A stretch of 64,000 nt of DNA, from the NCBI RefSeq assembly GCF_007995065.1, contig NZ_VOQR01000001.1:3894998-3958997 (forward strand). The letters run 5' to 3'. Below, one piece after another: positions 1-64,000 of this stretch. The stretch's first letter is position 1, and each line of letters begins with the position of its first letter. The notes under the pieces are model-generated. The model was not told the DNA's origin, did not search any database, and saw only the letters and a list, made by a program, of their open reading frames with translations. The stretch comes from Sphingomonas ginsenosidivorax (GTDB lineage Bacteria > Pseudomonadota > Alphaproteobacteria > Sphingomonadales > Sphingomonadaceae). Both the position numbers and the translations under genes were made by a program.

Positions 1-570
1 CACCCTCACGTCCGCGGCATCCGGCAGATCGTCAACTGGCACCGCGACTCACTGCGCAGCTACACGCCGCGCAACGTCACGCAGGACGCGCAGTGGCAGG
101 CGGGCGTTGCAAAGCTCGCCGCGCACGAGTTGTCGTTCGACCTGCAATGCTACCCTGCGCAGATGCCCGGCCCCGCCCCGCTGTTCGCGCGCACCCCCGA
201 CGTCCCCGTCATCATCAACCATCTCGGCATGCCCGTGCTGAGCGACCCCGATGGTATCGCCGATTGGCGCGCCGGGCTCCGCGCGCTCGCCGCGATCCCG
301 CATGTCGCGATCAAGCTGTCGGGTCTCGGTTTCATCGCGCGCGACTGGACTCTCGAGCAGGTCCGCCCGTTCGTCCTCGAGGCGATCGACCTGTTCGGCC
401 CCGATCGCTGCATGATCGCGAGCGACACGCCCACCGACAAGCTTTTCGCGCCGATCGACCGCTATCTCGAGGCGTATCATTCGATCACCGCCGACTTCAC
501 CGACGACGACCGTCGCGCGATGTTCGGCCGCAACGCCAACCGCATCTATCGTCTGGGGCTAGAGATATGA
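1..570 (+). CDS. Amidohydrolase_2 family hydrolase, C-terminal part; probable L-rhamnono-1,4-lactonase
   Basis: The reading frame is open from base 1, so the N-terminus lies outside the window; 189 residues remain. The visible part carries hallmarks of the amidohydrolase_2 TIM barrel: the strand VIINHLGMP with a conserved His, AIKLSGLG, and the late motif CMIASDTPTDK where the metal-binding Asp of this family sits. Its stop overlaps the rhaT start (ATGA), so the two are co-translated. Lactonases of this family act in the non-phosphorylated L-rhamnose route (LRA2), and the window also holds a rhamnose-dehydrogenase-like SDR, a rhamnose mutarotase and RhaT, so hydrolysis of L-rhamnono-lactone is the best guess. 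A fuconolactonase or other sugar lactonase is possible. The family is clear; the substrate is inference. Confidence 0.75.
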   Translation, partial: HPHVRGIRQIVNWHRDSLRSYTPRNVTQDAQWQAGVAKLAAHELSFDLQCYPAQMPGPAPLFARTPDVPVIINHLGMPVLSDPDGIADWRAGLRALAAIPHVAIKLSGLGFIARDWTLEQVRPFVLEAIDLFGPDRCMIASDTPTDKLFAPIDRYLEAYHSITADFTDDDRRAMFGRNANRIYRLGLEI

Positions 571-1628
571 ATCCATTGGTCGGCGTGATGTACCATTGGC
601 TCGGGGGCCTCGCCTCGGCGAGCTTCTACGTGCCGTTCCGCGGCGTGAAGCGCTGGTCGTGGGAAATCTACTGGCTGACCGGCGGCATCTTCTCCTGGCT
701 GTTCGCGCCGTGGTTCTTCGCGGGTCTCCAGACCAACGACCTGCTCGGCGTTCTCGGGCAGGCGCCCTCGACCGCGTTCTGGTGGCCGATCGTGTTCGGG
801 CTGCTCTGGGGCTTTGGCGGGCTCGGCTACGGGCTGACGATGCGGTATCTCGGGCTTTCGCTCGGGATGGCGGTGGTACTGGGACTGTGCACCGTGTTCG
901 GGACGCTGATCCCGCCGCTGTTCACCGGGGAGTTCCACGAGAAGCTGCTCGCTACCCAGTCGGGGCGCATCGTGCTGGCTGGCATCGGGCTGACCCTGGT
1001 CGGGATCGTCATCGTCGCGTTTGCCGGCGCGAAGAAGGATGCGTTGCTGACCGAGGCGCAGAAGGCGGCGGTGGTTGCCGAGTTCGATTTCAAGAAGGGC
1101 ATTCTCGTCGCGATCGGCGCCGGCATCATGTCGGCCTGCTTCGCGTTCGGGCTCGCCGCAGGCGAGCCGATCAAGGCACTGTCGGCGGCGGCGGGCACCG
1201 GGCCGCTCTGGACCGGGTTGCCGGTGCTGTGCCTCGTGATGTTCGGCGGGCTGATCACCAACGGGCTGTGGTGCGCGTTCCTGATCCGAAAGAACCGCAG
1301 CGCAGGCCAGTGGGCGGGGCGCACTAACGACGGCGTCCGCCCCCCGCTGCTCGCCAATTTCGCGCTCAGCGCGCTCGCGGGCGTGACCTGGTATTTCCAG
1401 TTCTTCTTCTACACGATGGGCGAAAGCCAGATGGGGCGCCTCGGCTTCTCGAGCTGGACGCTGCACATGGCGAGCATCATCATCTTCGGCACGCTCTGGG
1501 GCTTCGCGTTCCGCGAGTGGCGCGAGGCCGGCGCGAAGATCAAGGCAATCGTGTGGAGCGGGATCGGCGTGCTGATCCTCGCGACCGTCGTGATCGGCTA
1601 TGGCAACAGCCTGGCGGTTGCGGCGTGA
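567..1628 (+). CDS. rhaT: L-rhamnose/H+ symporter RhaT
   Basis: This 353-residue membrane protein matches RhaT in length (E. coli about 344) and layout: about ten hydrophobic segments, an early YHWLGGLASASFYVPF stretch, and charged loops such as the one near residues 150-170. RhaT imports L-rhamnose across the inner membrane with a proton. The ATG overlaps the upstream stop as ATGA, and the following GH43 starts inside its own stop codon (GTGA), so the three genes form one operon. The family match is strong. The operon supplies uptake of the rhamnose released from rhamnogalacturonan by the enzymes encoded further right. Confidence 0.9.
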   Translation: MNPLVGVMYHWLGGLASASFYVPFRGVKRWSWEIYWLTGGIFSWLFAPWFFAGLQTNDLLGVLGQAPSTAFWWPIVFGLLWGFGGLGYGLTMRYLGLSLGMAVVLGLCTVFGTLIPPLFTGEFHEKLLATQSGRIVLAGIGLTLVGIVIVAFAGAKKDALLTEAQKAAVVAEFDFKKGILVAIGAGIMSACFAFGLAAGEPIKALSAAAGTGPLWTGLPVLCLVMFGGLITNGLWCAFLIRKNRSAGQWAGRTNDGVRPPLLANFALSALAGVTWYFQFFFYTMGESQMGRLGFSSWTLHMASIIIFGTLWGFAFREWREAGAKIKAIVWSGIGVLILATVVIGYGNSLAVAA

Positions 1629-2689
1629 AGGCAATCCTCCTGGCGGGGCTGCTCGCGCTTGCCGGTGCCGCACCCGCTGCGCCGGCGAACGACGCGCCGC
1701 TGGTGCTGACCGCGATGCATCTCCACGACCCGTGGATCGTCGCGGACAAGACGACCAAGACCTATCACCTGTTCACGCGCAACGAAGTCGCGATGACCGG
1801 CGACACGCGGCTCGGCACGATGGTCTATACCAGCCGCGATCTGAAGCATTGGAGCAAGCCCAAGCTCGCCTTCGTGCTGCCCGACACCGTCTGGGCCAAG
1901 GCGGGCAGCTGGGCGCCCGAAGTGCATCAGTGGAAGGGGAAATGGTACCTCTTCACGACCTATCATGATTCCGCAGCCCTACTCGGCCGCAACGGCGCGC
2001 GCGCGACCTATCGGCGGGGCACCGTGCTCGCGGTCGCCGACCGGATCGACGGGCCGTACACGCTGGTGCGCGGTGGCGAGCCGATCGCGCCGAAGGAATT
2101 GATGACGCTCGACGGGTCGCTCTACGTCGATCCCAGGGGCAAGCCCTGGCTCGTCTATGCGCATGAATGGTGGCAGACGACCGTGGGCACGATGGAAGCG
2201 ATCCCGCTCACCGACGACCTCGCCGCCGCCGGACCGCCGCGCGTGCTGTTCCGTGCGAACGAGGCGTCGTGGGTCGTTGGGCAGAAGCAGCCCGACGGCG
2301 ACACCGTGTACGTGACCGACGGCCCCGAACTCTATCGCAGCAAGACCGGCAAGCTGCTGATGCTGTGGTCGAGCTACGGCAAAAAGGGCTATGTCGAGGC
2401 GCAGGCGCGCTCGACGTCCGGCGGGCTGGAAGGGCCGTGGGAGCAGCTCGGCACGCTGGTCGAGCGCGACAGCGGCCACGGCATGCTGTTCCACACATTC
2501 GAGGGCAAATTGATGATGATCGTCCACCGGCCGTTCAATTATGCGCTCGGGAAACTCTACGAGATGCGCGACGATGGCGACCGGCTGTCGGTGGTGCGCG
2601 AGGCGACCGAGCTCGACGGCGAGGCCTATCCGACGCACCCGTGCGTGCCGGGGCATTCGTCGTTCGACGGCGCGGCGCCGGGGTGTTGA
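1625..2689 (+). CDS. Exported glycoside hydrolase family 43 protein
   Basis: A five-bladed beta-propeller glycosidase of 354 residues. It starts with GTG overlapping the rhaT stop, followed by a typical signal peptide (about residues 1-20, cleavage near APAAPA). Conserved GH43 elements are visible: LHDPWIV with the catalytic-base Asp near residue 35, SWAPEVHQ near 97 with a conserved acidic residue, LDGSLYVD near 162 and YAHEW near 179 where the general acid Glu is expected. GH43 enzymes remove arabinose, xylose or galactose from plant polysaccharides; in this rhamnose/pectin setting an arabinan or galactan side chain is likely. The exact specificity cannot be read from the sequence. Confidence 0.82.
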   Translation: MKAILLAGLLALAGAAPAAPANDAPLVLTAMHLHDPWIVADKTTKTYHLFTRNEVAMTGDTRLGTMVYTSRDLKHWSKPKLAFVLPDTVWAKAGSWAPEVHQWKGKWYLFTTYHDSAALLGRNGARATYRRGTVLAVADRIDGPYTLVRGGEPIAPKELMTLDGSLYVDPRGKPWLVYAHEWWQTTVGTMEAIPLTDDLAAAGPPRVLFRANEASWVVGQKQPDGDTVYVTDGPELYRSKTGKLLMLWSSYGKKGYVEAQARSTSGGLEGPWEQLGTLVERDSGHGMLFHTFEGKLMMIVHRPFNYALGKLYEMRDDGDRLSVVREATELDGEAYPTHPCVPGHSSFDGAAPGC

Positions 2690-2691
2690 GC

Positions 2692-3504
2692 ATGCTCGGC
2701 GCCGATAGCGTCTGGCCGCTCTGGGGCGACGCGGCCGCGGTGACGTTCGACGATCCTGCCACCGTACCCGATGTCGCCGTGGTTTCCGCGGTCGAGGCGC
2801 CGGTACTGCTCGGTTTTCGGGCGCGTGAGCTCAACGGCCGCGCGATGCTCGTGCTGGGCGGCGGCGGCTACACCGCGCTGATGGTCGGGCGCGAAGGCGT
2901 GCAGGTCGCACGTTGGCTCACCGGGCTTGGGTACAACGCCTATGTCCTGATCCACCGATTCCCGAACGCCGCCAACGGACCGTCCGCACCGCTCGACGAC
3001 GCAGTCGAGGCGATGCGGCTGATCCGCGCGCATGACGACACGCCGGTTGGCGTCGTCGGCCTGTCGTCGGGCGGGCATCTCGCGGCGTGCCTCGCTGCCG
3101 AATATCCGTCGGACTGGGTTGCGCGATCTGACGCGGATCGCCCCGACCTGTTCGTCATCGGCTACGCGCCGATCTCGACCAATGCGAAGGGGCGCACGAT
3201 CATCGCCGACAAGCCGTCCCTGCCGCCGGTCGAGAAACAGGCGATGTACGACCGGCTGCAGCCCGATGCGCAGCTGCTGCCGGCGCCGCCGCCTGCGTTC
3301 ATCGTCTATGCGGGCAACGATCCCGTCGTGCCGGTCGAGAATGCGCGGCGGCTGCATGCCGCGTGGCAGCGGGCGGGTGGTGCGGCGGAGCTTCACGTGT
3401 TCGGCGACGCGCCGCATGGCTTCGCGCTGGATACGAAGGATATGCCGGTGTCGATCTGGCCGATGCTGTGCGAAGCATGGCTGCGGCAGGTCGGGTTTCT
3501 CTAG
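2692..3504 (+). CDS. Alpha/beta hydrolase, acetyl-xylan-esterase-like
   Basis: A 270-residue alpha/beta hydrolase with no evident signal peptide. It shows an oxyanion-type LGGGGYTALM stretch, a nucleophile elbow GLSSGG (Ser near 125), an acidic residue in AGNDPVVP (near 210) and the catalytic His in PHGF (near 242), a complete triad. It begins two bases after the GH43 stop and is last in the operon, before a palindromic element that likely ends transcription from both sides. Esterases of this type in glycan loci usually deacetylate sugars; a cytoplasmic acetyl-sugar esterase is likely, but the substrate is unknown. Confidence 0.75.
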   Translation: MLGADSVWPLWGDAAAVTFDDPATVPDVAVVSAVEAPVLLGFRARELNGRAMLVLGGGGYTALMVGREGVQVARWLTGLGYNAYVLIHRFPNAANGPSAPLDDAVEAMRLIRAHDDTPVGVVGLSSGGHLAACLAAEYPSDWVARSDADRPDLFVIGYAPISTNAKGRTIIADKPSLPPVEKQAMYDRLQPDAQLLPAPPPAFIVYAGNDPVVPVENARRLHAAWQRAGGAAELHVFGDAPHGFALDTKDMPVSIWPMLCEAWLRQVGFL

Positions 3505-3513
3505 TCCCGGTTT

Positions 3514-3583
3514 TCCTGCGAACGCAGGAACCCAGGGTCTGGTAGCGCAGCGCCCGTAACCCTGGGCTCCCGCGTTCGCGGGA
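3514..3583. repeat. Interspersed palindrome between convergent operons, probable bidirectional terminator
   Basis: Two 24-nt arms (3514-3537 and 3560-3583) are inverted copies matching at about 21 of 24 positions, with a 22-nt loop. The arms carry the core GCGAACGC. The element sits exactly between the ends of two convergent gene sets (stops at 3504 and 3590). It has no T-run, so any terminator activity is inferred from position and stem strength. It looks like one of several REP/MITE-like families scattered through this window. Confidence 0.75.
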
Positions 3584-3589
3584 GAACGA

Positions 3590-4552
3590 TCAAGGCTTTA
3601 GCACGACCTCGGTCGGCGCCTCGCGATCGACTGATATCACGCCGTCTTTCTCGCGCAGTTCGGCGATCTGCAGCACGCTGCGCCGGTGCCACTCCGGATC
3701 GGACGCCGCGCGCGGCTCGCCCGATTGCTGCACGAAATAGACGATGTACGCGCGGTCGCCCGCGACAATGACGTCGGGATGCTGCCCCTTGGCGCGATCG
3801 GTCTCGGCCTTGCCGGGGTCGGCGAGCAGATAGCCCGGCTGGCGCGTCCACGCGGTGCCGTCATCGGAGCGCATCAGCAGCAGGCCCTTCCAGGCGTCCG
3901 ACACCAGCCACCAGCGCCCCCGCCAGCGGAAGGCCTTGGGGCCTTCGCCGGGGGTGTCGGTCAGCCGGTCCTTGACGCTCCAGTGGACCAGGTCGCTGCT
4001 GTCGGCGGTGCGGATCGCCTTGTTCATTCGCTCGTCGTTGAAGAACAGGCGATAGCCGCCAGCGGGCAGCGCGACGACGCTGGCATCGATTACGCGGTCC
4101 GACCCTAGGTCGAGACGCTCGTCGCAGCTCCAGCTTTTGAGGTCCTTGCTGGTAAGATGGACTAGGAAGCGAGGGGCGTTCCAGTCGCGGAAGATTCCGG
4201 GGACCACCGTCACCCACATGTGCCACGTTCCGCCGAACCGCTCGACGTCGGGCGCCCACAAGGTCGCGCCGGTGCACGCTGCCGGGATCGCCGCGACGCC
4301 GCCATAGCGCCAGCGGGCGCCGTCCTTCGACCGTGCGGTGACGATCGCGGTGCCGTGCACCCAGCGCACGTCCTCCGGATCGTCCATCGGCAGGTCGGCG
4401 CGGCGGTTGGTGTAGAACATCACCCATTCGCGCGTCTTCGGATCATAGACCGTCGACGGGTCCGCCGCGCCGTCGTGCACCGGATCGCGGAACAGCGGTT
4501 TGGGCGCGACGGGCGGCGATGCGGCGAGCAGCGCGATCGCCAGACCGATCAC
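3590..4552 (-). CDS. Exported beta-propeller glycoside hydrolase (GH43/GH117-like)
   Basis: About 320 residues with a propeller-type repeat pattern: DPSTVYDP near the start, LWAPDVERF, VIDASVV and GEGPKAFRW, spaced as in clan-F-like glycosidases where Asp/Glu residues at the blade centres form the active site. The start chosen is GTG overlapping the stop of the upstream symporter (GTGA), giving a hydrophobic leader. An upstream GTG at 4588 would add a basic RR n-region and is a real alternative. It is the last gene of the long minus-strand train. Family placement (GH43, GH117 or a neighbour) and substrate are uncertain; a terminal sugar of a pectin side chain is likely from context. Confidence 0.7.
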   Translation of the reverse strand: MIGLAIALLAASPPVAPKPLFRDPVHDGAADPSTVYDPKTREWVMFYTNRRADLPMDDPEDVRWVHGTAIVTARSKDGARWRYGGVAAIPAACTGATLWAPDVERFGGTWHMWVTVVPGIFRDWNAPRFLVHLTSKDLKSWSCDERLDLGSDRVIDASVVALPAGGYRLFFNDERMNKAIRTADSSDLVHWSVKDRLTDTPGEGPKAFRWRGRWWLVSDAWKGLLLMRSDDGTAWTRQPGYLLADPGKAETDRAKGQHPDVIVAGDRAYIVYFVQQSGEPRAASDPEWHRRSVLQIAELREKDGVISVDREAPTEVVLKP

Positions 4553-6096
4553 TTGGCCTGTGCCTCGGCGACCGGATTGTTGCCCCACAGGCGGTCATAG
4601 GACCAGCCCGACAGGTCCTCGACGACGCGTGCGTTCTCGGGGCTTGTCGGGGTCCGGGCACCGCCGCGGAAATGCTCGATCTCATCGAGCAGGATCGCGT
4701 GCGTACGCGGCGTCAGCCGGAAGCGCGTCGACACCAGCACGCCGAAGATCAGCATCGCGATCGTCCCCACGCCCAGCACGCCGACGATGGCGGCGATCGC
4801 GGTAGGGCTCTGCGTCGGCGCCTTCGAGAGAAAGCCTGACGCCTGCATCACCTGGCCGACCAGAATGACCGCCAGCGCCTGGCTCATCTTCCGCACGAAC
4901 GTCATCACGCCCGCGAACGCGCCTTCGCGACGGCGTCCGGTGACGATCTCGTCGACATCGGCCATGTAGTTGTAGGTTGCCCAGGGGATGTAGTTGAGCG
5001 CGCCGCGGCCGAGGCCTGCGAACACCACCGGCAGCCAGAACAGCGCCGAGGTCGCGGTATAGCCCGCGCCGTACATGCCGAGGAACACCAGCACGCCGAT
5101 CGCGAAGCTGAGCGCCGCGAACCGGTACGCGGCCGCGGGCGACAGTCGCAACGCGAAGTTGATCGCGAGCACCACGGCGACCAGCTGAACGATGTACGTC
5201 ACACCGACCAGGTTCGCGACGATCGCGGTCGATCCGGCAAGCGCGAAGATCACGAAATAGGTGAAGGCGGCGTTGTAGATGTCCTGGCTGATATAGCCGC
5301 CCAGATACATGCCGAGGTGGAGGCGGAACGCGCGGATGCGCAGCGTCGAGAACAGGTTGCGGTACAGCGCCTTGAACGCCGCGCCGAGCGTCGGGCGCTC
5401 CTCGGCATCCTCGAGTTCGTCGAGGCCGGGCGGCCGCTGGCGCTCCCAGCTGAACGCATAGAGCAACCCCGCCGCAGCCATGAACAGCACCGAGAAGATG
5501 ATGCCCATGTACAGATAGGTGTCGGGCGAATCCGGCCCCAGATACGCGATCAGCCATCCCGGCAGGAACGCCGCGCCGATCGCAGAGCATTGGCCGAGCA
5601 GGATGCGCGCGCCGGCGAACTTCGCCTTGGTCTTGTAGTCGGTCGCCATTTCGGAGGCGAGCGTCTCGTACGGGATGATCTCCATCGCGTAGACCATCTC
5701 GAACAGCACGTAGGTGACGAGATAATACCAGAAATTCTGACCCGCGACCCACATGATCGCGAATGATGGCAGCAACGGGATCGCGGCCAGGATGAAGAAG
5801 CGGCGACGCCCAAATTTCCGGCCCAGCCAGGTCCGGCCGAGACCGTCGGACAGATGCCCGATCGTCGGGCTGGTGATCGCATCGAGCACGCGCGCGGTGC
5901 CGAAGATGATCGTCGCCTCGCCCGCCGACAACCCGCAGAAGCTGGTGTAGAAGATCAGGATCCAGGTGCTGATCACTGCCATCGAACCCGCGCCGAGCAC
6001 GTCGTTCGAGCCGTACGCGAGCAGATTGTACCAGCGGACCGGCCGTGCGGGTGCGAGTGGCAGCGCCGGGTTGGCGGCGATCGGATCAGTGGCCAT
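4549..6096 (-). CDS. GPH-family (glycoside-pentoside-hexuronide) cation symporter
   Basis: A 515-residue inner-membrane MFS carrier with about 12 hydrophobic segments. The N-terminal half has features of the GPH/MelB branch: YNLLAYGSNDVLGAG in helix 1, DAITSPTIGHLSDG after helix 2, and GRKFGRRRFFI in the loop 2-3 region. It overlaps the GH115 gene (by 11 bases) and the following glycosidase, so it belongs to the same operon. GPH carriers next to GH105 genes commonly import short unsaturated pectin fragments, so an oligogalacturonide or rhamnogalacturonide cargo is likely. The C-terminal tail of about 45 residues is cytoplasmic and not diagnostic. Confidence 0.82.
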   Translation of the reverse strand: MATDPIAANPALPLAPARPVRWYNLLAYGSNDVLGAGSMAVISTWILIFYTSFCGLSAGEATIIFGTARVLDAITSPTIGHLSDGLGRTWLGRKFGRRRFFILAAIPLLPSFAIMWVAGQNFWYYLVTYVLFEMVYAMEIIPYETLASEMATDYKTKAKFAGARILLGQCSAIGAAFLPGWLIAYLGPDSPDTYLYMGIIFSVLFMAAAGLLYAFSWERQRPPGLDELEDAEERPTLGAAFKALYRNLFSTLRIRAFRLHLGMYLGGYISQDIYNAAFTYFVIFALAGSTAIVANLVGVTYIVQLVAVVLAINFALRLSPAAAYRFAALSFAIGVLVFLGMYGAGYTATSALFWLPVVFAGLGRGALNYIPWATYNYMADVDEIVTGRRREGAFAGVMTFVRKMSQALAVILVGQVMQASGFLSKAPTQSPTAIAAIVGVLGVGTIAMLIFGVLVSTRFRLTPRTHAILLDEIEHFRGGARTPTSPENARVVEDLSGWSYDRLWGNNPVAEAQAK

Positions 6097-8596
6097 GGGG
6101 CAGTCCTTGGATGGGCACGGGGTCGAAACGGAGCGCGTCGAGGATCAGCGCGGGATCGTCGAGCGTGACGACGATGGTATGCGCGCCGCCGGTCAGCGGG
6201 GTAGGGAGAGCGAGGTCGAGGCGGTTGTCGAGCACCGCGCGCGCCCAGGCGGAATCGCCGGTGCGGCGCTCGGCGGCGATGGTCGTTGGCGGGTTGCCGT
6301 CGATCGCGACCGCCAGTTTCAGCCCGCTGCCTTCGATCGTGGGGTAGGTCGGCAGCACTTCCGCGGCGAGCTGCCAACGGCCCGGCGGCAGCGTGACCGC
6401 ATAGGACAGCGTGGTCGGCGTGGACGCGGCAATCGCCGTGGCATTGCGGCCGAGACCGTCGACGAGGCGCCAGCCGGTGCGCGGCGATTGAGTGGTTTCT
6501 GCTTCGACGAGGATGGATGTCGTCGCCAACCCGCTACCGCTCCCCGGCGAAGGCCAAGGCCCAGTTGGGATAGCGGCGGTAACGGAGGGCGCCCCGCTGC
6601 CACTAGAGCCTTCCCAACTGGGCCCCGGCCTCCGCCGGGGAACAGTGAGAGATGCTTCTGCAGTCGGTAAAATCGGCGGGGTCAGGCGATAGCGGCGCCA
6701 TTGGCCGTCCGCGGGTTCGACCGCCATCATGCCGCGCCATTTGCCGCTGGCGAGCTCGTCATTGTAGCGCCGGGTCAGCGTCGTCAGTGCAGCATCGGCG
6801 GCGCGCGCTCGGTCTCCGGCGGCAGCGGCGCCTGCCGGATCCGTGTCGCGCAGCCGGTCATGCGTCTCGGCCTCGAACACGCGCGCGTTGGCGAGTCCCG
6901 CGGCGGTGACGGGATAGTCGACCAGTTCGAAGAACGCGTCGCGCCGCTCCGGGGCGATTTTCGGCGCGACCGCGCGGACGCGCGCGCTCAGCGCGTCGAA
7001 GGCGGCGAGGCGGGTGGCGACCTCGTCGGGCGTGAGCGGGCTGGCCTTGGACAGCTGGCCCGGCAGCCACCATTGCAGATGCTCGGGCCGCCGCGCGAAG
7101 TTCAGCCGGTGGTGCTCCGCGAGGATCGCCGCGAGCTCGGGCCCCAGGTCGCGCCCGACGCTATCCGCCGCCCAGTCCGATACCACGGCATCGATCGGCT
7201 TCGCACGCGTCCCCGGCACGTCCCATGCAAGCCGCAGGAAATAGTCGGTCGCGAGTTCGGCAGGCTTCAGGTCGCCGACATTGGCCACCCACATCTGCCG
7301 CGCGCCCGCATCCCAGGCGCGGCCCATTTCCTCGCGGATCAGCGCGGGCGGGGTGGTCGACAGCCAGATATAGGAGAGCGGCGCACCGAGATACGACAGG
7401 TGATAATAGATGCCCGACCCGCCCGGCCGCGCGCGCTCGGCTGCGTCGGGGAGGTGGCGGATATAGCCGAAATTGTCGTCGGGCCACATCAGCGTGACGT
7501 CGCCCGGGACCTTCAGGCCGCCGCGATAGACGTCGAGCACTTCCTTGTACGGCGTGAACACCTGCGGCGCGCGCTTGGGAAGCATCGCGCGCTGGTCGGC
7601 GAAGATACGTTCGAGCAGCTGGCGCCGGCCGTCGTCGGTGGTCGGCCCGACGATCCCGCTGTCGTGGATCCCGCGCATGCCGAGCGTCCAGACATTCTCG
7701 TACGCGCCGTTGCTGCGGACGCGGTTGCGCCAATAGCTCGACACGCCGCCGGGGTTGGCGAGGTAGTTGAAATCCTCGGCAGGCGCCTTCCACTCGCCGA
7801 CATTGTTGCGCAGCATCGGCTCGGCGTGGCTCGACCCCATCACGATGCCGTAGCGATCGGCGAGCGCCGCATTGGCCGGGTTCGCATTGAACGGCGTAGT
7901 GACCTTGTGCATCGCTGGCCACACCATGTTGGCTTTCAGCCGCAACATCAATTCGAACAGTTTCGCGTACGTCCTGGGCCCGATCGTCCCGGCCTCGGGC
8001 TCGAACGTCGTCGCTGCCCAGGGGGCAAGCCCCCAGTCCTCGTCGTTGAGGAAGATGCCGCGATATTTCACCGAGGGCGGCCCGAAATGCTGCAGCCCTG
8101 CTGCAGCATAAATGCGCGGATGCCGCTCGGGCGCAACGTCTGCCCACCAATGCCAGGGCGACACGCCGATCGCGTGTGTCAGCTCGTACGCGCCGTACGC
8201 GGTGCCGCGACGGTCGCTGCCGACGATCACAAGTGCGGAGGCAACCCCCGGCGCCGGGTTCACGACGGTGGTGATGACAAAGCTTTCCCACGCCCCGCGC
8301 AGGCGCGAGACGTCGAGCTTGCGCTGGCGCACCAGCCGGTCGATCTTCGGGTTGCGCCCGAGCGTCCCGAGCCAGATCTGCGTGCCGTTGTCGGCGCTCG
8401 CCCCCGACACCGCGGACAGGTCACGGCGCAGATCGGCGGCGGCGATCCCGACGACCGGAAAGTCGCCGGGCGCCGTCATCACCCGCGCCACGCCGCGCGC
8501 GTCCGCGAGTGCGAGGCCGCCGCCGTCGAACGACGCCAGCGGCCCGGCGAATGCCGGCGCTGAGACCGCCGCCGCGGCGACGGCGACCGCCCGCAA
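6086..8596 (-). CDS. Glycoside hydrolase family 115 (alpha-glucuronidase-type), with a palindromic repeat inserted in frame
   Basis: An 836-residue exported enzyme. The GH115 core is clear: SVKYRGIFLNDEDWGL near residue 185, LKANMVWPAMH, YGIVMGSSHAEPMLRNN and LMWPDDNFGYIRHLP. The C-terminal GH115_C beta-domain starts near SILVEAE. GH115 removes glucuronic acid or its 4-O-methyl form from glycans; here it could act on glucuronate on rhamnogalacturonan or arabinogalactan. Between core and C-terminal domain lies a linker coded by an interspersed palindrome (6542-6640), giving the run PRRRPGPSW. The start is uncertain: the TTG at 8596 gives only a short n-region and the true start may lie a few codons upstream, overlapping the GH105 stop. 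Confidence 0.88.
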   Translation of the reverse strand: MRAVAVAAAAVSAPAFAGPLASFDGGGLALADARGVARVMTAPGDFPVVGIAAADLRRDLSAVSGASADNGTQIWLGTLGRNPKIDRLVRQRKLDVSRLRGAWESFVITTVVNPAPGVASALVIVGSDRRGTAYGAYELTHAIGVSPWHWWADVAPERHPRIYAAAGLQHFGPPSVKYRGIFLNDEDWGLAPWAATTFEPEAGTIGPRTYAKLFELMLRLKANMVWPAMHKVTTPFNANPANAALADRYGIVMGSSHAEPMLRNNVGEWKAPAEDFNYLANPGGVSSYWRNRVRSNGAYENVWTLGMRGIHDSGIVGPTTDDGRRQLLERIFADQRAMLPKRAPQVFTPYKEVLDVYRGGLKVPGDVTLMWPDDNFGYIRHLPDAAERARPGGSGIYYHLSYLGAPLSYIWLSTTPPALIREEMGRAWDAGARQMWVANVGDLKPAELATDYFLRLAWDVPGTRAKPIDAVVSDWAADSVGRDLGPELAAILAEHHRLNFARRPEHLQWWLPGQLSKASPLTPDEVATRLAAFDALSARVRAVAPKIAPERRDAFFELVDYPVTAAGLANARVFEAETHDRLRDTDPAGAAAAGDRARAADAALTTLTRRYNDELASGKWRGMMAVEPADGQWRRYRLTPPILPTAEASLTVPRRRPGPSWEGSSGSGAPSVTAAIPTGPWPSPGSGSGLATTSILVEAETTQSPRTGWRLVDGLGRNATAIAASTPTTLSYAVTLPPGRWQLAAEVLPTYPTIEGSGLKLAVAIDGNPPTTIAAERRTGDSAWARAVLDNRLDLALPTPLTGGAHTIVVTLDDPALILDALRFDPVPIQGLPHGH
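6542..6640. repeat. Interspersed palindrome inside the GH115 coding sequence
   Basis: Arms 6542-6570 and 6612-6640 are inverted copies of 29 nt with about three mismatches around a 41-nt loop. The core reads CCCGGC...GGCCCAGTTGGGA. The whole element is in frame on the minus strand with no stop, so it is translated into a Pro/Arg/Gly/Ser-rich linker between two GH115 domains. It resembles the free intergenic palindromes elsewhere in the window in size and build. Confidence 0.85.
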
Positions 8597-8610
8597 GACG
8601 CGCGGCAGGG

Positions 8611-9726
8611 TCAGATGTACGACCGCAGGAATTCGCCGAGCGCGACCATGGCGAGGCTCTGGCCGTACGGCATCGAGGTCAGGCGGATGTCCTTGTAGAA
8701 CTGCATCGTGTCGCCCATCGCGGTGCCGAAGCTGGTCTGCTGCAGCTCGCCGGCCTCGTCGATATTGGCGAGCACGCCGCGGACCGCCTTGATCCCGACC
8801 GCCTCATAGTGACGCGGCAGATAGCCCTTCCGCACGCCCTTCAGGATCCCGTAAGCGAAGCCCGCGGTCGCGGACGCCTCGAGATAGCTGGTCGGGTCGA
8901 CGATCAGCGTGTGCCACAGGCCGGTCTCGGCATCCTGTGTCTCGGCAAGCGTCTTTACCTGGGCGGCGAGCGTGTCGATCAGGAAGGTGCGGAACGCATC
9001 GCCCTGCGGCAGATCGAGGATCTCGATGATCTCGGGGATCGCGATCGTCACCCAGCAATTGCCGCGCGCCCACAGCGCTTCCGCAAAGTTGTGGCGGCCG
9101 TTGAAGTCCCAGCCGTGGAACCAGAGCCCGGTCTTCTTGTCGAACAGATATTTGATATGGACGAGGAACTGGCGCTTGGCCTCCTCGACATAATGCGGCC
9201 GGTTCAGCAGCAGGCCGATCTTGGCGAGCGGCAGCACCGACATCATCAGCGTGTCGTCCCACATCTCGCCGGGATTTTCGTCGTTGAAGACGATGTGCTG
9301 GAAGCCGCCTTCCTCGGTCTTGGGCAGGCCATCGGGCGCCATCAGCCACTCGGCCCAGGTGTCGAGATAGGGCACGTAGCGCGGGTCCGGCTCGTGCTCG
9401 TAGAGATAGGCGAGCGTGATGAACGGCGCCATCGTGTTGATGTTCTTGGTCGGCGTACCCTCGGCGAAGCGATCCTCGAACCACTGCTTGATGATCGCGA
9501 GCGCGGCCTGGTCGCCGGTCTGCTCGTAATAGCGCCACATCCCGAACAGGCCGACGCCGTGGGTCCATTCCCAGCCGGCCCAACCCTTGGTGTCGATGAT
9601 GCGCCCGTCTTCGAGGTGCAGCAGGAACTCGCCGGTCTCGTCCTTGATGTTGACGAGGTTGTCCATCAGCTTGGCGATCGCGTGCGTGACCTCCGCGCGG
9701 GGAATGTCGTGGGTGAGGGCAGCCAA
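8611..9726 (-). CDS. GH105/GH88-type unsaturated rhamnogalacturonyl hydrolase
   Basis: A 371-residue (alpha/alpha)6 barrel protein of the YteR/GH88-GH105 group, matching the usual 370-380 residues. Diagnostic stretches are WEWTHGVGLFGMWRYYEQTGD, GGFQHI, GEMWDDTLMMS (Asp near 156 is the expected acid), WFHGWD and EALWARGNCW. These enzymes hydrate and cleave the unsaturated galacturonyl end left by pectin lyases, releasing 5-dehydro-4-deoxy-uronate that feeds KduI/KduD. There is no signal peptide, so it acts in the cytoplasm on imported fragments. It starts with TTG right after the GH53 stop; a good AGGAGA site eight bases upstream supports that codon. Confidence 0.9.
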   Translation of the reverse strand: MAALTHDIPRAEVTHAIAKLMDNLVNIKDETGEFLLHLEDGRIIDTKGWAGWEWTHGVGLFGMWRYYEQTGDQAALAIIKQWFEDRFAEGTPTKNINTMAPFITLAYLYEHEPDPRYVPYLDTWAEWLMAPDGLPKTEEGGFQHIVFNDENPGEMWDDTLMMSVLPLAKIGLLLNRPHYVEEAKRQFLVHIKYLFDKKTGLWFHGWDFNGRHNFAEALWARGNCWVTIAIPEIIEILDLPQGDAFRTFLIDTLAAQVKTLAETQDAETGLWHTLIVDPTSYLEASATAGFAYGILKGVRKGYLPRHYEAVGIKAVRGVLANIDEAGELQQTSFGTAMGDTMQFYKDIRLTSMPYGQSLAMVALGEFLRSYI

Positions 9727-10953
9727 TTATCGTCTCCTGGTGAGGTGGTAGTCGCGCGCCATGGCTTGATAGAGCGCGCGGAATTTCGGGTCGGCGTCGT
9801 AGCGGCCGCCGTGACCGGTCGGCGGCGTGACGCCGTTCGATGCGGGCGTTCCGGCGGGCGGCTTGAGCGGCGGTACTGCACCTGGCGCCTCGGCGGCGTT
9901 GACGCCCTGCGAGAGCAGATCGGGCTTCGCGCCTTCGCCGGCGTTGCGGCCGTCGCGGTTGAAGATCGCTTCCTGGTGCCGCGTCGGCTCCCAGATATAG
10001 CTACCCCAGCCATGCGGCTGCGCGTGGACGAGGTCGTTGACGTAGCGTTTGCGCGACGAATATTCGAGCGCGACGAAGCCCAGGTCCGGATAGGCCTTGG
10101 TGAATTCGGCGAAGGTGCGCGCCCAGTCGCCCTGCGCCTGCTGCTGGTAGCAGGAGAAGCCGACGCCATCGACGCGGACGCCGCGCTGGATGAGGTTGTC
10201 GGTCCAGTATTTGACGATCGGCCAGTGCCGCCCGAGATGGTTGTGGACGATCACCTGTGCGCCTGGCACCGCTTCGCGCGCGCCGGCGATGCCGGCCTTT
10301 AGCAGTGCCGCGAACCGATCATAGCCGCCCGCGCCGGGCACGTTCATGTGCACCGCGTCGGTCTGCGGATTGCCCGTCGCGATCGTCAACGGCACGCGAC
10401 CGTCGGGCCAGAGCATGCCGAACGTCGTCTCGTTGCCGATCACGACCAGGTCGGGCGCGACGCCAGCGCGCGCCATTGCGGACAGCGTGTCGACGCTGTG
10501 GCGATGGACCGCCTCGACAAGTTGCGGAAACGGCAGCTTCGCCCAGGCCGCGGGCTTGTCCTGATGCTGCGGATCGGCCCAGTCGTCGGAGTAATGCAGC
10601 GTCAGCGACAGATGGAACCCCGCCGCCTTAATCCGTTTTGCAAAGGCGATCGTCCGCGGCAGGTCGCACCACGGGCTGCCCGGCTTCTGCCGCGAATAGC
10701 CGTTCTGCGGCGCGACGAAGAGCCGGAGCTTCATCGCGTTGAACCCGAAATCGTGCAGGATCAGCAGCGGATCCTTGCGCACGCCATCCTCGTAATAGGT
10801 CGCGCCCGCGGCCTCGTCTTCGGGGATCCACGAGACATCCGCGCCGAGCAGATAGGGGGAGCGCCGGTCGTCCGCCGCCGCGCCCGCGCCGCGCGTAAGC
10901 GAGAGCAGCCACGCCGCGCCCGCGCTTTGGCCGAGACCACGGCGCGTGATCAT
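9727..10953 (-). CDS. GH53 endo-beta-1,4-galactanase (arabinogalactanase)
   Basis: A 408-residue exported GH53. A Tat-like leader (MITRRGLGQSAG) precedes the GANVSWI-type family start (LLGADVSWIPEDE). The acid/base Glu lies in VVIGNETTFGML, and the nucleophile Glu in FVALEYSSRK. HYSDDWADP is also typical. GH53 cuts beta-1,4-galactan side chains of rhamnogalacturonan I, making galactooligosaccharides for the GH35/GH2 enzymes beside it. The C-terminal region has a Pro/Gly-rich stretch before a last helix. Its ATG overlaps the GH35 stop (ATGA) and the GH105 start follows directly, so these genes are translationally coupled. Confidence 0.92.
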   Translation of the reverse strand: MITRRGLGQSAGAAWLLSLTRGAGAAADDRRSPYLLGADVSWIPEDEAAGATYYEDGVRKDPLLILHDFGFNAMKLRLFVAPQNGYSRQKPGSPWCDLPRTIAFAKRIKAAGFHLSLTLHYSDDWADPQHQDKPAAWAKLPFPQLVEAVHRHSVDTLSAMARAGVAPDLVVIGNETTFGMLWPDGRVPLTIATGNPQTDAVHMNVPGAGGYDRFAALLKAGIAGAREAVPGAQVIVHNHLGRHWPIVKYWTDNLIQRGVRVDGVGFSCYQQQAQGDWARTFAEFTKAYPDLGFVALEYSSRKRYVNDLVHAQPHGWGSYIWEPTRHQEAIFNRDGRNAGEGAKPDLLSQGVNAAEAPGAVPPLKPPAGTPASNGVTPPTGHGGRYDADPKFRALYQAMARDYHLTRRR

Positions 10954-13900
10954 GGCTTCGGCCCCTTCAGCTCGGACGGAAGCGTTGGTGCGGCGACCAT
11001 CGTCACCGGCGCGCCGCCGCTGACATTGCGCAGCGTTACCAGCTTGACCGCCTCGAGCGTATCGCCCGGTGCGCCGTCCGAGGTGACCGCGAGCGCGACA
11101 CGGTTGGTGCCGCGGTGGTTCAGGATACCCTCCGGGATCGGGAATACGCGCTGCGGCCCGACATGCGCGACGAACTGGCCCATGTTCCAGCCGTTGACGA
11201 ACATCGACACGCGGTACTGCGCGACCGATCGCGGCTTCGTCGTGTCGCCGAAGGCAAGGCCGATCGTAGCGTCCTGGCCCTTGGGTACCGCGAGGTCGAA
11301 ACCGGTGCGGTACCAGGTCGTGCCCGCGGTCGCGGTCGCGGCGGGCAGCATCGCCGCCGCCCAGCGCCGGTCGTCGAACCCGGGCAGGTACCAGCCCGCG
11401 CGCTCGCCGAACTGGCCGCCATTGTTGGCGGGCCCACGGACCGGATCGGCGAGGTCCTCGCCGCCCTGCTTGCCCTGGATCTTCCACGCGATCGGCACGC
11501 CGAAGCTGCGCCCGCCCGGTGCCGCGACCGATACCGAGATCAGCCCGCGCGCTTCCTTGTGGAAATCGTCGGCGTCGAGGTCCCAGTTGTGGCCGTTGTT
11601 GCGTACGGTGACGCTCAGCACATGCTCGCCGGGGGTTTGCGCGGCGGCGGGAAGAGCGAAGTTCGCGAGTGCGGTGGTGATCGGGCGGGGGAGGCCGACC
11701 GGCAATTCGTGCTGGCCGATGAACTTGCCGTCGAGCCAGACCTGCAGCATCCCCGCGCCACCGCCGCCGTAAAACAGCGCGATCGACTTGGCGTCGGGCG
11801 TGCCGGTGAAGCGGCCGCGATACCAGACGTCGCCGTCGTGGAAGCCGTAGGAGTCCATGCCGAGATTGGGCTGGCCGTCGGGCCGCGCGGTAATGCTGCC
11901 GCTCGCGCGCGTGTCGACCGCCTGCCAGCGTGAATCGTCGAACGCGGGGTCCGCTTCGGGCGACCCCTTTGCCATCCGCCAGCCAGTCAGCGCGGGCAGT
12001 GTGACCGCGGCGGGACCCGGCAGCGTGCCGGTACGGCTGCCAAGCACGGAGGAGGTGAGCGTGACGGGCGCGCCGTTCCAGCGCACCATTTTGGACGAGG
12101 CGGGCGCCCAGATTTCGATCGGCGTTTGCGCATCGGTATCGCCGGTCAGCGCGAGCGTGCCGCTGGTCGCGGTCGCGTGGCGGAGCAGCGCCGGACCGCG
12201 CACCAAGGCGCTGCCGTCGCGCCAGTAGCGGACCGCCTCGTCCTCGTCGGCGAGGATCAGCGTTGCCGCGGGACGGCCGCCGCCCTCGATCCGGACTACC
12301 GCGCGGCCCTGGTGCGCGTAGCCGAGCTTCAGGTCGCCTTTCGCTGCATCGAACGCGCTCGTCACGGTGCCTTCGAGCAATGTGACCTTGGGTGCGCTGG
12401 TGTAGCGCAACACGGTCTCGCCGGGCTCGCCCGCGCGGCCGTAGAGCAGCATCAGGTCGCTGCCGTCGATCGTCAGCGCGCTCTGCAGCTCGGAGGTCGA
12501 ATAGACCAGCCGCTGCTTGCCGAGCGTGACGCCCGCGACCAGCCATTTCGCGTCATAGCCGTTGAGTCGCATGGGGAAGCTGTACCGCCCGTCGGGCAGG
12601 TCCGCGGCGATCGTGAAGCTGTCGTCGGTCCGCCCGTTCGACGGCTTGTGCGTCACCATCAGGAAGCGCGCGTCGCTCTCGGGGTTCTTGTTGTGGTACA
12701 CCTGCACATTGGGCGACGAGACCTGCACCGCGCCCGCCGGCACCATGCCTGCAAGATCGGGAACGGTCGCGATCAGCCCGCCGAGCTGCTTCATCTCCTG
12801 CGCCTTGGGCCGGATGCCGCGGTCCTCGGAGATCGCCGAGCCGTAATCATAGCTGGTGAACACCACCGGACCCGGCAGCCAGCCCCAGCTGGTGCCGCCA
12901 TAGCCCATATAGACGCTGTGGATGTCGATTCCGTTGGCGAGGTTGGTGCCGTAGAACACGCGCTGGAACCGCTTGCCGCGCTGGATCGCGTTGCATTCGT
13001 AGCCGCCGTTCGATCCCCAATAATCGAACCAGCCGCCGCCGAATTCGGCGAGGAAGCCCGGCGTGTTAGGCGAGGCGGACGCGCCGCCCTTCGCGCCACC
13101 GGGGCCGTAAAAGCCCCAGTCGGGCGCCGCCGAGCCGCGCGTCGGCTTGCCCTCGACGGTGCAGGTGCCGCCGGGATAGCCGTCGAACGCGTAGAGGTCG
13201 TTCGGCCCCTTCACGACGTTCTGGATAGTCGAGCTCTCGGGCACCCAATAGCCGTTGCGGCCCTGGTCGTTGTGGAAGATCGGCACGGTGATGCCGTCGG
13301 CGCGGGCCTTGGCGTAGAGGTGATCCATGTAGCGGCGCTGCGCGGGCGTCGTCAGCGCCAGCTCGTTCTCGATCTGGTGCAGGATGACGGTGCCCTTGCG
13401 GCCCTTGGCATCGGCGTTGATCTGGTGGCGCGCGATGATCGCGTCGATCTTCGTCAGCCACTCGTCCGCCGCTGCCATATACGCGGGATCGTCGGTGCGG
13501 GCGCGGCCGCGCTGGTTGACCAGCCAGCCGGGGAAGCCGCCGCGCGACAGCTCGGCGTTCACATACGGCCCGGCGCGGGTCATGACGTAGAGCCCTTCCT
13601 CCTCCGCCATCTGCAGCACGCGGTCGACGTCGCGGACGCCGGTGAAGTCGTACACACCCTGTTTCGGGCTATGGTATCCCCAGTCGAAATAGATCGCGAC
13701 GGTGTTGAACCCGCTCGCCTTCAGCTTCTGCAGGATGTCGCGCCATAGGTCGGGGCTGGGCAGGCGGAACGGGTGGAATTCCGCCGACCAGATCACCTGC
13801 CGCTTGCCGTCGATCATCAGCGAGCGCGCATCGTACGACACCCGGCCGAACGTCTTCACGGGCGCGGACAGGTTCTGCGTCGGCGACGCGACCTGCGCCT

Positions 13901-13955
13901 GCGCGGGGACGCTCAGGACGGAGGACAGCAACGCGGCGGTGAACAGGCGGACCAC
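10950..13955 (-). CDS. GH35 beta-galactosidase, secreted
   Basis: A large GH35 enzyme of about 1001 residues. After a signal peptide (VVRLFTAALLSSVLSVPAQA) the barrel shows WSAEFHPFRLPSP, HQIENEL with the acid/base Glu (near 195) and FLAEFGGGW with the nucleophile Glu (near 302), followed by several beta-sandwich domains including two jelly-roll-like carbohydrate-binding segments (DVWYRGRF and TTWYRTGF). GH35 releases terminal beta-galactose. The start is set at GTG 13955, nine bases after an AGGA site that lies in the end of the mutarotase gene; TTG at 13964, overlapping the mutarotase stop, is the alternative. It works with GH53 and GH2 on galactan. Confidence 0.9.
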   Translation of the reverse strand: MVRLFTAALLSSVLSVPAQAQVASPTQNLSAPVKTFGRVSYDARSLMIDGKRQVIWSAEFHPFRLPSPDLWRDILQKLKASGFNTVAIYFDWGYHSPKQGVYDFTGVRDVDRVLQMAEEEGLYVMTRAGPYVNAELSRGGFPGWLVNQRGRARTDDPAYMAAADEWLTKIDAIIARHQINADAKGRKGTVILHQIENELALTTPAQRRYMDHLYAKARADGITVPIFHNDQGRNGYWVPESSTIQNVVKGPNDLYAFDGYPGGTCTVEGKPTRGSAAPDWGFYGPGGAKGGASASPNTPGFLAEFGGGWFDYWGSNGGYECNAIQRGKRFQRVFYGTNLANGIDIHSVYMGYGGTSWGWLPGPVVFTSYDYGSAISEDRGIRPKAQEMKQLGGLIATVPDLAGMVPAGAVQVSSPNVQVYHNKNPESDARFLMVTHKPSNGRTDDSFTIAADLPDGRYSFPMRLNGYDAKWLVAGVTLGKQRLVYSTSELQSALTIDGSDLMLLYGRAGEPGETVLRYTSAPKVTLLEGTVTSAFDAAKGDLKLGYAHQGRAVVRIEGGGRPAATLILADEDEAVRYWRDGSALVRGPALLRHATATSGTLALTGDTDAQTPIEIWAPASSKMVRWNGAPVTLTSSVLGSRTGTLPGPAAVTLPALTGWRMAKGSPEADPAFDDSRWQAVDTRASGSITARPDGQPNLGMDSYGFHDGDVWYRGRFTGTPDAKSIALFYGGGGAGMLQVWLDGKFIGQHELPVGLPRPITTALANFALPAAAQTPGEHVLSVTVRNNGHNWDLDADDFHKEARGLISVSVAAPGGRSFGVPIAWKIQGKQGGEDLADPVRGPANNGGQFGERAGWYLPGFDDRRWAAAMLPAATATAGTTWYRTGFDLAVPKGQDATIGLAFGDTTKPRSVAQYRVSMFVNGWNMGQFVAHVGPQRVFPIPEGILNHRGTNRVALAVTSDGAPGDTLEAVKLVTLRNVSGGAPVTMVAAPTLPSELKGPKP

Positions 13956-13960
13956 CGCGA

Positions 13961-14275
13961 TCAATCCTGGTGGAACAGCATGGGCAGCGGCCATTCCCTG
14001 GGCCGGTTGTCGGGTTCGACCTCCATCAGCGGCGCCATATGGTCCCACCAGCGCTTCATCACCGGATGGTGCGGCAGCGCCTCGCGCGTGTTCGGCTCGC
14101 GCAGTTTAAGCACCGCGAACAGCGACAGCGTGTCCTCATCGAGGAAGATCGAATAGTCATGGATGCCGCTGTCGGTCAGCAGCGCAGTGAGCTCGGGCCA
14201 GATCTCGTCGTGGCGCTTGCGATACTCGTCGATCACACCGGGCTTCAGCTGCATCTTGAATGCATGGATCGTCAT
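13961..14275 (-). CDS. rhaM: L-rhamnose mutarotase RhaM
   Basis: A 104-residue protein matching the whole RhaM/RhaU family: MTIHAFKMQLKPGVIDEY, RHDEIWPEL, DYSIFLDE, HHPVMKRWWDHMAPLME and the C-terminal WPLPMLFHQD. RhaM interconverts alpha- and beta-L-rhamnose in the cytoplasm so that the dehydrogenase or isomerase receives the right anomer. It stands first in the GH35-GH53-GH105-GH115-MFS-glycosidase run, just downstream of a 265-nt spacer carrying a probable operator. Confidence is high because the length and conserved aromatic/His positions fit. Confidence 0.95.
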   Translation of the reverse strand: MTIHAFKMQLKPGVIDEYRKRHDEIWPELTALLTDSGIHDYSIFLDEDTLSLFAVLKLREPNTREALPHHPVMKRWWDHMAPLMEVEPDNRPREWPLPMLFHQD

Positions 14276-14307
14276 CCCGGCTCTCCCATACCCATTATGT
14301 GGTATTT

Positions 14308-14329
14308 ACCTGTATTATTTGGTACAGGT
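14308..14329. promoter_or_regulatory. 22-bp inverted repeat, candidate operator upstream of rhaM
   Basis: Two perfect 7-nt arms, ACCTGTA and TACAGGT, are separated by 8 nt, in an AT-richer patch 33 bases before the rhaM start. A second small inverted repeat, GGTA-TT-TACC, abuts it at 14301-14310. The IclR-family gene lies about 1 kb away in the same train, so it is a plausible ligand-binding partner, but no other clear copy of this site was found. Confidence 0.5.
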
Positions 14330-14441
14330 GTGAATGGCCGTCGTCAAATCCTAACCGTGTGCTTCGGCGTGGTATTGCGTCCGGGTCAGCCGATGTCGCG
14401 CGGGGGCGGTTGCGCGCCAAGCCTCCCCCCTTTCCCTCAGT

Positions 14442-14522
14442 CCGTCACCCCAGCGGCGGGGCCTCGTGCAGCTATGTCACGCGCTAGCCACGGGAGATCC
14501 CAGCCTTCGCTGGGATGACGGA
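14442..14522. repeat. Imperfect interspersed palindrome between the rhamnose dehydrogenase and rhaM
   Basis: The arm at 14491-14522 (core CCAGCCTTCGCTGGGATGAC) is matched by a more diverged inverted copy at 14442-14465, with a loop that includes GTCACGCGCTAGCC. It fills most of the spacer downstream of the dehydrogenase gene, which ends at 14542. It resembles the interspersed elements at 3514, 6542, 21204 and 62004 in size and layout. It could stop transcription from the dehydrogenase; that is inference. Confidence 0.6.
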
Positions 14523-14541
14523 CCAGCGCAGACGGATCGCC

Positions 14542-15303
14542 TTATTGCAGGTTCACATAGGCCCCGCCGTCGACCAGCAGCGACGCGCCGGTGACGTAGT
14601 TGGAAAGGTCGGAGGCGAGGAAGACCGTCGGGCCGACCAGATCGTCGGGCTGGCCGAGCCGGCCGAGCGGGATGCGGCCTTCCATGTACGTCCGCTTGCC
14701 CTGGTCGGCGAGATCTTCCTTGTTGATGTCGGTGAGGATCGTGCCGGGGAACAGCGAGTTGCAGCGGATGCCGTACTTGCCGAGCGCGATGGCGACCGAC
14801 TGCATCAGCGAATGCAGCCCCGCCTTGGTCGGCGTGTAGTGCGTCTGGTATTCGCCGCCGACGAGCGCCGAAATCGACGACATCGCGATGATCGAGCCGC
14901 CATCGCCTTGCTTGACCATCTGGTTGGCGGCCGCCTGCACCATGAAATAGGCGCCGTGGAGGTTGACCTGCATGGTCCGCTCGAACGTCTCGACCGGCAT
15001 GTCGAGGAAGGCGTGGAACGGGCAGATGCCGGCATTGTTGACGAACACGTCGACGCGGCCGAGCGCCTCGGTCGCGCGCGACACGAAGTCCTTGGCGGTG
15101 GCGGGATCGGCGACGTCGCCCTGGATCGCGATACCCTTGCGACCGAGCGCCTCGATCTCGGCTACGGCGCTTTCCGCGCCTGCCACGTCGCGGGCGAAGT
15201 TCAATGCGACATCGGCGCCGTGGCGCGCGCAGCCGATCGCGACGGCGCGGCCGATACCAGCGGACGCGCCGGTGACGAGCACGGTTTTACCTTCGAGCAA
15301 CAT
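14542..15303 (-). CDS. SDR oxidoreductase, probable L-rhamnose 1-dehydrogenase
   Basis: A 253-residue classical short-chain dehydrogenase: cofactor loop TGASAGIG at the N-terminus, NNAG, then Ser (near 141) and YTPTK (Tyr near 154, Lys near 158) as the catalytic residues. L-rhamnose 1-dehydrogenases of the non-phosphorylated rhamnose pathway belong to this family. The gene sits between an IclR regulator and the rhamnose mutarotase gene, and no rhamnose isomerase or kinase is in the window. Oxidation of L-rhamnose to the lactone is therefore the preferred reading. Other sugar or 3-oxoacyl SDRs look similar, so the substrate rests on context. Confidence 0.8.
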   Translation of the reverse strand: MLLEGKTVLVTGASAGIGRAVAIGCARHGADVALNFARDVAGAESAVAEIEALGRKGIAIQGDVADPATAKDFVSRATEALGRVDVFVNNAGICPFHAFLDMPVETFERTMQVNLHGAYFMVQAAANQMVKQGDGGSIIAMSSISALVGGEYQTHYTPTKAGLHSLMQSVAIALGKYGIRCNSLFPGTILTDINKEDLADQGKRTYMEGRIPLGRLGQPDDLVGPTVFLASDLSNYVTGASLLVDGGAYVNLQ

Positions 15304-15336
15304 GATAGTCTCCTTGGAAATCGGGTCGGCGCGGGG

Positions 15337-16140
15337 TCAGCGCGGGGTCGGCTCGTGGCCGAGTTCGCGGCTGATCGCGGCGGCGGTGTCGCGGACCTCG
15401 TCGGTCAGCGCGGTCATGCGGTCGTCGCTCATATATTGCGCCGCGCTCGACACGCTGATCGCGCCGACGATCTTCCCCGCGGCGTCGCGGATCGGGGCGG
15501 ACACGCAGCGCACCTGATCCTCGTTCTCCTCGAGATCGAACGCGCGGCCGCACGCGGCATAGCCTTGCATCCGATCGAACCAGAGCACGGGATCGACCTT
15601 GAACGCGCTGGCGGCCTGCTCGGTGGCGAAGCGGTCCTTCCAGTAGCTCGGGCTGTGATCGAGCATCAGCGCCTTGCCGAGACCCGTCGAGGTGAGCGGC
15701 TGGCGATCGCCGACGCGGCTCGAGATGGTGATGCGCCGGCGGCCGGGCACCTTGTCGAGATAGAGCGCGGCGTCGCCGTCGAGGATGCCGAGATGCACCG
15801 TATCCTCGGTCGAGGCGGACAGGTCCTCAAGATAGGGCCGCGCGACCTGCACGAGATCGGCCTGTGCCTGCGCGAGCGTGCCGAGCAGCAACAGCTTGGG
15901 CCCCAGCCGGTAACCGGCGCGCGGGGTGAAGGCGAGATAGCCGCGATCGACCAGCGCGCTCAGCAGGCGATGCGTCGTACTCTTGGTCAGGTCGAGCTTG
16001 GTGGCGAGTTCGCTGAGCGTCAGCACCTCGTGGCTTACCGCCTCGATCAGGTCGAGCCCGCGCATGAGCGTCTGGCTGCCCGCGCCGACTGCGCTACCGG
16101 CGGTTTCGGGCTGTTCGGCAGTGGCCGTGGATGTCGTCAT
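15337..16140 (-). CDS. IclR-family transcriptional regulator
   Basis: A 267-residue regulator with an N-terminal winged helix (LTLSELATKLDLTKSTTHRLLSAL, about residues 40-65) and a C-terminal IclR ligand domain (GKALMLDHSP, GCGRAF-like AACGRAFD, ISVSSAAQYM). An ATG at 16146 is possible, but the ATG at 16140 has an AGGA site seven bases upstream and is preferred. It lies head of the rhamnose dehydrogenase gene and probably controls the rhamnose/galactan part of the train. The inducer is unknown; rhamnose, rhamnonate or 2-keto-3-deoxy-rhamnonate are the obvious candidates. Confidence 0.88.
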   Translation of the reverse strand: MTTSTATAEQPETAGSAVGAGSQTLMRGLDLIEAVSHEVLTLSELATKLDLTKSTTHRLLSALVDRGYLAFTPRAGYRLGPKLLLLGTLAQAQADLVQVARPYLEDLSASTEDTVHLGILDGDAALYLDKVPGRRRITISSRVGDRQPLTSTGLGKALMLDHSPSYWKDRFATEQAASAFKVDPVLWFDRMQGYAACGRAFDLEENEDQVRCVSAPIRDAAGKIVGAISVSSAAQYMSDDRMTALTDEVRDTAAAISRELGHEPTPR

Positions 16141-16195
16141 GCCCATATCCTAGAGCCGCGGTCTGCATGCTGGCAATCGGCGATTGCGCGACGGG

Positions 16196-18550
16196 TCATG
16201 GCGTCACCGTCAGCGTCACGGTCCCGGGCTTCAATCCCGGCGCGGTGACGCGGATGGCGACGGGGGCAGTGCCCGCGTCCGCACGCACCATCAGCAGCGC
16301 GCGGCCGTCCTGCGCCTTGCGGGTCGGGCTGGTAAACGCGGTGTGGTCGGTGATGCTGCCATTGTCGAACGCGGCAAGCGTGCCGTGCGTCACGCTCGCT
16401 GTCAGCGCGGGGGCGGCATCGGGGACGACGACGCCCTTCGCATCGACCACCGCGACTTCGACGAAGCCGACTGCGTCGAAGCCGTGCCCGATTGTCCGCT
16501 GCGTCGGGGTCAGGCGGACCGCGGCGGGGACGCCGGCGGTGGTGAGTGCGTCGCGCGCGACGACCGTCTTCCCGTCATAGGCGACGGCGCGGATCGTGCC
16601 GGGGACGAACGGCACCGTCCATTGGCGCGCGCGGTCGTCGGCATTGCGTGGCTTGCGGCCGAGCGAGCGGCCGTCGACGAGCAGCTCGACCTCGGGCGCG
16701 TTGCTGTAGACCTCGACCGTCTCGTCATGCGCCGCGCGGTCGGCGGGGGACCAGTCGGCGAGCGCGCCGGGACCCTTGGGCTGCGGCACCGCGATCCCGA
16801 CCATCGTCGGCATCTCGCTGACGTCGACGACCTTGGTGACGCGACGCGCGATCCTGACCATCGGTTTGGTCGACCACCAGCTCTGCCGCTCCCAGCCGAT
16901 CGGCTTCACCGCGTCGATGCGGTCTACCAAGCCCGAAGGATTGCTGATCGCGGGCCAGCCGATCCGGTCCGCTTCCCCCAGATAATCGGCGCCGGTCCAC
17001 AGGAACATGCCCGAATAGGCGGGGTCGTCGCGCACCACGAGCCAGCTCTCGCGATTCTTGCTGTTCTCGGTGCCGATGATGATCCGGCTCGGCATGTCGG
17101 CATGCGCCTTGGCCAGTTCGGTCTCGCGGTAGTTCTGGCCGACCACGTCGAGCATGTCGGCGGTGCCGTTCTGATAGTCGTGCGTGGTGTTGGGGCGGAA
17201 CAGCGCCATCGTCACCGGCCGTGTCGGGTCCTCCTCGTGGAAGATCGCCTTCAGCCGCGCGATGATCGACTGCGTCACGATCGGATAGGCGGTGTCGTGG
17301 ATCTCGTTCCCGATCGACCAGATCGCGACGCTTGGATGGTTGCGGTCGCGGCGCACGAACGCGCGCGCGTCGATCGACGACCAGTCGGTGAAGAACAGGT
17401 GATAGTCCTGCGGGTTCTTGCCGACGGTCCACATGTCGAACGGCTCGTCCATCACGATCAGCCCGAGCCGGTCGCACAGATCGAGGAATTCGGGCGGGAA
17501 CGGATTGTGCGCGGTGCGGATCGCGTTGACGCCCAGCGCCATCAGCCCGCGCAGGCGGCGTTCGTAGAAGGCGAGCGGCGTCGCATTGCCGAACGCGCCG
17601 CCATCGGCATGGATCGCGACTCCCTTCAACTTCACGTTGCGGCCGTTGAGCCAGAATCCGGTCGCCGCCTTGAACGTCGCGTCGCGGATGCCGAAGCGGA
17701 CCTGCTCGTCGTCGAGCGACCCGCCGTCGGTGGCGAGCACGCGGACCCGCGCGGTGTAGAGCGCGGGATCGGCGATGTCCCAGCGGCGGGGGCGGGGGAC
17801 GGTGAGCGTCACGCTGCCCGCGCTCGCCCGGCCGGCGGGGACTGACAGCGCCGCGCTCTCGCCGTGCGCCGCGACCTTGCCATCCGGCGCGACCAGGTCG
17901 ACCGCGATGCGCGCGTCGGCGGGTGCGGTGGACTGGTTGAGGATGCTGGTGTCGACGGTCACGGTTGCCGACGCATCGGTGATCGCGGTCGTGCGGACGA
18001 CGGTCGCATCGGCATCGAGATGCACCGGATCGGTGACGACCAGCCGGACATGGCGGGTGATGCCGCTCCCCGCATACCAGCGCGACGCCGGCTGGCTGGC
18101 GGTGTCCGCGCGGACCGAGAGGACGTTGTCGCCGTCGCGCAGGAATTGCGTCAGCTCGTAGCGCAGCGGCAGCGAGCCGTTCGGGCGATAGCCGAGGTGC
18201 ATGCCATTGAGCCACACGCCCGACCGCTCCATCACGCCGTCGAACTCGACGAACACGCGGCGCCCGCGCCAGGCGGCGGGCATGGCCAGATGCTTGCGGT
18301 ACCAGGCGATTCCGGTCGGCAGGAAGGCGCCCGATCCGGTTGCCGCGGCCTTCTCGTCGAACGGCCCGGCGATCGCCCAGTCGTGCGGCAGCTCGACGCG
18401 CTGCCATGCGGCATCCGCGAGCGCCGGCGTCTCGGCATCCTTCACGTCGCCCTTCGCGAACAGCCACCCGCTGTCGAACGACGTCGTCTCGCGCGGCGCG
18501 GCGTGCGCGGTGCCTGCCATCAGCAGCGCGGCGAAAGCCAGCGCGCGCAT
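16196..18550 (-). CDS. GH2 beta-galactosidase/beta-glycosidase, secreted
   Basis: A 784-residue GH2 enzyme with signal peptide (MRALAFAALLMAGTAHA). The order is sugar-binding jelly roll (SFDSGWLF..LPHDW..WYRKHL), immunoglobulin-like domain, then TIM barrel with RTAHNPFPPEFLDLCDRLG, acid/base Glu in SIGNEIHD (near 416) and nucleophile Glu in IIGTENSKN (near 493), and C-terminal beta domains with DUF4982/Big-like features (VEVYSNAPEVELLVDG). The ATG overlaps the oligogalacturonate lyase stop (TGATG). GH2 members of this build are beta-galactosidases or beta-glucuronidases; galactan removal fits the neighbours. Confidence 0.9.
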   Translation of the reverse strand: MRALAFAALLMAGTAHAAPRETTSFDSGWLFAKGDVKDAETPALADAAWQRVELPHDWAIAGPFDEKAAATGSGAFLPTGIAWYRKHLAMPAAWRGRRVFVEFDGVMERSGVWLNGMHLGYRPNGSLPLRYELTQFLRDGDNVLSVRADTASQPASRWYAGSGITRHVRLVVTDPVHLDADATVVRTTAITDASATVTVDTSILNQSTAPADARIAVDLVAPDGKVAAHGESAALSVPAGRASAGSVTLTVPRPRRWDIADPALYTARVRVLATDGGSLDDEQVRFGIRDATFKAATGFWLNGRNVKLKGVAIHADGGAFGNATPLAFYERRLRGLMALGVNAIRTAHNPFPPEFLDLCDRLGLIVMDEPFDMWTVGKNPQDYHLFFTDWSSIDARAFVRRDRNHPSVAIWSIGNEIHDTAYPIVTQSIIARLKAIFHEEDPTRPVTMALFRPNTTHDYQNGTADMLDVVGQNYRETELAKAHADMPSRIIIGTENSKNRESWLVVRDDPAYSGMFLWTGADYLGEADRIGWPAISNPSGLVDRIDAVKPIGWERQSWWSTKPMVRIARRVTKVVDVSEMPTMVGIAVPQPKGPGALADWSPADRAAHDETVEVYSNAPEVELLVDGRSLGRKPRNADDRARQWTVPFVPGTIRAVAYDGKTVVARDALTTAGVPAAVRLTPTQRTIGHGFDAVGFVEVAVVDAKGVVVPDAAPALTASVTHGTLAAFDNGSITDHTAFTSPTRKAQDGRALLMVRADAGTAPVAIRVTAPGLKPGTVTLTVTP

Positions 18551-19872
18551 CACGACGCGGCCTTCGCGACTTCGGCGGCGTAGATCGCGGTCTTGCCCTC
18601 GATATTGGCGCGGAAGATCAGCCATTTGCCGTCGGGCGAGAAGCGTGCGTTGGGCTCCAGCTTGTAATCCTGTTTGGCGAAGTCGACGATCTTCTCCTGG
18701 TCCATCCGGCCCGACGCGATCAGGCTGGCGGCGTTCTCCGCACGGATGCCGGCGACGTCGGGGATCGTCTGCGGCTTGAACAGGTACAGCCATTTCGCAT
18801 CGGGTGCGCGCGCGACCATCTCGCTGTCCGCCCCGTCGCCGAGAAAGGTCTTCTGGTCGGCCGACAGGTTGTAGTGCACCGACCATTGGTTGCGCTCGAG
18901 ATAATATTGCGTGCGCTTGCCGGTCCCGACCTCATAGCCGGCGAGCCAAAAACTCTCGCCGCGCGGGCGCTGCAGGTCGTACCAGATCGTCTTGCCGTCG
19001 GGGGACCAGAATTCGTGCCCCGCAATCTCCATGTTCATCGTGCGCGCATGGACCTTGGTCATCTGCGTGCCGTCGGTGCGGATCGTCCAGATCCGGTCGA
19101 CCTTGTGCCACGGTCCTTCGTGGCAATACATCAGCAGCGTCGGGTCGGTCGGCGAGAATTGCAGGTGGTTGAGCCAGTCGGTCGCCTTCAGCACCGTCCG
19201 CCTGGCGCCGGTCTTCACGTCGACCGTGTAGATCTCCATCGGGATGCGCGCGTCGAGCCGCTGGTTGAGGCGATATTCCTTCGCATCGGCATAGGTCATC
19301 GGCCGGCCATCGGGCCAGTTCGCGGCATAGGGCGTGAGCCCGCCGACCGAGGGGCCGGCACCCGGCTGCAGCGGCATGTCGCGCGACGCGACCTGGCCTG
19401 CGAGCAACGTCTCGTCGGCGTTGATCGTGTCGATCTGGCTGCCCTTGGGCACCTTCGCGATCAACCGCACCGCGCCGCTGTCGATGTCGGCGGCATAGAT
19501 GGTCACCGGTCCGGTCGGATCGCCCGCGGGCCGTTCGGAGAAATAGGCGGTGCGTGTCTTGTGCCCCGCGAACAGCAGCTTCAGCCCCGGCCGCTTGAGC
19601 AGCGGCGTGACCTTCCAGCTCGTCATGTCGAGCCGCGAAATGCCGTCCGCGGTCTGGAAGATCATCGTGTCGCCATTGGGCGTATAGGCGTTGTAGTTGA
19701 AATACAGCGCGTAATTGCCCGGCGCGTCGGACACGAGATGGATGCGGTGGCCGGTCTTCGCATCGACCCAGTCCGTGCGGTCGGCGGCAATCGCGGGGGT
19801 CGCGGCGGCGACGAGCGCGAGCGGTACGGCGCCCCAGGCGGCGAATGCGCGCATGCGGATTTCTCTCTTCAT
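18550..19872 (-). CDS. ogl: Oligogalacturonate lyase (PL22)
   Basis: About 440 residues with a signal peptide (RAFAAWGAVPLALVAAATPAIA) and seven beta-propeller-like WD40/TolB-type blades. PL22 hallmarks are YNYNAYTPNGDTMIF, LNHLQFSPTDP followed by YCHEGPWHKVDRIW (near 250) and AGHEFWSPDGKTIWYD (near 285), which contain the metal-binding His and the catalytic region of this family. The enzyme splits unsaturated or saturated digalacturonate to the monomers used by KduI. Most PL22 proteins are cytoplasmic, so the signal peptide is notable and suggests periplasmic action. ATG 19872 overlaps the upstream stop; ATG 19854 with an AAGAGAG site before it is a good alternative. Confidence 0.86.
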   Translation of the reverse strand: MKREIRMRAFAAWGAVPLALVAAATPAIAADRTDWVDAKTGHRIHLVSDAPGNYALYFNYNAYTPNGDTMIFQTADGISRLDMTSWKVTPLLKRPGLKLLFAGHKTRTAYFSERPAGDPTGPVTIYAADIDSGAVRLIAKVPKGSQIDTINADETLLAGQVASRDMPLQPGAGPSVGGLTPYAANWPDGRPMTYADAKEYRLNQRLDARIPMEIYTVDVKTGARRTVLKATDWLNHLQFSPTDPTLLMYCHEGPWHKVDRIWTIRTDGTQMTKVHARTMNMEIAGHEFWSPDGKTIWYDLQRPRGESFWLAGYEVGTGKRTQYYLERNQWSVHYNLSADQKTFLGDGADSEMVARAPDAKWLYLFKPQTIPDVAGIRAENAASLIASGRMDQEKIVDFAKQDYKLEPNARFSPDGKWLIFRANIEGKTAIYAAEVAKAAS

Positions 19873-21098
19873 CAATTGCCGTCCGGTTTGACGTAAGGTT
19901 GTGCCGCGCTCGCGGTTAGGCGAAAGGTCGCCGGGTCGGGCGGCCGGCCGGGATCGAACGTGCCGAGATCGTCGCGCAGGTGCCCCGCGAGCGGCAGCTT
20001 CGCCGCGGCGATTTCCGCCGCGACCGCGCGTGCGAGCACCCAGGCGCCGTAATTGTCGTGATGCGTCGCATCCTTGCCGCCGTCGCTGAACGCGAGCGGC
20101 GCGCGCTCGGGGCCGAGCGCTTCGTAGACGCGGATGCTGGCGGCGTTGAGGTCGATGACCGGCACCTTCTCCGCCGCGCCGACCGCGCGGACCGCGGCGG
20201 CATAGTCAGCGAGCGTCGGCGTGATCTTCGCGCCGTTCCAGTTGCGCCGCTCGGGCGAGTTGACCAGAATCGGCGTCACCCCGCGGCGGCGGAACTCGGC
20301 GATGAAGGTGCGCAGATAGTCGCGATAGGTGGTCTCGGCGGCGGCATAGGTCTGCGGCCACTGCGCCTTCTGGTCGTTGTGGCCGAACTGGATCATCGCG
20401 ACATCGCCGGGCTTTACGAGCTCGAGCACCTTGGCGAAGCGCAGCTCGGAGATGAACGACTTCATCGTCTCGCCGCTCTCGGCGTGGTTGGCGATGGCGA
20501 TATCGGGCTTGAAGAACGCGGTGAGCATCTGCCCCCAGCTCGCGCCGGGCTCGGTCGGCTGATCGGTGACGGTCGAATCGCCGAGCAGGAAGACGGTCGG
20601 CACGGTGACGGGCTCGATCCGGATCGCGGTGACGCCGGGGGTCGCGCCGAGGATTTCGAGCGTCAGCCTGTCGTCCCAGGTGAACGCGGTCTTCTCGCGC
20701 GGCTTGAGCAGCACGCTGGCGCCGCCCGGTGCGTTGAGCGGCGGGGGGACCAGTGCGGCATCGCGGACGTTGACGATGAAGTCGCGTTTGACGCGGCGCC
20801 CGGCGGGGACTTTCACCGCGTCGAGCATCAGCCGGCGGTTCTCGGCCTTGATCGTGGTCTCGGTCGCGGTCCTGGGCAGGCCGAGTGTGACCGTGACCCG
20901 GTAGTTGCCGGGGGCTGCGCGGACCGAGAAGAGCGTCGGTCGGCCCGGCTCATAGCCATGATCCCCGTTATAGATCTGGTCGCGTGGCACGGTCGTGCCG
21001 CCGGTTTTGCCCGGCCCGAAGGCAAAGCTGCGGACCTGCGCGACGGCGGGGGTGGCCAGCAGCGATGCGAGCGCGAATCCCGTGATTGCCCGCTTCAC
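19872..21098 (-). CDS. Rhamnogalacturonan acetylesterase (SGNH/GDSL, CE12-like)
   Basis: A 408-residue exported esterase with signal peptide (KRAITGFALASLLATPAVAQ). An N-terminal beta domain of about 160 residues, typical of bacterial two-domain CE12 proteins, precedes the SGNH fold: FLLGDSTVTDQP with the Ser nucleophile (near 175), NHAESGETMKSF, MIQFGHNDQK and DATHHDNYGA carrying the Asp/His pair (near 343). It deacetylates rhamnogalacturonan I before lyase or hydrolase attack. GTG is used as start. A 6-codon ORF (MMGLAS) with its own SD overlaps this GTG as GTGA, which may be chance. Confidence 0.88.
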   Translation of the reverse strand: MKRAITGFALASLLATPAVAQVRSFAFGPGKTGGTTVPRDQIYNGDHGYEPGRPTLFSVRAAPGNYRVTVTLGLPRTATETTIKAENRRLMLDAVKVPAGRRVKRDFIVNVRDAALVPPPLNAPGGASVLLKPREKTAFTWDDRLTLEILGATPGVTAIRIEPVTVPTVFLLGDSTVTDQPTEPGASWGQMLTAFFKPDIAIANHAESGETMKSFISELRFAKVLELVKPGDVAMIQFGHNDQKAQWPQTYAAAETTYRDYLRTFIAEFRRRGVTPILVNSPERRNWNGAKITPTLADYAAAVRAVGAAEKVPVIDLNAASIRVYEALGPERAPLAFSDGGKDATHHDNYGAWVLARAVAAEIAAAKLPLAGHLRDDLGTFDPGRPPDPATFRLTASAAQPYVKPDGN

Positions 21099-21203
21099 GA
21101 TGCGAGTCCCATCATCCTACTCCTCGACATTGTGCCGTATTATGCGACGTCATCTTATAAATAGAGACTTTCGTCGAGAATTATCGTGCGCTCAGTGTCC
21201 CCA

Positions 21204-21278
21204 CCCCGTTCGTGCTGAGCGCAGTCGAAGCATCCGCGCTTGTGCCATGCCCTTCGACTTCGCTCAGGGCGAACGGGG
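21204..21278. repeat. Interspersed palindrome overlapping the 3' end of the DUF885 gene
   Basis: Arms 21204-21230 and 21252-21278 (27 nt each, about 24 matching, core CTTCGACTTCGCTCAGGGC) form an inverted repeat with a 21-nt loop. The right arm contains the stop codon of the DUF885 gene. The remaining spacer up to the acetylesterase start (21099-21203) is AT-rich around 21150-21175 (TCTTATAAATAGAG), a likely promoter patch for the minus-strand genes. Confidence 0.8.
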
Positions 21279-22739
21279 AGAGGAGGCACGCAATTGTTCG
21301 GTGCGCTTTCGACCGTCCGCGAGGATGGCGCGGCGATAGGCGATCAGCGCCGCCCCGCGCTTGCCCCGCGCACCATCGGCGATCGCGAGCCACGCTACCG
21401 CATCGGCGAGGCGCGTCGTGGGCTCCACCGGGATGCGCGCAAGATCGACGTCGAACGGCGCGAAATAGCCGGGTTCGCCCATCCACGCGACGAACCGCGT
21501 GCGCGCCTCGGTCAGCGACCAGCCGCGGACATGGATACCGAGGTCGACGAGCGCGCGCGACACGCGGAACAACAGCCAGTGGACATGGCCGAGCTCGCCG
21601 AGCGGGTCGGGATAGGCGTCCGTCGCGATCTGCTCGGCATAGATGCCCCAGCCCTCCGGGAAGGACGATGCATAGTCGATCCGCAGTGGGTGAGGCGGGC
21701 GGACGGTTTCGAGCCCGAGCTGGATCATGTGGCCGGGCAGCAGTTCGTGCGCGACGACGCTGGGCAGCGTCCAGCGCGGGCGGCGGCGGATATCCTTCAG
21801 GTCGACGATATAGACGCCGGGCTTGGTCGCGGTCGGCGCCTGGCGATAGCCCTGGCGGCCGGCTGCGATCTCCTGCGGCGACAGCGACCGGGTCGTGACG
21901 TCGAGCGTCCAGGAAGGCACCGCGCCGACCAGCGCGGGGATGCGCGCACGGATCGTGGCCAGCGTCGCGTTCATGTCGGCGACGGCGCTCGCACGGCCGG
22001 CGTCGCTGTCGGGATAGAGATAGCGATCGTCGCGCCACAGCGCCGTATAGCGTTCGGCGACGGTCCCGGTCGTCATACCGATCCGACCGAACAGCGCAGC
22101 GGCGCGCGCGGTCTGGGTCTCGAGTTCGGCCATCAGCCGGGCTTCCACGATGGCGGGCGTATGGCCGTTCCCGACCGCGCGGTTGAGCAGCAGCGTGTAC
22201 CAGGACACGCCGTCGCGGAGCCGGCCGATCCCCGGCTGCGAGGGGGCGGCGTCGCGCTGACTAGTCAGCAGCGCGATCTGACGGTCGATCGCGGCGGCGA
22301 TGTCGGGGCGGGCCGCCGCGCTTGCGGTCTGCAGCGCGGTGATGGTGAGGTCCAGCGAGGCGAGGGGGAGCACTATGCCCGCATCGGCGTCCGATCGCAG
22401 GCCCGCGGTGTCGGCGTCGATCGCCGCCGCGTCGGGCCGCGCCGCCTTCCACGCCCCGACCAGCGGCGCGACCCGGTACGGCGTCCGCCGGCCGAAGTCG
22501 CGCAGCAGGGTCGCGTCGATCGCGAGCCCCGCACGCGCCGCGGTGAGGTCGAGCCGGTCCGCGCCCTGCAAGGTGCTTTCGTCGAAGCCTGCGAGCGTCC
22601 GCAAAGCCGTTTCCGGGCTCTCCGTCGCGGCCCGGTCCAGCGCATCGCGCAACGGGTCGGCGGCGGCGCGGGCAAGCGTCGGCGCGAGCAGCGCGGCGCC
22701 GATGCCGCCGATCACCGCGCGACGGTGCGGGCGGATCAC
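21264..22739 (-). CDS. DUF885 family protein (HExxH metalloprotein)
   Basis: A 491-residue protein with a Tat-type leader (HRRAVIGGIGAALLAPTLARA). The DUF885 signature VVAHELLPGHMIQLG (near 325) has the HExxxH-like zinc site of this family, and SSFPEGWGIYAEQIA downstream is also conserved. DUF885 members are predicted metallopeptidases with unknown substrates. The GTG start overlaps the stop of the preceding 1260-residue protein (GTGA), so it is produced together with pectin enzymes. Its last residues (about RASSPRSP) and stop come from the palindrome at 21204-21278, which suggests the original C-terminus was replaced. Its role in a glycan locus is unexplained. Confidence 0.82.
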   Translation of the reverse strand: MIRPHRRAVIGGIGAALLAPTLARAAADPLRDALDRAATESPETALRTLAGFDESTLQGADRLDLTAARAGLAIDATLLRDFGRRTPYRVAPLVGAWKAARPDAAAIDADTAGLRSDADAGIVLPLASLDLTITALQTASAAARPDIAAAIDRQIALLTSQRDAAPSQPGIGRLRDGVSWYTLLLNRAVGNGHTPAIVEARLMAELETQTARAAALFGRIGMTTGTVAERYTALWRDDRYLYPDSDAGRASAVADMNATLATIRARIPALVGAVPSWTLDVTTRSLSPQEIAAGRQGYRQAPTATKPGVYIVDLKDIRRRPRWTLPSVVAHELLPGHMIQLGLETVRPPHPLRIDYASSFPEGWGIYAEQIATDAYPDPLGELGHVHWLLFRVSRALVDLGIHVRGWSLTEARTRFVAWMGEPGYFAPFDVDLARIPVEPTTRLADAVAWLAIADGARGKRGAALIAYRRAILADGRKRTEQLRASSPRSP

Positions 22740-25700
22740 TGGAGCGTCACGCTGTTGTTCGCCTGCGTGATCTCCGCCGCATCGCCCGGCAGCGCAACAT
22801 GCACCGAAACCGGCGTCCGTGCGCCGCCGGGGATCGCGAGCTTCACCGTCGTGGTCCGCGGACGCAGGTCCAGCGGCGCGGCGAGCGGGGCGATGGTGGC
22901 GCGGGCGACGATTGCGCCAGCCGCATCGACCAGAGTCGCGGTGCCGCCATCGGTATCGCGCGCGCCCAGGCTGTGGACGGTGAGCGTGACCGAGCGCCCC
23001 TTCACGACGACGTCGTCGATGCCGATGCCGAGGTCGGGACGCGTGTCGACCGGCGTGCCCGGCGTGACCAGCGCGAAGTCGAGCACCGTCGTCGTGCCCG
23101 GCGCGAAGACGACCGGCGTGCTCGCGCTGCGTTCGAGCGACACCGTCTGCGCCGCACCCACGGGTACGAGCGTCTTGCCCTCGTCGACGCTGGTCGCGGC
23201 GCGCATCGACCAGCTGCCCGCGGAGACGTTCCAGGTCGACATCATCGCCCGCTGGGCGCTCGTGGTCATGTTGTACGCGATCACGCGGAAGCGGTCGCGG
23301 GTCGCGCCGGGAACGAGGATCGCGACGCCCTGCGCGGCCTCGGGATCGTCAAAGCGCCAGCTGACCGTGTTGCCGGGCCATGTCTGGTTGCGACGCAGCG
23401 CGATACCACCCAGTCGCTCGCGTTGCAAAATCTCGTTCGGTTGTTCGACGCGGTCGGACCACCAATGGCCCTCGGTGTACATATACTCGTGCTGCGCCTT
23501 GTCGGCGATCGCATCGGCGTGGAGCGCGGCGAGCGGCGCGGTGTCGCCCGACGCGGCCCAGGCGGCATAGCGCGCGAACGGATCGTCGGACTTCGCCTTC
23601 GCCAGTTTCGCCCGTGCCGCGTCGCCGCCGGGCATCAGGTCGAACGCGTTCTCGTTGAACTCGGCGATCGCGTTCGGGCCCTTGGCGACGCGGCCCTGGA
23701 TCGGGCGCAGATAGCGGTCGTCGCCGGTGAAGCGCCACGATGCCCAGGCACCCTGCAGCGGGGTCGACACCCCGCCGCCATCGCCCGCACGCGTCGCATC
23801 GGTGCGCCAGTTGATCTCGTTGGGATAGCTCCAGCTGCCGTCGGCGGCTTGCGTGCCATGCGCCATCCAGCCGTCGATCACGCCCGTCACCAGCCCGCGC
23901 GCGGCGGGGTTGGCGTTGTAGAGCCCGACCAGGATCGGCGCGTGGATCACGGTGAAGGAATAGGGCTTCTGCCATTCCCACGCCCCCTCGCGGTACATTT
24001 TCCGCGCGCCGTACCAGTTGCTGGCGAAGTGCATGTGCCCGGCGGGGTTCCTGAGGATGACGCCTTGCAGCGCTCGCGCGGTATCCATCAGCCGTTCGAC
24101 GCTGCGCGGTTCGCCCCAGTTGAGATAGAGGCGTTCTGCGTTCGAGTTGAGCCCCTCTTCATAGGCGTGCAGTTCGTCGGTCGTGATATAGCCGAGGCCG
24201 TTCACGATCATGCCGTTCTTGTACGCCGCGTCGGACAGCGCGCGCAGCGAGGCGTTGATCTTGTCCGGGTCGACGCCCATCAGCGCGAGGCCGGGCCATT
24301 GCTGCGTCAGGTCGACATCGTCCGAGATCCCGCCGCCGAAATCGCCGTACGGCACCTGGCGCTCGTCGATCCACCAGTTCACGAAATGGCGGACGCGCTT
24401 GAGGTCCTCGAGCTGGCGGAACGCCCACAGCGGGACGCCCGCGGGCGCGACCGGCTGGACGAACGCCGGCATGTTCTCGGGCCGGTAGTTGATGTCCGCC
24501 CAGTATGCGCGCGCCTCCTTGTTGTCGGGATCGACGCGGAGCAGGTCGGAGATGTCGGCGAACAGCCGGCGGTAGAGGCCCGCGCGCTTCGACGCGGTGT
24601 GTTCCTCGACCAGGAAGCCCCAATTGTCCTTCACCTGCGCGAAGCGGTCGGCGACATGCTCGCGCAGCGCCTCTGCGCGCGGCTTGAAGACGAGGCGGAT
24701 CTTGGTGCCGTCCAGGCTCTGCGCGGCGAAGTCGGGCGCGGCGCTGGCGATCGTCAGGTACAGGCTGGCGTCGGGCAGGATGCGGTCGCGCAGGTCGAGC
24801 CACAGCGTCCGCGCCTCGTTCGGCCGGACCGACACCGACAGGTCGATCATGTCGCGACCCGGCCACAGCGGATCCTTGACGCGGATGTTGAGCGGGATGA
24901 CGCCCGCGGCGTTGGGTTTCGCACCCAGCGCGGGGATGTCGATCGCGATGCCGTCGAGCCCGTCATGGACGTTCTGCCAGCCATAATCGAACGCGCGGGC
25001 GAGCGGGCGGTCGGGCAGCGCGTCGCCGAAGCTCGAAGGGATCAGGACATGAACGATCGGCGCGGCATCGGCGCGGCGTACGGCGGCCGCCCCGGCGCCG
25101 CCAGTGCCCGCACCGACTGCGGCTTTGAGCCCAGCGGCGGGCATGGCGACGACGGTGCTGCGCTCGTCGGGCGCGAACCGGCCGGCGATGTATGTGTTGA
25201 GATCGCCGAGCGCGGCGAGGTCGGTCGCGGTCGCGGCGTTGACGACATAGGAGAGCTTGAAGCTGCCCGCGGGCTCGGCGCCGGGGCCGACATCATAGGC
25301 CCAGAGCTCCTGGATCGGCTGTTCCTGCATCACGTTGGTGAAGCTGAGTCGTCCGCCGGTACGCGGCGCGATGCTGTCGACGCTGCGGACGACGCCCTGC
25401 GGTCGTTTCGCAAGCTGCGTGGTCTTCGTGCCGCCGCTCCAGTCGAGACTGCCATAGGCGGCGCCGCGGATCTCGACGCGGTTGACGCGTTCGCCCGGCG
25501 GGATCGTCAGGTCGTAGCGCTTGCCGCCCTCGACATAGGTGTTCCAGTCGGGCAGCTCGAAATAATCGTCGCGGCCGGGCAGGCGCGAGCGGTTGTAGAC
25601 GCCGGGCCAGGTCGTCTCGGCGATGCCGTCGACGCCCTTCCAGTTCCATTGCTTGAGATCCTTCGCATCGGCGAACTCGACTTTGCGCACGCGCGTGACG

Positions 25701-26518
25701 GCGGTGTCGAGGACGGGCGGCGAAGCGCGGTCCCAGCCATGGCGGTGCAGCCACGCCTGACGCTGCGCGACCGAGTCGACCGGCTGTGTCGGGACGGGAT
25801 CGCGCTTGTCGGCGAGCGCGGCGACGTCGGTGGCGGCGAGCATGTGGTCGTAGACGCGAATCTCGTCGAAGTCCGATCCGCGCATGAAATTATAGCGGCT
25901 CTGCACCTGGTGCGGCGACATCACGCGGCCGGCGAGCCCGAACTGGTCGAGCCCGCTGTCGAGATCGGCGACCTGGTCCTTGCGCGCCACTTCGCGGCCG
26001 TCGACGTAGAGCCGGACGCCGCGCGTTTCGTCCCAGGCGAACGCCATGTGGCGCCATGCGTCGGCGGCGGGGAGCGGGTCGATCTTCCACGAGACGCGGA
26101 CGCGCGACAGGTTCGCGTCGGTGACGAAGGCGTCGAAGCCGTCGCCGTTCCAGTCGATCCGCAGGAACGCCATGTCCCAGCTCGCATGATCCGCGAAGCC
26201 GACGCGGAACAGCACGAACGGCGCCTCGCCGACCGGCTGGCGCGGCCGCCAGAAGAACGACAGCGTGCCGCGTGCGGCGCGGATGTTGCCGGGCGCGTTC
26301 CACGCGACATAGCCGTCGTCCGCCCACTTCGCCGCACCGCCGATCGCGCCGTCGGGCACGATGTCGACGTTGCTGCGGAAGTTCGGCACCGGATCGCCCT
26401 GGGCGACGTCGGCGGTCAGGCTCGTGTCCGCGGACATCCGGAACAGGAGGCCGTCCTGCGCCGCGGCGGGTGTCGCGCTGGCGATCGCCAGCGCGAGCAG
26501 GGACGTCTTGGCCTTCAC
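22736..26518 (-). CDS. Large secreted LamG / alpha-helical toroid-like / CARDB-like protein, function unknown
   Basis: A 1260-residue protein starting at GTG with a GGAGG site seven bases upstream and a signal peptide (SLLALAIASATPAAAQ). Residues about 25-235 look like a LamG/concanavalin-type jelly roll (GTLSFFWRPR, AWRHMAFAWDE, RLYVDGREV, DFDEIRVYDHML). Residues about 290-600 are beta-rich. About 610-1010 is helical with aromatic/acidic motifs such as FVNWWIDERQVPYGDFGGG, ISDDVDLTQQWPG and HMHFASNWYGARKMYREG, reminiscent of (alpha/alpha) toroid glycan lyases and hydrolases. The last about 110 residues resemble a CARDB adhesion domain ending ITQANNSVTL. I do not recognise the family. Between uronate transport and RG-I esterase genes, a new CAZyme acting on pectin is plausible. 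Confidence 0.75.
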   Translation of the reverse strand: MKAKTSLLALAIASATPAAAQDGLLFRMSADTSLTADVAQGDPVPNFRSNVDIVPDGAIGGAAKWADDGYVAWNAPGNIRAARGTLSFFWRPRQPVGEAPFVLFRVGFADHASWDMAFLRIDWNGDGFDAFVTDANLSRVRVSWKIDPLPAADAWRHMAFAWDETRGVRLYVDGREVARKDQVADLDSGLDQFGLAGRVMSPHQVQSRYNFMRGSDFDEIRVYDHMLAATDVAALADKRDPVPTQPVDSVAQRQAWLHRHGWDRASPPVLDTAVTRVRKVEFADAKDLKQWNWKGVDGIAETTWPGVYNRSRLPGRDDYFELPDWNTYVEGGKRYDLTIPPGERVNRVEIRGAAYGSLDWSGGTKTTQLAKRPQGVVRSVDSIAPRTGGRLSFTNVMQEQPIQELWAYDVGPGAEPAGSFKLSYVVNAATATDLAALGDLNTYIAGRFAPDERSTVVAMPAAGLKAAVGAGTGGAGAAAVRRADAAPIVHVLIPSSFGDALPDRPLARAFDYGWQNVHDGLDGIAIDIPALGAKPNAAGVIPLNIRVKDPLWPGRDMIDLSVSVRPNEARTLWLDLRDRILPDASLYLTIASAAPDFAAQSLDGTKIRLVFKPRAEALREHVADRFAQVKDNWGFLVEEHTASKRAGLYRRLFADISDLLRVDPDNKEARAYWADINYRPENMPAFVQPVAPAGVPLWAFRQLEDLKRVRHFVNWWIDERQVPYGDFGGGISDDVDLTQQWPGLALMGVDPDKINASLRALSDAAYKNGMIVNGLGYITTDELHAYEEGLNSNAERLYLNWGEPRSVERLMDTARALQGVILRNPAGHMHFASNWYGARKMYREGAWEWQKPYSFTVIHAPILVGLYNANPAARGLVTGVIDGWMAHGTQAADGSWSYPNEINWRTDATRAGDGGGVSTPLQGAWASWRFTGDDRYLRPIQGRVAKGPNAIAEFNENAFDLMPGGDAARAKLAKAKSDDPFARYAAWAASGDTAPLAALHADAIADKAQHEYMYTEGHWWSDRVEQPNEILQRERLGGIALRRNQTWPGNTVSWRFDDPEAAQGVAILVPGATRDRFRVIAYNMTTSAQRAMMSTWNVSAGSWSMRAATSVDEGKTLVPVGAAQTVSLERSASTPVVFAPGTTTVLDFALVTPGTPVDTRPDLGIGIDDVVVKGRSVTLTVHSLGARDTDGGTATLVDAAGAIVARATIAPLAAPLDLRPRTTTVKLAIPGGARTPVSVHVALPGDAAEITQANNSVTLQ

Positions 26519-26575
26519 GTCATTCCCTCCATGTGCCGGTGCGGGGTCTTCCCCGTCTGGTCGGCCGGTCTCTCT

Positions 26576-27868
26576 TTACCGCGCCTCGACCCGCGCCAGT
26601 TTCGGCGACAGCAGATGCACCACAGCGATCGCGATCAGATAGGTGCTCCCCGCGACCGCGAAGATCAGCGTGTAGCTGCCCGTGGTCTGCAGCACGTAGC
26701 CGGTGAACTTCGCCATCATCATGCCGCCGATCGCGCCGACGGTGCCGCCGATCCCGACCACCGAACCCACCGCGCCGCGCGGGAACATGTCCGACGGGAT
26801 CGTGTAGAGGTTCGCCGAGAAGGCCTGGTGCGCCGCGGTCGCGAGCCCGACGATGCCGACGGCCAGCCACAGATTGTCGACATATTGCGCGAAGAAGATC
26901 GGCATCACCAGGAACGCGCAGATCAGCATCACGATCTTCCGCGCGAAATTGGCGCTGTAGCCGCGTCGCATCAGCTTCGACGACGACCAGCCGCCCGCGA
27001 CGCTGCCGATGTCGGAGATCAGGTAGATCGCGACGAGCGGGGGGCCGAAGGACTTCAGGTCGAGATCATAGGTCTTGGCGAGGAAGTCGGGCGTCCAGAA
27101 CAGGAACAGCCACCAGATCGGGTCGATCAGGAACTTGCCCAGCGCGAACGCCCAGGTCTCGCGGTAGCCGAGCAGTTTCAGCCAGCCGATCTTCTCGGCG
27201 GGGTCGGCGGGGTCGCTTTCGATGAAGGCGAGCTCTTCGGCCGAGACCTTGGTGCTCTCGCGCGGGCGGCGGTACATCGCGATCCAGAATACTAGCCAGA
27301 TCAGGCTGAACGCGCCGGTGATGACGAACGCCATCCGCCAGCCGAGGCCTAGGGTCACGACGATGAACGGCACCACCAGCGGCGTGATGATCGCGCCGAT
27401 GTTCGCGCCGGCGTTGAACACGCCGGTCGCCAGCGCCCGCTCGCGCGCCGGAAACCATTCCGACACCGCCTTGATGCCGGCGGGAAAGTTGCCCGATTCA
27501 CCGATGCCGAGCAGCGCGCGCGCCGCGGAGAACTGGAACGCGTTGCCGGCAAAGCCGCACAGCGTGTGCCCGAGCGTCCAGATCACGAACGCGACCGAAT
27601 AGCCGATCCGCGCGCCGAGCACGTCGACGATCTTGCCGAAGCTCAAATAGCCGATCGCATAGGCGGCCTGGAACCAGAAGATGACGTCGGCATAGGTGGT
27701 CTCGTCCCAGCCGAGATCGGCGGAGATGGTGGGTTTCAGCACCCCGATCATCTGCCGGTCGACATAGTTGAGCGCGGTCGCCGCGAACAACAGGCTGCAG
27801 ATCACCCAGCGGTATCGCCCGACCCGGCCGGCCGCGCCGGCGACCTCCGGCATGTCCATCGTTGCCAT
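26576..27868 (-). CDS. MFS hexuronate transporter (ExuT/ACS family)
   Basis: A 430-residue anion:cation symporter-type MFS with 12 hydrophobic segments. Family features are ALNYVDRQMIGVLKP in helix 1, the loop 2-3 motif GKIVDVLGARIGY, ARALLGIGESGNFPAGIKAVSEWFP around helices 4-5 and GWRMAFVITG. Close relatives take up D-galacturonate and D-glucuronate. A GGAGAG site sits seven bases before the ATG, 23 bases after the upstream hydratase gene, so they form one unit headed by the operator at 28726. It supplies galacturonate to UxaC. Confidence 0.86.
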   Translation of the reverse strand: MATMDMPEVAGAAGRVGRYRWVICSLLFAATALNYVDRQMIGVLKPTISADLGWDETTYADVIFWFQAAYAIGYLSFGKIVDVLGARIGYSVAFVIWTLGHTLCGFAGNAFQFSAARALLGIGESGNFPAGIKAVSEWFPARERALATGVFNAGANIGAIITPLVVPFIVVTLGLGWRMAFVITGAFSLIWLVFWIAMYRRPRESTKVSAEELAFIESDPADPAEKIGWLKLLGYRETWAFALGKFLIDPIWWLFLFWTPDFLAKTYDLDLKSFGPPLVAIYLISDIGSVAGGWSSSKLMRRGYSANFARKIVMLICAFLVMPIFFAQYVDNLWLAVGIVGLATAAHQAFSANLYTIPSDMFPRGAVGSVVGIGGTVGAIGGMMMAKFTGYVLQTTGSYTLIFAVAGSTYLIAIAVVHLLSPKLARVEAR

Positions 27869-27891
27869 TGGTCTTCTCTCCAAAAACGCCT

Positions 27892-28689
27892 CTAGCGGGC
27901 TTTGATCGTGCAGGTGACGGCGAACCGCCCGTCGAACTTGGCCTCGACCCGGTCGCCGATCGCGACCTGGTGGACGCCGGTGACCGCGCCGCTCGAAATC
28001 CACTGGCCGGCGCGCAAGGGAATACCACGCTGCGCCATATGTTCGAACAGATAGCGCGCGGCACCGAACGGACCGTCGAGCATCGCCGCCGCGGTCGCCG
28101 CGCCGATCTGCTCGTCGTTGATCCAGAGCTCGATCGGCCAGGTGTTGACGTCGCCGTCGCGCCAGCCCTCGGCCTCCGCACCTACGACCAGCCCGTTGTT
28201 GTTGCCGAAATCGGAGATCGTCGCGGTCGCGCCGTTGCTGTTGATTCCGGGGAAGGGCGAGCTGGCGATCTCGATGCCGACATGCACCGCGTCGATCAGC
28301 GCGGTCGCCTCCGCCATAGTGTACTGCGTCTTGGCGGGGTCGGGTGCGGTGCCGATGCGGAGCAGGAACTCGGCCTCAGCCGCGCCGAAGCCGTCGGCAA
28401 AAACGGGCATCCCGACCGGCGGCTCCGCCTGGTCATGCACCGAACCGGCAAAGATCGGGCCGCTCAGCCGGTCGATCCCGTCGATCGGGGGATTGATCCG
28501 CCCGACCTTCCAGCCGACGACCTCGGCGTCGGACAGCGACAGCGCGTCGTCCTGCACGGCATAGGCTTCGGCCAGCGTGGTCGGCAGCGTGCCGGGATAG
28601 TCCGGCACCGCGATGCCGTTGCGTCGTGCGTCCACGAAGGTACGCGCGATCCGCATGCTGTTGTCGGTCGTGTTCGGCCGTTCGCCCAA
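27892..28689 (-). CDS. 2-keto-4-pentenoate hydratase / fumarylacetoacetate-hydrolase-fold protein
   Basis: About 265 residues of the MhpD-like FAH fold: DAEVVGWKVGRINPPI, AEAEFLLRIG with the acidic metal ligand pair, IDAVHVGIEIASSPFPG, SDFGNNNGLVVG and the C-terminal GAVTGVHQVAIGDRVEA. The start is set at TTG 28689 because AGGAGG lies five bases upstream; the next ATG is at 28656. In aromatic degradation such enzymes hydrate 2-hydroxypentadienoate. Here the gene heads a unit with the hexuronate transporter and has its own LacI-type operator, so a sugar-acid substrate (a diketo-deoxy acid) is more likely. The reaction is not known. Confidence 0.72.
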   Translation of the reverse strand: MGERPNTTDNSMRIARTFVDARRNGIAVPDYPGTLPTTLAEAYAVQDDALSLSDAEVVGWKVGRINPPIDGIDRLSGPIFAGSVHDQAEPPVGMPVFADGFGAAEAEFLLRIGTAPDPAKTQYTMAEATALIDAVHVGIEIASSPFPGINSNGATATISDFGNNNGLVVGAEAEGWRDGDVNTWPIELWINDEQIGAATAAAMLDGPFGAARYLFEHMAQRGIPLRAGQWISSGAVTGVHQVAIGDRVEAKFDGRFAVTCTIKAR

Positions 28690-28725
28690 GAACCCCTCCT
28701 CTATTCTGTTTTGCCGGGGCGTAAT

Positions 28726-28739
28726 GGAAACCGGTGTCA
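28726..28739. promoter_or_regulatory. LacI-type operator before the hydratase-transporter unit
   Basis: GGAAACCGGTGTCA lies between the reductase stop (28750) and the hydratase start (28689). It matches sites at 31680, 32864 and 38917, which all precede uronate genes. The core ACCGGT is self-complementary, as is usual for LacI-family dimers. It implies a second regulated promoter inside the gene train. Confidence 0.7.
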
Positions 28740-28749
28740 CTGACAAGGA

Positions 28750-30186
28750 TCAGGCAAAGAGCTTCACCCAATTTCCGTCATGCGCATCCGTGGCGGCGGT
28801 TTGCAGCGCGGCGACCAGCGCGTCGTCCCCGGCGACGGCGGCGGGGATGCCGAGACCCTGGCGGACCAGCGTGGCGACGACCTCCGCCGGGCTGCCCTGT
28901 GCGGCGATCGACGCCAGCTCGGTCCCGGCGGGATCGACGATCGCGGTCCCGCTGCGCGCCTGACGAATCAGGAACGCGACCCAGCAGCCGATCGCGGCGA
29001 CGACATGAGTCGGCATCCGCCCCGCGTCGCGGTTCGCGATCAGCGTGTCGCCCAGGCGATAGGGGAGCTTCTGCGACCCGTCCTGCGCGATCTGGTCGAG
29101 CCGGTGGACGATCACCGGGTTGCGGAAGCGCTGCAGCACCGCGGCGCGGTAGGCGTCGATGTCGAGCCCGCGGACGCTCGGCAGCATCGGCACGATGTCG
29201 CGCACGATCATCGCATCGACGAAGCCCGCGAGCGCGTCGTCGCGCATCGCGTCGGCGACGCTGGTCGCGCCGCGCAGCAGCCCGGCATAGGCGAGCGTCG
29301 AGTGCGCGCCGTTGAGGATCCGCAGCTTGGCCTTTTCATACCCGCCGACATCGTCGGTGATCGTCGCGCCCGCGCCGGCCAGGTCGGGGCCGAACGGCCG
29401 TCCAATATCCTCGATGACCCACTGCGCGAACGATTCGCGCTGCACCGCAGCCTCGTCGCGCAGACCGATCGTCGCCTCGACATCGTCGTAGAGCGCGGCG
29501 TCGCTGGCCGGCGTGATCGAATCGACCATCGTCGACGGCACGCGCACCTCGGCGGCGATCCAGTCGGCGAGCGCGGCGTCGCGCATCCGCGCGAACGCGA
29601 TCAATGCGGCGTGAAGCTTCGCGCCATTGCTGGCGAGGTTGTCGCACGGCATCGGCACGAACGGCGCGGTGCCGGCGGCTTTGCGCGCGCCGAGCCCGGC
29701 GACCAGCCAGCCGATCAGGCTGCGCGGGGTGTCCGTGCCGGCGAGGTCGTGGACGATGTCCGCATGGTTCATGTCGAGCGTGCCGTCGCCGGCGAGGCAA
29801 TAGCCCTTCTCGGTCACGGTCGACGTCACGAGCTCGACCGACGGGTCGGCGAGCAAGGCATGGATCCGCGCGGCGTCCTCGGGCCCCAGGAATTCGCGGT
29901 GCGCGCCGATGACGCGCATCGACGATTCGGTGTCGCGGATCGCGAGCGTGTAGAGCCCGTCCTGCGCGGCCAGTGCCTCGACCGTCCGACGCGTCCGCAT
30001 CGATACCGCAGCGATCCCCCAGCGCGGATCGTCCGCCAGTACCGCGTCGATATAGGCGGCCTGGTGCGCGCGGTGGAACGCGCCGGGGCCGAAATGCACG
30101 ATCCCGACATGCGGCTCGGTGCGCCCGATCGGGCTCGGCACGGCGACGCGACCCAGCGTCGCCATCGTCAGTCGGGGTGCGGTCAC
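28750..30186 (-). CDS. Mannitol-dehydrogenase-family uronate reductase (tagaturonate or fructuronate reductase)
   Basis: A 478-residue long-chain mannitol dehydrogenase: IVHFGPGAFHRAHQAAYIDAVL at the N-terminus for NAD binding, MPCDNLASNG, KLRILNGAHSTLAYAG with the catalytic Lys/Asn/His region, and FRNPVIVHRLDQIAQDGSQKLPYR. The build is closer to UxuB (fructuronate reductase) than to classical UxaB. The partner dehydratase gene is altronate (uxaA), not mannonate, so it should in practice reduce tagaturonate to altronate, or both. It starts at GTG overlapping the uxaA stop (GTGA). Confidence 0.82.
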   Translation of the reverse strand: MTAPRLTMATLGRVAVPSPIGRTEPHVGIVHFGPGAFHRAHQAAYIDAVLADDPRWGIAAVSMRTRRTVEALAAQDGLYTLAIRDTESSMRVIGAHREFLGPEDAARIHALLADPSVELVTSTVTEKGYCLAGDGTLDMNHADIVHDLAGTDTPRSLIGWLVAGLGARKAAGTAPFVPMPCDNLASNGAKLHAALIAFARMRDAALADWIAAEVRVPSTMVDSITPASDAALYDDVEATIGLRDEAAVQRESFAQWVIEDIGRPFGPDLAGAGATITDDVGGYEKAKLRILNGAHSTLAYAGLLRGATSVADAMRDDALAGFVDAMIVRDIVPMLPSVRGLDIDAYRAAVLQRFRNPVIVHRLDQIAQDGSQKLPYRLGDTLIANRDAGRMPTHVVAAIGCWVAFLIRQARSGTAIVDPAGTELASIAAQGSPAEVVATLVRQGLGIPAAVAGDDALVAALQTAATDAHDGNWVKLFA

Positions 30187-31661
30187 AGGGTAACGCCTCG
30201 TTTCCAGATTGCGATTTCGCGTTCGCCGTTGCGTTCGGCGGCGGTCTCGGCGCCCGATGCGACCGCCATGATGCGCGCGAGCAGCGCATCCTCGGCCGCC
30301 GGGAAGCCGTCGACCAGCACCGCGCCCGCGTCGAAGTCGATCCAGCCGGGCTTGCGTGCGGCAAGGTCGCTGTTCGATGCGATCTTGATCGTCGGCACCG
30401 GGAAGCCGAGCGGCGTGCCGCGCCCGGTCGTGAACAGGATCGCGGTCGCGCCCGCCGCGGCCAGCGCCGTGGATGACACCGCGTCGTTGCCCGGCGCCTC
30501 GAGCATCGTCAGCCCGTCATGCGTGATCCGCTCGCCATAGCCGATGACATCCGACACGGTCGCGCGCCCGGCCTTCTGCACCGCGCCGAGCGACTTTTCC
30601 TCGAGCGTCGTGATCCCGCCCGCGACGTTGCCGGGGGAGGGGTTCTCCGACACCGGCTCGCCGTGGTCGATGAAATATTGTTTGAAGTCGTTCACGACGT
30701 GGACGATCCGGTCGAAGATGCCGGCGTCCGCCGCGCGGTTCATCAGCAACTGTTCGGCGCCGAAGACCTCGGGGATCTCGGTGAAAACCGCGCGGCCGCC
30801 CGCCGCGGTCACGCGGTCGCTCATCCGCCCGACCAGCGGGTTGGCGGTCAGCCCCGACAGCCCGTCCGACCCGCCGCACTTGACGCCGAGCACGAGGCGA
30901 TCGAGCCCGACCGTGGTCCGCGGCGTCGCCGCGAGTGCAGCCAGTTCGGCGACCAGCGCACAGCCTTCCTCGACTTCGTCGCCGCTAAGTTGCGTGGTCA
31001 TCGTGCGGATCATCGCGTGGCGCTCGGGCGGGATCGTCGCCATCAGCGCCTTGATCTGGTTTTCCTCGCACCCCAGCCCGACGATCAGCACGCCGCCGGC
31101 ATTGGGGTGACAGGCCAGACTCGCCATGATCGTGCGGGTGCCGTCGAGGTCGTTGCCGAGCTGCGAACAGCCATGCGGATGCGTGAAGGCGTGGACGCCG
31201 TCGACCGTGTCGCCGACCAGCGCAGCAGCCTTGGTCGCAATCCGCTCGGCGGTGCGCGCGACGCAGCCGACGGTCGACAGGATCCAGATCTCGTTGCGCG
31301 TGCCGACGCGGCCGTCGGCGCGGACATAGCCGTCGAAGGTCGCCGTGGACGGCGCCGTCGGCAATGAGGCTGGCGCCGGGTCGAACCGATAGGCGAGGGT
31401 GCCTTCGAGCCCGGTCTTCAGATTATGCGCATGGACGTGCTCGCCCGCCGCGATCGCCGTGCTCGCCCGGCCGATCGGGAATCCGTATTTGAGGACGGGC
31501 GCGGCGGCGGCGATCGGCTGCAGCGCGATCTTGTGCCCGCGCCCGATGTCCGACGATGCAGTGACGACAGACCTGCCAACTTCGACATGGTCGCCGCTGC
31601 GGACGTCGTCGAGCAGCGTCGCGACGCTGTCGCCCGGATCGACTCTCAGGGCCCTCGCCAT
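30183..31661 (-). CDS. uxaA: Altronate dehydratase UxaA
   Basis: A 492-residue protein with both UxaA parts: the N-terminal SAF domain (about 1-90, GHKIALQPIA and EHVHAHNLKT) and the C-terminal catalytic domain (GYVRADGRVGTRNEIWILSTVGC, FTHPHGCSQLG, GLGCEENQ, GVKCGGSDGLSG, NPSPGN) whose Cys residues bind the metal. It dehydrates D-altronate to 2-keto-3-deoxygluconate in the cytoplasm. The promoter region to the left carries an operator 19 bases before the ATG, shared with the divergent lacI gene. It is first in the operon and overlaps the reductase gene. Confidence 0.93.
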   Translation of the reverse strand: MARALRVDPGDSVATLLDDVRSGDHVEVGRSVVTASSDIGRGHKIALQPIAAAAPVLKYGFPIGRASTAIAAGEHVHAHNLKTGLEGTLAYRFDPAPASLPTAPSTATFDGYVRADGRVGTRNEIWILSTVGCVARTAERIATKAAALVGDTVDGVHAFTHPHGCSQLGNDLDGTRTIMASLACHPNAGGVLIVGLGCEENQIKALMATIPPERHAMIRTMTTQLSGDEVEEGCALVAELAALAATPRTTVGLDRLVLGVKCGGSDGLSGLTANPLVGRMSDRVTAAGGRAVFTEIPEVFGAEQLLMNRAADAGIFDRIVHVVNDFKQYFIDHGEPVSENPSPGNVAGGITTLEEKSLGAVQKAGRATVSDVIGYGERITHDGLTMLEAPGNDAVSSTALAAAGATAILFTTGRGTPLGFPVPTIKIASNSDLAARKPGWIDFDAGAVLVDGFPAAEDALLARIMAVASGAETAAERNGEREIAIWKRGVTL

Positions 31662-31679
31662 CGCATCCTCTTATATGTT

Positions 31680-31693
31680 GGGAACCGGTGTCA
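31680..31693. promoter_or_regulatory. LacI-type operator between uxaA and the lacI-family gene
   Basis: GGGAACCGGTGTCA lies in the 102-bp divergent spacer, 19 bases upstream of the uxaA start and 71 bases upstream of the regulator start. It fits both repression of uxaA and autoregulation. Three further copies of the motif are described at 28726, 32864 and 38917. Confidence 0.75.
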
Positions 31694-31763
31694 GATCATG
31701 CCCTTGTGGGCGGCCCGGTGCAAGGCTGTTCGTCGGCGCACGACGCGGCTATGCCTTAGCGTC

Positions 31764-32834
31764 ATGCAGAAGACCGGCCAACCCACGATCAACGACGTCG
31801 CCCGTTTGGCGGGGGTTTCAAAGAAGACGGTCAGCCGGGTCATCAACCGCTCGCCGCTGCTCAACGGCGATACCCGGAAACGCGTCGAGGACGTGATCGG
31901 CGAGATCGGCTACATCCCCAATCCGCAGGCCCGCGGCCTCGCGCTCAGGCGCAATTTCCTGATCGGGCTGGTGCACGACAACCCCAACGCGCAGACCGTG
32001 ATGAACGTGCAGCAGGGCATGCTCGAGGCGCTGCGCGGCAGCGAATTCGAGATGGTGGTGCGGCCGCTCGATCGCGGGTCGGCGACGATGCTGCAGGACC
32101 TGCGGCATTTCCTCGAGCGCCAGCGGCTGTTCGGCGTGCTGCTGATGCCGCCGATCAGCGAGAACGACTCGGTTGCGGCTTTGTGCGATTCGATCGGCTG
32201 CCGCTACGTCCGGATGGGGTCGGTGGCGCTCGACGACACTGATCACATGGTCGCGTCGAACGACCGCGAGGCGGTATGCGCGGCGACGGACTATCTGATT
32301 GCACAGGGGCATCGCCGGATCGGGCTGGTCGGCGGGCCGCACGGCTTTCGATCGGCGCGTGAACGCCGGCTGGGGTTCGAGGATGCGATGGCGAATGCGG
32401 GGATCCCGTTGCCGCGCAGCATGATCGCCGACGGCAACTACACGTTCGATTCAGGGTTGGTCGCGGCCGAACGGCTGCTCGACCTGACGCCGCGGCCGAC
32501 CGCGATCTTCTCGTCCAACGACGAGATGGCGGCGGGCGTGATCCATGCGGCGCGGCAGCGCGGGCTCGACATTCCGCGCGACCTGTCGATCATCGGCTTC
32601 GACGACACGCCGATCGCGGCGCACGTCTGGCCGCCGCTGACCACGGTGCGCTGGCCGATGACGTCGATGGCACGATCGGCGGCGCTGAAGCTGATCGCAG
32701 GCGAGGACGGCATGCCTGCCGAGGTCGAGGAGCCGTCGCTGTTCCTCTCGACGCTGATCCGCCGCGCCTCGGTCGCGCCCCCGCAGGCGAGCCCGGCGGC
32801 GACCGCGGCTACACCGTCGGACGATCCGTCCTGA
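31764..32834 (+). CDS. LacI-family transcriptional regulator of uronate genes
   Basis: A 356-residue LacI/GalR repressor. The N-terminal helix-turn-helix TINDVARLAGVSKKTVSRVI and hinge NPQARGLALRR are followed by a periplasmic-binding-like effector domain (IGLVHDNPNAQ, HRRIGLVGGPHGFRSARERRLGF, AIFSSNDEMAAGVIHAARQ, LSIIGFDDTPIAAHVWPPLTTV). It is divergent from uxaA and precedes uxaC. By context it senses galacturonate, glucuronate or 2-keto-3-deoxygluconate, and the GGNAACCGGTGTCA motif is its likely site. The tail is Ala/Pro/Thr-rich and disordered. Confidence 0.9.
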   Translation: MQKTGQPTINDVARLAGVSKKTVSRVINRSPLLNGDTRKRVEDVIGEIGYIPNPQARGLALRRNFLIGLVHDNPNAQTVMNVQQGMLEALRGSEFEMVVRPLDRGSATMLQDLRHFLERQRLFGVLLMPPISENDSVAALCDSIGCRYVRMGSVALDDTDHMVASNDREAVCAATDYLIAQGHRRIGLVGGPHGFRSARERRLGFEDAMANAGIPLPRSMIADGNYTFDSGLVAAERLLDLTPRPTAIFSSNDEMAAGVIHAARQRGLDIPRDLSIIGFDDTPIAAHVWPPLTTVRWPMTSMARSAALKLIAGEDGMPAEVEEPSLFLSTLIRRASVAPPQASPAATAATPSDDPS

Positions 32835-32863
32835 CGGCCGTCGTGACGGGTTGCGCGACCAAC

Positions 32864-32877
32864 TGACACCGCTTACC
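32864..32877. promoter_or_regulatory. LacI-type operator upstream of uxaC
   Basis: TGACACCGCTTACC, the reverse complement of GGTAAGCGGTGTCA, lies 51 bases before the uxaC ATG and 30 bases after the regulator stop. One position of the ACCGGT core differs from the other copies. It suggests uxaC-kduI-kduD-kdgK has its own regulated promoter. Confidence 0.65.
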
Positions 32878-32927
32878 AGCGGCGTCGCAACAGCATGGGC
32901 GATGCGCCCGGCACGAGAGGACGAATG

Positions 32928-34358
32928 ATGGCACGGCCACTGGAACTCCATCCGGACCGACTGTTCCCGGCCGATCCCACCACGCGCGACATTGCCCGCG
33001 CGCTGTACGCGGAGATCGCCGACCAGCCGATCGTCAGCCCGCACGGCCATACCGACCCGGTCTGGTTCGCCGACAACGCGGCATGGACCGACGCGACCAG
33101 CCTGCTGCTCGCGCCCGACCATTATCTCTACCGGATGCTCTACAGCCAGGGGATCGCGCTCGACGACCTCGCGATCCCGCGGCTGAGCGGCGTGCCCGCG
33201 ACCGATCCGCGCGCGGCGTGGGCGCTGTTCGCGCAGAACTACACGCTGTTCCGCGGCACGCCGTCGCGGATGTGGCTCGACCATGTGTTTGCGGACGTGT
33301 TCGGCTTCGACGTCGCGCTGGAGGCGTCGACCGCGGACCTCTATTTCGACACGATCACCCAGAAGCTCGCGACCCCTGAATTCCGCCCGCGCGCGCTGTT
33401 CGAGCGGTTCCGCATCGACTTCCTCGCGACCACCGAGGGCGCGCACGACGATCTCGCCGCGCATGCCCGCATCCGCGAATCGGGCTGGCAGGGCAGGGTG
33501 GTCACGACCTATCGCCCCGACGGCGTCATCGACGTCGAGCACGAGGCGTTCGGGCCAGCGATGGCGCGCTTCGCCGAGCTGACGGGCGAGGACGTCTATA
33601 GCTGGACCGGCTATCTCGCCGCGCACCGCAAGCGCCGCGCCGCGTTCCGCGCCGCCGGCGCCACCGCGACCGACCATGGCCACCCGACCGCCGCTACCGC
33701 GAACCTGTCCGCGGTCGAGGCCGAGGCGCTGTTCGCGAAGGTCACGCGCGGCGACTGGACTCCGGCCGATGCCGAGCTGTTCCGCGCGCAGATGCTGACC
33801 GAGATGGCGGCGATGTCGGTCGAGGACGGCATGGTCATGCAGATCCATCCGGGTTCGTCGCGCAACCACAATGCCGGGCTGTTCGCGACACATGGTCGCG
33901 ACAAGGGCGCCGACATCCCGACGCGCACCGATTACGTCCATGCGCTGCAGCCGTTGCTCGACCGGTTCGGGACCAGCACGACGCTGTCGATCATCCTCTT
34001 CACGCTCGACGAAAGCACCTACGCGCGAGAGCTCGCGCCGCTTGCGGGCCATTATCCGTGCCTCAAGCTCGGGCCGTCCTGGTGGTTCCACGATAGCCCG
34101 GAGGGGATGCGCCGTTTCCGCGAGCAGACCACCGAGACCGCGGGCTTCTACAATACCGTTGGGTTCAACGACGACACCCGCGCCTTCCTGTCGATCCCCG
34201 CGCGTCACGACGTCGCGCGCCGCGTCGACTGCGGCTTCCTCGCGCGGCTCGTCGCCGAGCACCGCATCGCCGACTGGGAAGCGGCCGAACTCGCATATGA
34301 CCTGACCACCGGACTCGTCCGCCGCGCCTACCGGATCGACGAAAAGACGGTGGGATAG
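32928..34358 (+). CDS. uxaC: Glucuronate/galacturonate isomerase UxaC
   Basis: A 476-residue amidohydrolase-superfamily isomerase matching UxaC in full (E. coli 470). [10 protein letters not shown] and [17 protein letters not shown] carry the metal-binding Hx[54 protein letters not shown] and [23 protein letters not shown] are all conserved. It converts D-galacturonate to tagaturonate and D-glucuronate to fructuronate. Two ATGs are in tandem; the second is chosen because GAGAGG lies seven bases before it. It heads the plus-strand uronate operon. Confidence 0.95.
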
Positions 34359-34437
34359 CATTCCAATATATGTAATTGACTGCCTATCCCCTTCCCGGAC
34401 GCCCCAACGCGGCGCGTCGCATCGACCGGAGCTGACC

Positions 34438-35277
34438 ATGTACGAGCGCACTTATTACGCCACGCACCCCGACATGATGGAGTGCGTCTCGAACGACGAA
34501 CTGCGCGACCGCTATCTGATCCAGGACCTGTTCCGCGACGGTGAGTGCGTCCTCAACTACACGCATGCCGACCGCATGGTCATCGGCGGCGTCGCGGTGT
34601 CGAACGGCAGCGTCGCGCTGCCGCACCAGACCGAGCCGGCATCGGCTGCGGGCCATCCGTTTCTCGAGCGACGCGAGCTCGCCGTCGTCAACGTCGGCAG
34701 CACCGAAGGCACCGTGACCGTCGACGGCGAGACGTTCACGCTCGGCAACAAGGACTGCCTGTACGTCACGATGGGCGCGACCGACGTGTCGTTCTCGGGC
34801 GACGGCGCGCGCTTCTATCTGGCGTCGTGCCCGGCGCACAAGGCGTTCACCACCCGCGTCGTCTCGGTCGCGCAGTCGACCACGCTCGAGCGCGGCAGCC
34901 TCGAGGAGTCGAACGAGCGTACCATCCACCAGATGGTCATCCCCGGCATCTGCGACAGCGCACAGCTGGTCATGGGCCTGACCGTGCTCAAGCCGGGCAG
35001 CGTCTGGAACACAATGCCGCCGCACATCCACGAGCGGCGCTCGGAAATCTATTTCTACTTCGAGCTCGACGGCCCGAACGACCGCGTGTTCCACTACATG
35101 GGCGAAGGCGAGGCGCTGCGTCACATCGTGATCGCGAACGAGGAAGCCGTGATCAGCCCGCCCTGGTCGGTGCACATGGGCTCGGGCACCAAGGCGTATG
35201 CGTTCATCTGGGCGATGGCCGGTGAGAACCAGGACTATACCGACATGAACGTCCTCGACATCTGCCAGCTGGCGTAA
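34438..35277 (+). CDS. kduI: 5-dehydro-4-deoxy-D-glucuronate isomerase KduI
   Basis: A 279-residue cupin protein, the usual KduI length. The C-terminal cupin shows [18 protein letters not shown] with His near 196 and 198 and Glu near 203, and [10 protein letters not shown] with His near 245, the four expected zinc ligands. It isomerises 4-deoxy-L-threo-5-hexosulose uronate, formed from unsaturated galacturonate made by PL22 and GH105, to 3-deoxy-D-glycero-2,5-hexodiulosonate. A GGAG site six bases before the ATG supports the start. It is followed by a palindrome and then kduD. Confidence 0.95.
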
Positions 35278-35281
35278 AGCC

Positions 35282-35377
35282 CCCCTCCCGCTTGCGGGAG
35301 GGGCTGGGGGGAGGGGCTGTCCTCCCGCGGCGCCTCCCGACAGGCCCTCCCCTAACCCCTCCCGCGAGCGGGAGGGG
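35282..35377. repeat. Pair of G/C-rich palindromes between kduI and kduD
   Basis: Two near-identical hairpins, CCCCTCCCGC..GCGGGAGGGG, occur at 35282-35303 and 35356-35377 and can also pair with each other around a 52-nt loop. The right arm ends in GGGAGGGGAATGAGG just before the kduD ATG, so it supplies the ribosome binding site. The element fills the whole gap between two genes of one operon. Confidence 0.8.
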
Positions 35378-35390
35378 AATGAGGTATTTT

Positions 35391-36146
35391 ATGACCAATC
35401 CCTTCGATCTGACCGGCAAGGTCGCCGTCGTTACCGGCGCCAACACCGGCATCGGCCAGGCGATCGCCGTCGCGCTCGCGGAAGCCGGCGCCGACGTCGC
35501 CTGTGTCGGCCGCACCCCCGCCGAGGACACCGTCGCGAAGATTCACACGCTCGGCCGCAAGGCGGAGATCGTCTCGGCTGATCTCTCGTCCATCGAACCC
35601 GTCCAGCGCGTCGTCGACGAGACGATCGCCAAGCTCGGCGGCCTCGACATCCTGATCAACAATGCCGGCATCATCCGCCGCGCCGACGCGGTCGACTTCT
35701 CGGAAGCGGACTGGGATGCGGTGATCGACACCAACCTCAAGTCGGTGTTCTTCCTGTGCCAGGCGGCCGGGCGGCACATGATCGCGAACGGTGGCGGCAA
35801 GATCGTCAACATCGCGTCGATGCTGACCTTCCAGGGCGGCATCCGCGTGCCGAGCTACACCGCGTCCAAATCGGGGATCGGCGGCATCACCAAGCTGCTC
35901 GCCAACGAATGGGCGTCGAAGGGCATCAACGTCAACGCGATCGCGCCGGGCTATATCGCGACCAACAACACCGCGGCGCTGCAGGCCGACGAGGAGCGCA
36001 ACGCGTCGATCCTCGGCCGCATCCCCGCGGGCAAATGGGGCGATGCGAGCGACCTCGGCGGCGCGGCGGTGTTCCTGTCGTCGGCGGCGGCAAACTATGT
36101 GCAGGGGCATATCCTGGCGGTCGACGGCGGCTGGCTGGCGCGCTGA
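35391..36146 (+). CDS. kduD: 2-dehydro-3-deoxy-D-gluconate 5-dehydrogenase KduD
   Basis: A 251-residue SDR: MTNPFDLTGKVAVVTGANTGIGQAIA with the TGxxxGIG loop, NNAGIIRR, and the active-site SYTASKSG (Tyr near 155, Lys near 159). The family features NPFDLTGKVA and QGHILAVDGGWLAR are typical of KduD. It reduces the diketo acid from KduI to 2-keto-3-deoxygluconate. The start follows a GAGG six bases upstream which belongs to the right arm of the preceding palindrome. Confidence 0.93.
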   Translation: MTNPFDLTGKVAVVTGANTGIGQAIAVALAEAGADVACVGRTPAEDTVAKIHTLGRKAEIVSADLSSIEPVQRVVDETIAKLGGLDILINNAGIIRRADAVDFSEADWDAVIDTNLKSVFFLCQAAGRHMIANGGGKIVNIASMLTFQGGIRVPSYTASKSGIGGITKLLANEWASKGINVNAIAPGYIATNNTAALQADEERNASILGRIPAGKWGDASDLGGAAVFLSSAAANYVQGHILAVDGGWLAR

Positions 36147-36159
36147 TCAGAGCAGGTCG

Positions 36160-36237
36160 CCTCACCCTTCCCACCCGGCTGCCGCCGGGCGGGCCCCTTC
36201 TTGCTCCCGATGGGAGAGGGAGCGGCGATGGGTGAGG
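36160..36237. repeat. Interspersed palindrome between kduD and kdgK
   Basis: Outer arms CCTCACCC (36160-36167) and GGGTGAGG (36230-36237) enclose inner inverted stretches rich in CCGCCGGGCGGGCC and CTCCCGATGGGAGAGG. It occupies nearly the whole 113-bp gap. A separate good ribosome site, AAGGAG, follows it and serves kdgK. The element may trim expression of the downstream genes. Confidence 0.65.
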
Positions 36238-36259
36238 GCGAGGTTTAAGGAGCGATAGA

Positions 36260-37267
36260 GTGGCGAAGTTACTGGCTTTCGGCGAAATCATGCTCCGCCT
36301 GTCGCCCCCCGGGCGCGAGCTGCTGTTGCAGACGCCCAAGCTCGACGTGTGGGTCGCGGGCGCCGAGGCGAACGTCGCGACTCAGCTCGCCAAACTCGGC
36401 CATGATGTCGGTTTTGCGAGCATGGTGCCCGACAACGACCTCGGCCGCTCGGCGGTGACGACCCTGCGCGGCCACGGCGTCGACACCAAAGGCATCGCGC
36501 TCGGCGGCGAGCGGATGGGGCTGTATTTCGTCACCTCGGGCGCCGGCATGCGCGCGACCGAAGTGATCTACGATCGCGCCTGGTCGTCGTTCGCGCAGGC
36601 ACCGACCAGCGCGTGGGACTGGGACACGCTGCTTGACGGCGTCGACCGGCTGCATCTCTCGGGGATCACGCCCGCACTCGGGCCGGTGCCGGCGCAGAGC
36701 GCACTCGCCGCGGTCCGTGCCGCCAGCGAGCGCGGCATCGCGGTGTCGTTCGACGGCAACTGGCGCGGCAAATTGTGGGAGCGCTGGGACGCCAACCCGC
36801 GCGCGATCCTGACCGAGCTCGTCGAGCATGCCGACCTGATGTTCGGCAACCACCGCGACATCGCGCTGCTGCTCGGCCGCGAGTTTCCGGGCGGCGCGGA
36901 GGATCGCCGGCGCGAGGCGGTCGAGGCCGCGTTCGACGCCTTCCCGAAGCTGCAGACGGTCGCCTCGACCGCGCGGCATGTCGAGCATGTCGACCTGCAC
37001 CGGCTGTCGGCGCGCGTCGATACGCGCGCGGGCCATGCGCAGACCGACGAGGTCGTGCTGGCCGGGATCGTCGACCGGATCGGCGGCGGCGACGCGTTCG
37101 CGAGCGGCGTGCTCCACGCGTTGCGCTCAGGCGAGGACAGCGCCGGCGCGGCACGCACGGGGCTAGCGCTCGCGGCGCTCAAGCATTCGCTGCCGGGCGA
37201 TGCCTCGCTGTTCCGCCAGGTCGATATCGACGCGTACCTCGCCGGCGGGCTGGATGTCCGCCGCTGA
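36260..37267 (+). CDS. kdgK: 2-keto-3-deoxygluconate kinase KdgK
   Basis: A 335-residue PfkB/ribokinase-family kinase starting at GTG, seven bases after AAGGAG. LLAFGEIMLRLSPPG at the N-terminus, VWVAGAEANVATQLAKLG for the substrate lid, and DRIGGGDAFASGVLHAL with the catalytic Asp and anion hole near residue 277 are all family features. It phosphorylates KDG, the meeting point of the Uxa and Kdu branches, to KDPG. The matching KDPG aldolase is not in the window. The downstream esterase gene overlaps its end by 14 bases. Confidence 0.92.
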   Translation: MAKLLAFGEIMLRLSPPGRELLLQTPKLDVWVAGAEANVATQLAKLGHDVGFASMVPDNDLGRSAVTTLRGHGVDTKGIALGGERMGLYFVTSGAGMRATEVIYDRAWSSFAQAPTSAWDWDTLLDGVDRLHLSGITPALGPVPAQSALAAVRAASERGIAVSFDGNWRGKLWERWDANPRAILTELVEHADLMFGNHRDIALLLGREFPGGAEDRRREAVEAAFDAFPKLQTVASTARHVEHVDLHRLSARVDTRAGHAQTDEVVLAGIVDRIGGGDAFASGVLHALRSGEDSAGAARTGLALAALKHSLPGDASLFRQVDIDAYLAGGLDVRR

Positions 37268-38804
37268 CGGCTGGACGCGGCGCGCGGCGCTGGGGGGCGT
37301 CGGCGCCGCGCTGATCGCCGGGCGCGGCATTGCCGCACCTGTGCAGGCCAGAGCCGGCGGGTTTGCGGGTATCACCGAAGGCGGCGTCACGCGCTTCCTC
37401 GGCATCCGCTATGGCCGGGCGCAGCGGTTCAAGGCATCGATCGCGGAGCGCCGCGCTGGCGGTATCGTCCAGGCTACGGCGTTCGGCCCGGTCGCGCCGC
37501 AGGGTGGCGCCTATGCCCCGCAGTCCGAGGACTGCCTGTTCCTCAACATCTGGACCGCTGCGGCCGATGCGCGCGCGAAGAAGCCGGTGCTGCTCTACAT
37601 CCATGGCGGCGCCTATTCGAACGGCAGCGTCACCGATCCGCTCAATGACGGGCAGGCGCTGGCGTCGCGCGGCGATTGTGTTGTCGTCACCGTCAACCAC
37701 CGGCTGAACGCGTTCGGCTATCTCTATCTCGCGCGGTTGTCCGCGGCATTTCCCGACAGCGGCAATGCCGGGCAGCTCGACCTGATCCTCGCGCTCAAAT
37801 GGGTGCGCGACAACATCGGTGCGTTCGGTGGCGATCCAGCCCGCGTCATGGTGTTCGGCCAGTCTGGCGGCGGCGCCAAGATCGCGACGATGATGGGCAT
37901 GCCCGCCGCGGCCGGGCTGTTCCAGCGCGCCGCGACGATGAGCGGGCAGCAGGTCACCGCGTCGGGCCCGCTCAACGCCACCGCGCGCGCGCGCTCCTAT
38001 CTCGCGAAGCTCGGGGTCCGCGAGAGCGATCTCGCGCCGCTGCTCGCGATGCCGGTCGAGCGGTTGGTCGAGGGGCTGTCGGCGATCGATCCGATCCTCG
38101 GCGGAGGGGTGTATTTCGGGCCGGTGCTCGACATGACCTGGCTGACGCGGCACCCGTTCTGGCCCGATGCAAACCGGCAATCGCTTAGCATCCCGATGAT
38201 GCTCGGCAACACGCACCGCGAGACCGGCGGGTTCCTGGGGCCGGATTCGCCCAAGGTGAAGGGGCTCGACTGGAGCAACCTCGCCGATCGCATGGCGCCC
38301 GAGCTGAAGATCGATATCCTCCCCGAATGGGTCGTGGCGCAGTACCGCGCGCGCTACCCGGACTGGACGCCGACCGACATCTTCTACGATGCGACGACCG
38401 CTGGGCGCAGCTGGCGTGGACAGGTGATCGAGGCGGAAGCGCGCGCGGCGGCGGGTGCGCCGGCGTTCGTCTATCAGGTCGACTTCGCCTCACGCACCGA
38501 GCCGCGCCGCGGGGCGTTCCACACCATGGATATCCCGCTGGTGTTCGGGACACTCGGCGCGGCGGGATCGCAGACCGGCACTGCCGCGGACGCGCGCGCG
38601 GCGTCGAAGGCGATGCAGGACAGCTTCGTCGCGTTCGCCGCGACCGGCGACCCCAACCATGCCGGCCTGCCGCGCTGGTCGCGCTACGACACGCGGACGC
38701 GTGCGACGATGGTCTTCGACACGCGCAGCCATGTCGAGAACGACCCGAGGCGCTGGCAGCGCGAGCTGTTCGCGCGCGTGCCCTACATCCAGCCGGGGAC
38801 CTGA
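37254..38804 (+). CDS. Type-B carboxylesterase, Tat-exported
   Basis: A 516-residue carboxylesterase/lipase of the COesterase family. A Tat-like leader TRRAALGGVGAALIAG starts it. GITRFLGIRYG-like GVTRFLGIRYG, SEDCLFLNIW, YIHGGAYSNGS (oxyanion hole), FGGDPARVMVFGQSGGG (Ser near 204) and a late His in PNHAGLPRW/GAFHTMDIPLVFG give the family. The ATG lies 14 bases inside kdgK, implying translational coupling. In this locus it could deacetylate or demethylate pectin fragments, or cleave feruloyl esters; the substrate is not shown by sequence. Confidence 0.82.
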   Translation: MSAADGWTRRAALGGVGAALIAGRGIAAPVQARAGGFAGITEGGVTRFLGIRYGRAQRFKASIAERRAGGIVQATAFGPVAPQGGAYAPQSEDCLFLNIWTAAADARAKKPVLLYIHGGAYSNGSVTDPLNDGQALASRGDCVVVTVNHRLNAFGYLYLARLSAAFPDSGNAGQLDLILALKWVRDNIGAFGGDPARVMVFGQSGGGAKIATMMGMPAAAGLFQRAATMSGQQVTASGPLNATARARSYLAKLGVRESDLAPLLAMPVERLVEGLSAIDPILGGGVYFGPVLDMTWLTRHPFWPDANRQSLSIPMMLGNTHRETGGFLGPDSPKVKGLDWSNLADRMAPELKIDILPEWVVAQYRARYPDWTPTDIFYDATTAGRSWRGQVIEAEARAAAGAPAFVYQVDFASRTEPRRGAFHTMDIPLVFGTLGAAGSQTGTAADARAASKAMQDSFVAFAATGDPNHAGLPRWSRYDTRTRATMVFDTRSHVENDPRRWQRELFARVPYIQPGT

Positions 38805-38812
38805 GCCCTTTC

Positions 38813-38836
38813 ATCCTCCCTCTTGCGGGGGAGGAT
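38813..38836. repeat. Short palindrome after the esterase gene
   Basis: ATCCTCCC (38813-38820) pairs with GGGAGGAT (38829-38836) over an 8-nt loop, a short relative of the kduI-kduD element. It lies 9 bases after the esterase stop and is a reasonable terminator, though no T-run follows. Confidence 0.55.
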
Positions 38837-38888
38837 TGAGCGTGACCCGAAGCACCGATGCTCCCGTCCGTTTGCGACGACGCGATGT

Positions 38889-38930
38889 TGACACCGGGAT
38901 CGTCCGTAAGCATGGCTGACACCGGTTACC
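38889..38930. promoter_or_regulatory. LacI-type operators upstream of the TonB receptor
   Basis: TGACACCGGTTACC at 38917-38930 is a full copy of the motif found before uxaA, uxaC and the hydratase gene. A degenerate copy, TGACACCGGGATCG, sits 28 bases upstream at 38889-38902, sharing the whole left half. The pair lies about 177 bases before the receptor ATG and 61 bases before the small leader ORF. The rest of the 302-bp spacer holds the palindrome at 38813 and the leader ORF. Confidence 0.7.
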
Positions 38931-38990
38931 TGCTTCGGTAAGGAATCGGTGGGCACGACCGGGATAACCCGGCGGCTCAGGAGGGGATGA

Positions 38991-39110
38991 ATGGCAGGAC
39001 GTGCCGCCACGCTATCCCCTTCCGCATCGTTTGCGCCGGTTCGTCGTCCTCCGGGACGGGCGAAGCATGCGGTGCAAAAACGGTTTCGGCCGAAGGGGAT
39101 GGATATATGA
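38991..39110 (+). CDS. 39-residue basic leader ORF overlapping the TonB receptor start
   Basis: This short ORF begins at ATG 38991 with an excellent AGGAGG site six bases upstream and ends with TGA at 39108-39110, overlapping the receptor start as ATGA. The product is very basic (11-12 Arg/Lys) and Pro-rich, and has no recognisable domain. The layout predicts translational coupling or a leader peptide. The alternative, that the receptor itself starts at ATG 38987, would put a long non-signal-like extension before the signal peptide, and the SD would be only two bases away. Confidence 0.5.
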   Translation: MAGRAATLSPSASFAPVRRPPGRAKHAVQKRFRPKGMDI

Positions 39111-42100
39111 CAGACTTCGCAACGGCCTCGCGGCGGTTCTCCCGCCTTTCCGGTGTCTCCGGCACCGCATTGGCGCTGTCGCTCCTGCTGCCGGCGAGCG
39201 CGTTCGCGCAGGCCGCGGCGATCCCCCAGACGGCGACCCCGGGTACGCCCGCGCAGACCGATCCCTCGCCTGCACAGACCGCGATTGCGCCTGCCGAGGG
39301 CGCCAACGATCCCGCCGCGACGACCGCGGCACCGCAAACCGTCGATGCCGACTCCGACGCCGACATCGTCGTCACCGGTTTCCGCCGCTCGCTCGACGCC
39401 GCGCTCAACGTCAAGCGCGAGTCGGTGTCTGCGGTCGACGCCATCGTCGCCGAGGATATCGCGAAATTCCCCGACCAGAACCTGGCCGAATCGCTGCAGC
39501 GCATCCCCGGCATCTCGATCCAACGTGACGCGGGCGAGGGCCGCGCGATCACCGTGCGTGGTCTCGGCGCGCAGTTCACTCGCGTCCGGGTCAACGGCAT
39601 GGAGACGGTCGCGACCTCGACCGACGGCGCCAGCGCCAACCGCGACCGCGCGTTCGATTTCAACGTGTTCGCGTCCGAGCTGTTCAACTCGATCGTCGTC
39701 CACAAGACCGCCGAGGCGTCGCTCGACGAAGGCTCGCTCGGCGCGGTGGTCGACCTGAACACCGGCAACCCGCTCGGCGGCAAGGCAGGCTTCACCTTCG
39801 TCGCCTCGGCGCAGGCGAGCTACAACGACCTCAGCAAGAACACGCGGCCGCGGCTCGCCGGGCTGCTGTCGTTCAAGTCGCCCGACGGCACGTTCGGCGC
39901 GTCGGTATCGGCGGCCTATTCGAAGACCGACAATCTCGAACTCGGCAACAACACGACGCGCTGGGCACAGGCGCGGTTCGATTCGGTCAACGGCACGCCG
40001 TGCTTCTTCAATTCGAACACCGGCACGACGCGGGTGGCCAATGCCGGCGGCTTCTACCGGCCGAGCGCGGCGTGCGACCAGGCGGCGCTCGCCTTCCACC
40101 CGCGTATCCCGCGTTACGGCGAGATCTTCCACGGCCGCGAACGCCTGGGCATCACCGGCAGCGTGCAATGGTCGCCGAGCGACGCGACCAAGATCTCGAT
40201 CGACGGCCTCTATTCGCGGTTCAAGGAAACGCGCGAGGAGAAATGGGGCGAGGTGCTGCTGCGCTCGAACGAACGCTCGATCGACCTCAGTAACGTCCAG
40301 TATGACAACAACAACAACCTGATCGCGGCGACGCTCAACGACGCCTGGGTCCGGACCGAACATTATCTGCGCAAGTCGAAGACCGAATTCTACCAGCTCG
40401 GCGGCAGCTGGGACCAGGACGTCACCGACCGGTTGCGCTTCACGCTGATGGGCGGCTTCTCCAAGTCGACCGCGAGCATCCCGGTCGAGACGACCTTCGT
40501 GTTCGACGACCGCGACGCCACCGGCTACCGCTACGACTATACCAATTCGCGCAGTCCACTGCTGACCTTCGGCACCAGCGTGACCGATCCGGCCAATTTC
40601 CAGCTCGCCGAAATTCGCGATCGGCCGTCGGAAACGGTCAACAAGTTCCGCACCGCGCAGCTGCGCACCGAATATGACGTCGCCGAGGGCTTCAAGCTCA
40701 AGCTCGGCGGGCTCTACCGCAAATTCTCGTTCGATACCGAAGCCTATACCCGCGATGCGGTCATCTGCCCGGCGGCGGGGCGCGACGTGGTGCTCGGCAC
40801 GATCACCTGTTCGGCGGCGTCGCTGTTCGGCCCGACCGCGGTCTATGGCTATCCAGCAGGCAACCTCGGCGAGACGTTCACGGTCGGCAAGGCCGGCCAG
40901 CCGAGTGGCAACACCAACGCCTTCCTGATCCCCAACATCGACGCGTCGGCGGCGTTCACCGGGCTCTACAACCGGCCCAAGGTCGCCGACGCGGGCAACA
41001 TCCGCAGCGTCAGCGAAGAGGTCACCGGCGGGTACGGCGAGGTCGACGTGAAGGGCTCGGTCCTCGGGCTCGACTATGCCGCCAACGCCGGCGTCCGCTA
41101 CGTGCACACCGCGCAGAGCTCGACCGGGCTCAACAACGGCCTCGCGGTGACGATCGCGCGCAGCTACGACGACTGGTTGCCGGCGATCAACGTCGCGCTG
41201 TTCCCGACCAGCACCGTCATCCTGCGCGGCGCGATCTCGAAGGTGCTGACGCGGCCGACTTTGGGCAACCTGACCCCCGGCGGATCGGTCGACGGCTTCA
41301 ACTACCGCGTCACCTTCGGCAATCCGCAGCTCGACCCATTCCGCGCCACCGCGTTCGATCTGGCCGCCGAATGGTATTTCGCGCCGCAGTCGATCTTCTC
41401 AGTCGCGGCGTTCAAGAAGAAGGTCGAGAGCTTCCCGGTATCGCAATCGGTCAGCGGGTCGTTCGAATCGACCGGGTTGCCGCGATCGGTGATCCCGCCG
41501 TCGAGCCCGGCCGCGCTGCCTCAGAATGCCGACCAGCTCTACACGATCACCTCGCCGGTCAACGGTTCGGGCGCATCGCTCAAGGGCGTCGAGATCGCGC
41601 TGCAGACGACGTTCCGTTTCCTGCCGGGCTTCCTCAAGAACTTCGGCGCGATCGCCAACGCGACCTTCATCGATTCGACCGCGACCTACACGGTGCAGGG
41701 GCCGACGGTGAACCCGTGCGTCGCCGGCGCGACCCCGGCGGCGGCGTGCACCTTCGGTCCGAACGTCTCGGTGTCGCGGAAGGGCACGCTGTTCGGCCTG
41801 TCGAAGCGCCAGTATAACGGCACGCTGTACTATGAGGACGCGAAGTTCTCGGCGCGCAGCTCGATCAGCTATCGCGGGCCCTATGTCGACCAGAACAGCG
41901 CGACCGGCAACGTGTTCGAAGGGTATAACTCGACGATCAACGTCGATGCGTCGGTGCGCTACAAGCTGACGCCGAGCCTGGAGATCTCGCTCGAGGGCAC
42001 CAACCTGACCGACGAATATCGCGATCGCTACACCGATCTCGATGCCAACCGGAACTACGAGAACAACCACTTCGGCCGCACGTTCCTGGCTGGCGCGCGA

Positions 42101-42112
42101 TTCAAGATGTAG
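39107..42112 (+). CDS. TonB-dependent receptor for pectin oligosaccharides
   Basis: A 1001-residue outer-membrane receptor. The signal peptide (about residues 1-35, LSLLLPASAFAQ) is followed by a Pro/Thr/Ala-rich stretch, a TonB-box-like ADIVVTGFRRSL, and the plug (NLAESLQRIPGISIQRD, GRAITVRGLGAQFTRVRVNGM). The beta barrel follows with SLEGTNLTDEYRDRYTDLDANRNYENNHFG near the end. This is the carbohydrate type common in sphingomonads, without SusD. Two LacI-type operators upstream tie it to the uronate regulon, so uptake of oligogalacturonate or rhamnogalacturonate fragments is the likely job. Confidence 0.9.
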   Translation: MTDFATASRRFSRLSGVSGTALALSLLLPASAFAQAAAIPQTATPGTPAQTDPSPAQTAIAPAEGANDPAATTAAPQTVDADSDADIVVTGFRRSLDAALNVKRESVSAVDAIVAEDIAKFPDQNLAESLQRIPGISIQRDAGEGRAITVRGLGAQFTRVRVNGMETVATSTDGASANRDRAFDFNVFASELFNSIVVHKTAEASLDEGSLGAVVDLNTGNPLGGKAGFTFVASAQASYNDLSKNTRPRLAGLLSFKSPDGTFGASVSAAYSKTDNLELGNNTTRWAQARFDSVNGTPCFFNSNTGTTRVANAGGFYRPSAACDQAALAFHPRIPRYGEIFHGRERLGITGSVQWSPSDATKISIDGLYSRFKETREEKWGEVLLRSNERSIDLSNVQYDNNNNLIAATLNDAWVRTEHYLRKSKTEFYQLGGSWDQDVTDRLRFTLMGGFSKSTASIPVETTFVFDDRDATGYRYDYTNSRSPLLTFGTSVTDPANFQLAEIRDRPSETVNKFRTAQLRTEYDVAEGFKLKLGGLYRKFSFDTEAYTRDAVICPAAGRDVVLGTITCSAASLFGPTAVYGYPAGNLGETFTVGKAGQPSGNTNAFLIPNIDASAAFTGLYNRPKVADAGNIRSVSEEVTGGYGEVDVKGSVLGLDYAANAGVRYVHTAQSSTGLNNGLAVTIARSYDDWLPAINVALFPTSTVILRGAISKVLTRPTLGNLTPGGSVDGFNYRVTFGNPQLDPFRATAFDLAAEWYFAPQSIFSVAAFKKKVESFPVSQSVSGSFESTGLPRSVIPPSSPAALPQNADQLYTITSPVNGSGASLKGVEIALQTTFRFLPGFLKNFGAIANATFIDSTATYTVQGPTVNPCVAGATPAAACTFGPNVSVSRKGTLFGLSKRQYNGTLYYEDAKFSARSSISYRGPYVDQNSATGNVFEGYNSTINVDASVRYKLTPSLEISLEGTNLTDEYRDRYTDLDANRNYENNHFGRTFLAGARFKM

Positions 42113-42294
42113 GATCCCGGCGATCGCCGCCTTGTCTCGTATCGGAAGAGGCGGGGCGGCGATGGTACGGTACGATCAAGCATTAACGGTACGCGCGCGC
42201 AATTGATCGCGCGCGCACGATCGCCTAGCATTGCGGCCGGACAGTCGCGGTGCCGGCTCGGACGGCGCTGATCTCTTGGACGGAGTGATGCGGT
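42113..42294. other. Spacer between the receptor and the DUF6916 gene
   Basis: A 182-bp gap. Just after the receptor stop is an imperfect inverted pair, CGATCGCCGCC and GGCGGCGATGG, around 42120-42165, a likely terminator without T-run. Further on CGCGCGCAATTGATCGCGCGCG is a near-perfect palindrome (around 42190-42212). No gene is evident. Confidence 0.45.
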
Positions 42295-42585
42295 GTGAAC
42301 ACGATGCTGTCGCTGCAGAACTTCGCCGCCGCGGTCGGTGAAGAGTTCGCGCTCGATCTCGGTACCGCGTCGGTGGCGCTCGCGCTGGTCGAGGCGAAAC
42401 CGCTGTCGCACGGCGCCGGCGGGCTGCGACACCCCTTCTCGCTGGTGTTTCGCGCGGCGTCGCACGTCGTATTGCCGCAGAAGATCTACTCGCTCGCCAA
42501 TGCGACGCTCGGCCGGCACGGCATATTCCTGGTGCCGATCGGCCGCGATCCGGCGGGCGTGCTGTATCAGGCGGTGTTCAACTGA
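42295..42585 (+). CDS. DUF6916 family small protein
   Basis: A 96-residue protein with the DUF6916 pattern: ALVEAKPL, HPFSLVFRAASHVVLPQKIYSL, and a C-terminal IFLVPIGRDPAGVLYQAVFN. The GTG at 42295 has a GGAG site nine bases upstream; ATG at 42304 is also possible. It has no signal peptide or membrane segment. DUF6916 genes are often found beside tail-collar (MdpB-like) genes, and here it ends 8 bases inside the GNAT gene on the other strand, at the edge of a cluster of three collar proteins. Function unknown. Confidence 0.78.
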   Translation: MNTMLSLQNFAAAVGEEFALDLGTASVALALVEAKPLSHGAGGLRHPFSLVFRAASHVVLPQKIYSLANATLGRHGIFLVPIGRDPAGVLYQAVFN

Positions 42586-43123
42586 TCCGCCAGATCATCC
42601 GTCGATGCGTCTGGCTGTGATCCGGTACGCGGGTGAAGCCATGGCGTGCGTACAGCGCGGCGGCGCGCATATTGGGTATGAGCACGTGCAGGTCGATGCC
42701 CGATGCACCCGAGGCGCGCGCCGATTGCTGGAGCCAGTCGAGCAGCGCCGACCCAATGCCGCGACCGCGCGCGACGCTCGCCAGCAGGAGATCGACGAGG
42801 TGCCACATCGCTGGCGCGCGATCGACGTAGAGCCGCCCGGCGGGGTGGCCATGCCGTTCGACGATCCAGAAATCGGTGGTCGACCCGCCGGCGGTATAAT
42901 GCCGGTGCTGAAGCGCGAACTGGCTGGCGACGAACGCCGCCTTGGCCGCCGCGGTCCAGGGGACGTGCGCGAGTTCGTCGGCGCGCGATGCGGCGTACAG
43001 CCGCTCGAGGAACGGCATGTCCGCATCGCTCGCCGGCCGTAGCGCGATCCCGGTCGCGCGCAGGGTCCAGTCGGGCGGGGGTGGCGCCGCGACGGGAAAC
43101 GGATCGCGCGCGGGCGTCGCCAT
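42578..43123 (-). CDS. GNAT-family N-acetyltransferase
   Basis: A 181-residue GNAT: IALRPASDADMPFLERLYAASR at the N-terminus, then the acetyl-CoA loop LLLASVARGRGIGSALLDWLQQSA with the R/Q-x-x-G-x-G/A pattern, and AAALYARHGF near the C-terminus. The ATG follows the stop of the collar gene by two bases, so it is co-transcribed with the three collar genes. It might modify one of the collar proteins or the autotransporter, but that is a guess. The 3' end overlaps the DUF6916 gene tail to tail. Confidence 0.82.
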   Translation of the reverse strand: MATPARDPFPVAAPPPPDWTLRATGIALRPASDADMPFLERLYAASRADELAHVPWTAAAKAAFVASQFALQHRHYTAGGSTTDFWIVERHGHPAGRLYVDRAPAMWHLVDLLLASVARGRGIGSALLDWLQQSARASGASGIDLHVLIPNMRAAALYARHGFTRVPDHSQTHRRMIWRIS

Positions 43124-43125
43124 AG

Positions 43126-43656
43126 TCAGGGGAATTGCGGAAACGTGCCGACCAGCGCGACCGCATAGGTGAGCCCCAGATAGGGCTGGCTGTTCGGATG
43201 CGCGACGCCGCCGCCCGCTACGCTGACCGCGACGGGATTGAATGCAACCGTCGTGCCGGGTGCCGCAAACGCCAGGAAATTCTCCTGTGCGGCATAGCCG
43301 ATCGCAGAGGACGCCGCAGGGGTCGTCGATAGCGATCCGTCCGGCTGGTAATCGGAGAAGACGTGATTGTGCATCGGCATCTCGTCGATCGTCAGCGTCG
43401 CGTCGTAGCTGCCGAATGGCTCGCCCAACTGCCGCGGCTGCGTGGCCGGCCCCTGGCCCGAACCGCATGCCTGGCGCCCGGCGAGGTTCGGCAACTGGAA
43501 CGTGCTGAAGCCGTTCCCCCCGAAATTGGTGCCGTAGAGCGAGAACAACGCGGTATTTTGCTGCAACGGCAAGGTCTGTCCCGCCGCGAACGCCCAGTTT
43601 GCTGGCGCGAAACCGAAGCCGAAGATCTGGATTTCGCCGAGAAAGGGTTGGGTCAC
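43126..43656 (-). CDS. Phage tail-collar domain protein, MdpB-like (paralogue 1)
   Basis: 176 residues. The N-terminal collar domain reads PFLGEIQIFGFGFAPANWAFAAGQTLPLQQNTALFSLYGTNFGGNG then FQLPNLAGR; the middle has the TLTIDEMPMHNH motif with metal-type His residues; the end is PNSQPYLGLTYAVALVGTFP. This matches microcystin-dependent-protein/tail-fibre homologues. There are no other phage genes nearby. Start is GTG with AGGA eight bases upstream. Third of three tandem copies; likely a trimeric extracellular or capsid-like protein, function unknown. Confidence 0.82.
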   Translation of the reverse strand: MTQPFLGEIQIFGFGFAPANWAFAAGQTLPLQQNTALFSLYGTNFGGNGFSTFQLPNLAGRQACGSGQGPATQPRQLGEPFGSYDATLTIDEMPMHNHVFSDYQPDGSLSTTPAASSAIGYAAQENFLAFAAPGTTVAFNPVAVSVAGGGVAHPNSQPYLGLTYAVALVGTFPQFP

Positions 43657-43706
43657 GGGAATGTCCTAACTGGATCGATGAGCCGGAGGCGGTCGTCGTG
43701 CGGCGA

Positions 43707-44246
43707 TCAGGATTGGGTCGGAAAGACGCCGACGGTGGCGATGCAATATTGCAGCGAGAGCGTGGGCGCGGTGTTGTCATGCGCCTGGTTGCCGCCCGAC
43801 AACCGGACCATCGACGTCGGGAACGGCACCGTAGTCACCCCTGCTGGCGCGGTCGCATAGAATTGGTCGTCCGCGGCGGCCGGTACAGTGGCCAGGACCA
43901 GGTCGGCGGGCGCCGACGCGGTGCCGACATCGGTCGATGCCATCATGGCATGCGCGTGGCGGGCCATCTCCGGCACCGTCAGCGTGACCGAGTCGAAGCC
44001 GCCCAATTCGCCGAGCGTTCGCGTCGTCAGGCCGCGTCCGGTCCCCTGATGGACCGGAACACGCCCGCGCAGGTCGGGCACGCCGAACGTTATCTGGCCG
44101 TCGCCGCCATAGATGGTGCCGATCAGGATGAACAAGACCTCGTTCTCGCTGATCGTCAGCAGGGACCCGTCGCAGCGCTGCCAGCCCAACGGTGCGCCGC
44201 GCGAATAGGGAAGGATGCGTATCTCGCCCACAAACCAGTCGCTCAT
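43707..44246 (-). CDS. Phage tail-collar domain protein, MdpB-like (paralogue 2)
   Basis: 179 residues with the same layout: VGEIRILPYSRGAPLGWQRCDGSLLTISENEVLF, YGGDGQITFGVPDLRGRVPVHQG, then a LTVPEMARHAHAM motif and the C-terminal SLQYCIATVGVFP. The ATG follows AGGAAGGA. It is separated from its neighbours by 50 and 64 bases. It differs from paralogues 1 and 3 at most positions outside the collar motifs, so these are old duplicates rather than a recent one. Confidence 0.82.
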   Translation of the reverse strand: MSDWFVGEIRILPYSRGAPLGWQRCDGSLLTISENEVLFILIGTIYGGDGQITFGVPDLRGRVPVHQGTGRGLTTRTLGELGGFDSVTLTVPEMARHAHAMMASTDVGTASAPADLVLATVPAAADDQFYATAPAGVTTVPFPTSMVRLSGGNQAHDNTAPTLSLQYCIATVGVFPTQS

Positions 44247-44310
44247 CGTCCATCCTTCCTGCCGGCGGGTCGCCGGATACGAGTCCGTCGGTACGCAGCC
44301 CGGGGTCGAC

Positions 44311-44850
44311 CTAGCTGCGCGACGGAAAGATCCCAGAGAGCGCGATGTTGAAGTTGATCACCGAATAGGGCTGCATATTGGGATGCGGCGCGCCCGATCC
44401 CGTCATCGACGACGGACCGCCGCCTAGCGGGACCAGATTGCTGGGCGCGCCGTAGAGCGTTGCGCCGTTGGTCGTCTGCGCGAGCAACTCATTGCCTTCG
44501 AGGAACGAGGTGGTCGCCTGATCCGACGTGGCTGCAAGCCCATGGCTGTGGCGGGGAATCTGATCCGGCATCAGGGTCACCGTTTCGACCCCGCCGATCG
44601 CGCCCAGCGGCATCGTCGGCGGTTGCCAGCCGCCATCGGCCGAACTGAACCCTCCGCCCGTCGGGGTACGGCTGCGCAGATCGGGCAAGGCAAAGGTGGC
44701 CTGTCCATCGCCGCCATAGGCGATGCCAAGCAAGGAGAAGAGTGCGCTGTTCTGCCGGATCGCAAGAAGAGCGCCGTTACACTGCGCGAAACCCCTTTGC
44801 GCGAACGGGAAGCCGGTCATCATGATCTGGCCCATGAAATAGTCGGACAC
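44311..44850 (-). CDS. Phage tail-collar domain protein, MdpB-like (paralogue 3)
   Basis: 179 residues starting at GTG with an AGGGGAG site six bases upstream (an ATG farther up would add a non-conserved tail). The collar domain reads FMGQIMMTGFPFAQRGFAQCNGALLAI, YGGDGQATFALPDLRSRTP; then LMPDQIPRHSHGL and the end NMQPYSVINFNIALSGIFPSRS. It is the first gene of the four-gene minus-strand operon and shares an AT-rich divergent promoter region with the giant autotransporter. Confidence 0.83.
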   Translation of the reverse strand: MSDYFMGQIMMTGFPFAQRGFAQCNGALLAIRQNSALFSLLGIAYGGDGQATFALPDLRSRTPTGGGFSSADGGWQPPTMPLGAIGGVETVTLMPDQIPRHSHGLAATSDQATTSFLEGNELLAQTTNGATLYGAPSNLVPLGGGPSSMTGSGAPHPNMQPYSVINFNIALSGIFPSRS

Positions 44851-45167
44851 GCCGCGCTCCCCTGCCGTTCGATCCCAGTGCTTGAGACGATATAGTTCGT
44901 ACGGATCAAGTGGGTTTACCGACACTCCAGATGCCGGGTCCCTTTTAATCAAGCAAGTCTAATCCAAACGAATTTGCACTGTAATGGAGTAATCTATGAT
45001 AAGAATAGAAAGGGTAAGGAAAGCAGTCGATATTGTATTGGTGGTATAGTCGAAGTTACTGGTCGGTAACCGACCGATGTCATGGATTAGTCGTGCATCT
45101 GTCGCTACGGGTTGCGCAACGTTGTTGTGATCGCAGGTGGGGGCGAGCACGGCGTTGGGGAGGCGAA
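44851..45167. promoter_or_regulatory. AT-rich divergent promoter region between the collar operon and the autotransporter
   Basis: This 317-bp spacer is clearly AT-richer than its surroundings from about 44940 to 45060. It contains a perfect 15-bp palindrome, GGTCGGTAACCGACC at 45061-45075, with 7-nt arms around one base. No gene is evident apart from unsupported in-frame extension of the autotransporter. It is the natural place for both promoters and for a shared regulator site. Confidence 0.6.
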
Positions 45168-48100
45168 GTGTCGGGCATGGGGGCAGCGGGCATGACGCCG
45201 CGCAGATGCGCGGGCGACGGTATCGTGGGGGTGGTCCGGCGGATCGTCGTGACGCTCGTCCTTGCGTGGCTGCTTCTCGCCGGCGCGACGATCGCCCAGG
45301 CACAGACCCATTACAGCGTCGTCTACGGTACCGGAGGCGCCGGGTCGGGCCAGTTGTCCACGCTTCGCGTCAACGCGACCGGCGGCGATCAGATCATCTT
45401 CCAGGCCGGTGACCTCCAGACCGCAGCCGGCATCTCGGGAGCGACCGCACGAGGGCGTTTCATCAAGGGCGACGGTACCATCGTTCGGCTCGGGACGGGA
45501 TATTCGGTGCGGTTCACCGCCACCGGGAACGTGCTCAGCTACAGTAGCAGCGGCGGCAACTTCTCGATCACGCCCTCGGCATCGTCGCCTGCGACCCAGC
45601 TGCTCGGGGGGCAGGTCGAGATCGTCACGATCGGATCGGCCCCGACGACACCGATCACGGTCGGCGAGATCGGGACGTTCGATATCTATGGCGGCGGGCC
45701 GGCCAGCTATCTGGCGCCGTCGGTCCTGTACGACGCGACCGTGACGATCACGTCGCCGACCTCGGTCACGGGGGTCGCGCCGGTCAGCGGTCCTGCGGCG
45801 GGTGGCGCCAGCGTCGTCATTACCGGGACCGGCCTGACCGGCGCGACCGCGGTCAGTTTCGGCGGGACCGCGGCGGCGACGTTCACGGTCGACAGTGCGA
45901 CGCAGATCACGGCGACGACGCCAGCGAAGCCCGCGGGACCGGTCACGGTCGCAGTGTCTGCGCCCGGCGGGACGGGCAGCCTGGCGAACGCCTATACCTA
46001 TGTCGCCGCGCCGACCGTGTCGGCGGTCGCGCCGGGGACCGGGCCGTCTGCCGGTGGGCAGAGCGTGGTCATCACCGGAAACGGTTTCGTCGCCGGCAGC
46101 ACCGTGCTGTTCGGCGCCACCGCCGCGGTTGCCGTCACGATCGACAGCGCGACGCAGATCACCGCGGTTTCGCCGCCGGGGACCGGGACGGTGGGGATCA
46201 GCGTCACCACGACCGGCGGCACCGGCGTCCTTGCGGGCGCCTATGGGTATGCCAGTCCGCCGACGGTGACCGCGGCGACACCGACCACAGGGCCGACCGC
46301 GGGCGGGACCACCGTCGTCATCACCGGCACGAATTTCGCCGGCACATCGGCGGTCACGTTCGGCGCCACCGCCGCGACTGCCGTCACGATCGACAGCGCG
46401 ACCCAGATCACCGCGACGACACCGGCGGGTATCGCGGGGCCGGTCGCGATCGGCGTGACGACACCCGGCGGAACGGCGACGCTTGGCGGCGTCTTCACCT
46501 ATGCCGCCGCGCCCACTCTGTCGTCGGTCGCGCCGCCATCGGGGCCGATCGCGGGCGGCACCGGCATCGTGATCACGGGGACGAACTTCACCGGTGCGAC
46601 CGCGGTGACCGTCGGCGGGGTCGCGGCGACGGGCTTTATCGTCGACAGCGCGACGCAGATCAGCGCGACGGCGCCCGCAGCACCCGGCTATGCGGCGGGG
46701 ACCGTCGCGGTGGCGGTCGTGACGGCGGGCGGCACGGCAACGCTCGCAAACGGCTTCACCTATGTCGCGGCGCCGACGGCGGCGTCGCGCAGCGTGTCGA
46801 CCGGCTACAACCAGTCCGCGACGATCGACCTGTCGGCATCGATCAGCGGCAGCTACACCGTCGTTACGCTCGGGGCTGGTCCGGTCCACGGCACGCTCAC
46901 GCCCGGTGCGCCGGGCAATTACCAGACCGCGGTCTACCAGCCGACCGCGGGCTATGCCGGGCCCGACAGCTACAGCTACACCGCGACCGGTCCCGGCGGC
47001 ACCTCGGCAGCCGCGACGGTATCGATCACGGTGGGCACTCCGACGATCGCCATCGCGCCCTCGACGCTGCCGGCTGGGCAGGCGGGGACGGCCTATAGCC
47101 AGACGCTGACCGCGTCGGGCGGCGCGACGCCCTATGCCTTCGCCGCAACGGGCCTGCCGACGGGCCTGGCGCTGGCGGCCGACGGGACGCTGTCGGGCAC
47201 GCCGACCCAGGCCGGCAGCTTCTCCGTGGACGTGACGGCGCAGGACAGTTCGACCGGCGTCGGGCCGTTTTCGGGTACGCGAAACTATACGCTGAGCGTC
47301 GCCGCCCCGACGATCGTCGTGGCGCCCGTGACGCTGCCCGCCGCGACGGTCGGCGTCGCGTACGGCGAGACGGTCACGGCAAGCGGGGGCAGCGGCCCAT
47401 ATTCCTTCGCCATCACGTCGGGCGACCTGCCAGGCCTGGCCCTGTCCGGCGCCGGCGCGCTCTCGGGCACGCCGACTGCCGGCGGCAGCTTTGGCATCAC
47501 GATCACCGCAACCGACGCCGGCGGCTTCACGGGCGTACGCGACTATACGCTGACGGTTGCGGCACCGACCGTGACGCTGACACCTGAGACCCTTCCCGCG
47601 GGCCAGGCGGGGACCGCGTACGGCGCGACGATCACCGCGACCGGCGGCACGGCGCCCTACACCTATGCGGTGATCGCGGGCGCGCTGCCGTCCGGATTGA
47701 CGCTGTCGGCAAGTGGGACGCTGGCGGGTACGCCCGAAGCGAGCGGCAGCTTCAGCTTCGGCGTGACCGCGACCGACAGTTCGGGCGGCAGCGGGCCGTA
47801 TGCCGGGACGCGCAGCTACACGCTGGCGATCGCCGCACCGGCCTTGACGCTCGCACCTGCGACGCTGGGCAACGCGACTGTCGGGGTGGCCTACAATGCC
47901 GGGATTACGGCGAGCGGCGGCACCGCGCCCTATGCCTATGCGGTGACCGCGGGTGCACTGCCCGCCGGGGTGACGCTTGCCGCGGACGGCACGCTGTCGG
48001 GAACCACGACCGCGGGCGGCACATACGCCTTCACCGTGACCGCGACCGACGCGACCGCGGTCGGGAGCGGCGGGCCGTACAGCGTATCCCGCGTCTATAC

Positions 48101-51100
48101 GCTGGTCGTGGCGGCACCGACTGTCGTGCTGGCACCGGCCAGACTGCCCGCGGGGCAGGCGGGGGTGGCATACAGCCAGACGTTCCTCGCCATCGGGGGC
48201 ACCGCACCCTACACATTCGCGGTCACCGCGGGTGCACTCCCGTCCGGGTTGAGCCTGTCGGCGAGCGGCACGCTTGCGGGGACCCCCAGCGCGGGCGGCA
48301 GCTTCCCCTTCAGCGTGACCGCGACCGACAGTTCGGGCGGCAGCGGGCCCTATGCAGGGACGCGCAGCTACACGCTGGGGATCGGCGGACCGACGCTGGC
48401 GCTGACGCCAACGTCGCTGGCGAGCGCGACCGTCGGGGTAACCTACAGTGCGAGTATCGCCGCGAGCGGCGGCACCGCGCCCTACGCCTATGCGGTGACC
48501 GCGGGCGCGCTGCCCGCCGGGCTGGTGCTCGCCGCCGACGGGACGCTGTCCGGCACGCCGACCGCGGGTGGCAGCTTCGGCGTCACAATCACCGCGACCG
48601 ACGCCGGCGGCTTCGCGGGCGCGGGGGGCTATACGCTGGTCGTTGCAGCACCGGCCGTTTCGCTGGAGCCGGCAAGCCTGCCGGCGGGGCAGACGGGCAC
48701 CGCGTACAGTCAGGTGCTTCTCGCGACCGGCAGCACGGCGTCCTATAGCTACGCGGTCAGCGCGGGCACGCTGCCGGCCGGGTTGAGCCTGTCGGCAAGC
48801 GGCACGCTCGCAGGGACGCCGAGTGCGAACGGGAGCTTCGCATTCAGCGTGACTGCGACCGACAGTTCGAGCGGCAGCGGGCCGTATGCCGGGACGCGTA
48901 GCTACACGCTGACCATCGGTGCGCCGACGCTGACGCTGGTGCCTGCGACGCTCGCGAACGCGACCGCGGGGGTGGCCTATAGCGCCAGCCTCACCGCGAG
49001 CGGCGGTACCGCGCCCTACGCCTACACGGTTACCGCGGGCGCGCTGCCCGCCGGGCTGGCACTCGCCGCCGACGGGACGCTCATGGGGACCGCGACCGCG
49101 GCCGCGGCCGGCACGTACGGCTTCACCGTCACCGCGACCGACGCAACCGCGGCGGGCAGCGGCGGACCCTATAGCGCCTCGCGCGCCTATACGCTGGTCG
49201 TGGCGGCTCCGACAGTAATCCTGGCACCCGCGAGCCTGCCGGCGGGACGGGTGGGAACCGCATACAGCCAGACCCTCATAGCGGTCGGCGGCGCTGCGCC
49301 CAATGCCTTTGCGGTCACCGCGGGCGCGCTACCGTCCGGGGTGAGCCTGTCGGCGAGCGGCACACTGGCGGGTACGCCGAGCGCGAGCGGCAGCTTCACG
49401 TTCACCGTGACCGCGACCGACAGTTCGAGTGGTAACGGACCCTATGCCGGAACGCGCAGCTACACGCTGGCGATCGGCGCAGCCACGACCACGCTGACGC
49501 CCGCCCCTGCGACGCTGACGGGCGCGACCGTCGGGGCAACCTACGTCGCGAGTATCGCCGCGAGCGGCGGCACCGCACCCTACGCCTATGCGGTGACCGC
49601 TGGCGCACTGCCTGCCTGGCTGGCGCTCGCCGCCGACGGGACGCTGTCGGGGACGCCGCTCGCAGGCGGCAGCTTCACCTTCGGCGTCACCGTGACCGAC
49701 AGTTCGGGCGGCAGCGGACCCTATGCCGCCACGCAGGACTATACCGTCCGGGTCAAGGCGGCGGTGCAGCCGATTGCCGTGGATACCACCCTGACCGCCA
49801 AATACGGGGCGGGGCCGACGCCGGTTCCGCTGCAGCTGAGCGGGCCTCCCGCCGTCGGGGTCGCGGTCTCGAGTCCGCCCGCGCACGGCGCTGCCGTCGC
49901 CGGCGGGATGTCGATGACCTACGCGCCCGCGCCCGGCTATGCCGGGACCGATCGCTTCACCTACACCGCGTCCAACGGGGGCGGTACGTCTGCGCCCGCT
50001 ACGGTGACGGTCACGGTGACGCCGCCGGCGGTACCGACCGCGGCGGACCAATCGGTCACCACCGCCTACGGCACCGCGACCGGCATCGATCTCTCGGGAG
50101 CGATCGCAGGCGTACACACCGGTATCGCCATCGCCAGCGGGCCGTTGCATGGCACCGCGAGCGTCAGTGGCGAGGTGGTGCGCTACGCTCCCACGGCCGG
50201 CTATTACGGTGCGGACAGCTTCACCTATACTGCCACCGGCCCCGGGGGCGTGTCGGCGGCGGCAACGGTGACGATCACGGTCGGCGTGCAGGCGATCGCG
50301 ATCGCGCCCGACTCGCTGGCGGCGGGACAACAGGGCATGGCCTATTCCGCGACCATGTCCGCCAGCGGCGGCGCTGCGCCGTATCGCTACGCGAGCACGG
50401 GCGGGGCGTTGCCGGCAGGGCTGGCGCTGTCCGCCACGGGCGAACTGGCCGGAACGCCGACGCAGAGCGGCAGCTTCGCGATCGCGATCACCGCGACCGA
50501 CAGCTCGACCGGTGCCGCGCCTGCGTCGGCCGTGCGCACCTACACGCTGGTGATCGCCGCGCCGCCGGCCCCGATCGCCGCCGGGACGTCGGTCACCGTC
50601 ACGAGCCCCGCCGGCGGCACGCGGTCCGTCGATGTCACCCTGTCCGGCCTGGTCAGCGGCGTGTGGACGAGTATCGATCTCGCCACGCCGCCACTCCGCG
50701 GCACGGTGACGCTGGCGACGACGCCGGCGGGTGGCGCGGGCGGGCAACCGATCGTGGTGGCCACCTATACCCCGCCGATCGGCTATCGCGGCCATGACGG
50801 CTTCACTTTCGTCGCCTTCGGACCGGGAGGGCGTTCCGCTCCGGCCACCATCGCGATCACGGTGCTCGGATCGCCGCCGGTCGCACCGACGTTGACGGCA
50901 GGCACCGGGCAGAACGTGCCGGTGACGGTCGACCTCACGACACAGGCGCGGGGCGCGCCCTATACCGGAGCGGCAATCGTCTCGGTGAACCCGTCCGGCG
51001 CGGCGACGGCGGCGCTGATCGAAGGCGGCGTAGTCGACGCCCGCACCTATCAGATGCGGATCACGCCCGAGCCGCGCTATAGCGGTACGATCGTCGTCAC

Positions 51101-52508
51101 CTATACCCTCAGCAACGCGGTCGGGACGTCCGCGGCGGCGACCGCCACGGTCACGGTCACGGCGCGTGCGGATCCCGCTGCCGACCCGCTGGTGCGCGGG
51201 CTGGTCGGGGCGCAGGCCGAAGCGACGCGCAGCTTCGCGGCCACGCAGCTCGGCAATTTCGCCCGCCGCAACGAGGCGCTGCACGGCGGCGGCGCGAGCA
51301 GTACCGCGCGGCCGTTCGGGGTATGCTTCACCAACGGGTTTGGCCTGTACGGCGGCTATGGCGGTTATCCGCCCAGCGGCATCGACCGCGAGACGGCGCT
51401 CAAGATGGAGCACGCAACCGAAGTCGCCGGTGCGGAGGCCGCGTATGGCGCGTATGGCCGCCCACCCACCGGCTTGGCCGGGTTCGGATCGGACGGGTAC
51501 GGCGGGCTCGATGATAGGGTCGGAATCGGTAACCGAGATGGAACCGGCAGCGGACGCTCCGGGCGCGGCGCCGCAACGCCGTCGCGTACCGAGGCGACGG
51601 CGCCGGGCGTCCTGGGCGCGCAGGGCGGTTACCCGCGCGGGTCTTCGGCAGCCGCTGCGGCCGGAGGTGGTGACCGCAGGATCGGATCAATCGCGATCTG
51701 GAGCGGCGGGGCGATCACGGTCGGGTCGCGCGACGCGACCACGCGACGCGTCCACCTCGACGTCACGAGCGGCGGACTGAGTGCGGGAAGCGACATCAAG
51801 CTAGCCGACACGCTGACGGTCGGGATAGGCGGCGGCTATGGCAGCCAGCGGACCCGGATCGGCAAGGGCGATGCGCGGCTCGACGGCGATACCTGGGTCG
51901 GCGCGCTGTATGGCAGTCTGGCGCCGTTGCCGGGGACGTTCGTCGACGGCGTGATCGGCTATGGAGGCGTCGATTTCGACAGCCGGCGGCTCGCGGCGAA
52001 TGGCGGGATCGGCGTCGGGCACCGCGACGGCACGATGCGGTTCGGTTCGCTGGCTGGAGGGCTCGATCGGCAGGGGCCTGGCGGCATGGTCTCGGCCTAT
52101 GGCCGCGTCGAATATCTAGCCGCGACGCTCGACGCGTATCGCGAGACGGGGGCGGGCCTGTACGACCTCGCTTATGGCCGCCGCACGCTGGATTCGCTGT
52201 CGAGCGTCCTCGGTGGGCGCGGCGCGATGTACCGGCCGATCGACTTGGGGGTCGTCAGCCCCCGGCTCCGCTTCGAATGGCGCCACGATTACCGCGGGCA
52301 GGGCGGACAATGGCTCGATTACGCAGATCTTGGTGGACTGGCGCGCGTCGTCGAGGGCGACCGCTGGCCGCGCGACGAATTCAACCTCGAGCTCGGTATC
52401 GGTCTGCAAACCGAAACCGACTGGACGTTCGGCGTCGATCTCGGGGGACTGTTGGCCAATGGCAGCCGGGTCGGGACGTTGCGGGGGACGATCGGCAGGA
52501 AATTCTAG
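45168..52508 (+). CDS. Giant autotransporter adhesin with IPT/TIG, cadherin-like and putative-Ig repeats
   Basis: A 2446-residue surface protein. GTG 45168 is chosen because GGGGAGG lies four bases upstream; ATG 45177 or 45192 are alternatives. A signal anchor follows (VVTLVLAWLLLAGATIAQA). About 197-536 are four IPT/TIG domains; 537-624 cadherin-like; 625-1531 ten He_PIG-type domains; 1532-1706 two cadherin-like; 1707-1800 an eleventh He_PIG; 1800-2000 more Ig-like folds; 2000-2175 a Gly/Tyr-rich linker; 2175-2446 an autotransporter beta-barrel ending in IGRKF. It is probably secreted by type V and displayed as an adhesin. Receptor unknown. Confidence 0.85.
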   Translation: MSGMGAAGMTPRRCAGDGIVGVVRRIVVTLVLAWLLLAGATIAQAQTHYSVVYGTGGAGSGQLSTLRVNATGGDQIIFQAGDLQTAAGISGATARGRFIKGDGTIVRLGTGYSVRFTATGNVLSYSSSGGNFSITPSASSPATQLLGGQVEIVTIGSAPTTPITVGEIGTFDIYGGGPASYLAPSVLYDATVTITSPTSVTGVAPVSGPAAGGASVVITGTGLTGATAVSFGGTAAATFTVDSATQITATTPAKPAGPVTVAVSAPGGTGSLANAYTYVAAPTVSAVAPGTGPSAGGQSVVITGNGFVAGSTVLFGATAAVAVTIDSATQITAVSPPGTGTVGISVTTTGGTGVLAGAYGYASPPTVTAATPTTGPTAGGTTVVITGTNFAGTSAVTFGATAATAVTIDSATQITATTPAGIAGPVAIGVTTPGGTATLGGVFTYAAAPTLSSVAPPSGPIAGGTGIVITGTNFTGATAVTVGGVAATGFIVDSATQISATAPAAPGYAAGTVAVAVVTAGGTATLANGFTYVAAPTAASRSVSTGYNQSATIDLSASISGSYTVVTLGAGPVHGTLTPGAPGNYQTAVYQPTAGYAGPDSYSYTATGPGGTSAAATVSITVGTPTIAIAPSTLPAGQAGTAYSQTLTASGGATPYAFAATGLPTGLALAADGTLSGTPTQAGSFSVDVTAQDSSTGVGPFSGTRNYTLSVAAPTIVVAPVTLPAATVGVAYGETVTASGGSGPYSFAITSGDLPGLALSGAGALSGTPTAGGSFGITITATDAGGFTGVRDYTLTVAAPTVTLTPETLPAGQAGTAYGATITATGGTAPYTYAVIAGALPSGLTLSASGTLAGTPEASGSFSFGVTATDSSGGSGPYAGTRSYTLAIAAPALTLAPATLGNATVGVAYNAGITASGGTAPYAYAVTAGALPAGVTLAADGTLSGTTTAGGTYAFTVTATDATAVGSGGPYSVSRVYTLVVAAPTVVLAPARLPAGQAGVAYSQTFLAIGGTAPYTFAVTAGALPSGLSLSASGTLAGTPSAGGSFPFSVTATDSSGGSGPYAGTRSYTLGIGGPTLALTPTSLASATVGVTYSASIAASGGTAPYAYAVTAGALPAGLVLAADGTLSGTPTAGGSFGVTITATDAGGFAGAGGYTLVVAAPAVSLEPASLPAGQTGTAYSQVLLATGSTASYSYAVSAGTLPAGLSLSASGTLAGTPSANGSFAFSVTATDSSSGSGPYAGTRSYTLTIGAPTLTLVPATLANATAGVAYSASLTASGGTAPYAYTVTAGALPAGLALAADGTLMGTATAAAAGTYGFTVTATDATAAGSGGPYSASRAYTLVVAAPTVILAPASLPAGRVGTAYSQTLIAVGGAAPNAFAVTAGALPSGVSLSASGTLAGTPSASGSFTFTVTATDSSSGNGPYAGTRSYTLAIGAATTTLTPAPATLTGATVGATYVASIAASGGTAPYAYAVTAGALPAWLALAADGTLSGTPLAGGSFTFGVTVTDSSGGSGPYAATQDYTVRVKAAVQPIAVDTTLTAKYGAGPTPVPLQLSGPPAVGVAVSSPPAHGAAVAGGMSMTYAPAPGYAGTDRFTYTASNGGGTSAPATVTVTVTPPAVPTAADQSVTTAYGTATGIDLSGAIAGVHTGIAIASGPLHGTASVSGEVVRYAPTAGYYGADSFTYTATGPGGVSAAATVTITVGVQAIAIAPDSLAAGQQGMAYSATMSASGGAAPYRYASTGGALPAGLALSATGELAGTPTQSGSFAIAITATDSSTGAAPASAVRTYTLVIAAPPAPIAAGTSVTVTSPAGGTRSVDVTLSGLVSGVWTSIDLATPPLRGTVTLATTPAGGAGGQPIVVATYTPPIGYRGHDGFTFVAFGPGGRSAPATIAITVLGSPPVAPTLTAGTGQNVPVTVDLTTQARGAPYTGAAIVSVNPSGAATAALIEGGVVDARTYQMRITPEPRYSGTIVVTYTLSNAVGTSAAATATVTVTARADPAADPLVRGLVGAQAEATRSFAATQLGNFARRNEALHGGGASSTARPFGVCFTNGFGLYGGYGGYPPSGIDRETALKMEHATEVAGAEAAYGAYGRPPTGLAGFGSDGYGGLDDRVGIGNRDGTGSGRSGRGAATPSRTEATAPGVLGAQGGYPRGSSAAAAAGGGDRRIGSIAIWSGGAITVGSRDATTRRVHLDVTSGGLSAGSDIKLADTLTVGIGGGYGSQRTRIGKGDARLDGDTWVGALYGSLAPLPGTFVDGVIGYGGVDFDSRRLAANGGIGVGHRDGTMRFGSLAGGLDRQGPGGMVSAYGRVEYLAATLDAYRETGAGLYDLAYGRRTLDSLSSVLGGRGAMYRPIDLGVVSPRLRFEWRHDYRGQGGQWLDYADLGGLARVVEGDRWPRDEFNLELGIGLQTETDWTFGVDLGGLLANGSRVGTLRGTIGRKF
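47040..49763 (+). repeat. Ten tandem He_PIG-domain repeats in the autotransporter gene
   Basis: Ten units of about 260-285 bp code for 87-95-residue domains. Two types alternate: one with LPAGQAGTAYSQ and SLSASGTLAGTPS, the other with ATVGVAYSASI and LAADGTLSGT. From unit 3 on, the pair (about 545 bp) is the repeat. Units of one type resemble each other much more than their neighbours, implying duplication of pairs and later sequence exchange. Confidence 0.85.
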
Positions 52509-52599
52509 CGTGCGCCAGTACCATCATCTGGGCGCGATTGCATTTAGTGCAACTGTAATGAGGCGCATTGCACTTGCGAGCTAGCGTGCTGCGATGCAC

Positions 52600-52667
52600 A
52601 AGGAGCGTGCCTTTCAGGCATCCTCTCCTAAAAACTTTGGCTGGTCTCACGACCGGCCTTTTTTTTT
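52600..52667 (+). ncRNA. Candidate small RNA with anti-SD-like loop
   Basis: A hairpin GTGCCT-TTC-AGGCAT (52607-52621) is followed by a single-stranded CCTCTCCTAAAA and the terminator hairpin with nine Ts. Pyrimidine-rich CCTC-type single strands between hairpins are common in alphaproteobacterial small RNAs that bind ribosome sites. No clear promoter is visible, so it could also be processed from the autotransporter mRNA 3' end. Confidence 0.3.
52639..52667 (+). terminator. Rho-independent terminator after the autotransporter
   Basis: GGCTGGTC and GACCGGCC (52639-52646, 52651-52658) pair with one mismatch around a 4-nt loop and are followed by nine consecutive Ts. It is the clearest intrinsic terminator in the window, 130 bases after the autotransporter stop. 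Confidence 0.85.
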
Positions 52668-52930
52668 GATTCGATTTGGCGCATGCTGGCCGTGCCGTCG
52701 CTAGCCGTAACAAGAAAAGAAACGTGCAGGAGTGGTGCCGCCGGGAAAACCGGCACCGGCCGGACGACCGCGCGGGGGATGAGCGAGACGCTCTCCCCCG
52801 CACTGCCCAACCAGCGGCTCTCCTTTTGATCGAAGCGCCTAGTCCCGGTGGACGCCGCGCCTCCGATGACGGCGTTACACGCCCGGGCCGCCATCGCCTT
52901 CACTCATCCGCATCCTGGTGACCTGCCCGG

Positions 52931-54178
52931 TCAGCCGGCCAGTACGGCGCAGGCTTCTCCGATCGCTGCATGGACGCGGTCCAGGTCGGAAGGGGTGATG
53001 CTGTAGGGGGGCATGACGTAAACGGTGTTGCCCAGCGGGCGCAACAGCAGGTCTCGGTCGCGGAAGAATGCGAGGAGGCGGGGGCCGAGTTCGGAGAGAT
53101 AGGCCGCGTTGCCGCCGAGCTCCAGCGCGATGATCGTGCCGAACGCGCGGGCGCCGGTGACGCCGGGCAGCGTCGCGAGCGTCGAAAGGCCGGCCGCCTG
53201 GCGCGCGGCGAGACCGGCGACGCGTTCGAGCACCGGCTCGTCGCGCCAGATCGCCAGATTGGCGTTCGCCGCCGCGCAGGCGAGCGGGTTGGCGGTGTAG
53301 CTCGACGAATGGAAGAACATCCGCGCGCGGTCGGTGCTCCAGTGCGCCTCGAAGATCGGCTCGATCGCCATCGTCACCGCCAGCGGCACGGCGCCCCCGG
53401 TCAGCCCCTTGGACAGGCACAGGATGTCGGGCACGACGCCGGCCTGTTCGCAGGCGAGCAGCGTGCCGGTCCGGCCCCACCCGGTCATCACCTCGTCGGC
53501 GATGAAGAGTACGCCCGCGGCAGCGCAGATCGCGCGCATCTGCGCCAGGACGTGTGCCGGATAGAACAGCATCCCACCCGCGCCGAGGACCAGCGGCTCG
53601 ACGATGAACGCCGCCGCACCGTCAGCGCAGGCGCGCTCCAGCGCGTCGAGCGTCGCCTGCTCGTGGCCCGGTGACGGAAACGGCACCGTCGCCACGTCGA
53701 ACAGCAGCGGCGCATAGGCCTGGTTGTAGACGCCGCGCGCGCCGACCGACATCGCGCCGATCGTGTCGCCGTGATAGCTGTGTTCGAGCACGACGATGCG
53801 GTGGCGCGGCTCGCCGCGCGCGGTCCAGTAGCCGAGCGCCATCTTCAGCGCGACCTCGACGCTGGTCGATCCCGAATCGGAGAAGAATACGCGCGTCAAC
53901 GCCTCGGGCATGATCGCGCGCAACCCCTGCGCCAGGTCCTCGGCAGGCTGGTGCGTCCAGCCGGCGAAGATGATCTGGTCGAGCCGCTCGGCCTGCTCAC
54001 GCATCGCGGCGACGATGCGCGGGTGGCAATGGCCATGCGTCGTCACCCACCAGGACGAGATCGCATCGACGATCCGCCGCCCGTCGACGGTATGCAGGAT
54101 CGCGCCCTCGGCATGCGTGACCTGCGGGATCGGCTCGCCCAGCCCGTGCTGCGTGAACGGATGCCAGACCGCGCTCAT
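52931..54178 (-). CDS. bioA: Adenosylmethionine-8-amino-7-oxononanoate transaminase BioA
   Basis: A 415-residue class-III PLP aminotransferase. WHPFTQHG at the N-terminus, [64 protein letters not shown] and LSKGLTGG with the PLP Lys (near 257) are typical of BioA. It transfers an amino group from SAM to KAPA to make DAPA in biotin synthesis. Its ATG overlaps the bioD stop (ATGA). It is last in bioF-bioD-bioA. Confidence 0.95.
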
Positions 54179-54792
54179 GCGAAATCGCCCAAGTCGAACG
54201 CATCGGCGAACGCCGCGGCGAGCGTGGCGCCGTCGAGCGGGTCGAGCCGCGGCAGCCGCCCCAGCCGCCGCACGCCACCGATGGCGGCGATCGTCGCCTC
54301 GCTGTCCTCGACCGCGTCGCCGATGAAGGCGATGCCGAGGATCGGCACGCCGCGCGCGCGCAGCGCCTCGATCGACAACAGGCTGTGGTTGATCGTCCCG
54401 AGCCCGGTGCGCGCGACCAGCACGACCGGGCGTCGCCAGCGCGCGAACAGGTCGGCGAAGGCCAGGTCGCGGGTGACGGGCACCAGCACGCCGCCGGCTC
54501 CCTCGACCACCAGCGATCCGTCGACCACGGGCAGCGCAAGGCGTTCGGTGTCGATCGCGACTCCGTCGATCTCGGCGGCACGGTGCGGCGAGCACGGGGT
54601 CTGCAGCACATAGGCGCTGGGCACGATCCGCGCGACGCCGAGCCGCGCGACGGTATCGAAGTCGCCGCCGCCGTCGAGCCCCGCCTGGATCGGCTTCCAG
54701 TAGGAAGCGCCGAGCGCAGCGGCGAGCCCCGCGGCGAAGACGGTCTTGCCGATGTCGGTGTCGGTCCCGGTGACGACGAACGTGCGGGTCAT
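54175..54792 (-). CDS. bioD: Dethiobiotin synthetase BioD
   Basis: 205 residues with a P-loop-like [22 protein letters not shown], the substrate segment YWKPIQAG, and [15 protein letters not shown], the conserved GAGG loop of BioD. It closes the ureido ring of dethiobiotin with CO2 and ATP. Both ends overlap neighbours (ATGA with bioF, ATGA with bioA), so the three are translated in a chain. BioB is not in the window. Confidence 0.95.
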
Positions 54793-55910
54793 TGCAGGCT
54801 CTCCAGCGTATCAGCCAATGCGGTGATGTCGGCGTCGGTGACGTTCAGCGTCAGCGAGATCCGCAGCCGCGAGGTGCCGACCGGCACGGTGGGCGGACGA
54901 ATGCCGCGGACGTCGAAGCCGGCCGCCTGCAGTGCGCTCGCCAGCCGCATCGTCGCGGCGTCGTCACCGATCACCAGCGGCAGGATCTGCGATCCGCTCG
55001 GCGCGACGCCGCACGGCGCCAGCTTACGTTCGGCGAACGCGACCAGCTGTCGGAGCCGGTCGCGTCGCGCGGGCTCGTCGGCGACGATCCGGAGCGATTC
55101 GCGCACCGCACTCGCCATCAGCGGCGACGGGGCGGTGGAAAAGATGAAGCCGCGCCCACGATTGACCAGGAAATCGCGCATCGTCGGCGGACCGCACAGC
55201 AGCGCGCCCTCGCAACCGAGCGCCTTGCCGGCGGTGTGGAGCGTGATGATCGAGGCCCGGTCCGCGAGTTCCGCGGTCAGGCCGCGGCCGTCGGGGCCAA
55301 GCACGCCGGTCGCATGCGCCTCGTCGATCAGCAGCACGGCGTCGTGGCGCTCGGCGACGACGGCGAGCGCGGCGAGCGGCGCGCGGTCGCCATCCATGCT
55401 GTAGAGGCTCTCGACCGCGATCCACGGCGTGCCCGTGCCACCGCGGCGGCGCCAGTCGCGGATCTTATCCTCGGCGGCATCGGCGTCATTGTGCGCGGCG
55501 GACACGCAGGTCGCGCGGCCCAGCCGCATGCCTTCGTGCGCGCTGGCATGGATCAGCGCGTCGTGGACGACCAGGTCGCCGGTCTGCGGCAATGTCGCGA
55601 ACAGGGTCGTGTTGGCGGCGAACCCGCTGGCGAAGACGAGCGCGGCCTCGCTGCCGAAGAACCGGGCGGCCTCGTCCTCCAGCGCTTCGTGCTCGTCGCA
55701 ATTGCCGCGCAGCAGGCGCGAACCACCCGATCCCACCGGAACGCCGCGCGCGAGCGCATCGGCGACAGCGGCCCGCAGCCGCGGTGACTGCGCCAGTCCG
55801 AGATAGTCGTTGGAGGAGAAGTCCACGCCCGTCCGGGGGCGCAGCGAACGCAGCCGGTCGCGCGCCCGAAGCGCGGCAAGATCGGTACGGTGCGGGTCGA
55901 GCGTCGCCAT
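54789..55910 (-). CDS. bioF: 8-amino-7-oxononanoate synthase BioF
   Basis: A 373-residue alpha-oxoamine synthase: [61 protein letters not shown], and [12 protein letters not shown] with the PLP Lys near 229. It condenses pimeloyl-ACP/CoA with alanine. It is first in the biotin operon; the 104-bp gap to the divergent diguanylate cyclase holds its promoter, with no clear BirA-type box that I can see. Confidence 0.95.
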
Positions 55911-56014
55911 TCCGGTCCCCTAACCGCATCCGCGCGCCATGCCGACCCGTATCTGTCCTGCGTGTCTTGCGGCGGGCAAAGATCAGTTAACTTCGTCGGG
56001 GTAGCATCGCGATC

Positions 56015-57769
56015 ATGGAACTCTCTGTCAGGTCGATTGGCCGGACGGCGGTTGTCGTCGCCGTCTACTTCGCCAGCGCGATGGCTGCCGTCATGACGAC
56101 TCGCTTCGGCGGCGGCGTCGCCTGTGTTTGGATCGCGACCGCGGTGCTGGGTGCGGCGCTGGTCACCAGCCCGCGCCGCGACTGGGTGATGCTCTGCGTC
56201 GGCTGTGGCCTTGCCGGCGTGGTCGCCACCGCGTCGTTCGGGCTCGGCTTGCGGGCGGCGCTGCCGCTCGGGCTGCTCAACGTGGTCGAGGCAGTGACGG
56301 GCGCGGTGCTGTTGCGCTGGCTCGAGCGGCGGCATCAGGCCGGCGATCCGGTCGGCCGGCTGGCGATCCTGGTTTTCGCGACCGCGGTGGTGGCGCCCGT
56401 CATCGGCGCGACGGTGGGCGCCGCGGTCGCCGCCTGGGTCGGCAGCGGTGGTTATTGGATCAATTGGGTCCGCTGGTACGCCGGCCATTCGCTGGGCACG
56501 CTGACCTTCATGCCGGTGTTCGCGATGTTCCTGTCGGGCAACGTCCGACGCACGGTCTCCAGGGCGTCGCGCCGGCAGATCGCCGAGAGCGCGGCGTTGT
56601 TGATGCTGGTCGTCCTGACGACGCTCGCGGTCTTCCTGCAGAAGACGCTGCCCCTGCTGTTCGTGCCGATCCTGCCCGTGATCCTGGCGACCTTCCGGCT
56701 GGGCCGCCTGGGGGCGGCGCTGTCGATCGTGTGCGTGGCGGGGATCGGTGGCGTGCTGACGCTGAAGGGCTTCGGGCCGGTCAACCTGGTCGGCGGCGAC
56801 ATCGTGTCGCGGGTGCACCTGTTTCAGTTCTACCTCGCCGCGACGGTGATGACCGCATTGCCCGTCGCGGCCGACCTGGCGCGGCGCGACCGGCTGTACG
56901 CGCGGTTGCGCGACAGCGAGGCGCGCTACCGGCTGCTGACCGACAATTCGACCGACATCGTGATGAGCCTGCACGTCGATGGGACGGTCCGCTATGCGTC
57001 GCCGTCGATCACGCAGCTCGGCGGCTATGCGCCCGACGATGTCATCGGGCGCAACGCGATCGACCTCGTGCTCGAATCGGACCGGCTTGCCGTCTCGGCC
57101 GCGCACCGGGCGGCGGTGGCGACGCCGGGCGTGACGCAGATCGTCGAATTCCGCGCGCGGATGGCGGATGGGTCGCTGCGCTGGTTCGAGGCGCATTCGC
57201 GCGGCGTCGCCGACGAGAGCGGTGCGGCGATCGGGATCGTCAACGCGGCGCGCGACGTCTCGCATCGCAAGCAGCTGGAGGCCGAACTGACCAGCGCGGC
57301 CCTGACCGATCCGCTGACCGGGCTCGCCAACCGGCGCCGGTTCGACCTGCGGCTCGCCGAGATCCACCGCGCCGAACAGGGCGGATGCCTCGCGATCTTC
57401 GATATCGATCACTTCAAGGCGGTCAACGACCGGCATGGCCACCAGGCCGGCGACGACGTGCTGCGGACCTTCGCGACGATCGCGCGGGGGTGCGTGCGCG
57501 ACGGCGATCTCATCGCGCGGCTCGGCGGCGAGGAGTTCGGCATCGTCCTGCCCGGCGCGAGCGTCGACCAGGCGCGCCTGGTCTGCGAACGGTTGCGCGC
57601 GACGATCGCGGACACCGCGTTCGCACTGGGCGAGAAGCGCACGCGGATCACGGTCAGCGCCGGCATCGCCTCGTTGGTCGGCGATTCGGATGCGGTGCTG
57701 AAGGCGGCCGACGCAGCGTTGTACCAGGCGAAGCGGGCAGGGCGGAACCGGTTGCGGCTGGCGGCGTAG
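56015..57769 (+). CDS. MASE1-PAS-GGDEF diguanylate cyclase
   Basis: A 584-residue membrane signalling protein. About residues 1-290 form a MASE1-like sensor with eight or so hydrophobic helices. A PAS domain (about 305-420: YRLLTDNSTDIVMSLHVDG, RYASPSI) follows. The GGDEF domain has ALTDPLTGLANRR, FDIDHFKAVNDRHGHQAGD and RLGGEEFGI (near 505); the inhibitory I-site RDGD stands five residues before GGEEF. All catalytic residues are intact, so it should make cyclic-di-GMP. It is divergent from bioF and not linked to it by function. Confidence 0.9.
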   Translation: MELSVRSIGRTAVVVAVYFASAMAAVMTTRFGGGVACVWIATAVLGAALVTSPRRDWVMLCVGCGLAGVVATASFGLGLRAALPLGLLNVVEAVTGAVLLRWLERRHQAGDPVGRLAILVFATAVVAPVIGATVGAAVAAWVGSGGYWINWVRWYAGHSLGTLTFMPVFAMFLSGNVRRTVSRASRRQIAESAALLMLVVLTTLAVFLQKTLPLLFVPILPVILATFRLGRLGAALSIVCVAGIGGVLTLKGFGPVNLVGGDIVSRVHLFQFYLAATVMTALPVAADLARRDRLYARLRDSEARYRLLTDNSTDIVMSLHVDGTVRYASPSITQLGGYAPDDVIGRNAIDLVLESDRLAVSAAHRAAVATPGVTQIVEFRARMADGSLRWFEAHSRGVADESGAAIGIVNAARDVSHRKQLEAELTSAALTDPLTGLANRRRFDLRLAEIHRAEQGGCLAIFDIDHFKAVNDRHGHQAGDDVLRTFATIARGCVRDGDLIARLGGEEFGIVLPGASVDQARLVCERLRATIADTAFALGEKRTRITVSAGIASLVGDSDAVLKAADAALYQAKRAGRNRLRLAA

Positions 57770-57818
57770 GGCCCGATCAGAGGATGATCCCCCGGGTCTT
57801 TGCCGCTAAGGCGCCGCG

Positions 57819-58049
57819 ATGACCGCGTCCGATCTCCAGTCCCTGCTCATCACCACCTTGCTGCGCGACCATGGCGGCGACCGCCGGCGGTGGCGGCTCG
57901 TGCTGGGCGAGGTGAAGGTTTATCCGCTCGCCACGCACCCGCACTGTAACTGGTCGGTGACGCCGTCGGGCGCGTTCGACGATATCGACGCGGTCGAGAC
58001 GCTGGTCGACCGCGTCCGCGCACAGCATCCGATCGTGAGCCTGTGCTGA
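57819..58049 (+). CDS. Small protein of unknown function
   Basis: 76 residues, no signal peptide. Its residues HPHCNWSVTPSG and AVETLVDRVRAQHPIV give a compact alpha/beta pattern. An AAGG site lies about nine bases before the ATG. I do not recognise a family. It lies between the cyclase and another small gene on the same strand. Confidence 0.6.
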   Translation: MTASDLQSLLITTLLRDHGGDRRRWRLVLGEVKVYPLATHPHCNWSVTPSGAFDDIDAVETLVDRVRAQHPIVSLC

Positions 58050-58113
58050 CCGCACACACCCGTCTTGGCAAACCGGCCGCCACGCGGCAGGGCGACACGC
58101 AAAGGAGCGACAC

Positions 58114-58398
58114 ATGGCAAAGCAGTTCTGGGCCCAGCTGATCGAGCTGGACGAAGAGATCGAGGCCGCGAGCATCTCGGGCGCGACGGACCACGAGGAG
58201 GCCGCCGAATCCCTGGTCGCCGATTTCGTCGGCCAGATGGGCGGCGAGATCACCAAGGGTGCGGTCCGCGTCTGGGTCGATGGCGGCGCGGAGAAGGTCT
58301 ATGACTGGCAGGCCGACTTCACGATTCCCGAGGACGCGGGCGACGACGAGGACGAGATCGAGGTCGAAGGTGAGATCGAGCTGCGGGAACGTATCTGA
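58114..58398 (+). CDS. Small acidic protein of unknown function
   Basis: 94 residues with a GGAG site six bases before the ATG. The C-terminal third is strongly acidic (EDAGDDEDEIEVEGEIEL). The N-terminal part is mixed helix and strand. No family is recognised. It could be co-transcribed with the preceding 76-residue gene, 64 bases upstream. Confidence 0.65.
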   Translation: MAKQFWAQLIELDEEIEAASISGATDHEEAAESLVADFVGQMGGEITKGAVRVWVDGGAEKVYDWQADFTIPEDAGDDEDEIEVEGEIELRERI

Positions 58399-58429
58399 CG
58401 AATCGGCAGCTCTGACGAACGGTCGTTAG

Positions 58430-59575
<1,146 letters not shown>

Positions 59576-59671
59576 GCGGTCGTTCGCGGTACGATTCAAT
59601 CTAACATAGGTTAAATCTCGGCGATATACGCGTCCGATCGGCTTCCAGCCTTTTCGCACATCGAGACGTGT

Positions 59672-59830
59672 ATGCAGACTTTTCCCAAGCCGAACAGCCT
59701 CGTCGTGGCGCGCGACCATCTCGTCCGCGCACTCGACATTCTCGACGACAGTACGGAACTGGTCATCGCAGCGCGGGTCGCGGACGTGATCGAGTTGCTG
59801 AACGCGGTGCTCCCCGCCGCCGGGGTCTAG
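59672..59830 (+). CDS. Short ORF of 52 codons, unknown function
   Basis: An intact small ORF (PKPNSLVVARDHLVRALDIL..., ending VLPAAGV) in the gap between mreB and the convergent reductase gene. The upstream patch TCTAACATAGGTTAAATC is AT-rich and could be a promoter. The ribosome site is weak. It ends four bases before the stop of the reductase gene. The predicted product is helical with no known family. Confidence 0.45.
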   Translation: MQTFPKPNSLVVARDHLVRALDILDDSTELVIAARVADVIELLNAVLPAAGV

Positions 59831-59833
59831 CCC

Positions 59834-60649
59834 CTAGCCGACGAATGCGCGCTCGATCACGAAATCGCCCGGATTGGCGTTCGAACCTTCGGTAAAGCCG
59901 GTCGCCTCGAGCAGTTCGGCAAAGTCGCGGATCATCGCGTTGCTGCCGCACAGCATCACGCGGTCGGTCGCGGGGTCGAGCTTGGCGGGGCCTTTCAGCG
60001 GCGCGGCGAACACCGTGCCGTCGTCGATTAGCGCGCCGATCCGCTTGTGGTTGCGGAACTGTTCCTGCGTGACGGTCGGCACGTAGACGAACTGTGCCTT
60101 GGCCTCGTCGGCGATCAGCGGATCCTCGGCCAGCTGCGACTCGAGTTCTTCGTAATAAGCCAAGTCGCTGACGCGGCGGACGCTGTGGACCAGCACGATC
60201 TGGTCGAACCGCGCATAGACGTCGGGATCGCGCAGCAGGCTGAGGAACGGGGCAAGCCCGGTGCCGGTCGCGAGCAGGAACAGCCGGCTGCCCGGCAGCA
60301 GCGCGTCGCACACGAGCGTGCCGGTCGGCTTTTTGCCCAGATAGACCTGGTCGCCGGTCTGGATCTGCTGCAGCCGCGAGGTCAGCGGGCCGTCGGCGAC
60401 CTTGATCGACAGGAATTCGAGTTCGTCGGCATAGGCCGGGCTCGCGATCGAATAGGCGCGCATCAGCGGCTTGGTGTCGCCCGGCAGCCCGATCATCACG
60501 AACTCGCCCGAACGGAACCGCACCGATGCCGGCCGCTCGATCGCGAAGCTGAACAGATGTTCGTTCCAGTGCCGCACCCAGGTCACGGCCGCCGACATGA
60601 AGGCGACGTTGTCGGGGATCAGCACGGGCGGGCGAGTCGTCACGGTCAT
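59834..60649 (-). CDS. fpr: Ferredoxin-NADP+ reductase
   Basis: A 271-residue FNR of the bacterial Fpr type. The FAD motif RAYSIASPAY, the LSIKVADGPLTSRL stretch, the NADP-binding ATGTGLAPFLSLLRDPDVY, and MLCGSNAMIRD are conserved, and the C-terminus ends GDFVIERAFVG as in subclass Fpr proteins. It moves electrons between NADPH and ferredoxin or flavodoxin, often in oxidative-stress response. The start at ATG 60649 gives a normal-length N-terminus; farther in-frame codons upstream are unlikely. Confidence 0.92.
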   Translation of the reverse strand: MTVTTRPPVLIPDNVAFMSAAVTWVRHWNEHLFSFAIERPASVRFRSGEFVMIGLPGDTKPLMRAYSIASPAYADELEFLSIKVADGPLTSRLQQIQTGDQVYLGKKPTGTLVCDALLPGSRLFLLATGTGLAPFLSLLRDPDVYARFDQIVLVHSVRRVSDLAYYEELESQLAEDPLIADEAKAQFVYVPTVTQEQFRNHKRIGALIDDGTVFAAPLKGPAKLDPATDRVMLCGSNAMIRDFAELLEATGFTEGSNANPGDFVIERAFVG

Positions 60650-60813
60650 GAACGCAGATTCCGGATTGGGGATGGCCGGCGGCATGCCGACAGGATTGCG
60701 GGGCGCTATATCGTCGGCACCGCGCGGGCGCACGACAAAATAATGCGGGGGAGCAATGGTTCCGCTTTGCCGCTCGGTGATAGGGTCGGCGCATCACGAG
60801 CAGCGAGCGGTCC

Positions 60814-61977
60814 ATGCCCCAGTACGGCGACTACCAGAATCTCCTCTACGGCGCGGCACTCGGTGGGGTGCTGCCCAGGGTGCCGGTCGATTTCGCGACG
60901 CTCGAGGCGCAGGCCTGTGCCGCGTTGCCGCCATCGGTGCGCACCTATGTCCAGGGCGGATGCGGCGACGAGCATACGCAGCGGCACAATGCCGATGCGT
61001 TCCGGCACTGGGGGCTGACGCCGCGGATGATGGTCGACTGCCGCCAGCGCGACCTGTCGATCGACCTGTTCGGGATGCGCCTGCCGAGCCCGGTGTTCAT
61101 GGCGCCGATCGGCGTCACCGGGATGTGCATGCAGGACGGGCATGGCGACCTCGCCGCCGCGCGTGCCTCCGCTTCGACCGGCGTGCCGCTGATGGCGTCG
61201 ACGCTGTCAAACGATCCGCTCGAGTCGGTCGCGGCGGCCTGCGGCGACACGCCGGGGTTCTTCCAGCTCTATACCCCCAAGAACGAGGCGCTGACCGAAA
61301 GCCTCGTCCGCCGCGCGGAGGCGGCGGGCTACAAGGGTATCGTCGTCACGCTCGACACCTGGGTGACCGGATGGCGGCCGCGCGACCTGAATACCGGCAA
61401 TTTCCCGCAGCTGCGCGGGCATGTGCTCACCAACTATTTCAGCGACTCCGTGTTCCGGTCGCTGCTTGCCGTGCCGCCGGAGCAGGACGGGCCCGCGGCG
61501 GTCCGCGCCTGGGCCGGGCTGTTCGGGCGCGTGCTGACCTGGGACGACATGCCATGGTTGCGCTCGTTGACCAAGCTGCCGCTGATCCTGAAGGGCATCT
61601 GCCACGGCGACGACGCGCGCCGCGCGATCGACCTCGGCGCGGATGCGATCTATTGCTCGAACCATGGCGGGCGGCAGGCCAATGGCGGGATCGCCGCGAT
61701 CAACCTGTTGCCGGACGTGGTGGCTGCGTCGGGGAGCACGCCGGTGCTGTTCGATTCGGGCGTGCGGTCCGGCACCGACGTGGTCAAGGCGCTGGCGATG
61801 GGCGCGACGGCGGTCGGGATCGGCCGGCCGTACAGCTATGGCCTCGCGCTCGACGGCGAGGCCGGGGCGGCGCATGTGCTGCGCTGCATTCTGGCGGAAG
61901 CTGACCTGCTGATGGCGGTGAACGGCTACCCGACGATCGCCGCGGTGCGCGAGGCGGGAGTGAGCCGGCAGGGGTGA
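60814..61977 (+). CDS. FMN-dependent alpha-hydroxy-acid oxidase (lactate 2-monooxygenase-like)
   Basis: 387 residues of the FMN alpha-hydroxy-acid dehydrogenase family. YVQGGCGDEHTQRHNADAF near the N-terminus, PVFMAPIGVTGMCMQDG, FFQLYTPKNEALTESLV, and SNHGGRQANGG with the catalytic His near 284 are present, followed by FDSGVRSGTDVVKALAMGA. The YVQGG rather than YYxSG variant points to lactate 2-monooxygenase-like proteins. Its exact substrate cannot be told. It is monocistronic and followed by a long palindrome. Confidence 0.85.
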   Translation: MPQYGDYQNLLYGAALGGVLPRVPVDFATLEAQACAALPPSVRTYVQGGCGDEHTQRHNADAFRHWGLTPRMMVDCRQRDLSIDLFGMRLPSPVFMAPIGVTGMCMQDGHGDLAAARASASTGVPLMASTLSNDPLESVAAACGDTPGFFQLYTPKNEALTESLVRRAEAAGYKGIVVTLDTWVTGWRPRDLNTGNFPQLRGHVLTNYFSDSVFRSLLAVPPEQDGPAAVRAWAGLFGRVLTWDDMPWLRSLTKLPLILKGICHGDDARRAIDLGADAIYCSNHGGRQANGGIAAINLLPDVVAASGSTPVLFDSGVRSGTDVVKALAMGATAVGIGRPYSYGLALDGEAGAAHVLRCILAEADLLMAVNGYPTIAAVREAGVSRQG

Positions 61978-62003
61978 GCGCAAGAACCAATCCTCCCCTG
62001 CAA

Positions 62004-62095
62004 GGGGAGGTGGCTGGCGCAGCCAGACGGAGGGGTGACCCGCTCTCGATAGGCTGACACCCCTCCGTCAGCTGCTGGCTGCCACCTTCCCTTCC
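62004..62095. repeat. Interspersed inverted repeat between convergent genes
   Basis: Arms near 62004-62036 and 62058-62095 (cores AGCCAGACGGAGGGGTG and CACCCCTCCGTCAGCTGCTGG) are imperfect inverted copies, with an extra hairpin CCTCCCCTGCAAGGGGAGG at 61992-62010. It lies between the ends of the oxidase (61977) and tmk (62110) and may end transcription from both sides. Confidence 0.75.
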
Positions 62096-62109
62096 AGAAC
62101 AGGAAAGGA

Positions 62110-62766
62110 CTACAGCGCCGCCACGATCTCCGCGGCGATGTCCGCCGGTGGCCGAGACGCGCCGTTCTTGACAGTCGATACGCGCAGCCATTCGCCCAGC
62201 ACGCGCCCCTGCGTCATCGCCGCATAATTCGCCCGCACGCGGTCCTGCAGCCCAGTATCGGCCTCGTACGCGTCGAACGTATCGTCGGTGTACGACCGCT
62301 TGCGCTTCTTGAGGATCAGCCCGCGGGCGATGTCCGCCGGGGTGTCGAGATAGATCGACAGATTGGGCGCGGGCAGCGCGAACGCGCCGGTCTCCAGGGC
62401 CGCGATCCACTCCATCATCGCGCCCGCCTCGTCCGCGGGCACCTGGGCCGCCTGATACGCCATGTTCGACGCGATATAGCGGTCGAACACCACGACCTCG
62501 TGCGCGTCGAGCGCCGCCATCAGCACGCCCCGCGACTCCATCCGGTCGAGCGCATAGAGCGTCGCCGCCGCCTTGGGCGACACCGGCCGCGGCAGCGTGC
62601 CCGCGAGCATCGCGCCCAGCGCCCAGCCGCCGACCGTCTCGGTATAGCGCGGGAACGAGATGACGCACGCGCTGCGCCCGGCGGCGAGCAACTGCTCGAC
62701 CACCAGCGCGGACGCGGTCGCCTTGCCCGCGCCGTCGGCGCCCTCGATCGCGAGGAGGAACCCCAT
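62110..62766 (-). CDS. tmk: Thymidylate kinase
   Basis: 218 residues with the P-loop GADGAGKAT, VVVFDRYIASNMAYQ (the DRY/DRF motif), ALETGAFALPAPNLSIYLD, and the LID segment LKKRKRSYTDDTFDAYE. It phosphorylates dTMP to dTDP. The P-loop has Ala where Ser/Thr is more usual near the end (GKAT), still fitting the fold. Its start overlaps the stop of the chorismate mutase gene by one base, so they are co-transcribed. Confidence 0.88.
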   Translation of the reverse strand: MGFLLAIEGADGAGKATASALVVEQLLAAGRSACVISFPRYTETVGGWALGAMLAGTLPRPVSPKAAATLYALDRMESRGVLMAALDAHEVVVFDRYIASNMAYQAAQVPADEAGAMMEWIAALETGAFALPAPNLSIYLDTPADIARGLILKKRKRSYTDDTFDAYEADTGLQDRVRANYAAMTQGRVLGEWLRVSTVKNGASRPPADIAAEIVAAL

Positions 62767-63042
62767 CAGGCCTGCAGCCGCTCGTGGTGGCGGATCACCT
62801 CGTCGATGATGAAGCGCAGGAACTTCTCCGAGAATTCGGGGTCGAGCTGCGCTTCTTCCGCCAGCCGGCGCAGCCGCGCGATCTGGCGCTCCTCGCGGCC
62901 GGGAATCCGCCGGCGGAGGCCATGGGTCGCCTTGTGGCGGCCGACCGCCTGCGTCACCTTGAAGCGCTCGCGAGCATGTGGATCAGCGCCGCGTCGATAT
63001 GTCGATGCTCTGGCGGTATCCGCTCAGCAGGTCGTCGGTCAT
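62766..63042 (-). pseudogene. Chorismate mutase, frameshifted
   Basis: From ATG 63042 the frame reads MTDDLLSGYRQSID then leaves frame. The expected continuation (IDAALIHMLA, then ERFKVTQAVGRHKATHGL) is found in the two other frames, showing single-base losses at about 63000 and 62970. The rest (TQAVGRHKATHGL to HHERLQA) is intact. A segment reading LRRRIPGREERQ where LPPADPGREERQ is usual looks like a pair of compensating shifts. Restored, the protein is an AroQ-type chorismate mutase of about 92 residues acting in aromatic amino-acid synthesis. Sequencing error is likelier than true decay. Confidence 0.7.
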
Positions 63043-63141
63043 GCGAACCCTTCGTTTCAACGTCGCGCGCCTTTTGCGGGCGTCCGGCGCGCCCGGCAAG
63101 ACTTGCTTTGCGAGGGCGATGCGGCCACAGGCTCGGGGCAG

Positions 63142-64000
63142 ATGAGCGCCACCATCCACCGCCTCGATCCCACCGGCCGGATCCCTCGCTAGACCCGATG
63201 GTCAAGCTGGTCGCGGGCGACATGAACGCTGTCAACGCGGTCATCCTCGGCCGCATGCAGTCGGACATCCCGCTGATTCCCGAACTCGCAGGGCATCTGA
63301 TCGCGGGCGGCGGCAAGCGGATGCGCCCGATGCTGACGCTCGCGAGCGCACGGCTGATCGGCTATACGGGCTCTCGCCACCACCGCCTCGCGGCCGCGGT
63401 CGAATTCATCCACACCGCGACGCTGCTGCACGACGACGTCGTCGACGGCAGCGACATGCGCCGCGGCAAGCGTGCCGCCAACCTGATCTGGGGAACCCGG
63501 CAAGCGTGCTGGTCGGCGACTTCCTGTTCAGCCGCAGCTTCGAACTGATGGTCGAGGACGGCAGCCTCAAGGTGCTGAAGATCCTGTCGTCGACCAGCGC
63601 GATCATCGCCGAGGGCGAGGTCAACCAGCTGACCGCCGCGCGGCAGGTCGACATCGCCGAGGAACGCTATCTCGACATCATCGTCGCGAAACTGCCGCGC
63701 TGTTCGCCGCCGCCTGCCGGATCGCCGCGGTCGTCGCGGAACGATCCGAGGCGGAGGAAGCCGCGCTCGACGCGTACGGCCGCAACCTGGGCATCGCGTT
63801 CCAGCTGGTCGACGACGCGATCGACTATGTTTCCGATGCGGGCACGATGGGCAAGGACATCGGCGACGATTTCCGCGAGGGCAAGATGACGCTTCCGGTC
63901 ATCCTCGCCTACGCCCGCGGCGGGCTCGACGACCGCAAGTTCTGGAAGGACGCGGTCGAGGGACGGGCGGATACCGACGCCGACCTGGCGCATGCGATCG
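63142..64000 (+). pseudogene. Polyprenyl (octaprenyl) diphosphate synthase, frameshifted and cut by the window end
   Basis: MSATIHRLDP starts at 63142, then the frame changes near 63182, 63490 and 63690, each time as if one base were missing. Joined, the pieces give SLDPMVKLVAGDMNAVN, GGGKRMRPMLTL, LLHDDVVDGSDMRRGK (first Asp-rich motif), GDFLFSRSFELM, GEVNQL and LVDDAIDYVSD (second Asp-rich motif, DDAxD). The product makes the ubiquinone side chain, an essential function, which argues for sequence errors. The reading frame is open to base 64000. Confidence 0.75.

Follow-up and report, generated by a model that had tools for sequence, protein, structure and literature searches.

The stretch of DNA analysed here, referred to as the window, comprises 64,000 nucleotides of the Sphingomonas ginsenosidivorax genome (contig NZ_VOQR01000001.1, positions 3,894,998 to 3,958,997) and holds a cluster of uronate genes with a LacI-type regulator gene. 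On the reverse strand lie genes for an MFS transporter (26576..27871; PF07690; start codon not fixed), a 2-keto-4-pentenoate-hydratase-like protein (27892..28656), a mannitol-dehydrogenase-family reductase of the uxuB/uxaB type (28750..30186; PF01232 and PF08125; best NCBIfam models below their cut-offs), and an altronate dehydratase-type enzyme (uxaA; 30183..31661; PF20629, PF04295, and PF08666). The hydratase-like protein gave no match in a Pfam search; it matched NCBIfam NF008461 (E 3.6e-14, below cut-off) and PDB entry 1sv6 (E 2.8e-9). The forward strand carries genes for the regulator, uronate isomerase (uxaC; 32895..34358; PF02614, and NF002794 above cut-off), kduI (34438..35277; PF04962), a short-chain dehydrogenase (35385..36146; PF00106 and PF13561; start codon not fixed), presumably kduD from its position next to kduI, a PfkB enzyme of the 2-keto-3-deoxygluconate kinase type (36260..37267; PF00294; NCBIfam sugar-acid kinase models below cut-off), a carboxylesterase (37200..38804; NCBIfam esterase matches below cut-off, with an orthologue at locus L139 matching PF00135), and a TonB-dependent receptor (39107..42112; TIGR01782, 628 bits against a cut-off of 310).

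The regulator (31764..32834, forward strand, 356 amino acids) combines an N-terminal LacI helix-turn-helix domain (PF00356, 64.5 bits against a cut-off of 27) with a periplasmic-binding-like, sugar-binding domain (PF13377, 133.8 bits against 26.5), the architecture of the LacI family. No other LacI-HTH gene is present in the window, as the earlier note on this DNA had stated; the genome has five. Its recognition sequence, SKKTVSR, places it in the TVSR set of the LacI recognition code, with a central-CG operator. Specificity in that code is said to be set by residues 15 and 16, which are probably KK in this protein (passages of PMC2978694).

Four copies of a 14-bp motif stand at exactly the positions given in the earlier note: operator O1 (TGACACCGGTTTCC; 28726..28739, reverse strand), between the uxuB-type gene and the hydratase-like gene, towards which it is directed; O2 (TGACACCGGTTCCC; 31680..31693, reverse strand), between the altronate dehydratase gene and lacI; O3 (TGACACCGCTTACC; 32864..32877, forward strand), upstream of uxaC; and O4 (TGACACCGGTTACC; 38917..38930, forward strand), upstream of the TonB-dependent receptor gene. 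All four had been described as lying upstream of uronate gene units, and they are placed as described; O1, however, serves the hydratase-like gene and the MFS transporter, neither of which is a core uronate enzyme, and is kept upstream of the orthologous gene in relatives. The regulator gene adjoins its proposed targets and has a site in its own upstream region (O2), which could have autoregulation of lacI as a further role. The best form of the motif is TGACACCGGTTWCC, oriented towards the regulated gene. Its ACCGGT core is self-complementary, as previously pointed out, and has the central CG that is usual for LacI operators.

Within the window, GGNAASCGGTGTCA has four exact matches, and nine when up to two mismatches are allowed (100 shuffles gave 2.95 on average and 8 at most). 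Across the whole genome there are five exact matches, four of them in this window; the remaining one (C1:2710505) falls within the beginning of a gene for a different TonB receptor. Both exact matches to TGACACCGGTTWCC are in this cluster, and in this genome the motif is largely confined to the target genes. Genome-wide scatter of the motif, which the earlier note had named as evidence against a single regulon, was looked for and not seen, and is rejected for this genome. The core TGACACCGGT has 12 matches in the genome, of which the nine outside the cluster all lack the TTNCC right half, and two of these nine lie at other TonB-receptor genes. The four sites are real and belong together.

In 81 loci of related bacteria, 229 of 240 near-matches to TGACACCGGTTWCC fall within 250 bp upstream of cluster genes; the upstream zones counted make up 158 kb of the 1.52 Mb searched, and six permuted 14-mers gave no match. 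The site itself is highly conserved, its flanks far less so. The motif also tracks the same genes across partly rearranged clusters, as in the Azospirillum, Niveispirillum, and Asticcacaulis records. In a survey of 147 genomes of the order, 33 of the 34 with an orthologue of the regulator have the exact motif, compared to 7 of the 113 without (Fisher p = 8e-25, for an orthologue cut-off set after the data were seen and related genomes that are not independent). Three of these seven genomes have the cluster, and the other four look like chance matches. SKKTVSR was found in all 89 orthologue recognition helices read, and none of the four LacI paralogues in the genome has it; two regulators of 43% identity that adjoin motif-bearing clusters have it too. 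Many related bacteria retain the regulon, which is solid but of a fairly ordinary kind.

The proposal that the 31764 protein binds this motif is strongly supported, because motif and orthologue occur together and SKKTVSR is kept in orthologues and absent from paralogues; the recurrence of the same genes in rearranged clusters points the same way. It is very unlikely that another regulator, whether one of the LacI paralogues or some factor of a different kind, binds the operator while the 31764 protein merely travels with the cluster. Four further LacI-HTH genes are available in the genome for such a role, the half-sites are less symmetric than is typical of a simple LacI dimer site, and one genome (G137) carries the motif and cluster genes with a best regulator match of only 36% identity. 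Nevertheless, the motif follows this particular orthologue rather than LacI genes generally (some match to the 31764 protein is found in 126 of the 147 genomes, the motif in only 40), and SKKTVSR accompanies the motif, the paralogues having other recognition sequences. The G137 assembly consists of 60 contigs, two of which (10 and 3.7 kb) carry the cluster, and since it is this fragmented, the regulator may simply be missing from it. Also counting against the assignment to the 31764 protein, G124 has a regulator match just beyond the orthologue cut-off (47% identity, E 2.7e-89) and lacks the exact motif, and G005 has an SKKTVSR orthologue, yet no exact motif; a relative with three mismatches, TGTCACCGGTATCA, stands by its uxuB gene. 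G089 has 12 exact matches, three of them in its cluster; of the nine others, eight lie inside selected open frames and one (L138) between frames, and these nine were left out of the regulon because no mapped cluster gene is nearby.

Judged from sequence, the 14-mer is thus very probably the operator of the 31764 LacI-family protein, which would block RNA polymerase at four promoters of the uronate cluster. A dimer would bind the half-sites TGACACC and GGTTWCC, with its hinge helices at the central CG. The predicted transcription units are hydratase-MFS; uxaA-uxuB, with lacI divergent; uxaC-kduI-kduD-kdgK-esterase; and the TonB receptor. Release of the repressor would presumably follow from binding of a uronate or a catabolic intermediate. 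Since the operators sit on promoter-like elements, steric repression is the likely mechanism: the operator would occupy the spacer between the -35 and -10 elements (hydratase), extend from the spacer into the putative -10 (uxaC), or abut or nearly abut the putative -10 (uxaA and receptor).

In general, the proposed -10 elements are poor matches to the consensus and were placed from sequence. Offsets from operator to promoter-like elements are fixed for the hydratase and uxaC genes. At the hydratase promoter, the 17 bp between a putative -35 (TTGTCA, 28741..28746, reverse strand) and a putative -10 (TACGCC, 28718..28723, reverse strand) are taken up by O1. Among relatives, TTG has exactly the same -35 position in 43 of 53 sites after dereplication (66 of 76 before it), and TA at the -10 offset in 42 of the 43 dereplicated TTG-bearing sites. 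For uxaC, the TTG of the putative -35 (TTGCGC, 32851..32856, forward strand) recurs at precisely the same distance from the operator in 26 of 30 sites after dereplication (40 of 44 before it), or in 38 of 52 when uxaC, kduI, and esterase sites are taken together. The putative uxaC -10 (TACCAG, 32874..32879, forward strand), a poor consensus match presumed from the 17-bp spacing, shares its first four bases with the last four of O3. At uxaA, the putative -10 (CATGAT, 31695..31700, reverse strand) lies one base from O2, and the putative -35 (TTGCAC, 31718..31723, reverse strand) is weaker because no fixed offset is seen among relatives (best, 8 of 41 sites). With these assignments, no operator lies upstream of its -35. 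It is very unlikely that the 31764 protein is an activator, or acts in both ways: such action is predicted for some global LacI-family regulators, and dual action for PckR (passages of PMC4052901), but the operators here lie inside or just downstream of the proposed core promoters, where a bound protein would block polymerase.

The receptor promoter bears on a further element of the earlier proposal, a degenerate operator copy at 38889. That sequence is better read as part of a putative -35 box (TTGACA, 38888..38893, forward strand), followed after 17 bp by a putative -10 (CATGGC, 38911..38916, forward strand) that abuts O4. TTGACA lies upstream of the operator at 40 of 49 receptor sites, or 21 of 29 after dereplication, where shuffles average 0.27; it is mostly followed at 17 bp by a hexamer starting with CA, in relatives most often CATTGT or CAATGT. 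We considered 38889 as a genuine weak auxiliary operator whose overlap with the -35 is secondary, given that it matches the operator at 11 of 14 positions and shares TGACACCGG with it. This is improbable: matches with up to three mismatches number 12 in the window (shuffle mean of 5.96, with 12 reached by 3 of 100 shuffles), and of the TTGACA boxes at receptor sites only that of the window continues into CCGG. The -35 box of the receptor promoter is the most likely identity of 38889.

Counting against the operator assignment, the half-sites differ (TGACACC compared to GGTAACC or GGAAACC). The site is an even 14-mer with the central CG in 271 of 271 sites (one mismatch allowed in the left eight bases). 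The left half is TGACACC in 263, a count favoured by a site definition that demanded a good left half, and the right half is mostly GGTAACC (123) or GGAAACC (77). Near-full symmetry is found in only three sites under this definition, the half-sites being otherwise partly symmetric. As for orientation, 166 sites point only towards mapped genes, 76 lie between divergent genes, and 29 point only away, related genomes not being independent. Strict orientation is not absolute: the site at the relocated uxaC of G036 (L150) is reversed, and a second receptor site is inverted. TTGACA was rejected as a general cause of the orientation, as it occurs at 40 of 49 receptor, 0 of 76 hydratase, 0 of 41 uxaA, and 1 of 44 uxaC sites.

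Tentatively, and with rather more doubt than conviction, the asymmetry may reflect an orientation-biased operator fitted into promoters, with one directed 14-mer used in three promoter geometries that are conserved throughout Sphingomonadales and have echoes in other orders of Alphaproteobacteria. At uxaC, the right half (TACC) would also form the beginning of the -10; at the hydratase gene, the operator would fill the 17-bp spacer; and at the receptor gene, it would cover the start site. Against this stands base 12, where the A needed by the uxaC geometry is also commonest at receptor and uxaA sites, to which that geometry does not apply. The close fit of operator and promoter offers a clean case for studying the co-evolution of repressor sites and promoters.

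HumR is a hexuronate regulator of Caulobacter. Our literature search did not find it and met HumR only as the name of a Yersinia receptor. In the passages drawn on from PMC4052901, LacI motifs are described as palindromes of highly conserved repeats, mostly even with a central CG, and most LacI regulators as autoregulating and serving sugar-use genes. The LacI-type hexuronate regulators named there (ExuR, KdgR, UxaR, and UxuR) resemble the present system in family, a uronate-use regulon, the central CG, and a site beside their own gene, unlike which the present system has asymmetric half-sites and a TonB receptor in the regulon. UxaR, UxuR, and KdgR are named for Bacteroides in those passages, which do not name Sphingomonadales, and the likeness is one of description. 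SuxR, at the sucrose TonB-receptor locus of Xanthomonas campestris, is likewise a LacI/GalR-type repressor adjoining an MFS transporter and a TonB receptor under its control (passages of PMC1790865), although it concerns sucrose, not uronates, and the likeness noted is one of gene content and control. Uronate pathway genes are also regulated by UxuR/ExuR in gammaproteobacteria (PMC9369180) and UxuR in Rhodobacteraceae (passages of PMC5507952), which belong to the unrelated GntR family. This regulon was not found described in the titles, abstracts, and opened passages searched (subscription papers, supplements, and RegPrecise lying outside reach), nor was TGACACCGGTTACC present in the 20 best-ranked of 45 papers containing at least one of the motif strings, where a paper with it would have come first. 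For uronate use in sphingomonads, of which many are plant-living, the proposed operator and regulator form a usable pair, and they connect a TonB-dependent receptor with uronate compounds; in relatives, esterases, an apiosidase-like enzyme, and transporters are possible further regulon members.

The inverted second receptor site is found in 21 loci, 130 to 174 bp downstream of the first and often at 148 to 151 or 138 to 140 bp. Its counterpart in the window (39064-39077, 8 of 14 positions) is within chance. A 10.5-bp period gave R ~0.49 and p ~0.09 (hand estimate from ten values collapsed by clade), and DNA looping at the receptor is not claimed. Further pairs of sites are spaced 70, 100, 145, and 146 bp apart at loci L160, L139, L168, and L167, respectively.

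Four exact matches to GGNAASCGGTGTCA lie in the window, at 28726, 31680, 32864 and 38917, as the earlier note had described; when oriented toward the regulated gene, they read TGACACCGGTTTCC, TGACACCGGTTCCC, TGACACCGCTTACC and TGACACCGGTTACC. With up to 2 mismatches, 9 matches are found, whereas 100 shuffles average 2.95 and never exceed 8; with up to 3, enrichment is weak, at 12 matches against a mean of 5.96, a count reached by 3 of 100 shuffles. A motif scattered over the genome would have spoken against a local regulon, and no such spread is seen: of the 5 exact matches in the host genome (4.14 Mb, two contigs), 4 fall in the window, and allowing one mismatch gives 11 matches, compared to 4 for a reversed control pattern. 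The fifth exact match (position 1501 in both L001 and L103, stretches of the host genome) falls at the beginning of the coding sequence of another TonB receptor, with a TGACACCGGTGGAC core at L103:1355, ~150 bp upstream of it. The genome encodes five LacI-HTH proteins; as claimed, the one at 31764..32834 on the forward strand is the only one in the window.

The link between the motif and this regulator was examined in 147 genomes from the host's order, a subset of a larger group; 40 of them contain exact TGACACCGGTTWCC, and 4 the reversed control. When an orthologue was defined as a best match with E < 1e-90, a cutoff picked after seeing the list, 34 genomes qualified, and the motif was present in 33 of them versus 7 of the 113 others (Fisher p 8e-25, with this post hoc cutoff). 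A cutoff of 1e-85 gives 35 of 37 versus 5 of 110, adding G124 (47% identity, lacking the exact motif) and G035 and G059 (43%, with the motif). The sole exception among the 34 is G005, where only a related sequence with 3 mismatches lies close to uxuB. All seven motif-bearing genomes outside the 1e-90 cutoff were inspected. G035 and G059 contain both cluster and motif, and their regulator, of identical recognition sequence, lies ~4 kb from the closest site. G137, a 60-contig assembly, has cluster genes accompanied by the motif on two contigs, 10 and 3.7 kb long; no regulator was found in the fetched pieces, and the best match elsewhere in the assembly is 36% identical. In G115, G020, G050 and G056, a single match was seen in each, without any mapped cluster gene in the 4 to 4.5 kb retrieved; chance alone would produce this pattern.

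The recognition helix of the regulator reads SKKTVSR in all 89 readable cases, comprising 79 of the 80 best-matching loci among 95 (the remaining one, L095, is truncated) and 10 further genome stretches, while the host's other four LacI proteins read SPMTVSR (twice), HPGTVSR and SQPTVSR. Together with the co-occurrence across the 147 genomes, this conservation supports the proposed pairing of the motif with regulators of the 31764 type. The same 80 loci, with regulators of 90% to 48% identity and the closest named ones from Sphingomonas, were mapped for the window's genes and scanned for the motif. In these and the window (81 loci), TGACACCGGTTACC with at most one mismatch gives 240 matches, of which 229 are found no more than 250 bp ahead of a mapped cluster gene, although such zones account for just 158 kb of the 1.52 Mb; none of six permuted 14-mers matches anywhere in these loci. 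Depending on site class, mean information per base is 1.62 to 2.00 bits within the site versus 0.11 to 0.97 in the flanks. In records of Azospirillum, Niveispirillum and Asticcacaulis, gene order is partly different and the motif still precedes the same genes. Two records titled Bacillus sp. 2B10 and Arthrobacter sp. TPD3018 (L068 and L074) hold Sphingomonas-type clusters, with regulator identities of 70% and 88%, and are probably mislabelled or mixed assemblies.

Pfam and NCBIfam matches place in the cluster an altronate-dehydratase-type enzyme, a mannitol-dehydrogenase-type reductase, uronate isomerase, KduI, a short-chain dehydrogenase (KduD, judging by position), a PfkB-type sugar-acid kinase, esterase-like proteins, an MFS transporter and a TonB receptor, several of these assignments scoring under NCBIfam's own cutoffs. 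The gene following the 28726 site encodes a 2-keto-4-pentenoate-hydratase-like protein. As predicted from these families, the set would fit use of galacturonate and unsaturated uronates. The hydratase-MFS unit ends in a 1,260-aa LamG-containing protein (22736-26518), retained in many relatives, in which LamG is the sole Pfam domain and for which PDB holds no sequence match at E 0.01. In the relatives' loci L057, L064-L073 and L075, the regulator, hydratase, MFS transporter, esterase and motif are present, as is the receptor except on the short contig L067; no uxaC, uxaA or uxuB was mapped in these clusters. The regulator can thus outlast the isomerase route there, though the missing genes may lie elsewhere. 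In five related genomes, exact sites standing alone were followed in nine stretches (L148-L155 and L157), five of which hold a fitting gene: GDSL esterases (L149, L152), an apiosidase-like gene (L155), a divergent TonB-receptor/MFS pair (L154) and a relocated uxaC (L150). No assignable fitting gene was seen in L148, L151, L153 and L157 or at two lone sites of genome G071 (L172, L173). The fitting genes suit pectin use and are leads only, because the stretches were picked for having sites. Control of uronate genes by LacI-family proteins is an established type of regulation (PMC4052901), and SuxR is a LacI-type repressor already known to control a TonB receptor and an MFS transporter (PMC1790865). 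Our literature search, with databases, supplements and subscription journals outside its reach, found no description of the present regulon.

Promoter elements were counted after removal of similar flanks (62% identity) where counts are given as dereplicated. Of 53 dereplicated hydratase sites, 43 have TTG at an offset of exactly 7 bases ahead of the operator, and TA follows 17 bp past that hexamer in 42 of the 43; the operator would accordingly fill the spacer between promoter-like -35 and -10 elements. For uxaC, 26 of 30 dereplicated sites (38 of 52 with kduI and esterase sites) have TTG precisely 13 bases ahead of the operator, and a 17-bp spacer would place a putative -10 at TACC, the operator's last four bases, plus two bases. 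At uxaA sites, no fixed TTG offset was found (best, 8 of 41). Receptor sites have TTGACA upstream in 40 of 49 (21 of 29 dereplicated, versus a shuffle mean of 0.27), 29 to 38 bases from the operator; 17 bp after it comes a mostly CA-initial hexamer (commonest CATTGT and CAATGT) and then the operator. A degenerate operator copy had been suggested at 38889, a reading that is not supported: the position overlaps the TTGACA at 38888-38893, and since this element recurs at receptor sites and runs on into CCGG in the window alone, the supposed copy is most likely the receptor -35 box. Bound at these operators, the regulator would block polymerase, which makes repression the likely mode of action, with several -10 candidates being poor. 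Novosphingobium records L078, L080-L083 and L090 carry, ahead of the operator in the uxaA or lacI upstream region, a repeat TTGCCT ... AAGGCAA, perhaps as two facing -35 boxes or the site of a second regulator.

The left half TGACACC is present in 263 of 271 sites, the right half reads mostly GGTAACC or GGAAACC on the other strand, and near-full symmetry is seen in 3 of 271, a degree of asymmetry partly built in because the site definition favored a good left half. The orientation of the operator is biased toward the gene, not absolutely (L150 is an exception). At base 12, all 44 uxaC sites carry A and 70 of 76 hydratase sites carry T, a pattern that would agree with a -10 role at uxaC. However, A also stands at this position in 38 of 49 receptor sites and 23 of 41 uxaA sites, to which such a role does not apply; this makes it slightly less likely that the directed operator was shaped by the uxaC, hydratase and receptor promoter geometries, an explanation we consider less likely than not. 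A second, inverted operator-like site occurs 130 to 174 bp downstream of the receptor operator in 21 loci (e.g., L017:17486 and 17639). DNA looping via this second site is not established; the spacings cluster at 138 to 140 and 148 to 151 bp.
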